Assembly: GCA_023101725.1 (NCBI GenBank)
Contig: JALJCO010007852.1
Location: 1 to 64,000 of the forward strand
Direction: 5' to 3'
DNA: 64,000 bases
Source: Atherinomorus stipes
Taxonomy: Eukaryota > Chordata > Actinopteri > Atheriniformes > Atherinidae
Shown: positions 1-64,000 of the stretch, piece after piece
Layout of the letters: every line of letters starts with the position of its first letter
Numbering within the stretch: the stretch's first letter is position 1
Notes under the pieces: model-generated
The model's database searches: none
What the model saw: the letters and a program-made list of their open reading frames with translations, nothing else
What the model was told of the DNA's origin: nothing
Position numbers and translations under genes: made by a program

Positions 1-120
1 TGAAGGTCCTGCAGTTCCTCCTTCAGCAGTTTCATCATAGCAGCACTGGACACACGCCTCTTTGGCAGTTGCACAGGCTTTACACTGCTGTCCACTTCCA
101 GTTTGTACTCTCCATCAAAA
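1..120 (-). pseudogene. Ty3/gypsy pol fragment (segment just before RT)
   Basis: Read on the minus strand, this edge fragment translates without stops as CFDGEYKLEV, then VKPVQLPKRRV and KLLKEELQDL. This is the typical K02A2.6-like Ty3/gypsy stretch leading into reverse transcriptase, where the family usually reads close to P-x-R-x-VP followed by a K-x-EL helix. It runs off the left edge of the window. It belongs with the gag part at 1,485-2,413; the protease region between them is missing and a Tc1 element sits at the junction. Family knowledge supports the assignment; the deletion is inferred. Confidence 0.7.
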
Positions 121-1482
121 CAATCCAAACCTTTGTGGCCTTGTGAAAAAGTGATTTCCCCCTGTTAAAACATAAATTAACTGTGGTTTATCACATCTTT
201 GGAAAGCTGATTTCAATTTCTCTAGCCACACCAAAGTTGGATTACTGCCACACCTGTTCTCAATCAAAAAATCACTTAAATAGGACCTGCCTGACAAAGT
301 TAAGTAGACCAAAAAGATCCTCAAAAGCTAGACATCATGTTGCGATCCAAAAAAAATTCAGTAAAAAATGAGAAACAAAGTAATTATGATCTATCAGTCT
401 GGAAAAAGTTACAAAGCCATTTCTAAAGCTTTGGGACTCCAGAGAACCACAGTGAGAGCCATTATCCACAAATGGTGAAAACATAGAACAGTGGTGAACC
501 TTCCCAGGAGTGACCGACCAACCAAGGTCAGTGTTCATGACTCCACCATCAGAAAGAGACTGGGGGGCAAAAATGGCCTGCATGGCAGAGTTCCAAGACC
601 AAAACCACTGCTGAGCAAAAAGAACATGAAGGCTGGTCTCAGTTTAGCCAGAAAGCATCTTGATGATCCCCAAGACTTCTGGGAAAATACTCTGTGGACT
701 GACGAGACAAAAGTTGAACTTTCTGGAAGGTGTAGGTCCCATTACATCTGGCGTAAAAGTAACACGGCATTTCAGAAAAGAATATCTTACCAAAAATAAA
801 ATATGGTGGTTTTCGTGTGATGGTCTGGGGCTGTTTTGCTGCTTCAGGACCTGGAAGACTTGCTGTGGTAAATGGAACCATGAATTCTGCTTCTACCAAA
901 AAATCCTGAAGGAGAACGTCCGGCCATCTGTTGGTGACCTCAAGCTGAAGCGCACTTGGGTTCTGCAGCAGAACAATGATCCAGAACACACCAGCAAGTC
1001 CACCTCTGAATGGCTTAAGAACAACAAAATGAAGACTTTGGAGTGGCCTAGTCAAAGTCCCCACCTGAATCCCATTGAGATGCTGTGGCATGACCTTAAA
1101 GGCGGTTCATGCTGGAAAAGCCTCCAATGTGGCTGAGTTGCAACAATTCTGCAAAGATGAGTGGAACAAAATTCCTCCACAGCGCTGTAGAAGACTCACT
1201 GCCAGTTATCACAGACGCTTGATTGCAGTTGTTGCTGCTAAGGGTGGAACAACCAGTTATTAGGTTTATGGGGCAATCACTTTTTCACGCAGGGTCATTT
1301 AAGTTTGGATTTTTTTCCCCCCTTAAAAATAAAAATCTTCATTTAAAAACTGCATTTTCTGTTTATTTGTGTTATCTTTGTCTAACATTTAAATGTGTTT
1401 GATGATCTGAAACATTTAAGTGTGACAAACATGCAAAAAGGTAAGAAATTAGGAAAGGGACAAAAACTTTTTCACACAGCTG
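119..1482 (+). mobile_element. Tc1/mariner element with long TIR, decayed
   Basis: The right arm (about 1,262-1,482) has the inner motif GGCAATCACTTTTTCAC, an AT-rich spacer and the outer end CTTTTTCACACAGCTG followed by TA. On the left only the inner motif CTTGTGAAAAAGTGATTTCC survives; the outer 150-200 bp of the left repeat are gone. The element lies inside a minus-strand gypsy relic, so it inserted there and the left junction was later deleted. The exact left end is uncertain by a few bases because both elements fit that stretch. Confidence 0.8.
369..1263 (+). pseudogene. Tc1-like transposase, broken
   Basis: The reading begins MRNKVIMIYQSGKSYKAISK (first helix-turn-helix) and meets a stop right after IIHKW at about 477. 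The next open part gives VVNLPRSDRPTKVSV, then jumps to HDSTIRKRLGG, so roughly 30 residues of the second DNA-binding helix region are missing. The DDE triad is recognisable: first Asp in [12 protein letters not shown], second in NDPEHTSKS, and Glu in [13 protein letters not shown]. These pieces sit in different frames, so at least three frameshifts are present. The end, QQFCKDEWNKIPPQRCRRL and GGTTSY, matches the usual Tc1 C-terminus. It cannot make an active transposase. Confidence 0.88.
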
Positions 1483-1484
1483 TA

Positions 1485-2413
1485 CCTGCAAAGAGCTGAG
1501 TGTCATTACAGTTTGCTGCATTTATATTCTCAGCTTCTGATTTGGTCACGCAGGGAATCTTCTCATACTCTTCACTTTCACGTTCAGTTACATTGTGTAG
1601 GCTACAGGTTTGTTTTTGTCTGTGTTCTGGGCGAGCTCTGCATTTAACTGAAAAGTGGTTCTCTTTACCGCACTTTTTACATTTACATGCATTTTTTACC
1701 ATATGCTGGGCATTTCTGTTCGCTCTTGTCATATGTTCTCCCACAGAACCTGCATTCAACTGAACCGCTGGTTTGTTTCTGGTGCGTTGCTCCATGCATT
1801 GCATACACCTCTTCCACTACTGGATCCGAGATGGCTTTACTGTTCTCACGAGACAGCTCCGCAGCCCTGCACAGCTGTATGCACGTTTCCAGGGTCAAGT
1901 TCTTCTCGCCCAGTTATCTTTTTCTCATGCTTGGGTCGGTAATTCCACACACAATGCGTCCTGAATCAGTGAATCCCTTAACTGTCCAAAGTTGCACGTT
2001 TTGGTCAGCAGCTTCAGCTCTGTGACAAAGCTGTCTATCGTTTCACAGGCACCTTGTGTCTTTGTGATAAAACAATGACGTTCCACTGTCTCATTAACGC
2101 TAGGGTTGCAGTGCCGGTCAAATTATGCAATAATATCATCCAGCTTCCATGTATCTTTAGTGATGTCGCTCATTAATGTATCCAGTAATTCTCTTCCACT
2201 CTCGCCGACAAGATAACTTTTTCCTTCGTCATCTGTCGCCACAGATAGGTCCACGGACAGCATGACCTCGCCTCTCCATGTCTTCCATGTCCTCAAAAGA
2301 TTACCAGAGTCCAGGCGCAAAGTTGACTGTGGCTTCAAACCCTCCATGCCGCACAACTGTCTTGTCCCGCCCGGTCCGATGAAATCACTGTTGTACAGTC
2401 TCTCGGCAGGCAC
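1485..2413 (-). pseudogene. Ty3/gypsy gag with CCHC zinc knuckles
   Basis: The minus strand opens with MPAERLYNSDF and carries NLLRTWKTWRGEVMLSVDL, the usual start of gypsy gag in fish elements. After a frame change it gives CRFCGRTYDKSEQKCPAYGK and CKKCGKENHFSVKCRA, two zinc-knuckle-like boxes typical of nucleocapsid. The reading ends near 1,485 at the Tc1 boundary, before any protease motif. At least one stop or frameshift (about 2,100) separates the two parts. Gag packages element RNA; this copy is a relic. Confidence 0.75.
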
Positions 2414-2420
2414 TCATAGA

Positions 2421-2578
2421 GTCCGCTTCCGCTGCCACCATGTTTCTGTCTGTCTTTATATGTACTTCGACAACAGAGTTACTTGTTCCTACCCAACAGG
2501 GCAGTCTGATTTATTCAACATTTTGGCAACCCATTAACATGTGGTGCACACACCCCTGTACACCTCTGGAGAGTAACA
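2421..2578 (-). repeat. Probable gypsy 5' LTR (2,441-2,578) plus primer-binding site
   Basis: The minus strand has a 138-bp block that starts TGTTACTCTCC and ends AGACAGAAACA, the TG...CA pattern of an LTR, with an AATAAA inside. It is followed at once by TGGTGGCAGCGGAAGCGGAC, which resembles primer-binding sites of fish gypsy elements. The gag start lies about 30 bp further on. The second LTR lies outside the window, so length and ends are inferred. Confidence 0.5.
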
Positions 2579-3262
2579 TTATTTTCTGTCCGTACAGGAA
2601 CAACGACGCAGGTGGACCATTATTCTGACACCTAAATGAAAACAATAGCTCCTATTTTTACACCAGGGAGAGTGTGATTTATAAAGGAGAAATTGCTTGG
2701 ATCTGTGCACACACGGTTTCATAAATCTAGATATTTTTTGGCGCTCGTAAACTTTGGGTTTTTGGTGCATGTACGCTTTTAGTAAAGATCCTGCACACAG
2801 TCTTATAAATTACGCCCCTTTACTGCAGTTTAATGACTACAACCTAATGTACCCATAGCAGTAGAAATGTGTATTCATTTCAGACAAATAAGGCCAGACA
2901 TGATCCTGTTTTATTGATTACATTTATCATTAAACATGAGCAAAAGCCTGATTTCTACAGACATCTTTACCAACATTTTCAATTGCACACATGAGCCAGG
3001 ACAGAGCAGTGGATGCGTTAAATACAACATGACATCAAGAATTCATATATTGTTGGTAAGAATTTGTGTAAAAAAAAAGAATATCCTTTACATCAATATT
3101 TATTTAAATATCAAAACACTTCAACATGTCTCTCTTTACAGTACATAGATTGTGTTTGTTTCACTATTCAAACAGATTTTAACAACTTTGTTTGAAAAAT
3201 AAGAAGTGTTGTATAAAGTTTCTGGTAGCACTTGTCATTAAACACTGAACATTTGTTGAACT
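2579..3262. other. AT-rich stretch, no gene seen
   Basis: Flank of the gypsy LTR. I see no coding region, RNA gene or clear repeat in it. Confidence 0.5.
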
Positions 3263-3780
3263 TTGAAGGTACAATGTGTTAAAATTACTGACATCTAGTG
3301 GTAAAGATGGGTATGGCAATGACTGAAAACTCCAAGCAATGTTATGAACGTACGGTGGCCATCAGTGGCCAAAATTCTCCCAGACATAAAGATGTTTTCA
3401 TGTGTGAGTAGATCCAGTGGTCTCAGGTGCAGCTATGACTGGACTATGAGGAACTACTTTTAATGTCTTAAGGAATTACTGACCCCAAACAGTCTCTAAC
3501 TCCCATTAAACAAAGCTGCTACAGCAGTGTCAAAGTTCAGAGTTCTCGCTTCACACACCTGTTTTGTCCATTTAGGGAAACCGTTGTAAAAATGGCAGCA
3601 CAAATATGGCAGCCTCCATGTATGTGCACCCCCAGCAAGTAGATATAAATGACTCATTCTAAGACAATAAACGTATAACAGCTGTTCTAGTGAAGCGATT
3701 ACACGTCAATAAAAACTTTTGAATTGTTATATTACATTTTTCTGCCCTGATTTTGGTTTTGTTACACACTGCACCTTTAA
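3263..3780. repeat. MITE with TTAAAGGTGCAGTGTGT-type ends
   Basis: The left end GAAGGTACAATGTGTTAAAA and the right end GTTACACACTGCACCTTTAA are imperfect inverted repeats. The left side also has GACATCTAGTGG, a phrase seen in a common fish non-autonomous DNA element. There is no coding capacity. Confidence 0.65.
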
Positions 3781-4852
3781 TATTTCCTGAGTAACTTCAA
3801 TGTTTTTTCTTTGTTATTAAAGTTTAGCTCAATGTGAAATTTAAAAGTTGGAGAAAAGTTTTAAATCCTGCAATTTAAAAGACAAAGATTGTTAATGTGA
3901 GTTTATACAGAGATGAAGCTGGAGCGAAAGTTCATGCTGGTGCCACAACCAGAAGCCACATGTTTGTTTGTGTTTTGCATGTTTGTTTGTTTGTTAGTAT
4001 TGTTTTTTCTATGTAAATGTTGATGCAACTTCTAAGTTTGTAACTATGAAACTTCCTGAGCAAAATGTAAAAAAAAAAAAAAGGATGAAAATGGATCAAA
4101 TAAATAATTATTTAAAAAAAAAACTGTTGCAGTTGGGCAACACTGTTTTCTTTGTCCTGTTTAGCATCTTCATGTCTTGGTATATTCTGTTAAAAGTGAT
4201 GATTGAGGAGGGTGGTTGCAGGTTCCCTTCCTCTTCTACCGCCTCCCCTCCTCTGGACCACCTCTCTGCTGGCTGCAAACGCACAGCGTTTACTCTGGAA
4301 CGAAACATTAAACATCAGTGAGGCATGCAAGTGTGAAGCAAGCTGCAGTAAAACAAGTGAACATCTCCAAAATTGCACCAATAATGACGATTCAGGGAGT
4401 TTCAGGTCATGCAAAGCAGTGAACACAAATGAAGAGAGCTGCAGGGAAGGTGAAGACAGGCTTCGTGTTGCCTGAAAACAGTCAAATCAGTCAACTTTCT
4501 ACAGTTGTTTGAAATTCAGTGAGAAAAAGGTTTTCTAAGTTTCCACAGCAGCGACTGCATGCATGTTCAGATACATTAGAATCAGCATAAGCTGGAAAAT
4601 GCGATTAAACTAGTAAAAGTGATGACTTGAAAATTTCATCATGTTGATATTTGACCAAGGATATTTTACTGAGTAAAAAAGTACTCAATACTCATATACA
4701 CATACTCAGATACACTGTAAAAAGAGTATCAGGGCTGTAGTTGATATGTTTTTGTACTTTTTTACATTGATCATTGGTGATGAAATCTTATGTAGGCCCT
4801 AAATTATTTATACTATATTTAAACGACATTTTTACAGTATCCAGTACCTTGT
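3781..4852. other. CAP-gene 3' flank, paralogous to 36,893-37,130
   Basis: The part at about 4,200-4,400 is clearly similar to 36,893-37,130 (shared CTGGCTGCAAA, GCGTTTACTCTGGAA, GAGGCATGCAAGTGTGAAGC and AAACAAGTGAACATCTCCAAA). Both blocks lie 2-3 kb downstream of a CAP gene, so they look like parts of one old segmental duplication. The short open frames on both strands are not conserved. Function unknown. Confidence 0.55.
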
Positions 4853-5345
4853 TATTTATAATGTTTGCTGATGACACAACCTTTCTTTTTCTGGAAAGAG
4901 TACGGACGAACTAACGTAAATTGTAGAAAAAGAACTAGCTGAGTTAAAAAAAAAGTGGTTTGATTATAATAAGTTATCCTTAAATGAAAAAACAAAAACT
5001 AAATTTATGGTATTTTCTGGTAATCACATCTACGATGATATAAGGCTGCATATAAATGGGGTTGAAATTGATAGAGTTTATGAGACCAAAGTTCTAGGTG
5101 TCATTATAGACAGTAAACTTAGTTGGAAGCCTCACATTGAATATATTAGAAATAAAATAGCAAAAATTATCGGAATATTAGTTAAAGTAAAAGATTTAAT
5201 AAATGTAAAAGGTTTGTATATTAAATACTCTGCTTTAGTTGTGCCCTATTTGTCATATTGTTCAAAAATTTGGGGAAATGCAAATAAAACAGGTATTGAC
5301 ACTTTAGATCAGTTACAAAAAAAGCTATTAGACTTAAAGTGGGAT
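4853..5345 (+). pseudogene. Non-LTR retrotransposon RT fragment
   Basis: The catalytic box reads MFADDTTFLFLE at 4,860 and is followed, after a frame change, by KLSLNEKTKTKFMVFSG and RVYETKVLGVIIDSKLSWKP, then LVVPYLSYCSKIWG. This order (FADD, K-KTK-M-F, LGV-ID--L-W--HI) is that of the C-terminal palm and thumb of LINE reverse transcriptase. It is truncated at both ends and frameshifted. It resembles the fragment at 54,510. The clade is not settled; it is not L1 or L2. Confidence 0.75.
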
Positions 5346-6120
5346 ATCGGGAACATACACAGTGAAATCCCCAGTGTTAAATTTGAGTTGTTAAGTCATA
5401 TTTACTCTTTCACAGTAATTCTAGCACCATTGAGAGTAAAATAACCACCAGTGCCGGGTGAAAAATTTCAGAGTTAAAACAAGTTTCCTCTTTCAGTGTA
5501 TAATTAACTCTATGAAGTGTAGCTAAGTGCACCCAGGAAGACTCCGCCTTCTTTGGCTTGAATATTTCCCATCATGCTTTGTGACTCCCCTGTATGGTCC
5601 TGCACCGTGAGTTAAGTGTATACTGTATGTGAGCCCTTTGGGTCTCCTTGGTGTGCATAGTGTTTTAATTAAAACATGTTGTTGAAGTCGGTAGTTTGTG
5701 CTGACTATCAGTACTCGCTTGGTAACTGTCAAAGTACCAACTAATCTTCACAACTCTCCAAAATTACTGTACTGATATTCAGGACAGTAATTTTGGGTCA
5801 ATGCATGATGGGAAATAATGTGTCAATATTAATGCATAATTCAAAATCCTTTGGTATTCACCTCCATTACCTCAAAGCAGGCCTATTTTCATTTTTATAC
5901 TTGAGGGCAACCCTAAGAGTTCATTTTTACTCTTATAGTGTTAGGCATTTAACTCTAGATTAGTGTTGACCTAAAACTTTGAGAACAGTGTAAAATGTAC
6001 ACTTACTCCTTGGACCTAAATAAACACCAAAATTGGTGTACAATATACTCCTAAAGTGTTGGATATACACAGTCAAATTTGCTGTGTACTAAATACACTT
6101 TTTATTGAAAGCAATACTTC
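5346..6120. other. Repeat-like sequence, no gene
   Basis: Contains several short recurring phrases such as AGTGTAAAATGTACACTTA and an internal near-repeat around TTACTGTACTGATATTC. It probably derives from a non-autonomous element, but no clear ends are visible. Confidence 0.3.
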
Positions 6121-6600
6121 AAAATTTAAAGACATTGTATACAGGTACTACCCACAAAGTTTGAATATCCTGAAAAAGTTAGTGTATTTCTGTAATTAAA
6201 CTTAAAAGGTGCAATTTACATATTGTTTAGACAAATAATATGTGAATCAATATATTTCAAGCTTATGTTTGTTTGGATGTTGCTGATTAGGACTTGCAGC
6301 TTTAGAAAACCTCAAATTCAAAACCTCAAAAAATGATAATACTGTGAAAAGCTCCAGTATTGTAGCTCAGAGTGTCACAGTGTAATCAGGTAAGTAATCC
6401 ATAACACCTCCATAAGTGCCCTGAGCCTTCAAAAAAGTCTCTTGGTTTAGAGGAATTCACAATCATGAGGAAGACTGCTGATCTGACAGTTGTGCAGAAA
6501 ACCATCATTGACTCCTGCACAAGGTGGGAAAGACACAAAAAGTGATAGAAAAGAAGCTGGATGTTCTCATAGTGCTGTCTCAAAGCACATTAATGGACAG
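6121..6600 (+). pseudogene. Fragment of a second Tc1-like element
   Basis: At 6,464 the plus strand reads MRKTADLTVVQKTIIDS; after one frame change GKTQKV-like and CSHSAVSKHINGQL follow. This is the N-terminal helix-turn-helix of Tc1-like transposases, with decayed terminal sequence upstream (about 6,130-6,320). It is cut off at 6,600 by the MITE that follows. Confidence 0.55.
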
Positions 6601-6939
6601 TTAAAGCAACCCTTACTGATGTTGCATTCTTACACTATTTTTCTAACAGGGTAAAATGCTATGAATGAGGTAATGGAACTCTAAAATACAAGACAGACCC
6701 ACCATTAATCAATATAAAATATTATTCCAATCTCTAAATATTCAATGAAAACTCCAACCAATCCTTGAAGTGGGGTGCACCTCTAGGATTGTCCAACGGA
6801 CCTGCCTGTCAGACCTTTGCTTCTGCATTGGGAGGCAGAGGGAATGGGGGGGTGTGTCTTAGGAGTGAGGCGGGACTGTTTATATTCAAATTATCTTGCT
6901 GTGCTTTCTGAAATGCAAGATTGGTAAATGTTGCTTTAA
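6601..6939 (-). repeat. TTAA-ended MITE, copy 1
   Basis: Starts TTAAAGCAACCC and ends GTTGCTTTAA. The same 339-bp sequence occurs in the opposite orientation at 33,555-33,893 with high similarity over its full length. TTAA on both sides is compatible with a TTAA target duplication as used by piggyBac-type elements, but it could simply be part of the inverted repeat. Confidence 0.8.
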
Positions 6940-7415
6940 GTGGAAGGAAGAAGTGTGGAAGAAAACGGTGTAGAAGCCGGAGGGCTGACAGCAGCCTGAG
7001 TGCAGCATGATGTATTTACTGTTTATGTTGCTGTTTACTCGCAGACTCGAACATTAAGAACAACTTTTGCTTGGTACTAAATATAATGTATTGAATAAGT
7101 TATGATTAAAATTTTGCTTTGTGCTAAAACAAAAATTTAACTTGAGATAAGTATGAGATGATATCCCGAAATGAAAAATTAAGTTGTAACAAAGTAAAAA
7201 AAAAAAATAATTGTGTACCGTCTTCGTTATAAATGATATTTTTTTCTTTGTATCAAAGCAATTTCTTTCTGTGTTTTAATGTAAAAGATATTTCCAGTAA
7301 ATTAAAATTTATGGTTTCAACAACATCATAAATTTAGTTTGAGAAAAACTAATAAAGTTAGATATCACAAATTACAGTAATTTATCTTCAAAGTTGATCT
7401 AAAGAATAATTTTTT
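6940..7415. other. 3' flank of the CAP gene, AT-rich
   Basis: No gene or named repeat seen. The 3' UTR of the CAP gene should lie here, but I find no clear minus-strand AATAAA close to the stop. Confidence 0.4.
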
Positions 7416-10400
7416 TCAGCATAGCATATGTAATGTTTCACCTTTGGGGCTGACATTTTTCTCGTAGTAGCCTGCGTTGGTGATGTTTCCAGCTGGGCGG
7501 TACTGGCCAACCACAAAGACTGTATGACCATCAGTGGCCAGGCCCACACCCAGCTCCTTACTGTCCTTCCACACCACCTGAGTGAAATGTCCTGCAGGGA
7601 AGAAAGCAGCTTTGTGAGGCAACGATCTATCTTTTCATCCATCATTCGTCTTCCAGACAGCACAGTCCTCTGGTTCATCTCTAAGTTTCCTATAGAGCAG
7701 TGGGCTGCCATGTTTCTGCCTGGGGGAAGTTATGGGTGAAGGGCGTTGCTAAGGGGGCGTATATGGATAAACAGAGATGATCTGGTGTGATGAGTCTTAC
7801 CTGTTTTACTCTGGTGTCCAGACTTGCTGAAGTCGTAATCCTTGATCTCACCGTACCATTTTTCTACAGCTTCTTTTCCTGAAACATGAGACAGAAACAT
7901 TTCTGTCTGAGCTCATCGTTAACATAAGATCATCCAGAAAATGAACATGAAAGTGTAATACAGAGCAGACAGTCTACCTGTTGGATTGACAGTCTTAGAA
8001 CTGGACATGTAGAAGACGTTCTCTCCATCATCAGTGTCGCTGTGTCCCAGGGTCCTCTTCTCTAACATGTGATCGGCCCATTTCTGGGCGGCTGCATTCA
8101 GCTCACTGTTGTAGGTCAGCGGGGGTGCTTTGTGCATCACCCTGTAGGAGTTGTGGGCGTCCAGGAACTCTTTCAGGAAGCTTTCATCTGCAAATGAAAT
8201 ATTTCATGTCATTTTCTGTACCGCTGATCCAGTTCAGGGTTGCTGGAGCCTATCCCAGCTATTATCAGGCGAGAGGCAGGTTCACCTGGACAGGTCGCCA
8301 GTCTGTCGCAGCACCAACACAGAGAGACAGACAACCATTCACCTCACATTCATACAGGGACAATTTAGAGTGATCAGTTAACCTAACATCATGTCTTTGG
8401 ACGGTGGGAGGAAGCCGGAGAACCCAGAGAGAACCCACGTATACACGGGGAGAACATGCAAACTTCACACAGGAAGGAACTGTGGGTATTGTTGGAACCC
8501 CTCCCCAGCTGGGACTCAAACTAGCAACCTTCTTACCATGAGGCTGCGGTGCAGCCATCTCAAAACTATATTTTTTTTATTTCTATTCAAAATATCTCAT
8601 CACACTCAACATAAGACAAAATTACCAAAAGAGAAACATTTCAGTGAGAAATACGATCTTGTTTTAATTCAGTTCATCACATGTCAAGTGATCTTATCAA
8701 GAAAATCTTGCTTGCTTCATTGACAGATTTTCTTTTTTACTTATTACAGGCAACAAAAATCTTTTTCTTTTTTAACTAATTTTAAGGGGGGCCAAGATTT
8801 TTTTGCTTGTATGCAAACAAATTCTGCCAATGGAACAAGCAAAATTTTCTTGAGAAGATTTCTTTAAATAAGATGCATTGCCTTAAAGGTGCCATGACAT
8901 CAAATTTCTTTTTTATGGGGTTTTGGGTGTATAATATGATCTATTGTGCACTGATGAGGCCATGTGAATGTCCAGAGTGAGAATCAAAGTTCCTGTTTAT
9001 GGTCTGTCAGCTTTGTCTCTCTGCTCAGAAACAGTTGAATCAGACAGCAGCTCATCATTCTACGTAGTTCTATCATTCTATGCTTTAATAAGAGCACACT
9101 ATTAAGCAAACAGCCTCCCCCCCCCTCCCCCCTCCTTCCACCCTCCGCTGTGCTCTCCCCCTCCCTCGCTGATTCAACTGCGTGAGTGGAGCTGAGTAAC
9201 TGCTGAGCAGTCAGGTCGGTTTTTCAAACAAATGGATTTAAAAGCAAACTCCTGCAGCAACACTGAGGGAGGGGGCCACAACCTTGTCATTACCTGTAAG
9301 TTTAATTATTTTCTAAATGCTGTCTTGTCTGATAAACGTAGCTCGCTGTCTGAAGTGCCCATGTTGCTAACAGTTAGCCTTTAGCAAAGTCTGACTGCAG
9401 CATGACCTACGTAGTTTCTCTAAATAAGGTTATAGCCAAATAAGGTGTAGCCAATCAAAATGAAGTCAACTTGGTCTCTGGGTAAAGCTGCATTTCATCA
9501 CTGCACCCAAGTATTTTACTGAGGAAGTGAGACCTGGCGTTTCAAAACAATCCCCCGCTGTAAAAAGTAGTTACATATGCAGTAATGTCAACTACATGAA
9601 CCAGTTTTACTGCTATGTCATCACTCCTTGAAAACAAGATCCGATGTCTTAATTAATTGTTTCTCTTTAAGTAATTTTGTCTTATTTTGAGTGTGATGAG
9701 ACATTTTGACTAAAAATAAGACAAATATACTTGGTAAGATTTGAGTTTTTGCAGTGCGGTCGCAAGTCTGTCGCAGACCTAACACAGAGACAGACATACA
9801 CGCACGCTCACATTCTTACATAAAAACATTATATTACACATTATAGAACATTGTAAAACTTCATATATTTTCTTTATCAGAGGAAACAAGTATGATAGTG
9901 AAACAGACATGATTGAAAGCTGCAGATGCAGATCTGATATTAGTTGGGAAACAGACTGTCCTCACCTGCCATCTTTGGTTTGGTTTCAGGGGCTGAAATG
10001 AAGCAAAGATCAAGTTAAAACTAATCAACAGTGTTATAGAGATAGTAATCTGAATGTGCATCATCCTTGCTGTCAGACATGAGAGTAATTTCACAGATTT
10101 TTGCAACATTAAATGAATAATGCACCCACAGAATGATGGTCCATCTTCTACTCACCTTCATGCTGATCAAGACTCTGGAGAACTTTTTTAATATCTCAAA
10201 TGCAGCCAGAGATCGGACAGGTTTTTGTTTTTCCCCAATTTTCATATCAAGGAGTTCAGCATCGACTGAACCAAAAAGGTCCATAAAAGTCCACAAAAAC
10301 TTGTAAATTCCTCCATACTGCTTGTCCAATGTAATCCAAGTGTCCTGAGTGGGTAGTTCCATAATGGGCTATATGCACAACTCCACTACATCCTGAACTT

Positions 10401-10818
10401 AATAGCACCCCTTTGTTTCCTGTCTTTCATTACAGGGTAAACTGATTAATCCAGGTGTGTTTGGCCAGTTATTGAGGTCAGGCACACCTGGATTAATCAG
10501 TTTATCCTGTAATGAAAGACAGGAAACAAAGGAGCACTACAATGTTCAGGAAGTAGTGGAGTTGTGCACATAGCCCATTTACTTGAAACAACATAATTTA
10601 GTATGTTTTATAGCCTAAACAGTACTACATTGCAGTTTCTATTTGTGCGTTCGTGTGTGTTCACGACATTACGGAAGCCACGGCCTTCGGTGGCTACTCT
10701 GCCGATTATGCAAGCGTAGAAGAAGAAATTAGCTGTTTACATTGTGCAAAGAGTGAACGAGCTGCAGACAAACACAAGAGGAGTTGGCTATTGATTTAAA
10801 ACGAAGAAAGAAAGAAAA

Positions 10819-10886
<68 letters not shown>

Positions 10887-11592
10887 AAAAGAGAACTCGT
10901 GATCTTGTCTGCCGTGGCTTCCGTAGTGTCGTGAACTCACAAGGACGCGCTTTGTGGCAGCTAAATGTTCTAGTTTAAGCTATAAAAATATAATAAACGA
11001 TGTCATTTCGAGTAAATTATGGATGCTACAGGACACTTGGATTACATTGAACTAGCAGCATGGAGGAATATTGCCAAGTTTTTGTGGACTTTTATTGACC
11101 TTTTTGGTTCAGTTGGTGGTGAACTCCATTATATGAAAGTTGGGGGCAAAAAGAGACCTGTCCGATCTCCGGCTGCATTTGAGATATTAAAAAAGTGCTC
11201 CAGAGTCTTGCTCAGCATGAGGGTGAGTAGAATATGAAAAGAGTATCTATCTGCAGCTTGCAACCAAAGGGCGTGTCCTATAGTGGGCGTGTCACATATG
11301 GGGTGGGTCTTGTTAGGTTTAGGGGAAGAGTCAGGGGTCAGGTTAGATTTTACCGTGCTCTCATAGGTCTGGTGGGCGTGTCGTCAACTGACGACACTTG
11401 ACGTCACGCCCACTTTACGACACACCTCTTGTCTTCGACCCTACTCGAAAATGAAGGCACATCATTCTGTGGGTGTACTACTCCTTTAAAGACAAACATC
11501 CTCCTGTAAGTGCAGACATCTGTGGTTCTCACCTGGTTCAGGGTTTTTCTGGTCTGGTTGGGTCTCAGCTCCTCCGTTTGCATCGGTGCTGC
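7416..11592 (-). CDS. CAP unit A with linker exon (last CAP domain)
   Basis: Linker exon 11,533-11,592 ([19 protein letters not shown]) is followed by exon 9,966-9,992 (PETKPKMA), then [55 protein letters not shown] and [17 protein letters not shown]. The protein ends [13 protein letters not shown] at 7,416. The two first introns are inflated to about 1.5-1.8 kb by MITE insertions. Translated alone from its internal ATG it would give 156 aa, close to the 154 aa of human GAPR-1, so a stand-alone product cannot be excluded. Confidence 0.82.
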
Positions 11593-14500
11593 CTGTGATG
11601 GATGAAACCACAACCTGATCAAATCTATCAAAAGTTGCAGCATCTTTTAAGATTACTGATTAAGTAGGTAAAAGTACTTAAAACTCATGTATTACTCAGG
11701 ATAAAATACGTAAACTGTGGTAATTTTTCACCTTTGGGGCTGACATTTTTCTCGTAGTAGCCTGCGTTGGTGATGTTTCCAGCTGGGCGGTACTGGCCAA
11801 CCACAAAGACTGTATGACCATCAGTGGCCAGGCCCACACCCAGCTCCTTACTGTCCTTCCACACCACCTGAGTGAAATGTCCTGCAGGGAAGAAGCAGCT
11901 TTGTGAGGCAACGATCTATCTTTTCATCCATCATTCGTCTTCCAGACAGCACAGTCCTTCGGTTCATCTCTAAATTTCCTAGAGAGCAGTGGGCTGCCAT
12001 GTTTCTGCCTGGGGGGAAGTTCTGGGTGAAGGGCGTTGCTAAGGAGCGTATATGGATAAACAGAGATGATCTGGTGTGATGAGTCTTACCTGTTTTACTC
12101 TGGTGTCCAGACTTGCTGAAGTCGTAATCCTTGATCTCACCGTACCATTTTTCTACAGCTTCTTTTCCTGAAACATGAGACAGAAACATTTCTGTCTGAG
12201 CTCATCGTTAACATAAGATCATCCAGAAAATGAACATGAAAGCATAATTCAGAGCAGACAGTCTACCTGTTGGATTGACAGTCTTAGAACTGGACATGTA
12301 GAAGACGTTCTCTCCATCATCAGTGTCGCTGTGTCCCAGGGTCCTCTTCTCCAACATATGATCGGCCCATTTCTGGGCGGCTGCATTCAGCTCCTTGTTG
12401 TAGGTCAGCGGGGGCGCGTTGTGCATCGCCCTGTAGGAGTTGTGGGTGTCCAGGAACTCTTTCAGGAAGCTTTCATCTGCAAAAGAAACATTATAAAACT
12501 TTATATAATTTCTCTATCAGAGGCAGGGGTGGAGCTACAGGGGGGTTGTGGCCACTCCTGGCCAATCACTGGCCACCGCACATTTTAACCAGCGTCCACC
12601 ACAGTTTAGAAGTTGAAAATCCCAGTTTAAGCTTTTCTTGCCGAGATATTGCAATTGGGGAAAGAAAGCTGCTGCTTCACAGGAGAAACCCCAAACTGCT
12701 TCCAAACCATTTTCTTCTCTCATTTTTGACTCTATTCAGACAATATGCATGCAAAGATATTTAGGCCTGACTCATGAAAGGTTTGCGCGTATTAAAACAA
12801 GTGCTAACTTGATTGCATACGCAACAATAGGTTGTAGTTTAGGCTTTGTCTGTTTTTTTAATGTTATTGCTTTGAGCAGCAAAGTTTGTTTGCTTTAATT
12901 ATGCCTCCTGAACAATAAAACATCTTTACTCCACCCTTACCATCCTGCAGCCAGACTTTTTGCTACCTAGCAGACCTAGAAAAACCACTTGTGCGTCATG
13001 GTGTTCTCAATTTTTGCTTTGCTTTTAAGCTATGTAATGCACGGCTCCTTGTTGTTTAATCCTATATTCCTCTATATATACATATATATACATATACATA
13101 TATCGGATCAGATAATCAGATATTGTAGAAAAGAATAGTAGGGAAACAGACTGTCCTCACCTGCCATCTTTGGTTTGGTTTCAGAGGCTGAAACGAAGTA
13201 AAGATGAAGTGAAAAATACTGCTCAGTATTTCAGGTATAATGATCTGAATGTACATCATCATTGCTGTCAGACATGAGAGTAAATTAACTGATTTTTGCA
13301 ACATTAAAGACAAACATCCTCCTGTAAGTGCAGACATCTGTGGTTCTCACCTGGTTCAGGGTTTTTCGGGTCTGGTTGGGTCTCAGCTCCTCCGTTTGCA
13401 TCGGTGCTGCCTGTGATGGATGAAACCACAACCTGATCAAATCTATCAAAAGTTGCAGCATCTTTTAAGATTACTGATTAAGTAAAAGTGTTTAAATTCA
13501 TGTATTACTCAGTCAGGATAGAATATGGAAACTAATTTTTCACCTTTGGGGCTGACATTTTTCTCGTAGTAGCCTGCGTTGGTGATGTTTCCAGCTGGGC
13601 GGTACTGGCCAACCACAAAGACTTTATGACCATCAGTGGCCAGGCCCACACCCAGCTCCTTACTGTCCTTCCACACCACCTGAGTGAAATGTCCTGCAGG
13701 AAAACAGAGCAGCATCCCGAGGCCAACATTCAATGAAAGAAACACGTGCTGTATAGAAATGACCTGTGCAGCTACATGCAAATCTTCTCATTTGCAAATT
13801 TTAACACGGGGCTTATCTGGTGTGTTGAGTTTTACCAGTACGGCTCTGGAATCCAGACTTGCTGAAGTCATAATCCTTAATCTCACTGTACCAAGAATCC
13901 ACAGCTTCTTTTCCTGGAACATGATACAGAGAGTAAACAGATTTAAATAAACATCCTTCTCTGAGCAGAAAAGCATCAAACATAATAACAACAAACTACT
14001 ACAATACTGAATTTTTCCTTAAAGGGTTAATAAGGTATTTTTCATTTTATTTCATGGATATAAAATCATCCAGGAAGTGTAACATGAAGGTATAGTACAG
14101 AACACAGTCCTTGGTGGGAATGTTGTGTTTCCAGACGTTAATAACACATTCAGGCAGTCTTCCTTCTCTTACAGGGATTGTGGAACACCCCTCCAGCAGA
14201 GTTAATGACCGTTCATGTTCAACCTTCAAGATGTTTTCACACCAGACCAAAAAGTGCTCGTTGTCCAAACAAACCTGCGCTCAATAATAATTTGTCTTAT
14301 TTGAATCTGTCTGTGTGTACTCTGTATGTGAATGAGTTTTGGAAATTTTAGTTACAAAATATGTTTTCTTGTTTGTTTGTTTGAAATGAGACCGGGCATA
14401 TTAATTAAGATGAGTTTCTTAGACTTTCTTAATTGTCATTGCAGAAAAAGCACAACAGTGAATCTGGCTACAAAATGATACATATATATATATATATATA

Positions 14501-15383
14501 AATATATATATATAAATAAATTATTTATACTCTCAAATCAAAGAAGGAAAAAAAATCAGCTGTCAGTTTAAAAAAGTCATATTGACAAAAGTAATAAGAA
14601 ATAAAAACTCTGTGAAAAATTATGACATTATATTGTATGTATGTATGTTGGTCCACTGTTTATGGGATAGATGCTCTAATGTGTCTTGGACAGTTTTATT
14701 TGTTTTTTTTAATTATCATTTTCAACCACTATTCAAATGCAACATTATTTTACACTAAATTATAATTTTGTAAAATTTTATTTATTATTAGTTTTATTTA
14801 GTTATTTGAATTACTATTGTGAATTTAGCATTTTTAACATTTTTAACATAGGTTATGGTAAGAAGAATCATGATAAAAATGTTCATCTGTTTTTTTCTCC
14901 TTTAATTGCTTTAAATTTTAGTGATTGCTTTAACTGGGACTGCAGATGGAAATGAACGTATTACTCTTTGAGATATCCCTGTCAAATAAATACATAAATT
15001 CATTCATACCTGTTGGATTGACAGTCTTAGAGCTGGACATGTAGTAGACGTTCTCTCCATCATTTGTGTCGCTGTGCTTCAGGCTGTTGACCTCCAGCAG
15101 GTGATCGGCCCATTTCTGGGCGGCTTCATTCAGCTCGCTGTTATAGGTCAGCGGGGGTGCGTTATGCATCGCCCTGTAGGAGTTGTGGGAGTCCAGGAAC
15201 TCCTTCAGGAAGCTTTTATCTGCAAAACAGACATGATACTCTGAATATATTTCCTCAGTGAGAGGAAATGAGTCATAGTGACACGAACAAAATGATGCAC
15301 AGATGCAGATCTGATGATGCATAATGTAACGGCTCTGAATGTAGAAAGGAATAGTTGGGAAACAGACTGTCCTCACCTGCCAT
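7416..15383 (-). CDS. Predicted triple-CAP-domain GAPR-1/GLIPR2-like protein (units C-B-A spliced together)
   Basis: CAP (SCP/PR-1) proteins of the GAPR-1 type are intracellular, often Golgi-peripheral. Three CAP units follow each other, and every junction fits phase-1 splicing. Exons (minus): 15,377-15,383 (from ATG), 15,010-15,219, 13,836-13,913, 13,544-13,693; linker 13,351-13,410, 13,161-13,187, 12,267-12,476, 12,090-12,167, 11,732-11,881; linker 11,533-11,592, 9,966-9,992, 7,978-8,187, 7,801-7,878, 7,416-7,591. All internal exons are multiples of three and the sum is 1,521 nt (506 aa plus stop). The gap from each CAP end to the next linker is only 133 or 139 bp, too short for a 3' UTR plus a promoter. 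Only the first unit has a TATA box. Alternative: three separate genes, each ending a few codons past the KG donor. Confidence 0.6.
8207..8552 (+). repeat. Dispersed fish repeat (CCGGAGAACCC box), copy 1
   Basis: Contains GATCCAGTTCAGGGTTGCTG, ACAGGTCGCCAGTCTGTCGC, GGTGGGAGGAAGCCGGAGAA and GGGGAGAACATGCAAACTTC, all hallmarks of a very common vertebrate and invertebrate dispersed repeat. An opposite-strand copy is at 25,375-25,585 and a small piece at 9,757-9,825. It sits in a CAP intron. I do not recognise its class with certainty. Confidence 0.7.
8587..9756. repeat. Fold-back MITE with a second MITE inserted (8,883 to about 9,630)
   Basis: The left part reads TCTCATCACACTCAACATAA and the right part has its reverse complement, ending GAGTTTTTGCAGTG, so the outer element is a large inverted repeat. 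Its centre is occupied by another element beginning TTAAAGGTGCCATGACAT. Both lie in a CAP intron and neither has coding capacity. The right end of the inner element is not sharp. Confidence 0.55.
10364..10578. repeat. Palindromic MITE M2, copy 1
   Basis: A 215-bp near-perfect palindrome from ATGGGCTATATGCACAACTC to GAGTTGTGCACATAGCCCAT, with arms meeting at ACACCTGGATTAATCAG. Other copies: 23,284-23,508 and 41,415-41,640. It is inserted within the M1 MITE. Confidence 0.85.
10801..10890 (+). repeat. GAAA microsatellite
   Basis: About 20 units of GAAA/AAAG with a slightly irregular start. It lies in the loop of the M1 element. Confidence 0.95.
11732..13410 (-). CDS. CAP unit B with linker exon (middle CAP domain)
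   Basis: The linker exon (13,351-13,410) has an acceptor ending CATCCATCACAG and encodes a short acidic, Pro-rich stretch [19 protein letters not shown], in frame with exon 13,161-13,187 (SETKPKMA) and with the CAP exons. Tetrad and boxes are intact: [46 protein letters not shown]. Introns next to its last two CAP exons are nearly identical to those of unit A, so A and B are the youngest pair. No TATA box precedes the linker. If translation ran past the KG donor the frame would stop at 11,685. Confidence 0.85.
12477..13160. other. Intron of CAP unit B
   Basis: Contains an AT-rich stretch with a TATACATA microsatellite near 13,068-13,100. No other gene is seen. Confidence 0.6.
13544..15383 (-). 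CDS. CAP unit C (first CAP domain of the triple gene)
   Basis: The start ATG lies in the 27-bp exon 15,377-15,403 and gives [18 protein letters not shown]; human GAPR-1 also begins only a few residues before its HN-YR helix. Motifs in order: [32 protein letters not shown] (tetrad His and first Glu), [15 protein letters not shown] (second Glu), [17 protein letters not shown] (second His, CAP1 box) and [11 protein letters not shown] (CAP2-like). No signal peptide or membrane segment is seen. The last exon carries AAAG-gtgaaa, a phase-1 donor; if it is not used the frame stops at 13,509. The large intron 14-15 kb holds an AT-rich repeat and a Tc1-type MITE fragment. Confidence 0.85.
13914..15009. 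other. Intron of CAP unit C with TA repeat and MITE fragment
   Basis: Holds a TA-rich microsatellite at about 14,482-14,518 and, at about 14,640-14,900, a fragment resembling parts of 45,102-45,613 and 56,905-57,380 (shared TGTCTTGGACAGTTTT, AAATTATAATTT and TTTATTTATTATTA). Confidence 0.5.
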
Positions 15384-15540
15384 CTTTGGTTTGGTTTCAG
15401 AGGCTGAAATGAAATAAAGATGAAGTTAATGACAATAATCAGCAGCATTTCCTGGTGTGCATGATCCTTGTTGTCAGACATGAGAGTGATTTCAGTGAAT
15501 CTTGCAGCATGAAGACAAACATCCTCCTGTGAGTCCTCAC

Positions 15541-15600
15541 CTGGTTCAGGTCTGGTTGAGTCTCAGCTCCTCTGTCTGTGTTGAAGCTGGTATTTATGGA
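15541..15600 (-). promoter_or_regulatory. TATA promoter and 5' UTR exon of the triple CAP gene
   Basis: The minus strand has CCATAAATACC (15,590-15,599) followed within about 30 bp by the non-coding first exon, which ends CCTGAACCAG at donor GTGAGG (15,541). The CAP gene at 39 kb has the same arrangement (TATA-like at 39,831-39,838), and similarity continues about 450 bp upstream. No ATG opens in frame before MADKS. The transcription start is inferred. Confidence 0.6.
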
Positions 15601-16513
15601 CACATTGACATGTCCGTCCTCACATGTAGGAGGAGACTGACACCAGCTCTGCATCAAGCAGCTGACAGGACAAGTTTTTCTTGTCATTTATTCCTGTTTA
15701 GTTAGTTCTTGTTAAGTACATAAACATACTCATTAAGCAGATGCTTCAGTCTGGGTTTGGAGTGTTTCATAGTCTTATGTAACACTTGCAGATTAAATGT
15801 TAAGTGTCGTGTTAACCAAAGGTGAGCAGAAGCATCCCAGGATGCCACCAGACCGGCTGTAAAAAGCTGGTCTCCAGCGACAGCCTGCAGGTATCAGCAT
15901 GTGGAACAAGGTGAGGCCCGAGTTTAAGGCAAATGAGCAGAAGACTTCAAAAGCACATGGATCTCATTAGCGCGCCGTAAAACCCTCGTCCTCCACACCC
16001 TTAACGCATGCTTCTGTTTAAACCCAGCAAACATTTAACTGAAATGGAGTACATGAGATTTATTTTAGAGGGAAGTGAGAAAGCTGCAGTAGTTTCTAAT
16101 CAACTCATTTTACCATGTTGGTGCATCTCGTAATACCACACACTCAGCAGTCTGTGTTGCCAAATTGTTGTTATAAGCAAAAGAGGATGTTGGTTATGCT
16201 TTCTAAAAAAAAAAAGAGACACTGCGGAAATTAATCAGATGAAAGTGTCCCCTGCTTGTGGAAACAGTATATTTTTACTCACTCATTTGTACAATAGATT
16301 TTGATAATTAATAGCATGGGAATGAACTGATACAGGAATAACATCCCATATTTGCTGTTTCCACATGTTTTTGCTTCTAAGCCTCGGAGTTAAATCAGAT
16401 AACTGGGTTTACGGTGGTTGTTGTAAAGCTGTTGCTGGTCTGCAAGCAAGAAAAACCACATCCTTCCTCCGGAAGAAGCTAGAGTTATTTTATTCTTACT
16501 GACAGCATGCAGT
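15601..16513. other. CAP upstream region, paralogous to 39,840-40,310 and 43,650-44,060
   Basis: Shares GTAGGAGGAGACTGACACCA, GACAGCCTGCAGGTA, ACTTCAAAAGCACATGGATCT and GCATGCTTCTGTTTA with the upstream side of the single CAP gene, so the segmental duplication covered the promoter region. No gene seen. Confidence 0.6.
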
Positions 16514-16529
16514 GGAAATGCACCTGTCC
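16514..16529 (+). repeat. Target-site duplication, left copy
   Basis: GGAAATGCACCTGTCC, identical to 20,400-20,415, directly flanks the G-rich element. Confidence 0.92.
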
Positions 16530-16947
16530 GAGTGCTTGATGGCTATGGATCCCTGGCGGTTGACTTGGGGGGGGGGTCTGGGCTGCCTCGCCGCTGGGGG
16601 CGGGGCTGTATCCAGCCCGATGGGGGGCATGAGGGTCAGCGGTTGGGGCTGCTCTGCGGCGGTGGGCGGGTCGCTGGTGGGGCCCTGGCCGGTGGCTGTC
16701 GGCTGGCGCCGGGTGGCCGGGGTCGTCCCGGGGCGGGGGGGCGGGGGGCCCTGGGCCCCGGTGCTCCGGGGTGGCCCCTGCCTCCGGGGCCGGGGGACCC
16801 GGCTTGGCGCTGGGGGGGGCGGGCCGGCGGGGCGTGCCTCCTCTGGATTTGGCCGGTCCTCACGACCTGGTGACGTCTGGTCACTGCGCCGGGGCGCCTC
16901 TGCTGTGTGCGTGCGGGTGTGTGTGCTGGTGGGGGTGTGTGTGTGTG

Positions 16948-17213
16948 GTGGGGCTGGGGGGTGTATCGTTGTCGTGTCTGTGTCGGGATGTGGGCATCCG
17001 GGATGTTGGTGTCGCGGGAGCGGCCGTGTGGGGGGTGTGGATTTCCCCTGTGCTTGTCCTGCGTGTGGGGCTCTGGGGGTCGCGGACGGGGCTGCGCTTT
17101 CCGCCGGGGTGCTTGGTTTTCGGCGGACCCGTGGTCATGTCGTGTCGTATCGATGTTGGGGTGTCTGGCGTGGCTGTCGGGGTGTGGGGTTTTGTCCATA
17201 TCGTTCAGCTCTA
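16948..17213 (+). repeat. hAT-type MITE copy 1, A-to-G hypermutated
   Basis: Aligns without large gaps to the 265-bp MITE at 52,205-52,469. The left end reads TGGGGCTGGGGGGTGTATCG where the reference has TAGGGCTGAAAGATATATCG. I count about 68 A-to-G changes, about 8 others and no G-to-A. The right end, CCATATCGTTCAGC, is nearly unchanged. Confidence 0.92.
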
Positions 17214-17570
17214 GTGTGTGGAGGTGGGGGGTTGCGGGGTGGCCGGGTCTTTTCCACGCCGGGTGCCTGTCCCGCCTGGCCGCTGTGTCGGTTGGGGCTG
17301 GCCTGCGCTGGTGGTCTCGTACGGGTTGGTCTCGCGTGGTCCGGGGGCTGGGGGCGGTGGACTTGTGGCGTGGGGGGGCTGGTGGCCCCGCGGTCCCCGT
17401 CCTTGGTATGTGTAGGTGGGTGTGTGACTGGAGGGGGGGCGTGAATGCGGTTGTGTGTGTGTGTGGCTGCCTGTGGGGGGGTGTGGAGATGGGTGGGTGG
17501 GTGGGGGTGCATGGATGATGGGTGTTTGGGTGCGGGGGTGGTGGTGCATTGGTGGGGTTTGGGTGTGTCA

Positions 17571-17632
17571 GGTTGGGGGGGGGGGGGGGGGGAGGAAAGG
17601 GGGAGAAAAAGAAAAAGAAAAAAAAAAAAAAA
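17571..17632 (+). repeat. Poly(G) and A-rich tract
   Basis: A run of about 18 G followed by a GAAAAAGAAAAAG-type tract. The A-rich part shows that the A depletion of this element is not uniform. Confidence 0.8.
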
Positions 17633-19022
17633 TAGCAGCTCTGCGTGCCTCTTGGGGGGTTTGCGAGGCCTGGGGATGTTGGGCCGGTGACTCTGGCCCC
17701 TCCGCCGACCCTTTCCGCTTCCGTCCCTTTTCCCCCCTCCCTGGCCTGGCGTGGTCGAGCGCCCCCAGGGGCTGAGGCTGGCCCCTCTGTGCTGGACGCC
17801 GGACGCCGGGCCGTGGGGGCGGCCATGCCTGCCCTTTCTGCCCTGGGGGGATCCCGGGAGGCAGGGGTACCTAATGCCGGTAACGGCTCTTCTTCCAGGG
17901 GGGAATTCATACCCCCCTGGTCTCCCTTCCCAAGACCCCCCCCCCCCCTGCTCTACCTCACACACACACACGTAGGGTTTTGGGGAGGGAGCGTGTCAAG
18001 CGGGCGTGGTGAGGGAGGGCACCAAAGTGCCTTTGCTTGCCACGTCTAGAGGCAGCCTGCTCCCCAGTTTTAACCACACTTAGACACCTAAACACATAAA
18101 ATAACAACAGCTCACAACCACTTCTGAGGGGCGGGCCATATAGTGTGTGGTAGGAGGGAGGGGCCGGTTGGGGGGACATGCCCCCTACGCGACCCCACTC
18201 CCGGCATGACTTGGTACTGCCCCTTAGTTTTAACTGCAAACAACACACATCTTACACACACAGTCATGAGTGGGGGGTGGGGGGGGGACAGGGTCCTTTC
18301 ATACCCCGGTCTCCCGGGCGCTACTGGGGGGAGGGGGGGACAGTGGCTACTTCACGCGCCAGTGGTTAAGGCTGGCTGCATTGCGGGGGATCTGCTGGCC
18401 TGGGGGATGCCTGGCCTGCTGCGTCCGGGGGTGGGGGATGGGGGGGGTGGTGGTGGGGGGAACGTGTTGGGGGCTTGGAACTCGCGGCTCCTTCCCCGGC
18501 CCGAGCTACCACTCAGGAGGCACGAGGGCATGGGCAAGAGAGAGGTGGGGATGTGAGAATAATAAATGAGAGTGTGAAAGAGGAAATGTGGGAGGGAGGA
18601 ACTTGGGCTGGAAGAGGGAGGAGATGTGGGTAAGTGGTTGAAGGAAAGGGGGGATGGAGGAAGGAGTGGCATGCTCGTGAGTGTCTAGTAGGGATGGTCA
18701 TGAGGGGCTGAAGGAAGGAAGGGCGGGAGTGTGATAGGTCAGAGGGATGGGCGGGGCTGGACATGTAAGGGGGGGACTGTATGGGGTATTGGGGGTATAG
18801 GGAGGTGGGGGCGTATGTGTGGGGGGGTGGGGAGGGGTTGGTGCAGTTATGTGGGGGGAGTGCATGTGTGTGTTAGAGGGTATGAGGAGGTGGGGGTAGG
18901 TGTGGACGGTAGAGGGAGGAGAGTGTTGGGGGTGGAGAGAGGAGTGAGTGTGGGTATGTAAGGTCAGAGAGCGGAGTGGGTGGGTGTATGCGTGTGTGGG
19001 GGGGGTACACGGAGGTGTTGGG

Positions 19023-19287
19023 TAGGGCTGGGCGGTGTGGGCGGAGGTTCGTACCTCGGTATTCGTGCCGGGCATCTTGGTGTCGGTGCGGTGCGGTGTG
19101 GCTGCGGGTTGGTTGGGGGCCGGGCGCTTTGGTGGGGGGTGCGGTTTTGTTTGTGGCTTCCGGGGTTTTTTGTGCGGGGGCGGGCGCAGGGGGATCTGTA
19201 TCTTGTATGTGGTTGCTCTTGCGGTATTGATGTCTTGGGTGCCTGTGTCTCGATGTGGGGGCGGTGACGGTATATCTTTCAGCCCCA
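19023..19287 (-). repeat. hAT-type MITE copy 2, inverted, hypermutated on the same strand
   Basis: Read on the minus strand it begins TGGGGCTGAAAGATATACCG and ends CGCCCAGCCCTA, aligning over its full 265 bp to 52,205-52,469. Here the MITE-sense differences are mainly T-to-C and most A residues are kept. On the plus strand this is again A-to-G, so the bias follows the host element's strand, not the MITE. Confidence 0.9.
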
Positions 19288-19820
19288 GTGTTGGGGTAGG
19301 TGTGTGGGGAGTGTGTGTGTGAGCGTGGTGGCGGGGTAGGGGGTGGGAGAGGTGGTGGCGCCCTGGTGTCAGGTGTATCAGGGACTTTGGGGTGGGGGCT
19401 GGCCTGCCCTGGGGGGGCGTCGTCTGGGGGGTCCGGTCCTCCTGGGTTTCGGTTGGGCCGCCCGGGTCCGGGGGGGGGTGGCTGCTCCTGGGCGCTTGGG
19501 CCCCTGGGCCCGGCGCTGTCTCCGCTCCGGGGGACGCCCGGCGCCCGGTGGGGTCGGCAGCTGCTGGTCTTGGTCCGCTGGGGCCTGGGCCTCCAGACTG
19601 CGGGGGGCTCCGGCTGGGGCCGCTTTTTGCCGCCCTTCGGGGGATGCATGTCCGCTCTTTGGGGGGGGGGGGTAGCTGGGATCTGGGCCTCTGGGTGGCT
19701 GCTGGGGGCCTGGGTCGCGAGCCTTGCGGGCTTCCTCCTCCTTGCAGAGACGAGGCTGCATCTGCATGACTGTATCACCACGGAGCACCCTTTATTATGC
19801 ATGTTGACACTGTGACACTG

Positions 19821-19931
19821 CTTCCCATTGCGATGACTAGGTCGTACCTCTTCTTTACTTCCCATTGCGATGACTAGGTTGTACCTCTTCTCTACTTCCC
19901 ATTGCGCTGACTAGGTTGTACCTCTTCTCTG
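19821..19931 (+). repeat. Three 37-bp tandem repeats
   Basis: Units start at 19,821, 19,858 and 19,895, each beginning CTTCCCATTGCG and containing TGACTAGGT and GTACCTCTTC. Confidence 0.9.
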
Positions 19932-20249
19932 CGTAGTTCTGCGTGTGTTTGTATGATCTGAGGATATTTAAGCCACCTGCAGGTACTCCTGTAGGGGATT
20001 GCTTGTTTTGTTTTCCAACAGAGACCTTGGTTGTTTAGGGATCGCGGTACAGATGTACCAGTGAACTGTGTAAGTGGATTCATGTTTTCTCTTCTCTCTC
20101 TCTTCCTCTTCCTTACTCCTCTCTCTCTGTTTCACTTTCTATCATTACCTCTATTCACTTTCATTTCTCCCTTGTCAGGCCCAGCAGTATGAAATGGAAT
20201 GGTGTAATAGACAAATGTTTAAATAAAGAAATAAAATGAATAAACATGA

Positions 20250-20289
20250 TATCAAGTGGAGCCTTATGTTCATAAAGCTCCGCTTGATA
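20250..20289 (+). other. 3' hairpin near the poly(A) tail of the retroposed element
   Basis: TATCAAG pairs with CTTGATA, GGAGC with GCTCC and TATG with CATA, around a two-base loop. A 3' stem-loop is what some LINE reverse transcriptases recognise, so this may have helped mobilisation; that role is inferred. Confidence 0.6.
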
Positions 20290-20363
20290 AAGCAAAACTG
20301 TTCAACAGAATAAAGCAATCAGATTTCCATTCTGCTTGCTTCAATGCTGGACAGGACAAGTAA

Positions 20364-20364
20364 G

Positions 20365-20401
<37 letters not shown>

Positions 20402-20415
20402 AAATGCACCTGTCC
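20364..20415 (+). repeat. Poly(A) tail and right target-site duplication
   Basis: About 36 A residues (20,364-20,399), then GGAAATGCACCTGTCC (20,400-20,415). AATAAA motifs lie upstream, the last at 20,309. Confidence 0.92.
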
Positions 20416-20463
20416 TGTTTTATTCATGCATCGCAGCAGCAGAGCACGGCCTGCTGGGGCTTG

Positions 20464-21358
20464 TTGCTTCCAGTAGCATCCCTGCCAAGATAGAAAGTAA
20501 ATAATCTGACATTTCTACTGAGGAAGCTGACAAATCTAACCTGTTCAGAACCTGTTGTGAAGGGTCAGGGATCTGTGTTTGTTTGTGTTGCAGTTTACAG
20601 GTTCCTCGGTAACCTTTCCTTCTCAGCGAGCCAGCGTGAGAAGCTGCTGGATCATCGTGGTTATGAATTCTACAGATTGTCATCATACCTACAGAATGGA
20701 GAGTTTTTGTCTTTCACTCAGCTATCTGTAACTTCCTTTAACATTTCTCTGGTATTCTGTTTTCATCTCGTCTCTAACTGAAAGTCCTAATTATACTCAC
20801 CCTGCAGTTTCAGAGTCTTGGTGTTAATGAACAAAGTCTGTTTTTCTTTTTGGGGTGACACTCAATTATAAAGATTAATCTAATTAATTAGAAGCTGTGT
20901 AGTTAATTAATTGTAAGATAATATTTGCTCCAAAAGCAACTTTTCTTTTTCTTTCAATTTAAAGGAGTACAGCCCAAGTTCCAGCTTTTTTCCAGAAGTT
21001 CGCCCCCTCTGGTGACAAGTGGAAGTGACGCTAATATCGTGCACACGCATGAGCTGCTTCCACTGCGTTGGTCTCTAATTTAACCCAAATTACACTCAGT
21101 CTGAGCCCAGAGTTAGAGACACGATGTTTACTGAAGTATTAAAGTTATAAATCTGCAAGTTGTTTGATCGTTGAGTAAACTGACAAACTGTATGCTAACG
21201 GTAACAACAGGCTAACGCTGGCTTGTAGTTCAAACATCCAAATTCACAGGCTGAGACCACGATTACCTTATAAAATTACCATATCAACGATGTAACAAGC
21301 AGCCAGAGTGTCCCTCTTCCCCGGGAACAGTCATACTGCTACATTTACATGCTAAAAA
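20464..21358 (+). repeat. Duplicated block, copy 1
   Basis: About 890 bp starting TTGCTTCCAGTA and ending ACATGCTAAAAAC, repeated in the same direction at 23,879-24,770 with small indels. It contains a possible acceptor (TTTGTGTTGCAG) and a short open frame reading FLGNLSFSASQREKLL, but there is no sign of conservation beyond the duplication, so no gene is called. Confidence 0.75.
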
Positions 21359-21974
21359 CTTAGCATAGCAATATTATACGTCCTTATTTCCGTCATTCAT
21401 CACATTTACCTTGTTAGCGAGAAGAAAGCCGACTGTGGGTCCTGTTTTATTCCCAGACTGGATCGGAGCTCCCTCCAATTTAATAAAAGAAAGAAAAAAA
21501 GCTGCTTGGTTGTTTACTCCCGTCTTACTCCGGTGCCGATGTTGTGCCGAAAAACGCCCCCCCCTGCCATGGCGGTGTTTTCCAGCGCAAAACCAGTCAG
21601 ACTCCAGTTTGGTGTTCTTCATCTCACAAGACAAAACTTTTCCTCTTCATCTTCCTGGAGTCTGAGTCGGGGTTTGGGAGGCACCTGTTCTCCATCTTTT
21701 AGCAGCAGTCATCAGTGTTGTCTCAACATGCGCAGACCTGCAGTGGTGGAATACGAAACCAGTGCAGCCAGACGAATGAGAGCGCGCAACTCGTCTCCTC
21801 CACAAGCGCCCACTCGAGGCTTCGTACCCAAAACTCTCACATTGAGCAGAAACAGTATCAGAGACACCGCAGTGAAGAAAGATCAGCTCATTCTACACAT
21901 CAGGCAGCTGTTAGAGCAGGTGAAGGAAAGAAAAGATAGTATTTAACATTTAAACTTGTGCAATGCACCTTTAA
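20959..21974. repeat. Non-autonomous element with TTAAAGG ends
   Basis: Ends TTAAAGGAGTACAGCCCAAG and CTTGTGCAATGCACCTTTAA are imperfect inverted repeats. An open frame near its right end (MRRPAVVEYETSAARRMRAR at 21,729) is not recognised and may be a captured piece or chance. Confidence 0.45.
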
Positions 21975-22408
21975 ATGGATTTCAGTGGATAACTAAATCA
22001 GGTAATAGTCATAAACAATATCTGGAAAAATGATCATAGAGATGCAGCAGCCATCTCTCCTGTGAGTTTCCTCTCCTGCTGCTCATACTGTGTAACTTCT
22101 GGTGAAAACATAGCAGCTCTGAAAACCAGTAACAACAGAAACCAGACTGCAGCTCTTTGGTTATTGATCCATTGTTCACTTACTGTGCACGGGTAGTTCA
22201 GTAGTAGTAGTAGCTCGTAGTTTTAAATCCCGGTCAGTTCATGTAAAATTGGAAATATGTTTTCCATGTTGTGTTTTTCTTTTTTTTCCTTTTTGTTTAC
22301 ATTAGCATTGCATTATATCATCATTATATAAAAATGATGACCATGACACTTATTCTGACTCTTATTATAAAGCACAATAAGAAAACTAGCCTTTCATTGT
22401 GTTTATAC
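21975..22408. other. No gene seen
   Basis: AT-rich sequence with a short AGT-rich run near 22,200 and no recognisable feature. Confidence 0.4.
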
Positions 22409-22807
22409 TAGGGCTGCCAGGCGATTAAAAAATTAATCTAATTAATTACAGGATTTGTAATTAATCAATCTAATTAATCACATTTTAATCTCATATCTGC
22501 AGTCATGGGAAACAATGGTCCTGAAGGGCCGCAGTCCTTTAAGTTTTCCATGCAGCCCTGCTCCAACACAACCTACGAAGTTCTGTACAGTAATTCACTA
22601 ACACGTCTTCTTCTTCTTCTTCTTTTTTCTGGTGTTTATTGGCAGTCGGCAAACAGCTTTAGGTCCTCCCACTGCCCGGGTCATTCAGTGGGCCAAATTT
22701 AAAATACTTGTGCACTGAAATGACATTCTGAATTAATCACATTTTTTAATGCATTAATTTGCGGTGTAATTAATTTATCTAATTAATTAGTTAAACTGAG
22801 AGCCCTA
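22409..22807. repeat. hAT-like MITE (TAGGGCTG ends, AATTAATTA rich)
   Basis: Begins TAGGGCTGCCAGGCGATTAA and ends GAGAGCCCTA, with subterminal TTAATCTAATTAATTA on both sides. A clear 8-bp target duplication is not visible. Confidence 0.65.
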
Positions 22808-23283
22808 GCTAAGCATCACTTACTTTAATAATGCTGAGAGTGAATCTGAATACACTGCAGGATAGCTCTTGGTAACCTGTCATTAGAGGTCTCATTGATG
22901 ACTGAAACACTGATGATGTTGAAGCACTCTGGACTTGCAGCTCTTTAAAGCATTTGGAGTCTCCAAACTCCAATAAACTCCAAACTCTAACTGCAATGAA
23001 AATCAAGGGTGTTAAATATTCTGGACAAACCAAACAGAACAGCTGCTGTAGTTTAATGATAATTAAAGGATGTAGAGGCTGGATTAAGAATGAGACTCGC
23101 GAGTGATGCGACCGGCGCCACCCGTAACTTTAGCCACCAGCCAAGCCGGCACGGGAGCACAAACTGATGCTGTTACGTTGTTTGCTATTCTGATAAAGTC
23201 TTTTTCTTCATAGTTCCACTTTTTAGTGCATTTTAAGTTAAAGGATTACCGTTATGTCTCCAACTTATATATATGTACATATA
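22808..23283. other. No gene seen
   Basis: Unique-looking sequence; the short open frames are not convincing. Confidence 0.4.
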
Positions 23284-23508
23284 ATGGTCTCTATGCACAA
23301 CTCCACTACTTCCTAACTTAAGCCAGCTCCTTTGTCTCCTGTCTTTCATTATTGGGCGATTTAATTAATCCAGGTGTGTCTGACCTCAGTAACCACGAGG
23401 ACAATGGCCACACACACCTGGATTAATCAGTTTGTCCAGTAATGTAAGACAGGATAAAATGGAGCTGGCTAAAGTAAGGAAGTAGTGGAGATGTGCATAA
23501 AGCCCATT
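23284..23508. repeat. Palindromic MITE M2, copy 2
   Basis: ATGGTCTCTATGCACAACTC to AAAGCCCAT with mirrored arms around ACACCTGGATTAATCAG. It is the most diverged of the three copies. Confidence 0.8.
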
Positions 23509-23878
23509 AAGGGTGTTGTGTATTAGTGGGAAAAGCCAATTTGGATGTTGAATAAATTGCTTGAGAAATATAGCTTTAGAAAAAAAAAGTGGTTTTGTGG
23601 CACAACTTGCCCCAAGCAAGAGGTAAATTGTGCCAAACACGAAAATACAGCGGGGTAAATTGTGTCATTGGAACAGCCCATTTTAATCTCACAAATGACA
23701 TATAAAAGCAAGACAAATCCCCCCCCCCCCCCAAACTAATACTTATTTTGTGTTTACTCAAGGTTTCAGCATCATTGAAAATTTCTTTTTTTTTGGCTCA
23801 AACAAGCCAAAGCACCACATGGACACAAAGCAGAAAACAAAATAGGACATTACAGCGACACATTTCAGTCCAGCACCG

Positions 23879-24770
23879 TTGCTTCCAGTAACATCTCTGC
23901 CAAGATAGAAAGTAAATAATCTGACATTTCTACTGAGGAAGCTGACAAATCTGACCTGTTCAGAACCTGTTGTGAAGGGTCAGGGATCTGTGTTTGTTTG
24001 TGTTGCAGTTTACAGGTTCCTCGGTAACCTTTCCTTCTCAGCGAGCCAGCGTGAGAAGCTGCTGGAGGATCATCGTGGTTATGAATTCTACAGATTGTCA
24101 TCATACTTACAATGTGGAGAGTTTTTGTCTTTCACTCATCTATTATTAACTTCCTTAAACATTTCTCTGGTATTCTGTTTCCATCTCGTCTCTATCAAAG
24201 GCTTAAACTGAAAGTCCTAATTATACTCACCCTGCAGTTTCAGAGTCTTGGTGTTAATGAACAAAGTCTGTTTTTCTTTTTGGGGTGAGACTCAATTATA
24301 ACGATTAATCTTTTTGTAATTAGAAGCTTTGTAGTTAATTAATTGCAAGACAATATTTGCTCTAAAAGCAACTTGTCTTTTTCTTTCAATTGAAAGGAGA
24401 ACAGTGCAAGTTCCAGCTTTTTTCCAGAAGTTCGCCCCCTCTGGCGACAAGTGGACACACGCATGAGCTGCTTTGACTGCGTTGGTCTTTATAAGTTTAA
24501 CCCACATTACACTCAGTCTGAGCCCAAAGTTAGAGTCACGATGTCTACTGAAGTAATAAAGTTATAAATCTGCAAGTTGTTTACGGTTTGATCGTTGAGT
24601 AACCCCAAGGTAACGCTGGCTTGTAGTTCAAATATCCAAATTCAGAGGCTGAAACCACGATTACCTTATAAAATTACTGCATCAACTAAATGTAACAAGT
24701 GGCTAGAGTGTATCTCTTCCCCAGGAACAGTCATATGGCTGTCATGCTGCTACATTTACATGCTAAAAAC
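23879..24770 (+). repeat. Duplicated block, copy 2
   Basis: Direct copy of 20,464-21,358. It lacks an 18-bp stretch (AGTGACGCTAATATCGTG) present in copy 1 and has a small insertion near 24,190. Confidence 0.75.
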
Positions 24771-25374
24771 CCTGTGGTGCACCCGCGCGTTGGGCGTGGC
24801 GCATCTAGGTGGGTTACACACGTTTCGCATGGGGAGTTTTGAGATATTGAGTGTTTGATTCGTGTCACGGGCGGCAGACGCTGCAGTTGGAAAATCTGAA
24901 CTTTGGCATCTTGACGAGCGGCATCAGCCAATCAGAGTGACTCAATGTCATGACACACAGACACATTTTCTGACAGGACGGGAAACACCCAGAAGAACCA
25001 GGGGAATGTCCTCTCTCTCTGCAGACAGAGGAGGATAAACTGTGATCTGTGTCCGGTCCTGGTTTCTGAACAGCAGTTTGATGACCTGCTGTGCCGATGG
25101 GATGTACTGGGTTTATGATGCTGCCCCACATCGGGACAGCGGGTTGTTAAACTGGGCCAGATCAGACGGCTAAAAGCTCCTGGAGTAAACAGAAAATGGA
25201 CAGAAAGTGGTAGGACTAGTGTAAGATTTTTATTTATTTTATTTTTATTAGCTTATAAAGATTTTGACATTCAAACATAAGCAAAGCATGCTGCACCATG
25301 TTAATAGTATACCCCCTAATTTTTGCAGGGGTGGCCAGCTTTTTGTTCAGGGGGGCCATGGCCACCCCTTGGGG
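24771..25374. other. No gene seen
   Basis: Contains a GC-rich patch (24,780-24,900) and an open minus-strand stretch without recognisable motifs. Confidence 0.4.
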
Positions 25375-25585
25375 GCGTCCTTGCCAACAGTCCCTTCCTG
25401 TGTGGAGTTTGCATGTTCTCCCCATGTGTGCGTGGGTTCTCTCCGGGTTCTCCGGCTTCCTCCCACCATCCAAAGACATGATGTTGGGTTAATTGTTCAC
25501 TCTAAATTGCCCTTAGTAATGAATGTGAGGTGAATGGTTGTCTGTCTCTCTGTGTTGGTCCTGCGACAGACTGGCGACCTGTCCC
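25375..25585 (-). repeat. Dispersed fish repeat (CCGGAGAACCC box), copy 2
   Basis: Reverse-orientation partner of 8,207-8,552, with GGAGTTTGCATGTTCTCCCC, GGGTTCTCCGGCTTCCTCCC and CGACAGACTGGCGACCTGTC. Confidence 0.75.
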
Positions 25586-26099
25586 GGGCGTAGCTGTGAA
25601 GTTTCCTGTTTTGGCCTGGGAAACGACCATATTTTAACCCATTTGCTGCCAATTTCCCGTATTAGTATTTTCCCGTAAATTCCCTGTACCATAAAATAGC
25701 CTATTTAAGGGGATTAGAGGCAGGAATTAAAAAAAAAAACACACATGCATCCACTAAAAAGTGTAACTACAAAGAAAAAGGTTAGTAAACAACATTATAG
25801 CTTCAGTTTGTGCACGCTCCCGTGACGCTTGACTCGTGGCTGCAGTTACCTGCAGTTGTGCAGACCACTGCACGCATTTGGATTTCAACACTGTTCAGCA
25901 ACAACAATTCTCTGCATTTTGTAGATGTGATGATGACCACATTCTTAGACTGCATGGTGCCACTAGCTTCTACAAGTTGGACAGGAAACCTCAGAAAATT
26001 CAGTGTAAATGGCTGTTGACTTTGTAAATGCCCTCAGTCAGACGATAGTAGAAGAGCATTCCTTCCAGTTACAGAAATTTTTAACTTGGAATTAGAATT

Positions 26100-26638
26100 T
26101 TTCCTCAACTTTCTTCTGCTGAACAAAACCAAAACTGAGGCGATTGTTTTTGGAACCAAAGAGAAACAACTGCAGGTCATCACAGAACTTCAGTCCATCC
26201 ACCTAAAAACCACCAACCAGATCTGCGTTAGTGATGGACTCGGACATAAACTTTAAAAACACATTAAGGCAACTAAATCAGCTAATTATCACCTGAAGAA
26301 CATCTCAAGATTAAAAGATCTGATGTCTCAGCAGAATCTGGAAAAACTAGTCTGTGCGTTCATCTTCAGCCGGCTTGATTATTGTAACAGAGTCTTTACC
26401 AGTTAAACAGCTGCAGCTCATTCAGAACTCTGCTGCCCGAGTTCTCACTAAGACCAGAAAACTGGACCACATCAGTCCAGTTCTGAGGTCTTTACACCGG
26501 GTGCTGGTCCATCAGATAGACTTTAAAGTTCTGTTGCTGGTCTATAAAACTGACCCGTCTAGGTCCAAAATACATCAGTGCCCTCTTGACCCAGTATGAA
26601 CCTACTAGACCCCTCAGGTCATCTGGATCCGGTCTTTT
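26100..26638 (+). pseudogene. L2 LINE fragment, 5' part (split by an L1)
   Basis: Plus strand gives LNKTKTEAIVFGTKEKQLQV, then [20 protein letters not shown] and [20 protein letters not shown], the RT C-terminal region of L2-type LINEs, with frameshifts. The reading is interrupted at GGATCCGGTC by the L1 and resumes at 32,442. Confidence 0.8.
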
Positions 26639-27019
26639 TTTTTTTTTAATTCTTTTTTTATTGAACATTTCAACATTACAATCCACATACGATACACAAT
26701 GGCTTATACTTCCTGGTACATTCTATTCACTTTTAAATTAGTCATAAAAACAAATTCTATACCAAGCAACCATCTTTTGTCTTCTGCCATCCATTGTAAT
26801 CAATAAATTTCCAAATTTTCCATTTTTATGTATAATGAAAGTAAAAGTAATAGGAACAAAAGTCAAAACCAAAAACAGCAGCCACAAAAAAAACAAAAAA
26901 ACAAAAAAAAAAAAAAAAACACACACACACAATAAAAAAATAAAATAAAAACATAACGGCACAATTCAACTTCTGTAGCTAAGAACTAGGGTGTATCTTT
27001 TTATCTTTTAACATACCTT

Positions 27020-30000
27020 TCAAACAAAGTCTGATCTAATTGGTCTAATGTACTCAATCCAACTCGCCCAGATTCTTTCAAATTTGTCTGTTTCCAATCT
27101 CAAAGAAAACGTCAATTTTTCCATCACATATATATTATGCATAACATCAATCCAGTCCTCAACCTCTGGTGGCTCATTCTTCATCCATTTTCTGGTAATT
27201 GCTTTTTTACTTGCAACCAACATTATTCTATAAATTTGTTTGTCACCAGGTCTTGTTAAATCTATTTCCAATTTCCCAAAGTATAATGTATGAAGTGTAG
27301 GTGGAAGGTCAACCCTCAGTATTTTATCCATACACTTTTTAAGCTCTTGCCAATAGCTGCGAATGAGGGTACAACACCAGAACACGTGGTAATGATCAGC
27401 TTTTTCAGCGCCACACAATCGCCAACACTTTGTGTCACGGTATTTTATCTGTGATGGTGTTTTAAAGAATCTTATGATGCTTTTCCACCCATGTTCTCTC
27501 CAAGATAATGAGCAAGTTGTTCTCCACTGCTGTTCGTTTATCTCCTCCCATTCAGCCTCAGATATGGCAACATCTGCCTCCCTTTCCCATTTCTCTTTTA
27601 TATATGTTGAACTGTCCCGCTTTAAGTTTTCCACTCCCCTGTATAATCTCGAAATCAGCCTTTTTCCTGGTTTAGATTCATAAGCCAAAATGAACAACTC
27701 TATCATTTCTAACCCACTTCCTGTTATAGTTGCCCTTATTATTTGCTCTAGATAATGTTTCATTTGCAAATACCTGTACTGATCCAGATTTGCTAAGTTG
27801 TATTGATCCTTCATATCTTGAAAACTTTTAATCTCCTTCTTTTTTAGGAGTTCCCAAAATATTGTAGGTCCCTGGTCCCAATTTTTAAAAGTCTTATCCA
27901 TTCTATTCGGGGTGAAATCTGAATCATACCCAATCCATCTTAATAATCTGCATTGAATAGTCATGTCATTTTTAGTGATCAACTCAAACCAAATCTTAAG
28001 TGATATCTCCAACCAAGGGTTTGTCCCTTTTCTAATATGTTTTCTCAAGTTGCTATCCCCTAACACTGCTTGTATAGGGACTTCATCTGTTGTGCTTGCT
28101 TCAATTTCTTTCCATCTTGCTGAGTAGGAGGGGTTATATATGTTAGCCAATATCTTTATTTGTGCCGCCTGGTAATAGCTCTTCAAGCATGGAAGTGCAA
28201 GACCTCCTTTATTTCTAGGCAACTGCAGCGTTCTATACCTAATCCTTGGTTTCTGCCCCTGCCAGATATACCTCGAAATCATTCTATCCCATTCTCTGAA
28301 TTCCTCGTCTGTCACTTCCACAGGTAAACACTGAAACAGGTAAAGAAGCCTTGGTAATACATTAATCTTGACCACCTCCACTCTTTGTGTTATGCTCATA
28401 TAAGGAATCAGATTCCATCTACAAATATCAAATTTAATCTTACTAATAAGTGGTTCATAATTCGCAGATTTTAATTGTCCTAGATCTTTAGGTATATTAA
28501 TTCCCAGGTATTTTATTGAGTTGGATTCCCAATTTATCCTGTAAGTATCTCTAATATCTTGGGCTGGTGTATAATTGAGAGCAACCACCTGAGTTTTCTG
28601 TATATTTATTTTATAGCCGGATAGGTGACCATAGTCTGAAAGGGTTGTCATCAGTGCAGGGAAGGATGTATTTGGATTTGACAAATATATTAATATGTCA
28701 TCTGCGAATAAAGCTATTTTCTGCTCTCGTCCCCCTATGTTTATACCTGTTATATTCTCATTTTTAGTTATCCAATTGCTCAGGGGTTCCAGAAAAATGG
28801 CAAAAAGGAGTGGACTCGCTGAGCAACCCTGACGACAACCTCGTTCTAATGTAAAGGAGCTTGAGAGACTCCCATTTATTCTAATCCTAGCTGTTGGTTT
28901 ATCGTACAGAGCCTGTATGACCTTAATAAATGACTTGTGGAACTGAAACCGCTGTAATACACTATATAAAAAATCCCACCCCACAGAATCAAATGCTTTT
29001 TCAGCATCAATTCCCACCATTACCATCTCTGCCTGATTTTTAATCACATGCTGCATCACATGAAGGGTGCGCCTGATATTGTCTTGCGTCTGTCTGTTTT
29101 TTATAAAACCTGTCTGATCTAATTGGATTATTTCTGGCATAATTACCTCTAACCGTCTTGCTAAAATGGCAGTAAACAATCTGTAATCTTGGTTAAGGAC
29201 ACTAATAGGTCTGTAATTAGAACACTCCTGCACATCCTTTCCTTCCTTAGGAATCACAGAGATTATGGCTTCTTTCCAGGAGATCGGAATTTCTCCCCCC
29301 TTCAGCACCCAGTTGAACGTTTTCTGCAAAAGTGGGGTTAATATTGCCCTAAATGATTTATACCATTGAGCAGTGTACCCATCTGAACCCGGTGACTTGT
29401 TGGTCTTAAGATTTGAAATTGCTTTATTTATTTCTTCTACTGTGATTTCGGTCATTAAAGCCTTATTCTGTTCTTCCGTTACAATTGGTAAATTTAGATT
29501 CTCGAGAAATTGATGAATCTGAGTTTTATTTTTAGCTTTTGGTTGAGTATATAGGTTTCTGTAATAAGTTTCAAAGCACTTTTGTATCTCTTCTGTTTTA
29601 TTCACTGTTAGTCTCGTAAGTGGATCTCTAATTTTATAAATGTTATTTTTGGCTTGCTGTTTTTTTAATTTATATGCCAGTAATTTTGTTGACTTACCTC
29701 CCACTTCATAATATCTTTGCTTTGTAAACAATACCTTTTTTTGAATATCCTGCGCATAAATCTCATTGATCTCGGCCCTCTTTTTTTTTTAATTTCCTGA
29801 TTTATATTTTCTTCCAGTTTGTCTTTATGCTCTCTTTCTAATCTTTTCAGGTCTGATTCTAATGTGTTAAGCTTTAACAATCTTTGCTTTTTAAAATATG
29901 CTGATTTTGCTATTATCTTCCCTCTCATCACAGCCTTACATGCATCCCAAACCATAGGTGGAGATACCTCTCCATTATCATTATCCTCTATATATAACTG

Positions 30001-30799
30001 AAGTTCCCTCATTATTTCTTCTTTTGTGTTTCCTTTTAGTATATTCGAATTTAATCTCCAAAATGTTGTTTTTTTTCTCTCCCACCAAACGTAATGTTAA
30101 ATAAATGGGGCTGTGGTCTGATAGATCCATTACTCCTATTTGACATTTTTCCACCCTATGCCTATCTTTATTATACATCAGGAAGTAATCAATCCTGGAG
30201 TACAAATTATGTGGTGATGAGTAATAAGTATAGTCCTTACCTGTGGGATTAAAATCCCTCCACACATCTATAATTCCTAGTTCAGACATAAGTGCCTTCA
30301 CTTTTTTACTAATTGCACTTTTTTGTATACCACCTACAGATGAATCTAGCTGTGGGTTAAGTCTTTGGTTTAAATCCCCCCCGACAATCAAAATTCCCTC
30401 TGCCTCTGAAGTCATCAAATCAAACATCTGTCTGTAAAAATTCCAAACTGAACCTGGTGGAGCATATATATTAAGAAATGTTACCATCTCTCCCTCTAAT
30501 TTTCCCTTAACCAAAATATACCTGCCTTCTTTGTCCTTTATCACAGATACTTTTTCAAATGAGTTCTTTGCTGAAATCAAAATGGCCACCCCCCTCCGGT
30601 GTCCTGATTTGTAAGAGGCAGAAAAGACTTGATTATAACCACTCCTCTTCAGCTTAGCATGCTCTTTCTCCGTTAGATGAGTCTCCTGTAATAACACCAC
30701 CCCGACACCGCCATTTTTCATTTTACTTATTATCTTATTTCTCTTAATCGGATTGAGTACACCATTAACATTATATGAAGCTACTTTAATGCATGCCAT
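27020..30799 (-). pseudogene. L1 ORF2 (endonuclease-reverse transcriptase), two single-base frameshifts
   Basis: About 1,260 codons. The APE-type endonuclease comes first: MACIKVASYNVNG, QETHLTE, IYAPPGS, GGDLNQRLNP, SRIDYFL and SDHSPIY, all catalytic boxes present. The frame shifts in a run of eight T (plus 30,069-30,076), continues through MRELQLYIEDND and WDACKAVMRGKII, and shifts again in a run of ten T (29,781-29,790). The remaining 903 codons hold RT motifs NYRPISVLNQDYR, TGFIKNRQTQDNI, GIDAEKAFDSV, GCRQGCSASPLLFA and ALFADDILIY (catalytic Asp pair), then a thumb with IKYLGINIPKD and a C-terminal Cys-containing part (CWRLCGAEKADHYHVFWCC). Either a young pseudogene or homopolymer sequencing errors. 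Confidence 0.9.
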
Positions 30800-31233
30800 C
30801 AGTCTCTGACCCTGTTTTCAGTCCTTCCCTTCATGTTTACACCCCTTTTGCTACACGAACAATAATGAACTTTATACAAACTAGAACTGTTTAACATAAC
30901 ATTTAAAAAAAGTACAAATCGAACTTCCTTACATGAAGTCTGAATAGTGACCTTTGATGAGCTCTGATGTTTAGTCCGCTCAGAGAGATATCCTCTGCTC
31001 CCTAAGGACAGAGGGCCCTCCTTGTTTGAAGCAGCATTGTCCATAAGTCCACAGCAGCTTTAATTGCTATCCCGACATCCTTAGCTTAAGAGGATATACC
31101 TTTAACAAATTAGATCAATGAAACACGCTGCCATTCTAACAAAAATAATTTAAAAAAAGACACGTTTCTCACCTGGTACCCCTAAAAAGTTAAAAATGCC
31201 CAGTGACTCGCCGTTCACCTTAGAGTTCCATCA

Positions 31234-32304
31234 TCATGTGTCTGTCTGGTTTCTCCTGTAGGCTTGCAGTTTCTGTCTGTACCCCGGTTGTCTCTGCGTC
31301 GTTCCAGCACCATTCTTAGCCCGAGCTGTCGTCCACATTAACCGTCCCATCCGCTCCGTCCAGTTCTCAATCGGTTTCACGACTTCCACCTGAAGCCCAC
31401 GAGCCACCATGTCCTTTGTTGCCTCCTCAGCCGTGTTGTAAACGCGCGTCTCTCCCTCATAAAACACCCGGAGCTTAGCTGGGAAAGGCGTCTGGAAGCG
31501 TATGTTCTTCGCACGCAGCACTCGTTTTGCCTCGATGTATTCTTTACGTCTTCTCAGGACATCCGGAGCATAATCATGGTCCAAAAACACCTTTCTTCCC
31601 TCGTAGACGAAACCCTTTCTCTGCCACGCTATCTTGATGATTTCTTCTTTAATCCGATAACTCTGCAACTTCAACACGATGGATCTAGGCGGGGAATCTT
31701 TGGGAGGTTGTGTTACCAATGCCCGGTGAGCTCTTTCAATTCTCAGCTCGAAAGTTGGGGGTAGCTCAAGCTTCTCCCTGAGGAGTTTTTCGACAAAGCT
31801 TACCATCGACTGAGCGTTTCCCTCCGCTCCTTCCTTCACTCCGTGGATCCGTATATTCTCTCTCCTCTCGCGACCCTCTAGATCCGTCAGTCTTGTCTCG
31901 ACCTGCTTCTGGAGCTCCACCAGCTCCAGTGTGGCCTCCTCCAGGTTCTGAGCTCGCTCCTCCGATTCCACAACCCGCTTTTCAACGTCGTCAATTCTGT
32001 TGTTAGTCTTTTTGATGTCATCTTTGATTTCTTTCATGTTTTCGAGATTTTCCCGGCGAAACTCCCGTATCTCTTGAAGAATCGTTTCCAGGTCTGCCAT
32101 ACTTTCCGAGTATTCTTCTTCTTCTTGACTTTGTTGCTTTGCTAGCTTGGTGTTGTTCACTCTCTCGCCTGCTGACTCTGCTAGCCCTTCTGCTAGCGCT
32201 TCGTGCTCTCCGGCTAGCTCAGTTAACTCGGCTTGCTTATTTGGCTCGAAGTTTAGACCAGCGTTTTTATTTAACCTCCGGCCGCTTCCTCGCGTCTTTG
32301 GCAT
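31234..32304 (-). CDS. L1 ORF1 protein, intact (356 aa)
   Basis: Nucleic-acid-binding protein that coats L1 RNA as a trimer. Residues about 70-160 are a long heptad coiled coil (EFRRENLENMKEIKDDIKKT, RIDDVEKRVVESEERAQNLE). An RRM-like domain starts at RERRENIRIHGVKEGA, and a C-terminal domain includes RIERAHRAL and ARGLQVEVVKP. Length fits vertebrate ORF1p (about 340-370 aa). The start MPKTRGSGRRLN lies 120 bp from the 5' end of the element. No breaks are visible. Confidence 0.9.
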   Translation of the reverse strand: MPKTRGSGRRLNKNAGLNFEPNKQAELTELAGEHEALAEGLAESAGERVNNTKLAKQQSQEEEEYSESMADLETILQEIREFRRENLENMKEIKDDIKKTNNRIDDVEKRVVESEERAQNLEEATLELVELQKQVETRLTDLEGRERRENIRIHGVKEGAEGNAQSMVSFVEKLLREKLELPPTFELRIERAHRALVTQPPKDSPPRSIVLKLQSYRIKEEIIKIAWQRKGFVYEGRKVFLDHDYAPDVLRRRKEYIEAKRVLRAKNIRFQTPFPAKLRVFYEGETRVYNTAEEATKDMVARGLQVEVVKPIENWTERMGRLMWTTARAKNGAGTTQRQPGYRQKLQAYRRNQTDT

Positions 32305-32441
32305 TGCCCACTCTATTTCACACTCACAGTTTTCACTTATTTCTATGTTTACTGGGCTTTCTTAGTCAAAGTGTCGGGGAGCTTTCTTCTTATGCTGCCG
32401 CCATGTTGAAGTTCGACCGGAAGTCCTGGATCCGGTCTTTT

Positions 32442-32775
32442 ATCAGTTCCCAGAGTCAGAACCAGACATGGAGAAGCTGCGTTCAGCTTCTATGCTCCAC
32501 ATGTCTGGAACAAACTCCCAGAAAGTCCCAGATCAGCTGAAACACTTAGTTTATTTAAATCCAGGTTAAAGACCCACCTGCTCTCAGCTGCATTTAAATA
32601 AAGTTTTATTCAGGAGTCCAGATGTGCACAGTTTTTTTAAGGGTGATTTTGAATTATGCTTTTATTCTTTCACTTTTTTATGCTTCTTTTTTCTGTAATG
32701 CTTTTAATGTTTTATGCAAAACACTGAATTGTTACATGAAATGTGCTGTACTAATAAACTTGCCTTGCCTAGGAA
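32442..32775 (+). pseudogene. L2 LINE fragment, 3' part
   Basis: Continues 26,638: the sequence after CCGGTCTTTT encodes the [20 protein letters not shown] end seen intact in the minus copy at 56,054-56,220. The L2 3' UTR follows, with AATAAACTTGCCTTGCCT at the end. Confidence 0.8.
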
Positions 32776-33554
32776 CTAACTGATATCACCAAAGTGCTTT
32801 CAAAGATCAGATCATCTCATGTTTTCTTAGACAACCCCCCCCCCCTCCAGCAATTCAATATTTTCCTTCATGTTAATACCTAAGAAACAACATGCATGGC
32901 ATCCTGCTTCCTTGATGTTGCGGTAATCACATTTATTCTTAACTGAGGAGTTGACTGCGGCTCCAGATGGGTTGTGTAGGTGTACCAGAGACCGGCTGAG
33001 TCAAATACATGCAGCATGAGGTGGGTAGCAATGACCTAAATTTACAGGTCATTACTAGGATGAACACCCTGGACTCATATACAGAATATCACAGTGAAAT
33101 ACGAGCTACGTGATGCCCAAACAAAGCCCCGTTTCAGCTACAAAAACACAACGTGTTAACCTGAGGAAACGTGTGGCGGTAAGTTTGACCTAAATTCCTG
33201 TTTTTGTTGTGGTTTAGTGAGCGCTAGTCTGGTTAGGTTAGAGAATACCAGTCTACAAATGGAGTCTTTCATATCGACCCTTTCAGGATTTGTAAACATT
33301 TAGCTAAATGCTACTTAAGCTAATCAGACCAGTTAGCTGTTACTGCAAGTTATTCATGGCCAAGATGGTTTTGGTCAGTCAACTCCAGAATGTCAACCAC
33401 TGGTTAAACAAACAAACAAACACATAAATGTTTATGTTAGCGTATATAAAAACATATTAGCTAGAGGCTAAAAAAAATGTAAGTTTCTTAATAAGTATTT
33501 CCAGAAATCTGGCCACCATACTGTCAGTCTAAGATTTAAACTATCAATCATCTC
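32776..33554. other. No gene seen
   Basis: Unique-looking AT-rich DNA with a short C run at 32,836. Confidence 0.4.
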
Positions 33555-33893
33555 TTAAAGCAACCTTTACCGATCTTGCATTTCAGAAAGCACAGCAAGA
33601 TTATTTGAATATAAACAGTCCCGCCTCACTCCTAAGACACACCCCTTCATTCCCTCCACCTCCCAATGCAGAATCAAAGGTCTGACAGGCAGGTCCGTTG
33701 GACAATCCTAGAGGTGCACCCCACTTCAAGGATTGGTTGGAGTTTTCATTGAATATTTAGAGATTGGAATAATATTTTATTTTGATTAATGGTGGGTCTG
33801 TCTTGTATTTCAGAGTTCCATTACCTCATTCATAGCATTTTACCCTGTTAGAAAAATAGTGTAAGAATGCAACATCGGTAAAGGTTGCTTTAA
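33555..33893 (+). repeat. TTAA-ended MITE, copy 2
   Basis: Inverted partner of 6,601-6,939: TTAAAGCAACCTTTACCGAT to ATCGGTAAAGGTTGCTTTAA, a perfect 20-bp terminal inverted repeat. Confidence 0.88.
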
Positions 33894-33961
33894 CTCTAAT
33901 TAACTAATTAATCCCTTGTAAGCTCAGACTGTGGTATCTGTTTTCTGACAACTAAATACTA

Positions 33962-34247
33962 CTAAATGATGTTGTTTTGAGTAATTTCTGGATGCTACCC
34001 ACTCAGGACACTTGGATTACATTGGACGAGCAGTATGGAGGAATACTGACAAGTTTTTGTGGACTTTTATGGACCTTTTTGGCTCAGGCACAATTGAACT
34101 CCATTATATGAAAGTTGGGGGAAAACAAGAAGCCTTCCTGATCTCCGGCTGCATTTGAGATATTAAAAAAGTGCTCCAGAGTCTTGCTCACCATGAGGGT
34201 AAGTGGAAAATAAAGTTACAGCTTCTGTGGGTGAACTATTCCTTTAA
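33962..34247 (+). repeat. MITE M1, half copy
   Basis: Only the right arm of the M1 family: GGACACTTGGATTACATTGG, GTTTTTGTGGACTTTTATGG, GTGCTCCAGAGTCTTGCTCA, ending CTATTCCTTTAA. Confidence 0.75.
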
Positions 34248-36011
34248 GGTGTGGGCGGATATGTATGTAGTTCGGGCAGGTCGCAGTGAGAATAAGTTTC
34301 TTTTTCGTTGCACATGACGCTTTTTAGATATCAGGTACCGGGATCGTTTCGAGCGTAGGCAGAGGCAGAGACACTGCTGTTGATGTCAACCAGGGACAGA
34401 GAACACAGTTACAACCAGGGATGATGATCTTTTATGCAGGAATCTCTGAATCAAATAAATAAAGTCCCTACGTGGCAAAATGGCAGATGCTACTGTGAAT
34501 TTAGGAAATTAATGTGGGATGTGCGGATCAGGTTTGACGGGGAGAGCTGCGGTTCGCGGGTCTCGGTTCAGGCGGATGCGGGTCGGTAAACCTGCAGAAC
34601 TCTGATGTGCACGCGGCTGCATGTCGCCAAGTGATGGTCGTCGTGCCCAAACAAGAAGAGGATGCAACTACTTTTTAAACTTTTAACAGACAGATTAATG
34701 CAGAATCAGTAAACATTTCCTGCATTATGAACGTCTGACAGACCAGAGATTAACATTTTCGTCCAGTCTCGTCTCGTCAACGAAAATTTACACACTTCTC
34801 GTCAGGTTTTAGTAATCACAGAGACACGTTTATCTCATCATCTCGTTATTGTCACTAATAAAAGGGGCGTCAACGAAATGATTTTGTCAGTCATCGTTAA
34901 CAAAAACAACACTGCCTTTGTGCAAACAAAGGCATCCAAACAATGGCACTGCCAACACCACAGATAATCACATCACTGGTTTCCACAGAAAATATCTATT
35001 GTTCAAACAAACACTTCAACAGAACTGAAATATCCTTCAAAATCTCCTGTAAATGCTGCGATGTTGAGAAACTGGGGGACTCGCTAAGTGATCGCCTCTT
35101 TCTCCAGGTGCCAGCATCAGATTTCAGAGGTTTTTTCCACCTTCATGAAACGATGTTGTCAAACATTCAGCGTGCTCAGCTCCTGCAGAGAAGCTTCTCA
35201 TGCTTCTGCTTTCCACAGAAATGTTGCTCCCTGAAATGAAAGCAGACACTCGTTCATGCTGACGTGCAGCTATGTGGGAAAAACAAAGCACCTCCAAAGA
35301 ACAATTAACTTTGATCACTGAAACTGAAACTATTGTGTCCTGCATGGCAGCACTTTGTTTTTGCTGTGATGGAACTGCGTCAGAGAGGAGACTGCAGACA
35401 AATCTGGCTGAAGGGGCAACAATTTTATGACCCCTTTCAGGTCTCGCAACACTGTTGACAAGCTATTTTTGGTCTGCCTGTTTTTTTTTCTCTTTTAATC
35501 TTATTTTTGTTCGTTATGTAAAAATGTATGTAGAAGTCAATCCTCTTAATCCCTGACTACATCTAGACATTATGTTTTCAGGACAGCCTCAGTTGTCAGA
35601 TTATGAGGCTAAAATGATGTAAATTAAATGCATCAAAATAGATATAGCACCATGAAGGCCAACCAAAACAAGAAAACAGAATTTATTACGAACAGTATTT
35701 GTAGAAATATCACACTAGTCTACAGTGTGTGACAAAGTAGGTGAGTCACCATTTGTCACTAATTGCACTCAATAACTGATTGTATCTTTTGCTGTTTGTT
35801 TGGCTTTCTACTTGAGTAAAACTAATTTACGAAACCTTTTTGTTTATATCATGACTTTGATAAGAATAACCACATTTAGTTCTGTTTGTTTGGTTAAAAC
35901 TGTTTTGTTCAGGATTTAATCTGATTGTATTGCTTACCTACCATGTGTTTCAGGAGCAAAAGGTGGAAAAGCAGCTCCCCTCTTGTATTTATACTGTTTA
36001 CCATAATGAGT
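34248..36011. other. Repeat remnants, no gene
   Basis: Around 34,755-34,915 GTCTCGTCTCGTCAACGAAA and TCATCGTTAACAAAAAC resemble a dispersed fish repeat. The short open frames on both strands are not credible. Confidence 0.4.
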
Positions 36012-36056
36012 GATGTCACTGTAAGGGACCAAGTATGGGTCCCTTACAGTGACATC
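36012..36056. repeat. Perfect 19-bp inverted repeat hairpin
   Basis: GATGTCACTGTAAGGGACC is followed after seven bases by its exact reverse complement. Possibly the core of a small MITE; no promoter context is seen. Confidence 0.85.
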
Positions 36057-36892
36057 CCTTTGCTTTAAGTAGTGATTGGGAAATCAAAGCTTTCCAGACC
36101 TCTGAATCAATATGAGACAGTTCAAATGGGCCTGTGAAACATTCAACACAATACAATATAGTGACATCTGCTGGTCAACTTTCAACATAGCAGCTGCACC
36201 AATTGATATGCGGCAAACGTGTCATGAAATATAATCAGTTATTTGAACACAGGTTTATGTTCATTCTCAGATCTGACTGTGCATCCTCATTAAAGATCTG
36301 GATCGTTGTGTCATAGTTTGATTTCCCCAGCTCAAAATGTTTAATAGAAAAGATGGTGTTCTTTTAGTAAGATTAAATAAAGACATGGAGAATATCTCAT
36401 GATACATTTTTCTAAAGACCCCCCCCCCAAAAAAAAAACAACTCAGGAAATCGTTGCACAGAAATGCTGGATAGTGGAAGACTTAAAGGTAAGAGCGTTT
36501 TTGTTGTTTTTCTTTGGGTGGGGGTGGATTTATCAAAAACAAGGGACATGCTTAAACTTGCCTCACATCCTTTTCAATCCCGCACTTCTTTGCAAACACA
36601 TTCTAACTCATTCTAAGTCCATTGTCACTCATGCAGAGCAGCTGGATGATGACAGATGGGAAAAACCTGCAGGTTTTCTAAGAATACTTATTTATTTCCA
36701 GATTTTTTTTTAAATGAAACGTCATTAAATATCAAAAATGACACAAAGTTGCACACCTCTGAAAGTTGACCAAACTTTATTGGTTGAATTTCTTGTATAT
36801 TCAATTTGACAAATAATGGTAAACTTGACAGATTTATCAAACACTGTTTTATTTGATCATGTGTTTGAATATATTGTTAAATGTGTTTGTGA
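36057..36892. other. No gene seen
   Basis: AT-rich sequence containing a C/A homopolymer junction at 36,418-36,440. Confidence 0.4.
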
Positions 36893-37130
36893 TGATTGAG
36901 GACGATGGTTGTCATCTACAGCAGTGCACAGGTTCTCCTCCTCTTCTCCGGGCTAACCGTCTTTCCTCCACTGGACCTGTTGTCTGCTGCAGCCACCTCT
37001 TTGCTGGCTGCAAAATGCAGAGCGTTTACTCTGGAAAGTAATATCAAACACAGGAGAGGCATGCAAGTGTGAAGCAGGAAACAAGTGAACATCTCCAAAG
37101 TTGCACCGGAGAGAAGAATATTTGATTTTC
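36893..37130. other. CAP-gene 3' flank paralogous to 4,200-4,400
   Basis: Same order of shared words as the 4.2-kb block. It sits 1.7 kb downstream of the single CAP gene and supports a duplication covering the gene and its flanks. Whether it encodes anything is unknown. Confidence 0.55.
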
Positions 37131-37644
37131 AGGGAGTTAAAAAATTAAAAAGCTGATAGAAACGTGACAACAGTCATGAAAAAGCAGCCGGCAGAGATTA
37201 ATCAACCTACTGCAGTGGTTTGAAGTTTGATTAAAAAAGAGCTTCAGTTTACCCAGAAAGTCACAGTCAGGTCATTTAACAAGAAAATTCTAGCTAACTG
37301 TAAAGTTGAAGCAACTTCCTCCTCCTTGAACAAATGAAGAGAATTTACAAGGCTAGCTGTGAGTCAGTAGCATTTAAGTTTCCTTTTAAGACAAGTTTGT
37401 TGGTCTAAGATAAAGCTGAACACAGTTTTCATTATCCGGACTCCAGTCCTGCACTTTCCATAAACTCAGTTACAAGGAAATTCTTATCAGTAAAATATTG
37501 AGGCAGCTTATATTTTAGCTGTGAAGTAACAAAATGGAATTGACTTAAGCCTTTTTTTTCATGCCAGGATTATTTATGTTGGTATTATTTCATTGAGATA
37601 ACTGAATTATGGTTGAAGGAAAGTCTCAGGACAGAAAATACCCC

Positions 37645-38311
37645 TTAAAGGGATAGTACACCCCCAGAATGATGTGCCTTCATTTTCTCCTCACCCTCAT
37701 GCTGATCAAGACTCCAGGGCACTTTTTTAATATCTCAAATGCAGCCGGAGATCTGGTTTTTTTTCATTATCTGCCAACGTTCATATAATGGGGGTCACCA
37801 GTGCCTGAAAAAAAAAGGTCCATAAAAGTCCACAAAAACTTGGCAATATTCCTCCATACTGCTTATCCAATTTAATCCTAGTGTCCTGAGTGGGTAGCAT
37901 AATTTACTAGAAACAACGTCATTTAGTATATTTTTATAGCCTAAACAGTGTCGGCTTCCGTAGTGTCGTGAACTTGAATGGACGCGCATTGGGAAAGTAC
38001 AATGTTCTACTGCTTAGGCTATAAAAATATACTAAATGATGTCGTTTCTAGTAAATTATGGATGCTACCCACTCAGGACACTTGGATCACATTGGATGAG
38101 CAGTATGGAGGAATATTGACAAGTTTTTCTGGACTTTTATGGACCTTTTTGTTTTGAGCGCTGGTGAACCCCATTATACGAATGTCTGCGGATAACGTCA
38201 ACATAACAAACATGCATCTGAGATATTTAAAAAGTGCTCCACACTCTTGCTCAGCGTGAGGGTGAGCAGAAAATGAACGCACATCATGCTGTGGGTGTAC
38301 TGTTCCTTTAA
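37645..38311. repeat. MITE M1, full copy
   Basis: Ends TTAAAGGGATAGTACACCCC and GGGTGTACTGTTCCTTTAA; inverted arms of about 250 bp around a centre containing CTTCCGTAGTGTCGTGAACT. It serves as the reference for the interrupted copy at 10,109-11,489. Confidence 0.85.
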
Positions 38312-38865
38312 CCTTGTCCTGAAGTTTCATGTTTACAGGGACTAACATTGATTGAACAGAAGATTCAGATGCTTTTGCTGTAATTTTTTAGATGTCTGCA
38401 TGTGTAATATGTGCAGCATAAAAAAAATTTAAACCTTTATGAAACAACAGCTGTGGATAAAACCAGAACCCACTCAGTCACTGCTGCAACTTTAAAGGCA
38501 TATGCCACCCCTGAGTGAAATTTAGCCCCCCCCCGAGTTGGACAAGTGGGCAGAAGTGTTTTCTAGCAACCCAGTCATTCTCTGAATCTGGCAGCACTGA
38601 CTTTAGCTAAGCTTAGCGTAGTTGCTGTAATCTGGTGTTTCCAACTAGCACCACTTGGCGAAAGTGAACTAATTAACTCAAGATTTTTTTCCAATTATAT
38701 TTCATGACCTGCAGATTTTGATTGAGTACAAACAAGAAGCCGATTTCACATCAAAGGACTGACTAGGCAGCATTCAATAGGTGAACTATATACCACGATC
38801 AGTAAAAAATACACATTAGAAACTTAGAATAATGTGTTACTCAGGATAAAATATGTAAATTGGGA

Positions 38866-39622
38866 TTATCTTTTACCTTTTGGGGTGACATTTTTCTCAA
38901 AGGCGCCTGGACTCACAAAGTTGCCAGCTGGGCGGTACTGTCCAACCACAAAGACTGTTGTGCCATTGGTGGCCAGGCCCACACCCAGCTCCTTACTGTC
39001 CTTCCACACCACCTGAGTGAAATGTCCTGCAGGGAAGTGAGGCAAGTGATTAGTATCCAATAAAAGCTACTCACAGAAACTATTTTTCAGTGAATTAATG
39101 CATCAATTTTACCAGTATTGCTAGCGAATCCGGGCTTGCTGAAGTTGTAATCCTTGATCTCACTGTACCATGCATCCACAGCTTCTTTTCCTGAAACATG
39201 ACACAGAAAAGTAAAGAGATTTAAATAAACATCATAATATGAAGGATCATAGTATCAAAAATATTGAGCAAAGAAACTACATATAGAGTAAACAGCCTGC
39301 CTGTTGGATTGGAACATGAACTTGACATAAAGAAGACGTTCTCTCCATCATTGGTGCTGCTGTGTGCCAGGCTGTTCTTCTCCAACATGTGATCGGCCCA
39401 TGTCTGGCAGGCTGCATTCAGCTCTTTGTTGTAGGTCAGAGGTGGTGCTTTGTGCATCGCCCTGTAGGAGTTGTGGGTGTCCAGGAACTCTTTCATGAAG
39501 TTTTTATCTGCAAAACAGACATGATAACCTGATTATCTTTGATCCATCAGAGGAAAGAAGATGAAAATCTGCAGGTGCAGAGCTGAGGAATGATAAAGAT
39601 AAAAGCTGTTCTTACCTGCCAT
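38866..39622 (-). CDS. Single-domain CAP protein, GAPR-1/GLIPR2-like (unit D)
   Basis: Exons (minus): 39,616-39,622 (from ATG, context AAAAATGG), 39,301-39,507, 39,113-39,190 and 38,866-39,026; total 453 nt, 150 aa. Motifs: [63 protein letters not shown] and [11 protein letters not shown]. The CAP tetrad is complete and there is no signal peptide. The protein ends NVTPKGKR, so no further CAP unit follows. Two oddities: the second intron has a GC donor (CAG/GCAGGC) where the paralogues have GT, and the first exon carries a 5-bp duplication that would destroy a linker frame but is harmless in a 5' UTR. It has its own TATA-type promoter, so it is a stand-alone gene. Confidence 0.85.
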
Positions 39623-39766
39623 TTTTGGTTTGGTTTGGTTTCAGAGGCTGAAATGAAATCAAATAATGATCAGATAATAATCAGATAAACATGCATTGTC
39701 CTTATCAGACATGTGAGAGTCATTTCATTGATAAAGATTTTTTTTGCAGACATCTCTGGTGCTCAC

Positions 39767-39840
39767 CTGGTTCAAAGCGTTTGTTTGAGGTCTGGTTGAG
39801 TCTCAGCTCCTCTGTCTGTGTTGAAGCTGGTATTTATGGA
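39767..39840 (-). promoter_or_regulatory. TATA promoter and 5' UTR exon of CAP unit D
   Basis: CCATAAATACC (TATA-like at 39,831-39,838) precedes a non-coding exon ending at donor GTGAGC (39,767). The arrangement equals that at 15,541-15,600. Confidence 0.6.
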
Positions 39841-40635
39841 CACAAACGTGACATGTCCCTCCTCACATGTAGGAGGAGACTGACACCAGCTCTTCATCAA
39901 GCAGCTGAGAACATGAGCTTTCCTCGCTGCATGTTCCTCATGTAATTGCTTTTGTTTATAAGACATATAATTACTAGGTGGACGGTTTAGTCTGGGTTCC
40001 AAGTGGCTCATTATTACAGGTAATTATTAATGTGGTTAAAATGCTATAAGGGTTGTTTCTACCAAAAATTTTGTGAAGGTGAGTAGAAAAATCCTAAGAT
40101 GCCACCAAACAGGCTGTAAAAAGCTTTTCTCCAGTGTAATAGAGCGACAGCCTGCAGGTACGAGCATGTGACGGAAAGTGAGGCCTGAATTTAACACATA
40201 TAAGTAGAAAACTTCAAAAGCACATGGATCTAATTAACTCACCATAAAACCCTTTTCTCCTACACCCATATTGCATGCTTCTGTTTACTACACACCCAGC
40301 AAACATCACCAGTCACTCTGACATGGCAAGGGGCTCTCTTCACTTGGCAGTCCGCGAGTGAATATTCATGATTTTTGCTCATGTTTGGCTTTAAAACGAG
40401 TGTGTTTTTCTACACTCAGCCTGACCTGTAAAAACTAGACAAATTTACCTACAACTGGATCATTGTGTCAAACTTAAATATAAACCAAATACATTTGCCC
40501 AATCTCATAAATGGATTATACATCTACGGTGTACAATTGGAATCGCTGTGTGCATGGTACAAGGCCAAAGCTCAAATTTTTATGTTCTTGATCTAATTTT
40601 GGTGACCTTCAGGTAGCACTGCTTAAACAACAGAT
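39841..40635. other. CAP upstream region, paralogous to 15,601-16,050
   Basis: Similarity to the upstream side of the triple gene ends near 40,310 and resumes at about 43,650, so about 3.3 kb were inserted here later. Confidence 0.55.
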
Positions 40636-42591
40636 GAGTACTGAAAATCACTGCATGGTCTCAGGAAGACTTCCAGAAATCACTCTGTGAACACAGTTTA
40701 CCAAGCGAGCAGACGTGGTGGTGAAAAGTCAAGCGCATACAGAATTGCAGTTCCCCCTCATCCACTAGGGACTGGCTCCAAAAGAGAACAAATCTCCATA
40801 AACTCTCACGTTACCGACGAACTTTACAGCAGAAATAAACATGTTTACACTCTGGTTAGAATAATTTAGGTTTAATAGGACAAGTTTACCTAATAAAACT
40901 TGATGGGTAAGTTTTAATAGACATGAGTTGAGACGGGTCTGGCTGCGGCCTGGTCGTTCTTGGTAGCGTTTCATTGACCAACCGTAAAGTTTTTCGCAGG
41001 GGATGCTGGAAATGCTGCCATTTTATTCAAACCATGTTCTGCGCTGCCCTCTGCCTCCCAGAGAAAACATGATTACCCAGTGTTAGGTTATGTCAGTAAG
41101 TTGATTATATTTGACAACGTGTCACTGTGGAACTCTTGTGTTGTCTTTATTGTATCCAAATCCGATATTAATAATAATAATAATAATAATAATAGCGACA
41201 AGCTTGTCTCAGGAGCAGCTAATGTCTTAATGTTGTCGATCCATCAGCAACAGGGCTATTTGTAGTTATCAGAGAAAGTTTGCAGCGACGACTTGTAACG
41301 CTAGGCCTATAGCCACGTGGGTTTTGTTCATTTGGATGTCATTGATTTATATTAAATAGATAATGGTTTGTAGACATGTTTTGTTTTTTTCGAACAGTCA
41401 TTGCTGTCTTGCTAATGGGCTATATGCACAACTCCACTACTTCCTGAACTTAGTAGTGCTCCTCTGTTTCCTGTCTTTCATTGTTGGACAAACTGATTAA
41501 TCCAGGTGTGTCTGATCTCAGTTACCACAACGGCAGTTGCCAGACACACCTGGATTAATCAGTTGGTCCAACAATGAAAGACAGGAAACAGAGAAGCACT
41601 ACTAAGTTCAGGAAGTAGTGGAGTTGTGCATATAGCCAATTGTGCTTGTGTGCTGTGGCTTTTGTTTATGTGATTTGCTTTGTGTATTTGTGTCTTCTGT
41701 TGGCTGTGATTTGGTCTGTGTTCTGTTTTACGTCCTTCTTTTTGTATCGTGCATTTTTAATGTGTTTGTTATGGTTAGGTTACTTTATTAATAGGTGTTA
41801 TCTATTTTATATAAAACAATGACATCCAAATAAACAAAGCCCTCTTGGTTATAGGTCTAACGTTACAAGTCGTTGCTGCAAACTTTAGCTGATAACTACA
41901 AATAGCTGGGTTGTGGACCAACGACATTCAGACATTAGCTGCTCCTCAGACAAGCTTGTTGCTATTATTAATATCGGGTTTGGATACAATAAAGACAACA
42001 CATACAGTGACTCGTCAAATAATAATCAACTCACTGACATGACCTCTCACTGGGTAATATCGTCTCTTATGATTTATCGGCGTTCATTTAGGTACTTTCT
42101 TCTTTTTTTTTAGCTTATTAATGGTGCATTAGCTCGAGGCTGTAAACTCCATCCTAGCGTGTGTAATAATGCTCTTGTTTTACACATAACACTTGAATCA
42201 AATGTAAGCTTAAGATTTATTGACGTTCATTGAGCTACTTGTTTAGCTTACTAATGGTAGCTCTATGCTGCCTGTCATATACTCTGACTACTAGACAACT
42301 GTTTTTGAAATTTTCAGGAAGAAAGTTGTTAGTGAACATTGCTAACTAGCTAGCGGATGTTGTTATGTTTAACCCAGATAGTAACCCGGATGTTGTTGGC
42401 AAGTGTATGGAGGCCCACGCGAATAAGAAGGGGGCGTTCCAGTCTCCGAACCGGGAAGCCCATCACAACGGGAACACCCATTTGTGTCCGCAGCTGGAAC
42501 ATATTGCATGAGTCTACTGGAAATCACTGCATGGTCTCAGGAAGACTTCCAGAAATCACTCTGTGAACACAGTTTACCAAGCGAGCAGACG
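40636..42591. repeat. Element with 80-bp direct repeats outside and inverted arms inside
   Basis: The words GCATGGTCTCAGGAAGACTT and ACACAGTTTACCAAGCGAGC occur at 40,653-40,715 and again at 42,528-42,591. Between them 41,075-41,310 is the inverted copy of 41,850-42,066 (shared GACAAGCTTG, AACTACAAATAGC and TCTTTATTGTATCC in reverse). A palindromic MITE and an AAT microsatellite (41,169-41,194) lie inside. Class unknown. Confidence 0.5.
41415..41640. repeat. Palindromic MITE M2, copy 3
   Basis: ATGGGCTATATGCACAACTC to GAGTTGTGCATATAGCCAAT; arms are almost perfect complements. Confidence 0.88.
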
Positions 42592-42627
42592 CTGGCAGTG
42601 ACAACAGACATAAGCCATTTATGCTCG

Positions 42628-42700
42628 TCGCAGAAGGCAAGGCAAGATAAGTTTATTTGTATAGCACATTTCATGTACAGGACAATTCAAAGTGCAGAAG
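42628..42700 (+). repeat. L2-type 3' tail fragment
   Basis: AAGGCAAGGCAAGATAAGTT, TTGTATAGCACATTTCATGT and ACAATTCAAAGTG match the L2 3' end at 55,838-55,900 in inverse sense. Confidence 0.6.
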
Positions 42701-44964
42701 ATGGATACACAGACAGACGGACAGTTTTGTCCGTCTTCTGCATCGGTTACGCCTGTAATTTGATGCGTTTTCGAGGGGTTTGTTGATCTGTCATTTGACG
42801 CAGAAGACAGAGCAATACCACCTGAAACTGCGGGGTCGTGTTGAGCCGTGTAGCTAATCTGCAGAAACAAACCAGAGAAGAACAACAGGAACCGGAACAT
42901 AAACAACACAAAAACCGCCAGGACCAAAGAGCCGATAAAAGCACCTGAGAAAGAAATCACCAAACAAACAGAGAGCTTCTGTAGACATGGATGGAGCTTT
43001 GGAGGAGAGGCTGTGTGAGTGTGTCCGAAAATACACTCATATCCTTCACATCACATCGCCAGGACACAGAGACAGACAGTGCTGCCGCCTGGAGGACAAA
43101 CTGGTTTACGATCCATGTGAATGCAGAAGACGCATAGAAGTATGAAGGCAGCCACGCAGGGCGACGCATGAAATGGATGTCACCATTTACGTACATAAGG
43201 GAGCATAAATGGGCCTGACTGGAAATCCAACCTGATCTCACAAAAATACGTTACAGGAGCACAAATAGCCTCACTCATTTACGTGTAAAGCAGTTACATG
43301 TCCCCGACACATACTGTACAAGTACTGCTTCAAATTACGTGCCACTGACATGTAAAGTTGCGCAATGTGAAGTCAATGGTGAAGCTTTTCGTGTCACCAG
43401 ACAAACTTTTCTGCTTCAAATTATGTGCTGCTGACGTGTATAACTTAAATTTAAAAATCAACAACTCCTCCCAAAAAAATCACACCCATATTAGGTCGTT
43501 CGTGCATGCACAAAATTACAGACTACATTGCGTTTTTAATGGCCACTCAGTTCCATAGTTTTTATCGTTTTGATGTAGCCTACAATCTTTTAGGTTTGTT
43601 TTTAGTTGCATGCTGAAAAGAATTGAGTTGAATTTGCAGTAAACTCAGACAAAGATACACAAACTTTTTGACTCTAGGAATACATTCATTCTCTGAGGTC
43701 CTCAGATGCCCCAAGACAACAAAAACATGAAACTTAATATGGTGGAGCTTACTTTGGGTACGTCTTTTCAGGCCTGTTTTAAAGATATTATCACCAGGGC
43801 GGATCAGGTTTACTTGATGTAAGGGATGGGTGGTGGTGCTTTTAATAATCCAGGACACACAGAAGCCTGTGTTGCCTAATTGTTTTTTAGAGAACAAACA
43901 AGGCGTTGGTTATCTTTTATTCAAATGACTTGAGTACTATCAGTGTTACTCTGCATACTTTAGCTTCCACTGGAGAAATCTGCTTGTGGAACCACTGCGT
44001 TTTATTTACTGATCCAGAGGTTTTTATGTGGCTTTATATTTTTCTTTTTCATTAAACACACAACCAAAAAGCTGTTTGGGCCTGTTCCTGAAAACATGAT
44101 GTGAAGAATGTTGGTGTAAAAAGAAAAACAACAGTTGTGGTTGTGGTTTGGGGTGGAGCAACGATTTAAGCCATCACATAATACCGCCTGTTTTTTTTTT
44201 TTTTAAATTGTGCTCTCTCTTTTTTTTTTAACCATAGCTTAATGATAAAAAAACCCATCTCTATATGTTTTCCTTTCTTCCAAAATGATGAATTTCAAGG
44301 TTATATCAGAGAGCTGAATAATCTTAAAGGTGATAGCTACAACTTTTTGATCAAAACAATAACCTTTTATGAAAATAATACATCCATGGAACGTCTAGAA
44401 GGGTGCAGAATAAAAGTATTAACCCCCTCCTTTTTTTAAATAGATGATGGGTCTAAAAAATAAATATTTACATCTGATTCCCATCCCAAGGTTGGGATTT
44501 TTCCCCGTTAGTATTAGCTACAGTGTATGATTAGCTCTGGAGTTGCTAGCTTGATTGCTATGTGTAGGAATAGCATCTTCCTTACATTTTCTCAAATTCA
44601 AGTGGCAAAAAATGGAGCAGGAAGAGGGTGAAGGTGGCAAAGCAGCTAAAAAGCCCCTTGAAGGTAGCCATTTTCTTCCCAGACATGTAAGCTAAACATT
44701 TGCAAATGTTAATCAACAGTTAGCGGGTTCTGTAATGTTGCTAATGCCAATTGAGTAAGTGAGCGGGGAGGAATTAAACTAGTAGCTATCACCTTTAATT
44801 CAATCATGTGCTAAAACTACTGATTTTGATTTATATTGTATTTTAGTTTTCATTTTGTCTAAATATTTTTAGTACAAATCGGTATTAAAGATATTTTATG
44901 ATAGCATACTTGTGTGTGTATATTTGTTTATACAATTATTTATTTAAGTAAACTTTAAGTAAGC
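42701..44964. other. Repeat remnants and CAP upstream remnant; no gene
   Basis: 43,200-43,450 contains diverged short repeats (AAATTACGTGCCACTGACAT, AAATTATGTGCTGCTGACGT). From about 43,650 the sequence resembles 16,130-16,300 (CTGTGTTGCC, CTGCTTGTGGAA). No coding region is supported. Confidence 0.4.
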
Positions 44965-45030
44965 AAGTGCACTTTATTTGAATAGTGCTTTTCACAGACA
45001 GGGGTCACAAAGTGCTTTACATGATAACAC
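44965..45030 (+). repeat. SINE/LINE-like tail fragment
   Basis: GTGCACTTTATTTGAATAGT and CACAAAGTGCTTTACAT have the look of a fish LINE/SINE 3' end. Confidence 0.4.
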
Positions 45031-45101
45031 ATAAATACAAGTAAAAGCATATAAAACACAAGTAAAAAGTTAAATAAATAAATGAATAAAATGAGTGGTG
45101 A

Positions 45102-45613
45102 CAGTCGTCCTCCAAATTATTTATACCTTCCTATTAAGGAAAAGGGTAAATTCACAATAGTAATTCAAATAACAAAAAAACTAATAATAAATAAAAATGT
45201 ACAAATATATAATTTGGTGGAATAAAATATTGCTTTTGAATCATGTTTTAAAGTAATAATTTAAGAAAAATGAACAAACAAAACTGTTCCTGACCAATTA
45301 GAGCACAGTGGACCAACATACCTGTCAACAGGTGCAGATGTCTGATTGGACGCTACAGAAAACACCTGATTGCAGTGATTGCCTCAAAGTGTTGCTCAAC
45401 AACATTTTAGTTCAGGAGCCCTATTGTACTTGTTTACTTGTTCTATTTTTTGTATGTTTGTTTTTAATATTTCTCTTGAATCACAATTTAAAATCAGTGC
45501 CATGATTTTCATAGAATTTTTATTTATTATTACTTTTGTCAATTTCAATTTATTTCATGGCACCTGATTTTTTTCCTGTCTTTAATGGGAGGGTATAATT
45601 TTGAGGACGACTG
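45102..45613. repeat. Tc1-type MITE
   Basis: CAGTCGTCCTCCAAATTA at the left mirrors TAATTTTGAGGACGACTG at the right. The inside is AT-rich with no transposase. Parts recur at about 56,905-57,380 and 14,640-14,900. Confidence 0.7.
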
Positions 45614-46100
45614 ACAAGTGTAAAGCTGCGCTGGAAGTGAATTCCATGGATGCCACAACACAATAGTTCACTCACCACCTGTAGTTTGAAGAGTATTAAT
45701 CTGTCACACATCTGTCTTAAAATGACTTTGACATTTCTCAGGTATTCTTTTTAATTTAGCCGAAGGCTTAAATCTAAGTCTTACTTGTGCTCCGCACCCT
45801 GAACTTCTAAAACTCAACCAACTGGTGCATTTCATGTGAAATGCCAAATAGTCACAAAAGCAATATCATATTTGTACTGATGAGCAAATAAAGTGTGAAT
45901 TATTTACAATAAAACGCACAGATGACATATTGCCAACAGAAAACATTCTACAGCCTCTGTAGGACAATAAAATGCAGACCCACCACCTTCAGGGCGATGA
46001 GTGAGAAAGCGAGCCTAGACAACCTTACAGGACACACCTGGACACTGGTCCATCCAGGGGATCAGAATAATCCCAATATAATCCCAATGTGAAATTCTTT
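45614..46100. other. No gene seen
   Basis: Unique-looking sequence leading into the transposase fragment. Confidence 0.4.
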
Positions 46101-46410
46101 TCAGAGAACATGGAGGCCGTGTCCTGCAGACTACTCGGGAGCATCCAGCTTGTCATCAGTGGACAGTTGAAAAGCTGCATCTCTGATGGGATGGGGTTGT
46201 TTTAGTGTCTATGGCGACAGCAGCTTCCACATTTGTGAAGCTCCATCAATGCTGGAAAGTACATGGAGGTTTTAGAGCAACATGCAGGGAAGACCTGCAG
46301 GTTTCAGCAAGACCTGGACCACATACTGGATCCATCACATCGCAGCATAGCCATAACAGCACAGGAGAAGAGCACGGTTGCTAAACTGGCCCGCCTGCAG
46401 TCCAGAGTTC
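46100..46410 (+). pseudogene. Tc1-like transposase fragment (source of the following minisatellite)
   Basis: Reads SDGMGLF, SSINAGKYMEVLEQH, CRFQQDLDHILDPSHRS and then VAKLARLQS. This matches the catalytic core of a widespread fish Tc1-like transposase, whose usual order is SDGMG, INAE-Y-QVLEQH, FQQDNAKPHTA and V-NWPACSPDLSPIEN. It has several stops, and reading continues directly into the tandem repeat at the WPACSPD codons. Confidence 0.7.
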
Positions 46411-47305
46411 AGCTGCTGAACTGGTCTGCCTGCAGTCCATAGTCCAGCTGCTGAACTGGTCTGCCTGCAGTCCAGAGTCCGGCTGCTGAACTGGTCTGCC
46501 TGCAGTCCAGAGTATGGCTTCTGAACTGGCCTGCCTGCAGTCCAATGTTTGGCTGCTTAACTGGTCTGCCTGCAGTCCAGAGTCCGGCTTCTGAACTAGC
46601 CTGCCTGCAGTCCAAAATTAAGGTCCTGAAACGACCTGCCTGTAGTCAAGACTCCAGCTGCTGAACTGACCTGCCTGTAGTCCAGAGTCTAGTTGCTGAA
46701 CTGGTCTGCCTGCAGCCCAGAGTTCAGTTGCTGAACTGACCTGCCTGCAGTCCAGAGTCTGGCTGCTGAACTGGTCTGCCTGCAGTCCATAGTATGGCTT
46801 CTGAACTGGCCTGCCTGCAGTCCAAAGTCCAGCTGCTGAAGTGACCTGCCTGCAGTCCAAAATTAAGGTCCTGAATCGACCTGCCTGTAGTCCAGACTCC
46901 AGCTGCTGAACTGACCTGCCTGTAGTCCAGATTCCAGCTGCTGAACTGACCTGCCCGAGTCCAGAGTCCAGCTGCTGAACTGACCTGCCTGCAGTCCAGA
47001 ATCCTGCTTCTGAACTGACCTGCCTGCAGTCTAAAATCTGGTTGCTGAACTGACCTGCCTGTAGTCCAGATTCCAGCTGCTGAACTGACCTGCCCGAGTC
47101 CAGAGTCCAGCTGCTGAACTGACCTGCCCGAGTCCAGAGCCCAGCTGCTGAACTGACCTGCCTGCAGTCCAGAATCCTGCTTCTGAACTGACCTGCCTGC
47201 AGTCTAAAATCTGGGTGCTGAACTGACCTGCCTGTAGTTCAGACTCCACCTGCTGAACTGACCTGCCTGCAAGTACGAGTCTGCGTGCTAAATCAATCAG
47301 CCTGC
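46386..47305 (+). repeat. 35-bp minisatellite, about 26 units
   Basis: The unit is close to GCTGAACTGGTCTGCCTGCA plus GTCCAGAGTCCAGCT, with variants such as CTTCTGAACT and CCTGTAGTCC. Higher-order repeats are visible (about 46,860-47,000 resembles 47,030-47,230). The open frames on the minus strand are by-products of a period not divisible by three. Confidence 0.93.
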
Positions 47306-48981
47306 AGTCCAGCTGGCGGACAGCAGCTGGACTGCAATTTAATCTCTAATGGGACAAAATAATCTGTGAACTATGGAAGATTCCAGACTGTATCATAGGA
47401 AGGACAAAGACCTCAAATGTGTTTCCATCTAGTGGCAAGAACCCAGAAGTTATGTCAAAGGTTGTTTCCATGAATGGACTGAGCTGGTGGTGGACTATGA
47501 TGTGAGAACCAGAGGTAGAGACTAACAGGAAACTAAAGAGGGCATATAAAACAAACTGACTTGGCCATAATGAGAGAAAAAAGAAGACAAGTCTTTATGT
47601 CTTCTTTAAGTTTCTTTCTTTTTTTTTTTTCTTTTTACAGTATTGGCTGAGAATTAAACAGTTAATAGTACCACTACAGTACGACTAGTACAACCACATC
47701 TGTTACAAATAATAGTAAAATATGGTGATAAGAAGTTTTTTTTTTTTCTTTGCTTCAAAATGTGCGTCAAAACATAAGAACATTCACTTTTTTGTAATTC
47801 TATTAAACTGGTTATATCAGTGAGATCACTGGGTGATTTTTTTTTAGGTAAAAAATGTCTACTTTGGAAATCAACAAATCCACATTTTCTGGACTGAAGA
47901 GGAATAGAAGAAGGTCTCTATTCTGCAGGACAGAACTTTTTTAGTTGTGGAGTACATACATTTTTTCCTCTTTGTTTTCTCAGCCAGAACATGTTAAACC
48001 CGTTTTCTCTGTTTGTTATCATTTAAACCTTGAAAGATCTGAGCTTCGCCGATGGCTGTATTTTTCAGTTTTAAGCTATGTGGGCTGACTGACATAATTA
48101 CACACCCTCAACAGTGTCTGCAGTTTTTGAGAAGTGAGGATGGGGGAGGTAAAGATCTGGGTCGGTCAGGCACAGAGCAGGAAAATGCTATGAGACTCCC
48201 CCGTCCCCATCCCACTACCTCCAAGGGATTTAAAAACAACAACAACAACAAAAAAAAAAAAAACAGTTCAAACATTTCCTGGATTGCACACAACAGGGTT
48301 GTTGGCATCAACAGGAGGAAGGTGGCCGCTCAGGTTTCACCTCAGACTGAACAGGACTGAACCTGCTGAGCACCACCTGCTTTGCATATGAGGAAAAAAT
48401 GTCAGAATTACTGGTTTCCACCACTTTAGCTCCCCTTCCTCCATTTAAGCTCCAGTTCTCTGCAGAAGCTCTTAAACTTTTACAAGCATTTTCAGACTCC
48501 AAAACCCTTTTTACAACATATAGGGCACCTTATAATTTAGCTGCCTTTTGGTGATGTGTAGATAGTGTTTTACATTTTCTACAGTCCAACAGAAACACAG
48601 GGGGCCGCTGCTGCTAACCAGTAATGATCACTGTGGTTCATCAGCAGGCAGAGCTGCTACATTCTGTTAAATAAAACAAAACCAACCAGACACAGGTTGT
48701 TGGTAATATTTTAATCATTAAAAAAGCTCTGTACATTGTTTACATTTACTCTTTTGTACATCCACACACATCTTATCTTTCCTGTGACCTACAACCACAC
48801 AGCTAAAGTTGGCAACATGCTCATTTATCATAAGCCCCTTTCAGACTCGCTCTGGAAAGCGGTAATAGTGCAGACTTTGTTCTTTATACCATTTGCATTA
48901 AGACATGCGTTCCACTCTTTTACCTCAGAGAAGTATGTACCTACTGGTCTTCAGCAACCAGACTGGTCATAAAAGCGGACA
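47306..48981. other. No gene seen
   Basis: Contains poly(T) tracts, an AAC run at 48,235-48,263 and short open frames without motifs. Confidence 0.4.
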
Positions 48982-49713
48982 TAGGGCTGGACGATATAGA
49001 AAAAAAGATTTTAAAAAAACTGTATTGATCGATTTTGATATTTCTTTAAAAAAAAAAAAAAAAAAAAAAAGCCATTATCAAATTAAAAGCTATTTTAGGT
49101 GCAGCCTTGGCTCTTTAAGCTTTTGCTTAATGATCTACTTATAATAAAGATCAAATTAAAGCCGTTTTTACATGAGCGGTGAAGTTCATCCGCTCTTTAA
49201 ACAGACTCGTCTTTTCAAACATGCCGCTTTGTTGCGGACTTATCACATCCCGGCGCTTTCAGACATCAGGAAATGTTGCGGAAAAGTCAGCACAGCCCCG
49301 CTCTCCCTTCAACTCTGTCCGGAACATTTTCTTGTGCTTTCAGCCAAAACAACATGCTGCAACATTTCTGCTCTTGTGACATGTAGACCAGCCGGTTCAT
49401 GTCCGCTACATCTCTGAGGTAAAAGGCCGGTACGCATGTCTGAATGCAGCGTTATAAAGGACAGAGTTCATAATATTACCGCTTTCCAGTGGAAGTCTGA
49501 AAGGGGCATAACACTGAATTCCAGTTCGGCCTTTGCCTGGGTCTGCGTTTGTGATTGGTTTGGTGGAAGGAGTGACTGTAGTATCATGCTACCTGATAGG
49601 CTACAGCGGAAAACTGTGCTTCTATATTGAACTTTTATTGACCCTCTTTTTTTTCTATTGAAAAAAACTCTATCAATCAATGTATATCAATATCAAATTA
49701 TTGTCCAGCCCTA
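48982..49713. repeat. hAT-like MITE (TAGGGCTGGACGATAT)
   Basis: Begins TAGGGCTGGACGATATAG and ends ATTATTGTCCAGCCCTA, with an internal A tract (49,049-49,070). It contains an inner inverted copy of nearby words such as TTTCAGACTCGCTCTGGAAA (48,840) against TTTCCAGTGGAAGTCTGAAA (49,483). Confidence 0.65.
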
Positions 49714-50110
49714 ACCGGTCACAACGGACCAGCGCAGCACGCTCACCATCCTGTTTCTAACAACTCGTAACAACATGGATGTGAGATTGTTGAGCTACAG
49801 GAAGCACCACCAACTCTCCAGTCCTCTGTCTGGGAGCGCTTCGGTGTAGATGAAGAGGGAGCTGAATAAAAGTCGATGAGCCGGTGTGATAGCCGCTGCG
49901 TTGATGACCTATAACTACAGATCAGCTCTGCTGAATGAGGAATTCATGAACTCTGTAACCGGTAACCTTCCAGTTACAGCATTCCAGCATTAATAATAAC
50001 TACATAATCAAAAGCAGATACACTCTGCTGTCATTTCCAAACACATTTAAAAACAAAAAAGAAAAAACAGAGAGGACAGAAAAACATAAAGGATTGTATA
50101 AGCCCTGATA
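49714..50110. other. No gene seen
   Basis: No recognisable feature. Confidence 0.4.
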
Positions 50111-50423
50111 TAGGGCTGGGAAAAAAAAATCAATACACTGAAATATCGTAATATTTTCATCTACTGATATCATATCGATATTTAAAAATGCAGTATCGGT
50201 CTATTTTACTAATGAAATTTCACTAGATATTGTCGTTCTGTTACAAAATCTTGCGGGTTTTCATGAAATCTTGCAAATTTCATCGTTCTCTTACGAAATC
50301 TTGTGAGATTTAATTGGCAAACTAGATCAGGAGTGCGTTTTTAAATATCAATATAAAATCTGCATATGAAAACATAGCTTATTTCGCTCTATTTCAGTGT
50401 ATCGATATTTTTTCGCCAGCCCT
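50111..50423. repeat. hAT-like MITE (AGGGCTGGGAAAAAA, ATCGATATTTT)
   Basis: Left TAGGGCTGGGAAAAAAAAAT and ACACTGAAATA are mirrored on the right by TATTTCAGTGTATCGATATT and CGCCAGCCCT. Confidence 0.7.
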
Positions 50424-51069
50424 GATAAAAACTGTTTCATTCCATGAAGTCGTACTAAATATTTTTAAAGTTCAGATCTAAGATGACGTGCTAACAACAT
50501 GATTTTAACGGCGGTATCAGCTGTGCGCGTTCCTGCGATGTTACTCGTTCTCAGCATCAGCAGGTGAGGAAGAGTGCGAGTGTTTCCATCTTCATCTTCC
50601 CAGTAGAGTTTAAAACCTGATATCTGTGTCTGAGTTTCAGCTGGTTGACGTGTTTTCAGACGCGTGCTCTGTCTGAGGCGCCATCACAGACTGATGTTCG
50701 CATCACAGAAACTCAGAGAGCAGCTATGACATGCTGTCATGTAACGCTGATAACTAACATCAGACAGTTTAGGTTTTAATCCAAGAGCTCAATATAAACC
50801 TGTTCTAGAGGAAATGAGACCTGAAACCAGTTTGTGAGCTGGTACTGGATAGAAAACCAGATACAGCCAAACACACACTCATATCATGTATACAAATGTA
50901 AAGTAACCTGACAAAACAGCGATCGTTGTGTTTTAAATCATAGTGAATAAATCTGTACTTTGATGATGAATGAAAAAAATACCTATTACCATCGCACTTA
51001 CTTGGCAAGGGAGTCATCACCCGGAAACGGCATTTTTCTCATTTAAACATGGATATTATTAGTGTTGGA
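50424..51069. other. No gene seen
   Basis: No recognisable feature. Confidence 0.4.
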
Positions 51070-52965
51070 CCTTGTTGTGACAAAAAGTGATTGTCTTCCA
51101 AAAACTGATTAAACAGCCGCTTGCTGTGTTGTGGGTGGGTTGTGGTTAGGGTTAGGTACGGGCAAAGGTAAGGCTCAGGGTTAGATTTTATCGTGCTCTC
51201 ATGGGTGTGGTGGTGTCGTGTAGTAACGTCGGTACACGACACCCCCACTTAAAGGAGCCCTATCATGAAAAATGGACTTTTAAGAGCTTTTCAGCATGTC
51301 AGTGTGTTATTTCCTCATCAAGAAATGATTTAAATCGTTATTTTTCTTCATTCATGCATATTTGAGTAATCTACATGAATATTTAAACCAACGCTACCTC
51401 CCTGCAAACGACTGACTACCCACCCCGTTACGTATGAATGTGGCACCAATCACGAAAGTCCAAATGCGCATGCTCAGTATCGTAGCAAGACGCCCTCTGT
51501 TGAACAGAAACTCAGAGAATCCTATACACACTCTCTGAGGAAGAAACAGATTTCCTCAGAGACAAGCAGCCATCAGCTAACAGACGTTTGCTCCAGAGTT
51601 CAGGAGAAGTTTCTTCCTTTTTTTTTTTTTTTTTAAGCTCTAGAGGACAGCAAGTTGGGAAAAATGCAGTTACGTTCAGCGTGGTTATGTTCAGTGTGGG
51701 AGTGTATTTGTTGTACTGGATGAATCGACTTGCCAGAAGTGGTTGGATTTTAACTTCAGGAGCAAGAAAAAAAACTCAACTTTGTGTGTGAACTTCACTT
51801 CTGACAACTTCATGAATGTCGGGCAGTAAAGTGTTTTTTTCTCTGGGATTACTTCTGAAACATGACGCAGTTCCTGCTATAAAAACGCGCATGGACAGAC
51901 AACAACACTGGTGAGTCAACACATCTCTCAGCTCAATGCTGTTAGCCTATGATTTGTTCGCTAATTTACTTACTTGTCAGGGGTCTCTGTGGTACTTCTG
52001 TGGTACTGCGTGTACTTCAAACTCCATATGAGACTCTGGGTCGAGCGCATACAGCTCCATAACAGGCTGGTCTGTTTCATCCCGTCGATCGGAGTCCGAT
52101 TATCCATCAATGTTTACAAGATCCATGTGAGTGCTGCATAGCTCAGCGTTAACTGTTAGCCTATGATTTGTTCGCTAAATTACTTGCTTGTCAAGGGTCT
52201 CTGTTAGGGCTGAAAGATATATCGTTATCGTATCTATATCGAGATACGAACATTCAAGATATTAATATCGCTAAAGCAACTATATAAAGGATATAGATTT
52301 CCCCTGTGCTTGTCCTGCATATAAAGCTCTGGAAGTCACAAAAAAACCTGCACTTTCCACCAAAGTGCTTGGTTTTCAACGAACCCGTAGTCATATCGTA
52401 TCGTATCGATATTGAGATGTCTGGCATGAATATCGAGATATGAAATTTTGTCCATATCGTTCAGCCCTAGTCTCTGTGGTACTTCTGTGGTACTGCGTGT
52501 ACTTCAAACTCCATATCAGACTCTGGGTCGAGCGCATCCAGCTCCATAACAGGCTGGTCTGTTTTATCCCGTCGATCGGAGTAATTATCCATCAATGTTT
52601 ACTACTAACATCCACATGAGAGCTGCCGGTGCCGGTGTTACAGACAATTCTGTGACCCTTCAGAATAAGTGTCTCTTCCGGGGCGACGTCATGAAATGGG
52701 CGTAAAACATGCTGCAATTGGTCGAGAGCTCTGCGGTTCAGGACAGTCAGCCATCTTACTTCCGTGTTGGAAATTAGACACATAGAAAAACTAATATTTA
52801 ACACCAAATTAGTTTCTATAGTAACGATGGGAACATATCTAGCTTATAAATGCCTATATTTGACTTTTGGAACATTTGAAAAGCATGGTACAGCTCCTTT
52901 AAGGACGTCCTCTTGGCTGTTTAATCAGTTTTTGGCAGACAGTCACTTTTAGGCACTACAACGCC
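51070..52965. repeat. Outer fold-back element carrying two nested insertions
   Basis: AAGTGATTGTCTTCCAAAAA with CTGATTAAACAGC (51,085-51,118) is mirrored by GCTGTTTAATCAGTTTTTGG with CAGACAGTCACTTTT (52,917-52,950). The inner element 51,249-52,902 starts TTAAAGGAGCCCTATCATG and ends CATGGTACAGCTCCTTTAA. It contains a tandem duplication (51,941-52,136 and 52,155-52,620), and the second duplicate is interrupted by the hAT MITE. Confidence 0.7.
52205..52469 (+). repeat. hAT-type MITE, unmodified reference copy
   Basis: TAGGGCTGAAAGATATATCG to ATATCGTTCAGCCCTA, 265 bp, flanked by GTCTCTGT at 52,197-52,204 and 52,470-52,477 (8-bp target duplication, the hAT size). The neighbouring tandem duplicate (51,979 onward) shows the uninterrupted GGGTCTCTGTGGTACTTC, an empty site. 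It is the unedited counterpart of 16,948-17,213 and 19,023-19,287. Confidence 0.95.
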
Positions 52966-54460
52966 ATCTAATTTACGACCCCCGTACTTCGTATTAAATC
53001 TCCGGGATGCGTTGTTATGCAGCGTGAATGTTTGTAAACGGCTCCACCATCAGTTTAATTTTATTTTTATTTTCCTGTCTGAGCAGAGGACGGCTGTCAC
53101 ACACAGCTTACAGATGACGTAAGTGACGCAAGTCGTGATGCAGCCGACTGTGATTGTGACGGTGATGCTGGTTGGTACCAGACTTCCGACTAGAACACGG
53201 GAATGATTACTGCCTCCACGTTGGTTTAATCCGACATGGTGAGCATGGTGAAAGACTAAATAAATCATGTAGTCTGAACCTGCAGAAGTTATCCGAGAGG
53301 GTTTTCTTGAAGATCAGTCACTCCTGCTGTCCTATTATCACCATTTTCAACTGTTTACAGATATTAACGTTTTGAGTTTTGCAACCGAACATATACCAGG
53401 ACTCAAACATTATATTTCCCAGACACTTTTACGTCGTATCATAATGTCATCTGCATTAAAAGTGGAGTCTTGTTCCATAAAACACATGTCTTCTCATAGT
53501 TCAATAACGCTTTTCCTGTGTTTTCTTGCCCCTTGGTTGCACGTGCATCCTATCTGTGACGTTGCTCGGAGACCCTTTATGTATATATAGTGCATGTATT
53601 TAAATTCCAGCTGGGGTAGATCATGTCTAAATAAGAAGGGAAAGTGGTTTGGATCATAGAATGTTAGAGAGGGACGAACCTTCCGCTACGTTACCTGTTG
53701 GTTTCTGAAGAGCTAAAAGTGAAGCCAGGTGGGCGTGTCCCACCATCGCCATCTTTCCGTGTCACGTGCATCGTCACTCCCGAAAAAATACTAAAATGGA
53801 CACAGCGCGGCCTCGGGGCAAATGATTGACAGCTGACGTACTCTGGGCTAAATGCTAACCTAGCTAACTTGAAACTAACCGGAGCTAACAAAGATAAGCC
53901 CCCTAAGCAGCGGGGTAAAGCTAAGACTCGCTTAGACTTGCTATTATCTGACTAAAAGCCACCGTTGTGCGACTCTGCTACAAACTGAGACCTCACTGAG
54001 AGCAAACAAGGAACTAACTAGGAGCCACCGGTCGGCAGGCCGGACTTCCGGTCTGCAGCATGTCAATCAAAAGGACACGCCCTTAATTATGTATAATTTC
54101 AAGAATAAATAACATCTAAATGAATGAGTTATAAAAAATTCACCCCTTCACAGCTGACATGAGGGTAAACTTGACCTAATAAACCTAAAATGATTTTTTG
54201 AACCAGGCTTTCTGCTGTGAAGTTTGGGTTTTTAACATGGGAGTCTGTGGGGATTTGCTCAGTCTTGCAGCCCCTAGCGGATGAAGGGAGAACTACAAAA
54301 ATGACTTCTTCTGGGTAGCGTCATAGTTGGCCACCGGAGGTTGCCGCTTGGTTTGGAAGCAGTTTTGACTCTCCCCTGTGAAGAAGCAGCTTTCTTTTCA
54401 ATCGCAATATCTCAGCGAGAAAAGCTTAAAACTGGGATTTTCAAATTCTGCATACATACA

Positions 54461-54462
<2 letters not shown>
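52966..54462. other. No gene seen
   Basis: Mixed sequence; the short open frames have no motifs. Confidence 0.4.

Positions 54463-54499
<37 letters not shown>
54463..54499 (+). repeat. TA microsatellite
   Basis: About 18 TA units directly before the LINE fragment, with ATACATACATATATG leading in. Confidence 0.95.
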
Positions 54500-54500
<1 letters not shown>

Positions 54501-54509
54501 TGTATGTAT

Positions 54510-55657
54510 GATATAGATCTTTGTAACTTGTCTCAATTGTTTAAATGTATTGTGTTTGCTGATGATACAACCTTGGTTTGTTCGAGCAAAAAACTAAGTG
54601 AACTTTTGCTTCTGATAGAGAGAGAATTATATTTACTCAAAACCTGGTTTGTTATAAACAAGCTGTCATTGAATATATCAAAAGCTAAATTCATGATATT
54701 TGGAAGTAAAAATGAGATTCTTGAAGAGGTAAAATTAAATATAAATGGCATTGAAACTGAAAGGGTTTTCTATGTAAAATTTCTAGGAGTCATAATTAAC
54801 TCAAAATGAATCTGGAAGCAACACATGCATTACATTAAGGCAAAGATTTCAAAAACCCTTGGTATCCTCTACAAAACAAAAGATTTTTTTAAGTATAAAG
54901 CATTGTTTATAATTTATTGTACCTTGATACTCCCATACATGACTTACGGTGTGGAACCAAGGGGTGGCACAATCAAGACAACCCTTAATGATATTGTTTT
55001 ATTACAGAAACGTGCCATACGCCTGATAAATAATGCTGGAAATTATGACCATACGCATCCATTATTTATTAAATCAAATCTTATGAAATTTTAAGAGTTT
55101 ATTACAGAACAATCCCAATTATGTTTAAAGCTAAACAAAATATTCTTCCAGAAGATGTCCGAAAAAAAAATTTTAAGCTTCAGCAAACTAAATACAATAT
55201 GAGAGATGATTGTAAATTTATCGTACCAACATCCAAAAAAAGTGGTGAAAAAGAGATGTGTCATTTTGGGGAGAACAATCTCAACAAGGAGATAAAAAAA
55301 AACAAAACAATTGTAATACTTTGTATTACATATATTAAATATTTGTATTACGTACATAGATATATTTAAAAAGAAGATCTCCCAGTCCATATTTGAGAGA
55401 CATGTAGCTGAATGAAGATAAAATTCCTCAACCTTTTTTTCCTTTCCTGTACATTTGTTTTGTTTGTCCCGAATGTACAATGTAGGATAACTCATTTGGT
55501 GTAAAATATATTTATTTAGGCATACAAGCTTTTTGCTTCTGCCTGTTTTGGTCTTACAATCTTTATTTGCTTTATTGAAAAAAACAAACAAAAAAACAAA
55601 ACAAAAAACTTATTTTGTGGCTGAAACAATAAACTGATTAAAAAAAAAAAAAAAAAA
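54510..55657 (+). pseudogene. Non-LTR retrotransposon 3' half (FADDTT type)
   Basis: LCNLSQLFKCIVFADDTTLV holds the RT catalytic Asp pair; then ERELYLLKTWFVINKLSLNI, KAKFMIFGSKNE, RVFYVKFLGVIINSK, a stop, ISKTLGILYKTKDFFKYKAL and LLQKRAIRLINNA. One in-frame stop (54,807) and a frameshift near 55,093 break it. It ends with AATAAACTGATT and a poly(A) at 55,640-55,657. It is related to the fragment at 4,853. The clade is uncertain. Confidence 0.8.
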
Positions 55658-55837
55658 GGACCAAAACTGACAAAAGTATCCAGAGGGAGGCATAAGAGAT
55701 ATATTTTATAACTAACGTATCACCACAAGGGGGCCGACTTTAGAACATTTTCATTTCTAAGTATAACCCCCAGCAGAAAAGCCCAAAACCGAGGCGAGGT
55801 GGGGGGAGGGGAGGGGGGCAGAAAAGTGATGGTGGAA

Positions 55838-56860
55838 AAGGCAAGGCAAGTTTATTTGTACAGCACATTTCATGTACAGAACAATTCAAAGTGCTTTACA
55901 TAAAACATTATAAGCAAAAGGGAGAGAAAAAAACAATTAGAAGCATGATTCAAAATTAAAAGCATTTAAGATTAAAAAGAGAGAATACAGAGACGTGGGG
56001 ATTTTAACTTTTGAATAAAATCTACGTAAATGCAGCTGAGAACAGGTGGGTCTTCAGCCTGGATTTAAATAAACTAAGTGTTTCAGCTGATCTGAGACGT
56101 TCTGGGAGTTTGTTCCAGACATGTGGAGCATAGAAGCTGAACGCAGCTTCTCCATGTCTGGTTCTGACTCTGGAACTGATAAAAGACCGGATCCAGATGA
56201 CCTGAGGGGTCTTGTAGGTTCATACTGGGTCAAGAGGTCACTGATGTATTTTGGGCCTGAACCATTCAGAGCTTTATAGACCAGCAGCAGAACTTTAAAG
56301 TCTATTCTCTGATGGACCGGCAGCCAGTGTAAAGACCTCAGAACTGGACTGATGTGGTCCACTTTTCTGGTCTTAGTGAGAACTCGGGCAGCAGAGTTCT
56401 GAATGAGCTGCAGCTGTTTAACTGATTTTTTAGGTAAACCAGTAAAGACGCTGTTACAGTAGTCAAGCCGACTGAAGATGATGATGGACTAGTTTTTCCA
56501 GATTTTCCTGAGACATCAGATCTTTTATCCTTGAGATGTTCATCAGGTGATAGTAGGCTGATTTAGTGATCACTTTGATGTGTTTTTCAAAGTTTAGGTC
56601 TGAGTCCATCACTACACCCAGATTTCTGGCCTGATTGGTGGTTTTTAGGTGGATGGACTGAAGTTCTGTGACGACCTGCAGTCGTTTCTCTTTGGCTCCA
56701 AAAACAATCACCTCAGTTTTGTTTTTGTTCAGCTGAAGAAAGTTGAGGCACATCCAGTCATTAATCTCATCAATACATTTACCAAGAGCCTGTAAAAGGG
56801 CCCCGGTCTCCTGGTGACACTGTAATGTATAGCTGTGTGTCATCTGCGTAGCTTTGGAAA
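55838..56860 (-). pseudogene. L2 LINE 3' half
   Basis: Minus strand: CIDEINDWMCLNFLQLNKNK and TEVIVFGAKEKR, RNLGVVMDSDLNFEKHIK, then after a break [40 protein letters not shown], and a 3' UTR ending in the GGCAAGGCAAGTTTATTTGT tail. It is 5'-truncated, with one frameshift near 56,460. It supplies the uninterrupted sequence matching the L1 insertion site of the other L2. Confidence 0.85.
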
Positions 56861-58152
56861 AGGGGCATTAGTTTGCTTAGTGGCAAAACCAGCTCTGGCT
56901 GTAACTAATGAGTGCGTTTGTGCTTGAAAGTTTACATACCCTTCAATTAAAATGGGACAAAAGTATTTTAATAATGAAAATTTTCTGAAGATCATGACAT
57001 TGATTTTGTATTGTGGTTCAACAGAATTATTAAAAACAACTAAACAAAAAAAATAAAACAAGCAAACAAGCATGCAACACTTTGAGACAATCACTGCAAT
57101 CAGGTGTTTTCTCCAATGTTCAATCAGACTTCTGCACTTGTTTACACGTATTTTGGTTCACTGTTCATGAGCAAGGTGCTTTAATTCGTCTGGGACAGTT
57201 TTGTTTGTTTGTTTGTTCGTTTTTTTAAAATTATATATAAAAAAAAATCAATATTTCATTTCGCTAAATTATAATTTAGTAATTTTTTTATTTATTATTA
57301 CTTTTTCAGTTTCATGTAATTTGAATAACTGTTTTGAATTTAGCTTTTTCTTTAATGGCAAACTGTAATTTTTTTATGTGAGATGAAGGCTTTTCAAATA
57401 AATCCCACTTTTTTTATTTGGAAATGTTTCATGACTACTGTTCAACTCTTCACGTGCATCTTTTCTCTGGTAGTTTGCTTTTATGGGACAGCAGAGAGCA
57501 GACATGTTGTGCAAACAGCCGCCACTGAACAGAGAGCAAAACGAGGCTGGAGGAAACCTGATCGCACCAGTTTCATATCTCCGCCACACAGAGAGCTGAT
57601 AAGCAGACGTTTGCAGTCATTGCTGCAGTAGAATCGATTTGAGACGCAGATCTCATGGACTAATAAACTGCTCTCTGCTATGGTTCTGGGTCAAACTGCT
57701 GCTGTGAACAGGACCAGAACTTTTCAAGTGAGTGTTTCCAAACACGGAGTAGATTGACCCATATGAATTTAATCTTTGATAATTAAGATTTTCCTTTTTT
57801 TCCTTTTTAATTTGGGCTGAGCCGTAGGTCCTTAATTGCCACTTCCAGTCGTGCATGTGCGTTCATGTCATTTCAGGGAGCTGTGTGTGTCCTGAACAGC
57901 CTGCAGAGTAATACCTCAGCGGTGGAGCAGCTGCATGGGCGGAAAAGAAATCCGGGGCTGCAGCTCCGGGCCATGCAGGGATTTCTTCACCGCACCGGCT
58001 TTGCTGTACGTGCACACACAACAGGGAAAATGATCCCTTGATGTGGCATGCCCAGTCTGTTGAATAGGATTGTTTTTAAAGAAAGAAAGTGGGAGCCACA
58101 TTTTTCAGTAACCTAATAATTACTGGTCTGATTTGCATATTGGGAGCGGGAT
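56861..58152. other. MITE remnant and unique-looking DNA; no gene
   Basis: 56,905-57,380 is similar to the Tc1-type MITE at 45 kb (AAGTTTACATACCCTTCAAT, CACTGCAATCAGGTGTTTTC). The rest shows no gene. Confidence 0.4.
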
Positions 58153-58158
58153 AGGAAT

Positions 58159-58211
<53 letters not shown>

Positions 58212-59339
58212 TTTTTTTTTTTAAATTAAAAATTTTTAAAATACCATTTCATATTTAGTGGGGGGGAAAGGGAGAAAGGAAAGGAAAAGGGGAAAAAATA
58301 AAAAGGGAAAAGGGGAGAGAGGAGAGGGAGGGGGAAGAGAGAGAGAAGAGAAAACATGAATCCACTTACACAGTCACTGGTACATCTGTACCGCGATCCC
58401 TAAACAACCAAGGTCTCTGTTGGAAAAAAAAACAAGAACCCATAGGAGACTGAGGGGGTAAATATCCTCAGAAATACAAACACACGCAGAAAAGGGGAAA
58501 AAGGAAAAACGAGGGAAAAGGGGAAGAGGAAAAAGGAAACCACCGAAATGAAAGAAGAGAAGAAGAGGAGGACGTATCGTATGGAAGGGGAGAAAGTGTC
58601 AGTGAAAAAAAAAAAAAAAGGGGGTGCGGTGGGGATAAGATAATGAAGCTGAGCGTCCTGTGCGAGGAGGAGGGAGAAGGCCGGGAGGGCGGCCCCCCCC
58701 GGCCCCCCCAAGCCCCCGAGCGGCCCCGACCCCCCCCACCCCCCCACAGAGAGGCCACACGCGCCGCGAGGGGGAGCAGCCGCAGCCCCCGCCGCCGGGG
58801 CCCCCGGGCCCGAGGGCCCGGGCCCAGCGGACCCAGACCCGCCGGGGCGCCGCGCGCCCCGGGCGCGGCGCCCCCCCGGGGCGGAGGCAGCGCCGGGCCC
58901 AAGGGCCCAGCGCCCCCCGGCCCCCCCCCCCCCCCCGGCGGCCCGCCCGACACCCACCCCCCAGGGGCCCCCCCCCCACGCCACGCCGCCCCGCGGGCCC
59001 ACCCCCCACCCACACCCCCCCACACCACCCCACCCCGGCCCCCCCCCCCCCCCCCCCCACCCCGCCCCCCCACCCCACCCACACACACCCACCCCACCCA
59101 CCCCCACCAAAAGCTGGAGAAAAAACCCACACCGACCCCCCCCCCACAAAGAGACACAAACCACAACAACAACAACACAACAACAACAACCAACACAAAA
59201 CACCCCCCCCGCGCGCCCCGCACCCAAAAAAACCCCAAAAAACAAAAAAAACCCCCCCCCCCCCCCAAACCCCCCGCCCCCCACCAACCCGCCGCCCCAC
59301 CCCACCGCAACGACACCCAAAAAGCCCGCCCAGAAACCC

Positions 59340-59346
59340 AGGGCCG

Positions 59347-59383
<37 letters not shown>

Positions 59384-59480
59384 ACCCCCCCCCCCCCCCC
59401 CACACACACCCACACCCCCCCCCCCCCCTCCCTCCCCCCCCCCCCCCCCCCCCCCTCCCCCCCCCCCCCCCCCCCCTCCC

Positions 59481-59523
<43 letters not shown>

Positions 59524-59553
59524 TCTAACACACACCCCCCCTCCCCCCACATC

Positions 59554-59600
<47 letters not shown>

Positions 59601-59680
59601 TTCCCCCCCCCCCCCCCCCTCCCCCCCCCCCCCCCCCCCCTCCCCCCCCCCCCCCCTCTCTCCCCCCTCCCTCCCTCCCT
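59340..59680. repeat. Poly(C)/CT low-complexity core
   Basis: Almost pure C with scattered T and A over more than 300 bp. No information can be read from it. Confidence 0.9.
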
Positions 59681-59916
59681 CCCTCCCTTCCTCCCCTCCC
59701 TCCCAACCATACCCACCCCACCCTCCCCCCCCTCCCCCTCCTCCCCCCCCCCCTTCCTTCACCTCCTCCCCCTTCCCCCCTCTCCTCCCCCTTCCCACCT
59801 TCCCTCCTTCTCTCTTTCTTCCTCATTCATTCTTTTCCCATATCCTCCCATCCCCTCCCCTCTCCCCTGCCCATGGTGTCTCGTGGCTGGGGGGGGGGCG
59901 GGGGGGCAAGCCCCCG

Positions 59917-59958
<42 letters not shown>

Positions 59959-60647
59959 ACGCAGGCCAGGCCAGGCCAGGCCAAGCCCAGCAGCCCCGAG
60001 ATACCAACCCAGCCAGTGACCGCTGCCGCCTCCCCCCCCCCCCGCCGCGGCCGGGGCATGGGGGCATCGGGGCCCTGGCCCCCCACCCCCCCTCTCCTCA
60101 CATGTGTGTAGTATGTAAGATGTGTGTAGGTGAAATGTAAAGTTAGGGGGGAGCTGGGGGGGGGGGAGGTGTGGCGGGGGGGGCCCCCCCCCCGACCTCC
60201 CTCCCCCCCCCCGCCCCGATGGTCCAATGATGGGTTGTGTTGTTTAATTATTTATTGGGGTTTTATTGGAGGGTAGGGTGGCTATAAAGGGGTAGGGGCC
60301 TCCCTCTTCCGTCCCTCACCCCCCCCCGCCCCCCCCCCCCCCTCCCCCCCCCACACTCTCGTGTGAGGCCCAAAGGGGGGGGGGGGTGGGGAGGGGAGGG
60401 GGAGGAGGGGGGGGGGCCAGGGGGAAAGGCGTTAGGATCCGGCCCCCCGAGCCCGGTCGCCCTAAGGCCCGGAGCCCCCCGGGCACCGCCGGCGGGGGCG
60501 GCCAGCAGCGGGGGCCGCCCGCCCGGCGGGGGGTCGACCACAGCGGCAGGCAGGGGAGGGGGGAGGGGGAAGGAAAGGGGGGGGGGGGGGGGACAGAGGA
60601 ACCGGCCACAGTCCCCGGAATCCCAAAGCCCCGAGCCAACCTGAATG

Positions 60648-60678
<31 letters not shown>

Positions 60679-60687
60679 CCCCCTCTC

Positions 60688-60723
<36 letters not shown>

Positions 60724-61659
60724 ACCCCCCCACCCCCCCCAACCACCACCCCCACCCAACCCCCCCCCCCCCCCCCCCACACCCCCCCCCCCCCACCCAC
60801 ACACACACGCACACACCCCCACACGCAACACAACCCACCCCATACAACAAAGGCGCCCGTCCGCAACACACCCACCGCCACCGCCCAAGGACCCCGCCCC
60901 CGCCCCACCCGCAACCACCCCGCACGACCCCCCCGGACACGCGGGCCAACCAGACCAAACCGCCAGAGGGACAAGCGCCAGCCGCCCCCGCCGAGAAGGC
61001 GGCAAGCCCCCGCAGTCCACAAGCCGGGACAACGAGTGAACCAAACCCCCAAACCCCAAAACCCGAAGCCACCCCAAACCCAAAACACCCGACAGCGACG
61101 CAGGCCCCGAGAACCCAAAAAACACAGGACGCCAGCGGGAGCGCCGGCGCCGCAACGCGACCCCAGGCAAGCACAGGCCCAAAGGACACCCCCCGCACAC
61201 ACCGCAGGCGAAACCCACACAACCCCCACCCCCCACCCGACACAAACACAAACCCACACCCCAACACACACACACACACAACACCACAACACACCACACA
61301 CACACACCCACAGGCCCCAGCCGCAGAACAAACAGGCCGAGGGGGGACCAGCCAGAAGAGGGCGCACGCCCCCCCGGCCCGGAGGACGGCGCCAACCCGG
61401 CCCCCGCCGCCGGGCCGGGCGGCCCCCCGGGCCAGGGGCCCCGCCCCCCCCCGCCGCGGGGCCCCCCGGCCCCCGCCGCCCCCCCCCCCCCCGCGGCCCC
61501 GCCGGGCCGCCCGGCCGCCGCCCGCGCCACGCCACGCCCCCGGCGCCCACCGCGACAGCCCGCCCGCCGGGGCAGCCCCACCGCCGAGACCGGGCCAAGC
61601 CCCAGGAACCCCCCACCGGCGGCCCAAAATCGAGAGCTGAACAAAGGGGGAGGGATAAA

Positions 61660-63420
61660 TAAAGAGGGGAGAGAGATAAAAATAAAGAATATAAATGAAG
61701 GTAAATTAAATTTATATTAAAAAATATTTATTTCTTAGAAAAAAAAAATATTTAATAATAAAGTAATTAATCAAAAATGTAATAATGGATGAGGAGTGAG
61801 GCGAAAAAACGAGGAACGAAAGGAAAGCAAAGAAAGAGGATAAAAATATAAAAAAGAAAAAAAATAAATTATTGAATAATAGATAACTATACATTGTTAT
61901 TGGTATGATTGAAAATTGAATTATATATTATGATATAGAAGAAGTTATGATAAAATAATTGAGGAAGAAAATAGAAGTGAGATGATGGGGAATTGATATT
62001 TTAGAAGATTTGAATAAATTTAAAATTTTTTGAAATAAGAAGTAAGTAATAAAAATTTAATTAGATTTTGTTCTTTTTTAATATTAACATTAATAATATC
62101 TGTTAAAATTTAAATTTTGTTAAAGAGGAAGGGAAAAATAGATAAGAAAGAGAGATAGATTAAGAATAACTATGAAGGAAAAAAAAAAATAATAGATGAG
62201 GGGTTAAAGTGTTTGAAAAATAAAGAAAGAGAAAATGGTTCTGAATGATGGTTAAATGATTGAAAGTAAAAAAATAAGAAAGGGAAAGGGAAGTGGAATA
62301 AAATAGAGAAAATGAATGAAAATTAAAGGTGGTTTAGATAATATGATAATAGGTAATAATATATTCAAAATTGAAAAAAATTTATTATATGAATAGAAAG
62401 ATAAAAAAAAAAAGGGGAAAGTAGAAAAAATAAAATAATGAAGGAAAGGATGAGGAAGAGAAGGGAGAGAGGTTGAAGTGGAATTGTTATTGAGATGGAA
62501 GAAGAAGGAAGGGGGGCTGGGTATGAAAAAAGGGGGGGACAAAGAATTTGTATTTATGATAAAAAAAAAAAAATAAAAAAATATAGAGAATAAAAATAAT
62601 AGAAGGAAAAAAGAAGATAGAAGGGAAATAAAAAAATAAAAGATGGGAGATAATTTTATTTATTTTTGAATTAAATTAAAAATATAAAGAGGTGTGTATG
62701 TTAATGTATGAATGGTAAATTGAAATGTTTTTTTTTTTATTTTTTTTTTAAAAAAGAAAGAGTTGATTTATAATAAGGGGGCATAGGATTTAGTAATAAG
62801 GGGGGATAGGATATGGTTGATTGATGGGGGAATATAAAGTAATTGGTTTTGGTGAGAAGTGTGAAAATTAAATATTTATCTGGGAGATATTGATTTTCTG
62901 GTTTTAATTAAGAAGTTATTTTGGTTGTTATTTTTTAATCTAATGGTAGATTTTTTAGGAATTTTTATCAGAAATGTTTTTATTTTTTTTGTAATTTAGT
63001 TAATATATGAGTGTTTTTGGTGATTATGTTTTTTATAATTTTTTTTTATTTAGGTTTTTCGTTCTTTTTTTTTTTGGAAGGAATAATTTTTTATTTTTCC
63101 TAATCTGGAGGAAGGTTGTTTTAAATTATTCTCTTAAAACGAATGATAGAGTGGATCATTGTTGGAATATGTTCTTGACTTAGGGTGATATATGTGGGGG
63201 TTGAGTTATTATATAATAAAGAAAGGAAGGGAAAAAGAGGGGGAGGATGGGGAGGAGGAGATGAAATTTATTTGGTTATTTGCTAGATTTTTTACAATGC
63301 TATTATGGTGAAAAAGAAATAAAAAAAAGGAAAAAAATTAAAATAAAATAATAATGCTGTTATAACATTCATTATAAAATACAATCCTAAAAATGAAAAA
63401 TAGGAGGGATGAAGGGGATA
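61660..63420. other. C-depleted AT/G stretch at the 5' side of the second element
   Basis: On the plus strand C is nearly absent: by hand count 13 in 61,921-63,060. G stays common, so the two strands differ sharply. It adjoins the T-poor, C-rich part. No gene. A short GC-rich island (63,440-63,500) follows. Confidence 0.75.
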
Positions 63421-63544
63421 GAGTCACACGCCAAACTATTCCCGCCGGAGCCGGGGGGCCCGGCGGCGCGGCGCCCCGGGGCGGGGCGGCCGGCGCAGGG
63501 AGGAAAGAAAAAAAAAAAGGGAAAAAAAAAAGGACAGGAATGTT

Positions 63545-64000
63545 AATGAAAGACGATTTTCCACAAATGTGAATAATGGGGAGGTTCTTTCCATAATGTT
63601 GTAAATCTACTTTATGACCCTGAAAGAACAAGAACAAACTCGATAAATATTTGTTTATGATGCCCCTTGAGTATTCTCAGAAATGAACAAATGTGTAAAA
63701 GATGAGCAGAGAAGTGACTGATGGAGACAGATGCGATAAATGTCTTGAGGCTTCAGTTTTTCACATCAACCAAACACTTTGCTTGTTATTGACATCCTGC
63801 AAACCCAGCTGTTTGTTTGGTCTGAGTTTGCCTCCCAATGAAATTTCCCACAAACAGGTACACAGATGTTGTGTGAACAGCTGTGCAAATAATGAAGCCA
63901 GCTGCCAGCAACAGCTTTGCTGGATTTAGACATATTTTAACGTAAGTTGAGCAACTTCATGACAGACAACTGCTGAACAGCCGCCATGAAATCAAAACAT
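63545..64000. other. No gene seen
   Basis: Ordinary composition resumes exactly after the flanking repeat. A short open frame at 63,702-63,929 has no recognisable motif. Confidence 0.4.

Follow-up and report, generated by a model that had tools for sequence, protein, structure and literature searches.

A retroposed hairpin element in Atherinomorus stipes with dense A-to-G changes probably derived from ADAR editing

A 3.9-kb insertion with a poly(A) tail lies at positions 16514-20415 of the window, the 64-kb (64,000-nucleotide) stretch of Atherinomorus stipes DNA analysed here. It holds the same 265-bp MITE twice in inverted orientation, and on the transcript strand these two arms read G at 129 of the 165 positions (78%) at which a reference copy of the MITE has A (gapped alignment). 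This observation is confirmed and is stronger than first claimed. ADAR deamination of a hairpin RNA, followed by LINE-type retrotransposition into the genome, is its best explanation, and a likely one.

Retroposition marks and fold-back structure

The insertion is bounded by identical 16-bp target-site duplications, GGAAATGCACCTGTCC, in exact direct repeat (16514-16529 and 20400-20415; 16/16 identical). On the plus strand, the 3' copy is preceded by a poly(A) tail of 35 A (20365-20399) and by a 3' tail external to the hairpin (19726-20364), which contains AATAAA motifs and a 37-bp unit repeated three times in tandem (19821-19931). A poly(A) tail together with a target-site duplication characterizes a LINE-mobilised retroposon. 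The earlier note held that an RNA copied from the plus strand had been inserted, and this holds up: it fits both marks as well as the strand and structure tests described below. By eye, the insertion nick site would read TTCC/AC, a pyrimidine/purine step that differs from the L1-type endonuclease consensus, TTTT/AA. The window also contains an L1-type LINE that encodes both an endonuclease and a reverse transcriptase domain, and the machinery that inserted the element was presumably L1-like. At gathering scores no Rfam family matched the window, viral contigs had no exact match to a 26-base piece taken from the tail, and P0121, a spurious open frame in an A-poor region, had no relative at E 0.001 among 7996 candidates scored.

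There are two copies of the element in the window. The second lies on the minus strand at about 58160-63532 (annotated at 58160-61640) and aligns at 65% over 3739 columns (E 0); it has a poly-T at 58160-58222 on the plus strand and outer arms that are A-free on the transcript strand, in sequence of doubtful quality. Together, the two copies show that a family exists. The window yielded no copy of the element that is unedited or edited only in part.

The reference MITE (52205-52469, plus strand) is A-rich and 265 bp long, with short inverted ends that both begin TAGGGCTGAA and an 8-bp duplication, GTCTCTGT, at 52197-52204 and 52470-52477. Within the element, as the earlier note described, the RNA would have carried this MITE twice in opposite orientation: arm 1 at 16949-17213 (plus), flanked by GTGTGTGG at 16941-16948 and 17214-17221, and arm 2 at 19023-19287 (minus), flanked by GTGTTGGG at 19015-19022 and 19288-19295. 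The length below 1 kb and the 8-bp duplications at all three copies are those of a hAT MITE, the class to which we take it to belong. Since each arm keeps its own perfect 8-bp duplication, the arms look like two separate MITE insertions. Both pairs of duplications are A-free and identical within the pair.

The MITE arms are nested in a larger fold-back (16531-19725) that is formed by the sense RNA and largely not by the antisense. An A-poor 5' outer arm (16531-16846) opposes an A-poor 3' outer arm (19408-19725), both on the plus strand, an arrangement also seen in the RNA fold; their alignment has 171 G-C, 13 A-U, 84 G-U and 37 other oppositions and 24 gap columns. The inner arms (17638-17896 opposing 18283-18529, also plus) align with 129 G-C, 24 A-U, 49 G-U, 32 other and 38 gap columns, a pairing that is absent as long-range pairing from the minimum-energy fold. 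They enclose a loop (17897-18282, plus) of normal A content. For the sense RNA of 16530-19740 the folding energy is -1720 kcal/mol, compared with -1447 to -1488 for five local shuffles; the antisense, at -959, is also slightly below its own five shuffles (-914 to -938). Long-range pairs number 629 in the sense and 107 in the antisense fold. With wobble allowed, the fold-back alignment scores 1184.5, compared with 492-535 in six local shuffles, 442.5 on the reversed strand and 53 when wobble is disallowed. Across the 265 positions of the MITE duplex (ungapped) there are 126 G-U, 95 G-C, 31 A-U and 13 other oppositions; as DNA the arms are 48% identical, whereas RNA pairing is possible at 95% of opposed bases. 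The G-U pairs are split about evenly between the two sides (outer 47/37, MITE 68/62, inner 24/25), as expected if both arms were edited.

A-to-G changes and base composition

In the gapped alignment to the reference MITE, arm 1 reads G at 68 of 85 adenine positions and arm 2 at 61 of 80, and neither arm has a G to A. Other substitutions number 8 and 17, so that A to G makes up 129 of the 154 substitutions in the two arms; C to T occurs 6 times. The earlier claim of dense transcript-strand changes in both arms is thereby borne out. An ungapped alignment gives nearly the same counts (68/85 and 60/81); its only G to A lies in arm 2. A first alignment that included flanks (74/97 and 74/104) was discarded.

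To avoid sole reliance on the reference, we also scored polarity at sites where the arms disagree and the MITE agrees with one of them, assigning the change to the odd arm. This count excludes 8 sites where both arms share a base that differs from the MITE, 5 three-way sites and 1 gap. It yields 60 A to G in arm 1 and 59 in arm 2, against 9 changes of every other kind combined (C to T 2 and 4, others 3); neither T to C nor G to A occurs. Of the 129 A-to-G changes, 7 fall on the shared sites, 5 of them in arm 1 and the other 2 in arm 2; these more likely reflect differences between MITE copies than editing, and without them the level is 122/165 (74%). As a control, we used 31 other repeat pairs of the window (at least 80 bp and no more than 97% identical; the two element copies and a tandem array were excluded). 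Their A/G and C/T differences are balanced (325 vs 346), whereas for the two MITE arms the counts are 128 A/G and 13 C/T (Fisher p 8e-23 against the control pairs).

The direction of change is readable in the MITE parts only. There, comparison with the reference rejects C to U as the source of the wobble pairs. Elsewhere in the fold-back, G-U pairs of the outer or inner arms may stem from either change, and on the fold-back alignment alone the A-to-G and C-to-T models score equally. Scarcity of A is mostly a feature of the segments that pair. The A/T ratio is 0.18 in the outer, 0.20 in the MITE and 0.42 in the inner arms, against 1.10 in the loop (over 17871-18299) and 0.70 in the tail; the low ratios of 0.18-0.42 are those of the pairing arms, where ADAR would act on double-stranded RNA, with direction known from the MITE arms. 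The excess of T over A approximates that of G over C in the MITE arms (131, 135), inner arms (52, 43) and loop (-9, -12), and matches it more poorly in the outer arms (93, 123). An exception to A-poverty in duplex is the unexplained G/T-rich spacer at 17222-17600 (plus), which has an A/T ratio of 0.22 despite weak pairing with the other arm; a second spacer, 18520-19014, is G-rich and not A-poor. The earlier note described changes that fade toward the 3' end outside the MITE arms. This fade shows in composition only, and the first spacer departs from it. The note's picture also needs correcting in that the fold-back is larger than the MITE.

Editing and alternative explanations

If the changes arose by deamination of adenine in RNA, the deaminase was presumably ADAR. 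Adenines that would stay single-stranded in the self-fold of a lone MITE are edited at 33/40 sites in arm 1 and 24/31 in arm 2, just as frequently as those that would be paired in it (35/43 and 36/45). This disfavours the lone-MITE fold as the editing substrate and points to the long inter-arm duplex. The best-known mark of ADAR is avoidance of a 5' G, which the earlier note proposed as a test; no such avoidance is seen, as a 5' G precedes 32 of 129 edited and 5 of 30 unedited adenines (p 0.47). On the 3' side, U is commoner at unedited adenines (21/30 vs 47/129 edited; p 0.001, a contrast chosen post hoc from both neighbours). Human ADAR1 prefers a 3' G over C or A, which are about equal, and favours U least (PMC11019741), so the 3' pattern partly fits this enzyme. 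A 3' G is not enriched, however (22/129 edited, 5/30 unedited), while zebrafish editing sites do show such enrichment. For AT steps, a cross-strand exclusion of edits (9, 9, 14, 1) was considered, but the signal is too weak for use.

The earlier note proposed one heavily edited transcript captured by LINE machinery. Its core fits the strand and structure tests (plus-strand RNA, inverted arms, A-to-G changes, LINE-type insertion), but that a single transcript sufficed is less sure. A single complete ADAR reaction is reported to edit 40-50% of adenines (PMC11019741), a level that 129/165 exceeds even without the seven doubtful sites. Because of this excess and the lack of 5' G avoidance, both of which come more easily with repeated editing, editing over several cycles is favoured, and we infer that the element was transcribed, edited and reinserted more than once. 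In such a scheme, the element's hairpin RNA, being double-stranded, would have its adenines deaminated by ADAR. Each round would turn some A-U pairs into I-U; the DNA copy that followed would encode G-U, so that RNA folding would be retained, and leftover adenines could be edited in the next round until few remained. As a by-product, the arms would lose their character as DNA inverted repeats and keep their RNA pairing, as seen in the MITE part. A plausible, still tentative extension is a retrotransposon lineage with inherited, cumulative RNA editing, in which each cycle of hairpin, ADAR and reinsertion would add genomic G and which would end as a wobble-paired hairpin of non-palindromic DNA, resembling edited self RNA from birth.

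Capture of a single hyper-edited transcript, with no earlier edited generation, is a variant of the ADAR reading and shares in its probability; taken by itself, it seems rather unlikely. It is the simplest model, and one recent insertion fits the perfect target duplication and the pure poly(A). Near-complete editing of a palindromic repeat is also reported from zebrafish RNA (PMC8096273), a figure for unique sites of one repeat rather than per molecule. Besides the level of editing and the 5' neighbours, two observations oppose it: the related copy at 58160-61640 has A-free outer arms, though it is badly called, and the paired 8-bp MITE duplications are A-free, as if the MITEs had entered DNA that was already A-poor.

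Sequencing errors can imitate editing, as PMC2873906 warns, and much of the second copy seems to be a base-calling or assembly artefact. It looks badly base-called: 56 of the 73 substitutions in its tail relative to copy 1 equal a neighbouring base (35.7 expected), and same-base neighbours are in excess (ratio 1.14-1.64). Its fold-back does not rise above controls (186 vs 174-192 in ten shuffles), and its sequence quality led us to drop it as a second measured case of editing. Its extra 5' part, in a C=T alphabet, shows 58-67% matches across the whole window and was taken as low-complexity. In copy 1, the middle (17640-18520) likewise has a ratio of 1.37. In the MITE arms, by contrast, substitutions do not copy their neighbours (24/76 vs 26.0 expected in arm 1; 37/75 vs 33.0 in arm 2), the ratios are 1.00 and 1.10, and tail and flank are normal. 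Arm 1 has no indel, T, C and G are mostly preserved, and a palindrome read error is not expected to track the transcript strand in the two arms alike. It is therefore very improbable that the A-to-G pattern is an artefact of base calling or assembly.

Equally improbable is selection or ordinary mutation, by which a hairpin lineage would drift to G-U pairs, losing the unstable DNA palindrome and retaining the RNA fold. The contrast between RNA pairing and DNA identity in the MITE arms is what it would predict, but drift would be expected to use C to T too, and the MITE parts show 129 A to G against 6 C to T. Moreover, substitutions other than A to G total 25, C to T included, which leaves little time for drift. 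AID/APOBEC deamination of cytosines in cDNA, a known source of strand-biased changes in retroelements (PMC2873906), predicts G to A on the transcript strand, of which there are 0 (gapped) or 1 (ungapped), and having the wrong direction it carries almost no probability.

Significance and comparison with known systems

As a rule, RNA editing is not passed on to the next generation. This locus looks like an exception, and with changes at 129 of 165 adenines across the two arms it can be read without RNA data; if the ADAR reading is right, RNA editing would have been turned into heritable mutation. The structure suggests that a hairpin element could retain RNA pairing while shedding a destabilising DNA palindrome. 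If the lineage with cumulative editing is real, RNA editing would be a heritable mutator that both shapes and protects a mobile element. Should the family have many copies, these would provide editing states in a natural series, and an assembly alone could give germline ADAR specificity, the number of rounds each lineage went through and what becomes of long dsRNA.

SINEs and processed retrocopies are LINE-mobilised non-autonomous retroposons. The element resembles them in its poly(A) tail, its long target duplication and the lack of any visible reverse transcriptase of its own, and differs in its long fold-back body with two nested DNA transposons. Among open-access papers searched by listing and passage, we saw none that describes an ADAR-edited non-LTR element as a fixed part of a genome; few subscription papers and no bioRxiv preprints were covered.

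Several described systems share traits with the element. ANGEL, a palindromic hAT repeat of zebrafish, is edited in RNA at 62 of 63 adenines (PMC8096273); it is alike in its hAT type, long dsRNA and transcript-strand A-to-G changes, which in ANGEL affect nearly all adenines. Human ultra-edited Alu RNAs (PMC3197674) also show transcript-strand A-to-G in repeats that form long dsRNA. In both, the RNA is changed and the genome keeps A, whereas here the inserted genomic copy reads G. APOBEC "DNA editing" of retrotransposons (PMC2873906) likewise leaves strand-biased hypermutation in retrotransposon DNA, but as G-to-A clusters rather than A to G. Integrated retroviruses, namely BLV, with HTLV-2 and STLV-3 also named (PMC8025556), carry ADAR-type A-to-G clusters, in which A-to-I changes are fixed in DNA via reverse transcription. 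The BLV clusters comprise at least 7 changes within about 70 bp in three proviruses; the element described here carries 129 in two arms of an A-poor, multi-kb fold-back, and it is a poly(A)-tailed insertion rather than an LTR element, in DNA that is presumably of the germline.

Structure of the insertion and its inverted MITEs

Copy 1, the poly(A)-tailed element of about 3.9 kb at 16514–20415, is flanked by a 16-base target duplication, GGAAATGCACCTGTCC, that shows no mismatch between its two sides, and a run of 35 A directly precedes the right-hand duplication. These features bear out the insertion described in the earlier note, and the poly(A) and target duplication together suggest L1-like mobilization. 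The minus strand of the window carries an L1-type LINE (about 27020–32361) whose reverse transcriptase and endonuclease domains lie in one frame, with stops between them; a 375-aa frame upstream within it has no Pfam match. Among the 120 relatives listed for the reverse transcriptase frame, the 15 with an organism name are 14 teleosts and one ray, which points to a fish as the likely host. A 3′ end shared by copy 1 and this LINE is unsupported, since a window search with copy 1 (low-complexity filter on) gave matches outside copy 1 and its relative, copy 2, only through the two MITE arms. The window also holds frames with a DDE_3 transposase domain (648–1136) and a CAP (cysteine-rich secretory protein) domain (14930–15562).

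As had been noticed, copy 1 carries the same 265-bp MITE twice and inverted: arm 1 (16949–17213) and arm 2 (19023–19287) match the A-rich reference MITE at 52205–52469 in opposite orientations, each over 265 bases. The reference MITE is flanked by GTCTCTGT twice and has the same start, TAGGGCTGAA, as its complement; from this anatomy of ends and flanking duplication, we take it to be of hAT type. Each MITE inside copy 1 has its own perfect 8-bp duplication, GTGTGTGG and GTGTTGGG, and since these differ, the two most likely entered the ancestor of copy 1 separately, by MITE insertion. Both duplications are A-free and identical within each pair, which is at least compatible with MITE insertion into DNA already poor in A.

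A-to-G substitutions and the fold-back of copy 1

Substitutions were scored along the transcript strand, oriented by the poly(A) tail. In gapped alignments to the reference MITE, G stands at 68 of 85 reference adenines in arm 1 and at 61 of 80 in arm 2, confirming the dense A-to-G change reported for both arms; G-to-A changes are absent from both, and all other substitutions number 8 and 17, respectively. Ungapped counts are 68/85 and 60/81, with one G-to-A change. Because the arms face opposite ways, each MITE site with A in one arm reads T in its counterpart, and it is the A alone that changed: A to G is confined to arm 1 at 60 sites and to arm 2 at 59, compared with 9 sites for any other single-arm change. 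Seven of the 129 A-to-G counts probably reflect differences between MITE copies rather than editing, since the other arm agrees with them against the reference; without these, 122/165 remain. A regional mutational habit does not account for this pattern: 31 further pairs of repeats from the window, of ≥80 bp and ≤97% identity and lying outside the two element copies and the tandem array at 46379–47271 (25.6 copies of a 35-bp unit), show 325 A/G and 346 C/T differences and thus lack strand bias, against 128 and 13 in the arms (Fisher p = 8e-23).

Aligned to its own complement over 16531–19725 with G-U pairs allowed, copy 1 scored 1184.5, against 492–535 for six local shuffles, 442.5 for the reversed strand, and 53 without wobble. 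The predicted energy of the sense RNA (16530–19740) is −1720 kcal/mol (five local shuffles, −1447 to −1488), and that of the antisense RNA is −959 kcal/mol, only slightly lower than its shuffles (−914 to −938). The MITE duplex comprises 126 G-U, 95 G-C, 31 A-U, and 13 other positions; compared as DNA, the arms are identical at 126/265, and they are absent from the inverted repeats listed by the repeat finder. Outer arms (16531–16846/19408–19725) also oppose each other, as do inner arms (17638–17896/18283–18529) in the alignment, with G-U pairs about equally frequent in both directions; the minimum-energy fold does not contain the inner-arm pairing as long-range pairing. From the outer arms (0.18) and MITE arms (0.20), the A/T ratio rises to 0.42 in the inner arms, 0.70 in the tail, and 1.10 in the loop. 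The spacer at 17222–17600 is an exception to the duplex rule, as it is poor in A (0.22) although it lacks a good pairing partner, and the spacer at 18520–19014 is exceptional in being G-rich and not A-poor (1.16).

The hairpin base (16530–16531/19725) coincides with the 5′ end of copy 1, as if the fold had set the transcription start or a reverse transcriptase stop. In the unpaired tail, 19821–19931 consists of three 37-bp tandem units, the second and third being 95% and 89% like the first.

Copy 2 and sequence quality

Copy 2, on the minus strand from a poly-T at 58160 to about 61640, matches copy 1 at 65% over 3739 columns, and its outer arms contain no A in 629 transcript-strand bases. Its sequence looks mis-called, because 56 of 73 tail substitutions equal a neighboring base (35.7 expected), same-base neighbors are in excess (ratio, 1.14–1.64), 59347–59753 is scored as a C run with 76% matches, and its fold-back does not outscore shuffles. 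Copy 2 was used only as a sign of a family. Copy 1 lacks such marks in its arms, tail, and flank (ratio, 0.94–1.10); its middle, 17640–18520 (ratio, 1.37), was excluded from substitution counts.

The 5′ part of copy 2, upstream of the aligned stretch (61640–63420), is almost C-free on the plus strand (13 C in 62001–63000), with same-base neighbors in excess (ratio, 1.28); it is probably mis-called, G to A on the transcript strand being a possible alternative. A candidate target duplication of copy 2, GATAGGAATG (58150–58159) and GACAGGAATG (63533–63542), has one mismatch; if genuine, it would put the length of copy 2 at about 5.4 kb and make copy 1 the shorter of the two at the 5′ end. An exon-like stretch directly before copy 2 (57840–58010) may encode part of a folylpolyglutamate synthase, and copy 2 may lie inside an intron.

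Proposed editing substrate, enzyme, and number of rounds

Adenines unpaired in the fold of a lone MITE were edited as often as paired ones (33/40 versus 35/43 in arm 1; 24/31 versus 36/45 in arm 2), and the inter-arm duplex therefore fits as the editing substrate. Direction, strand, duplex, and an excess of 3′ U at unedited adenines (21/30, versus 47/129 at edited ones; p = 0.001, chosen after viewing both neighbors) point to ADAR as the deaminase; excerpts of PMC11019741 give U as the least favored 3′ neighbor for human ADAR1. Two results count against ADAR. Avoidance of 5′ G, which the earlier note had proposed as a test, and enrichment of 3′ G were both looked for at the A-to-G sites of the MITE arms, and neither was found; zebrafish editing sites show both patterns in excerpts of PMC8096273. 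The other is the editing level in the arms, 78%, or 74% without the seven doubtful sites.

Copy 1 is probably a genomic fossil of edited hairpin RNA, which is the best explanation of these data. The observation behind the earlier note is confirmed and extended. Its single-event version, capture of one hyper-edited transcript, is less likely than cumulative editing, since the level exceeds the 40–50% that excerpts of PMC11019741 give for a complete ADAR reaction on long dsRNA, and the weak neighbor preference is better explained by repeated rounds. Within the ADAR model, we lean toward several rounds, in which preferred adenines would be converted first and disfavored ones later; this would account for both the high level and the weak preference.

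The literature searched yielded no genomically fixed non-LTR element edited by ADAR; ADAR hyper-editing is on record there at the RNA level. Excerpts of PMC8025556 describe ADAR-type clusters in three BLV proviruses (at least 7 A-to-G changes in about 70 bp), and those of PMC2873906 ascribe retrotransposon G-to-A clusters to APOBEC. In a zebrafish palindromic hAT element, the most edited single repeat shown in the excerpts of PMC8096273, 62 of 63 adenines are edited.
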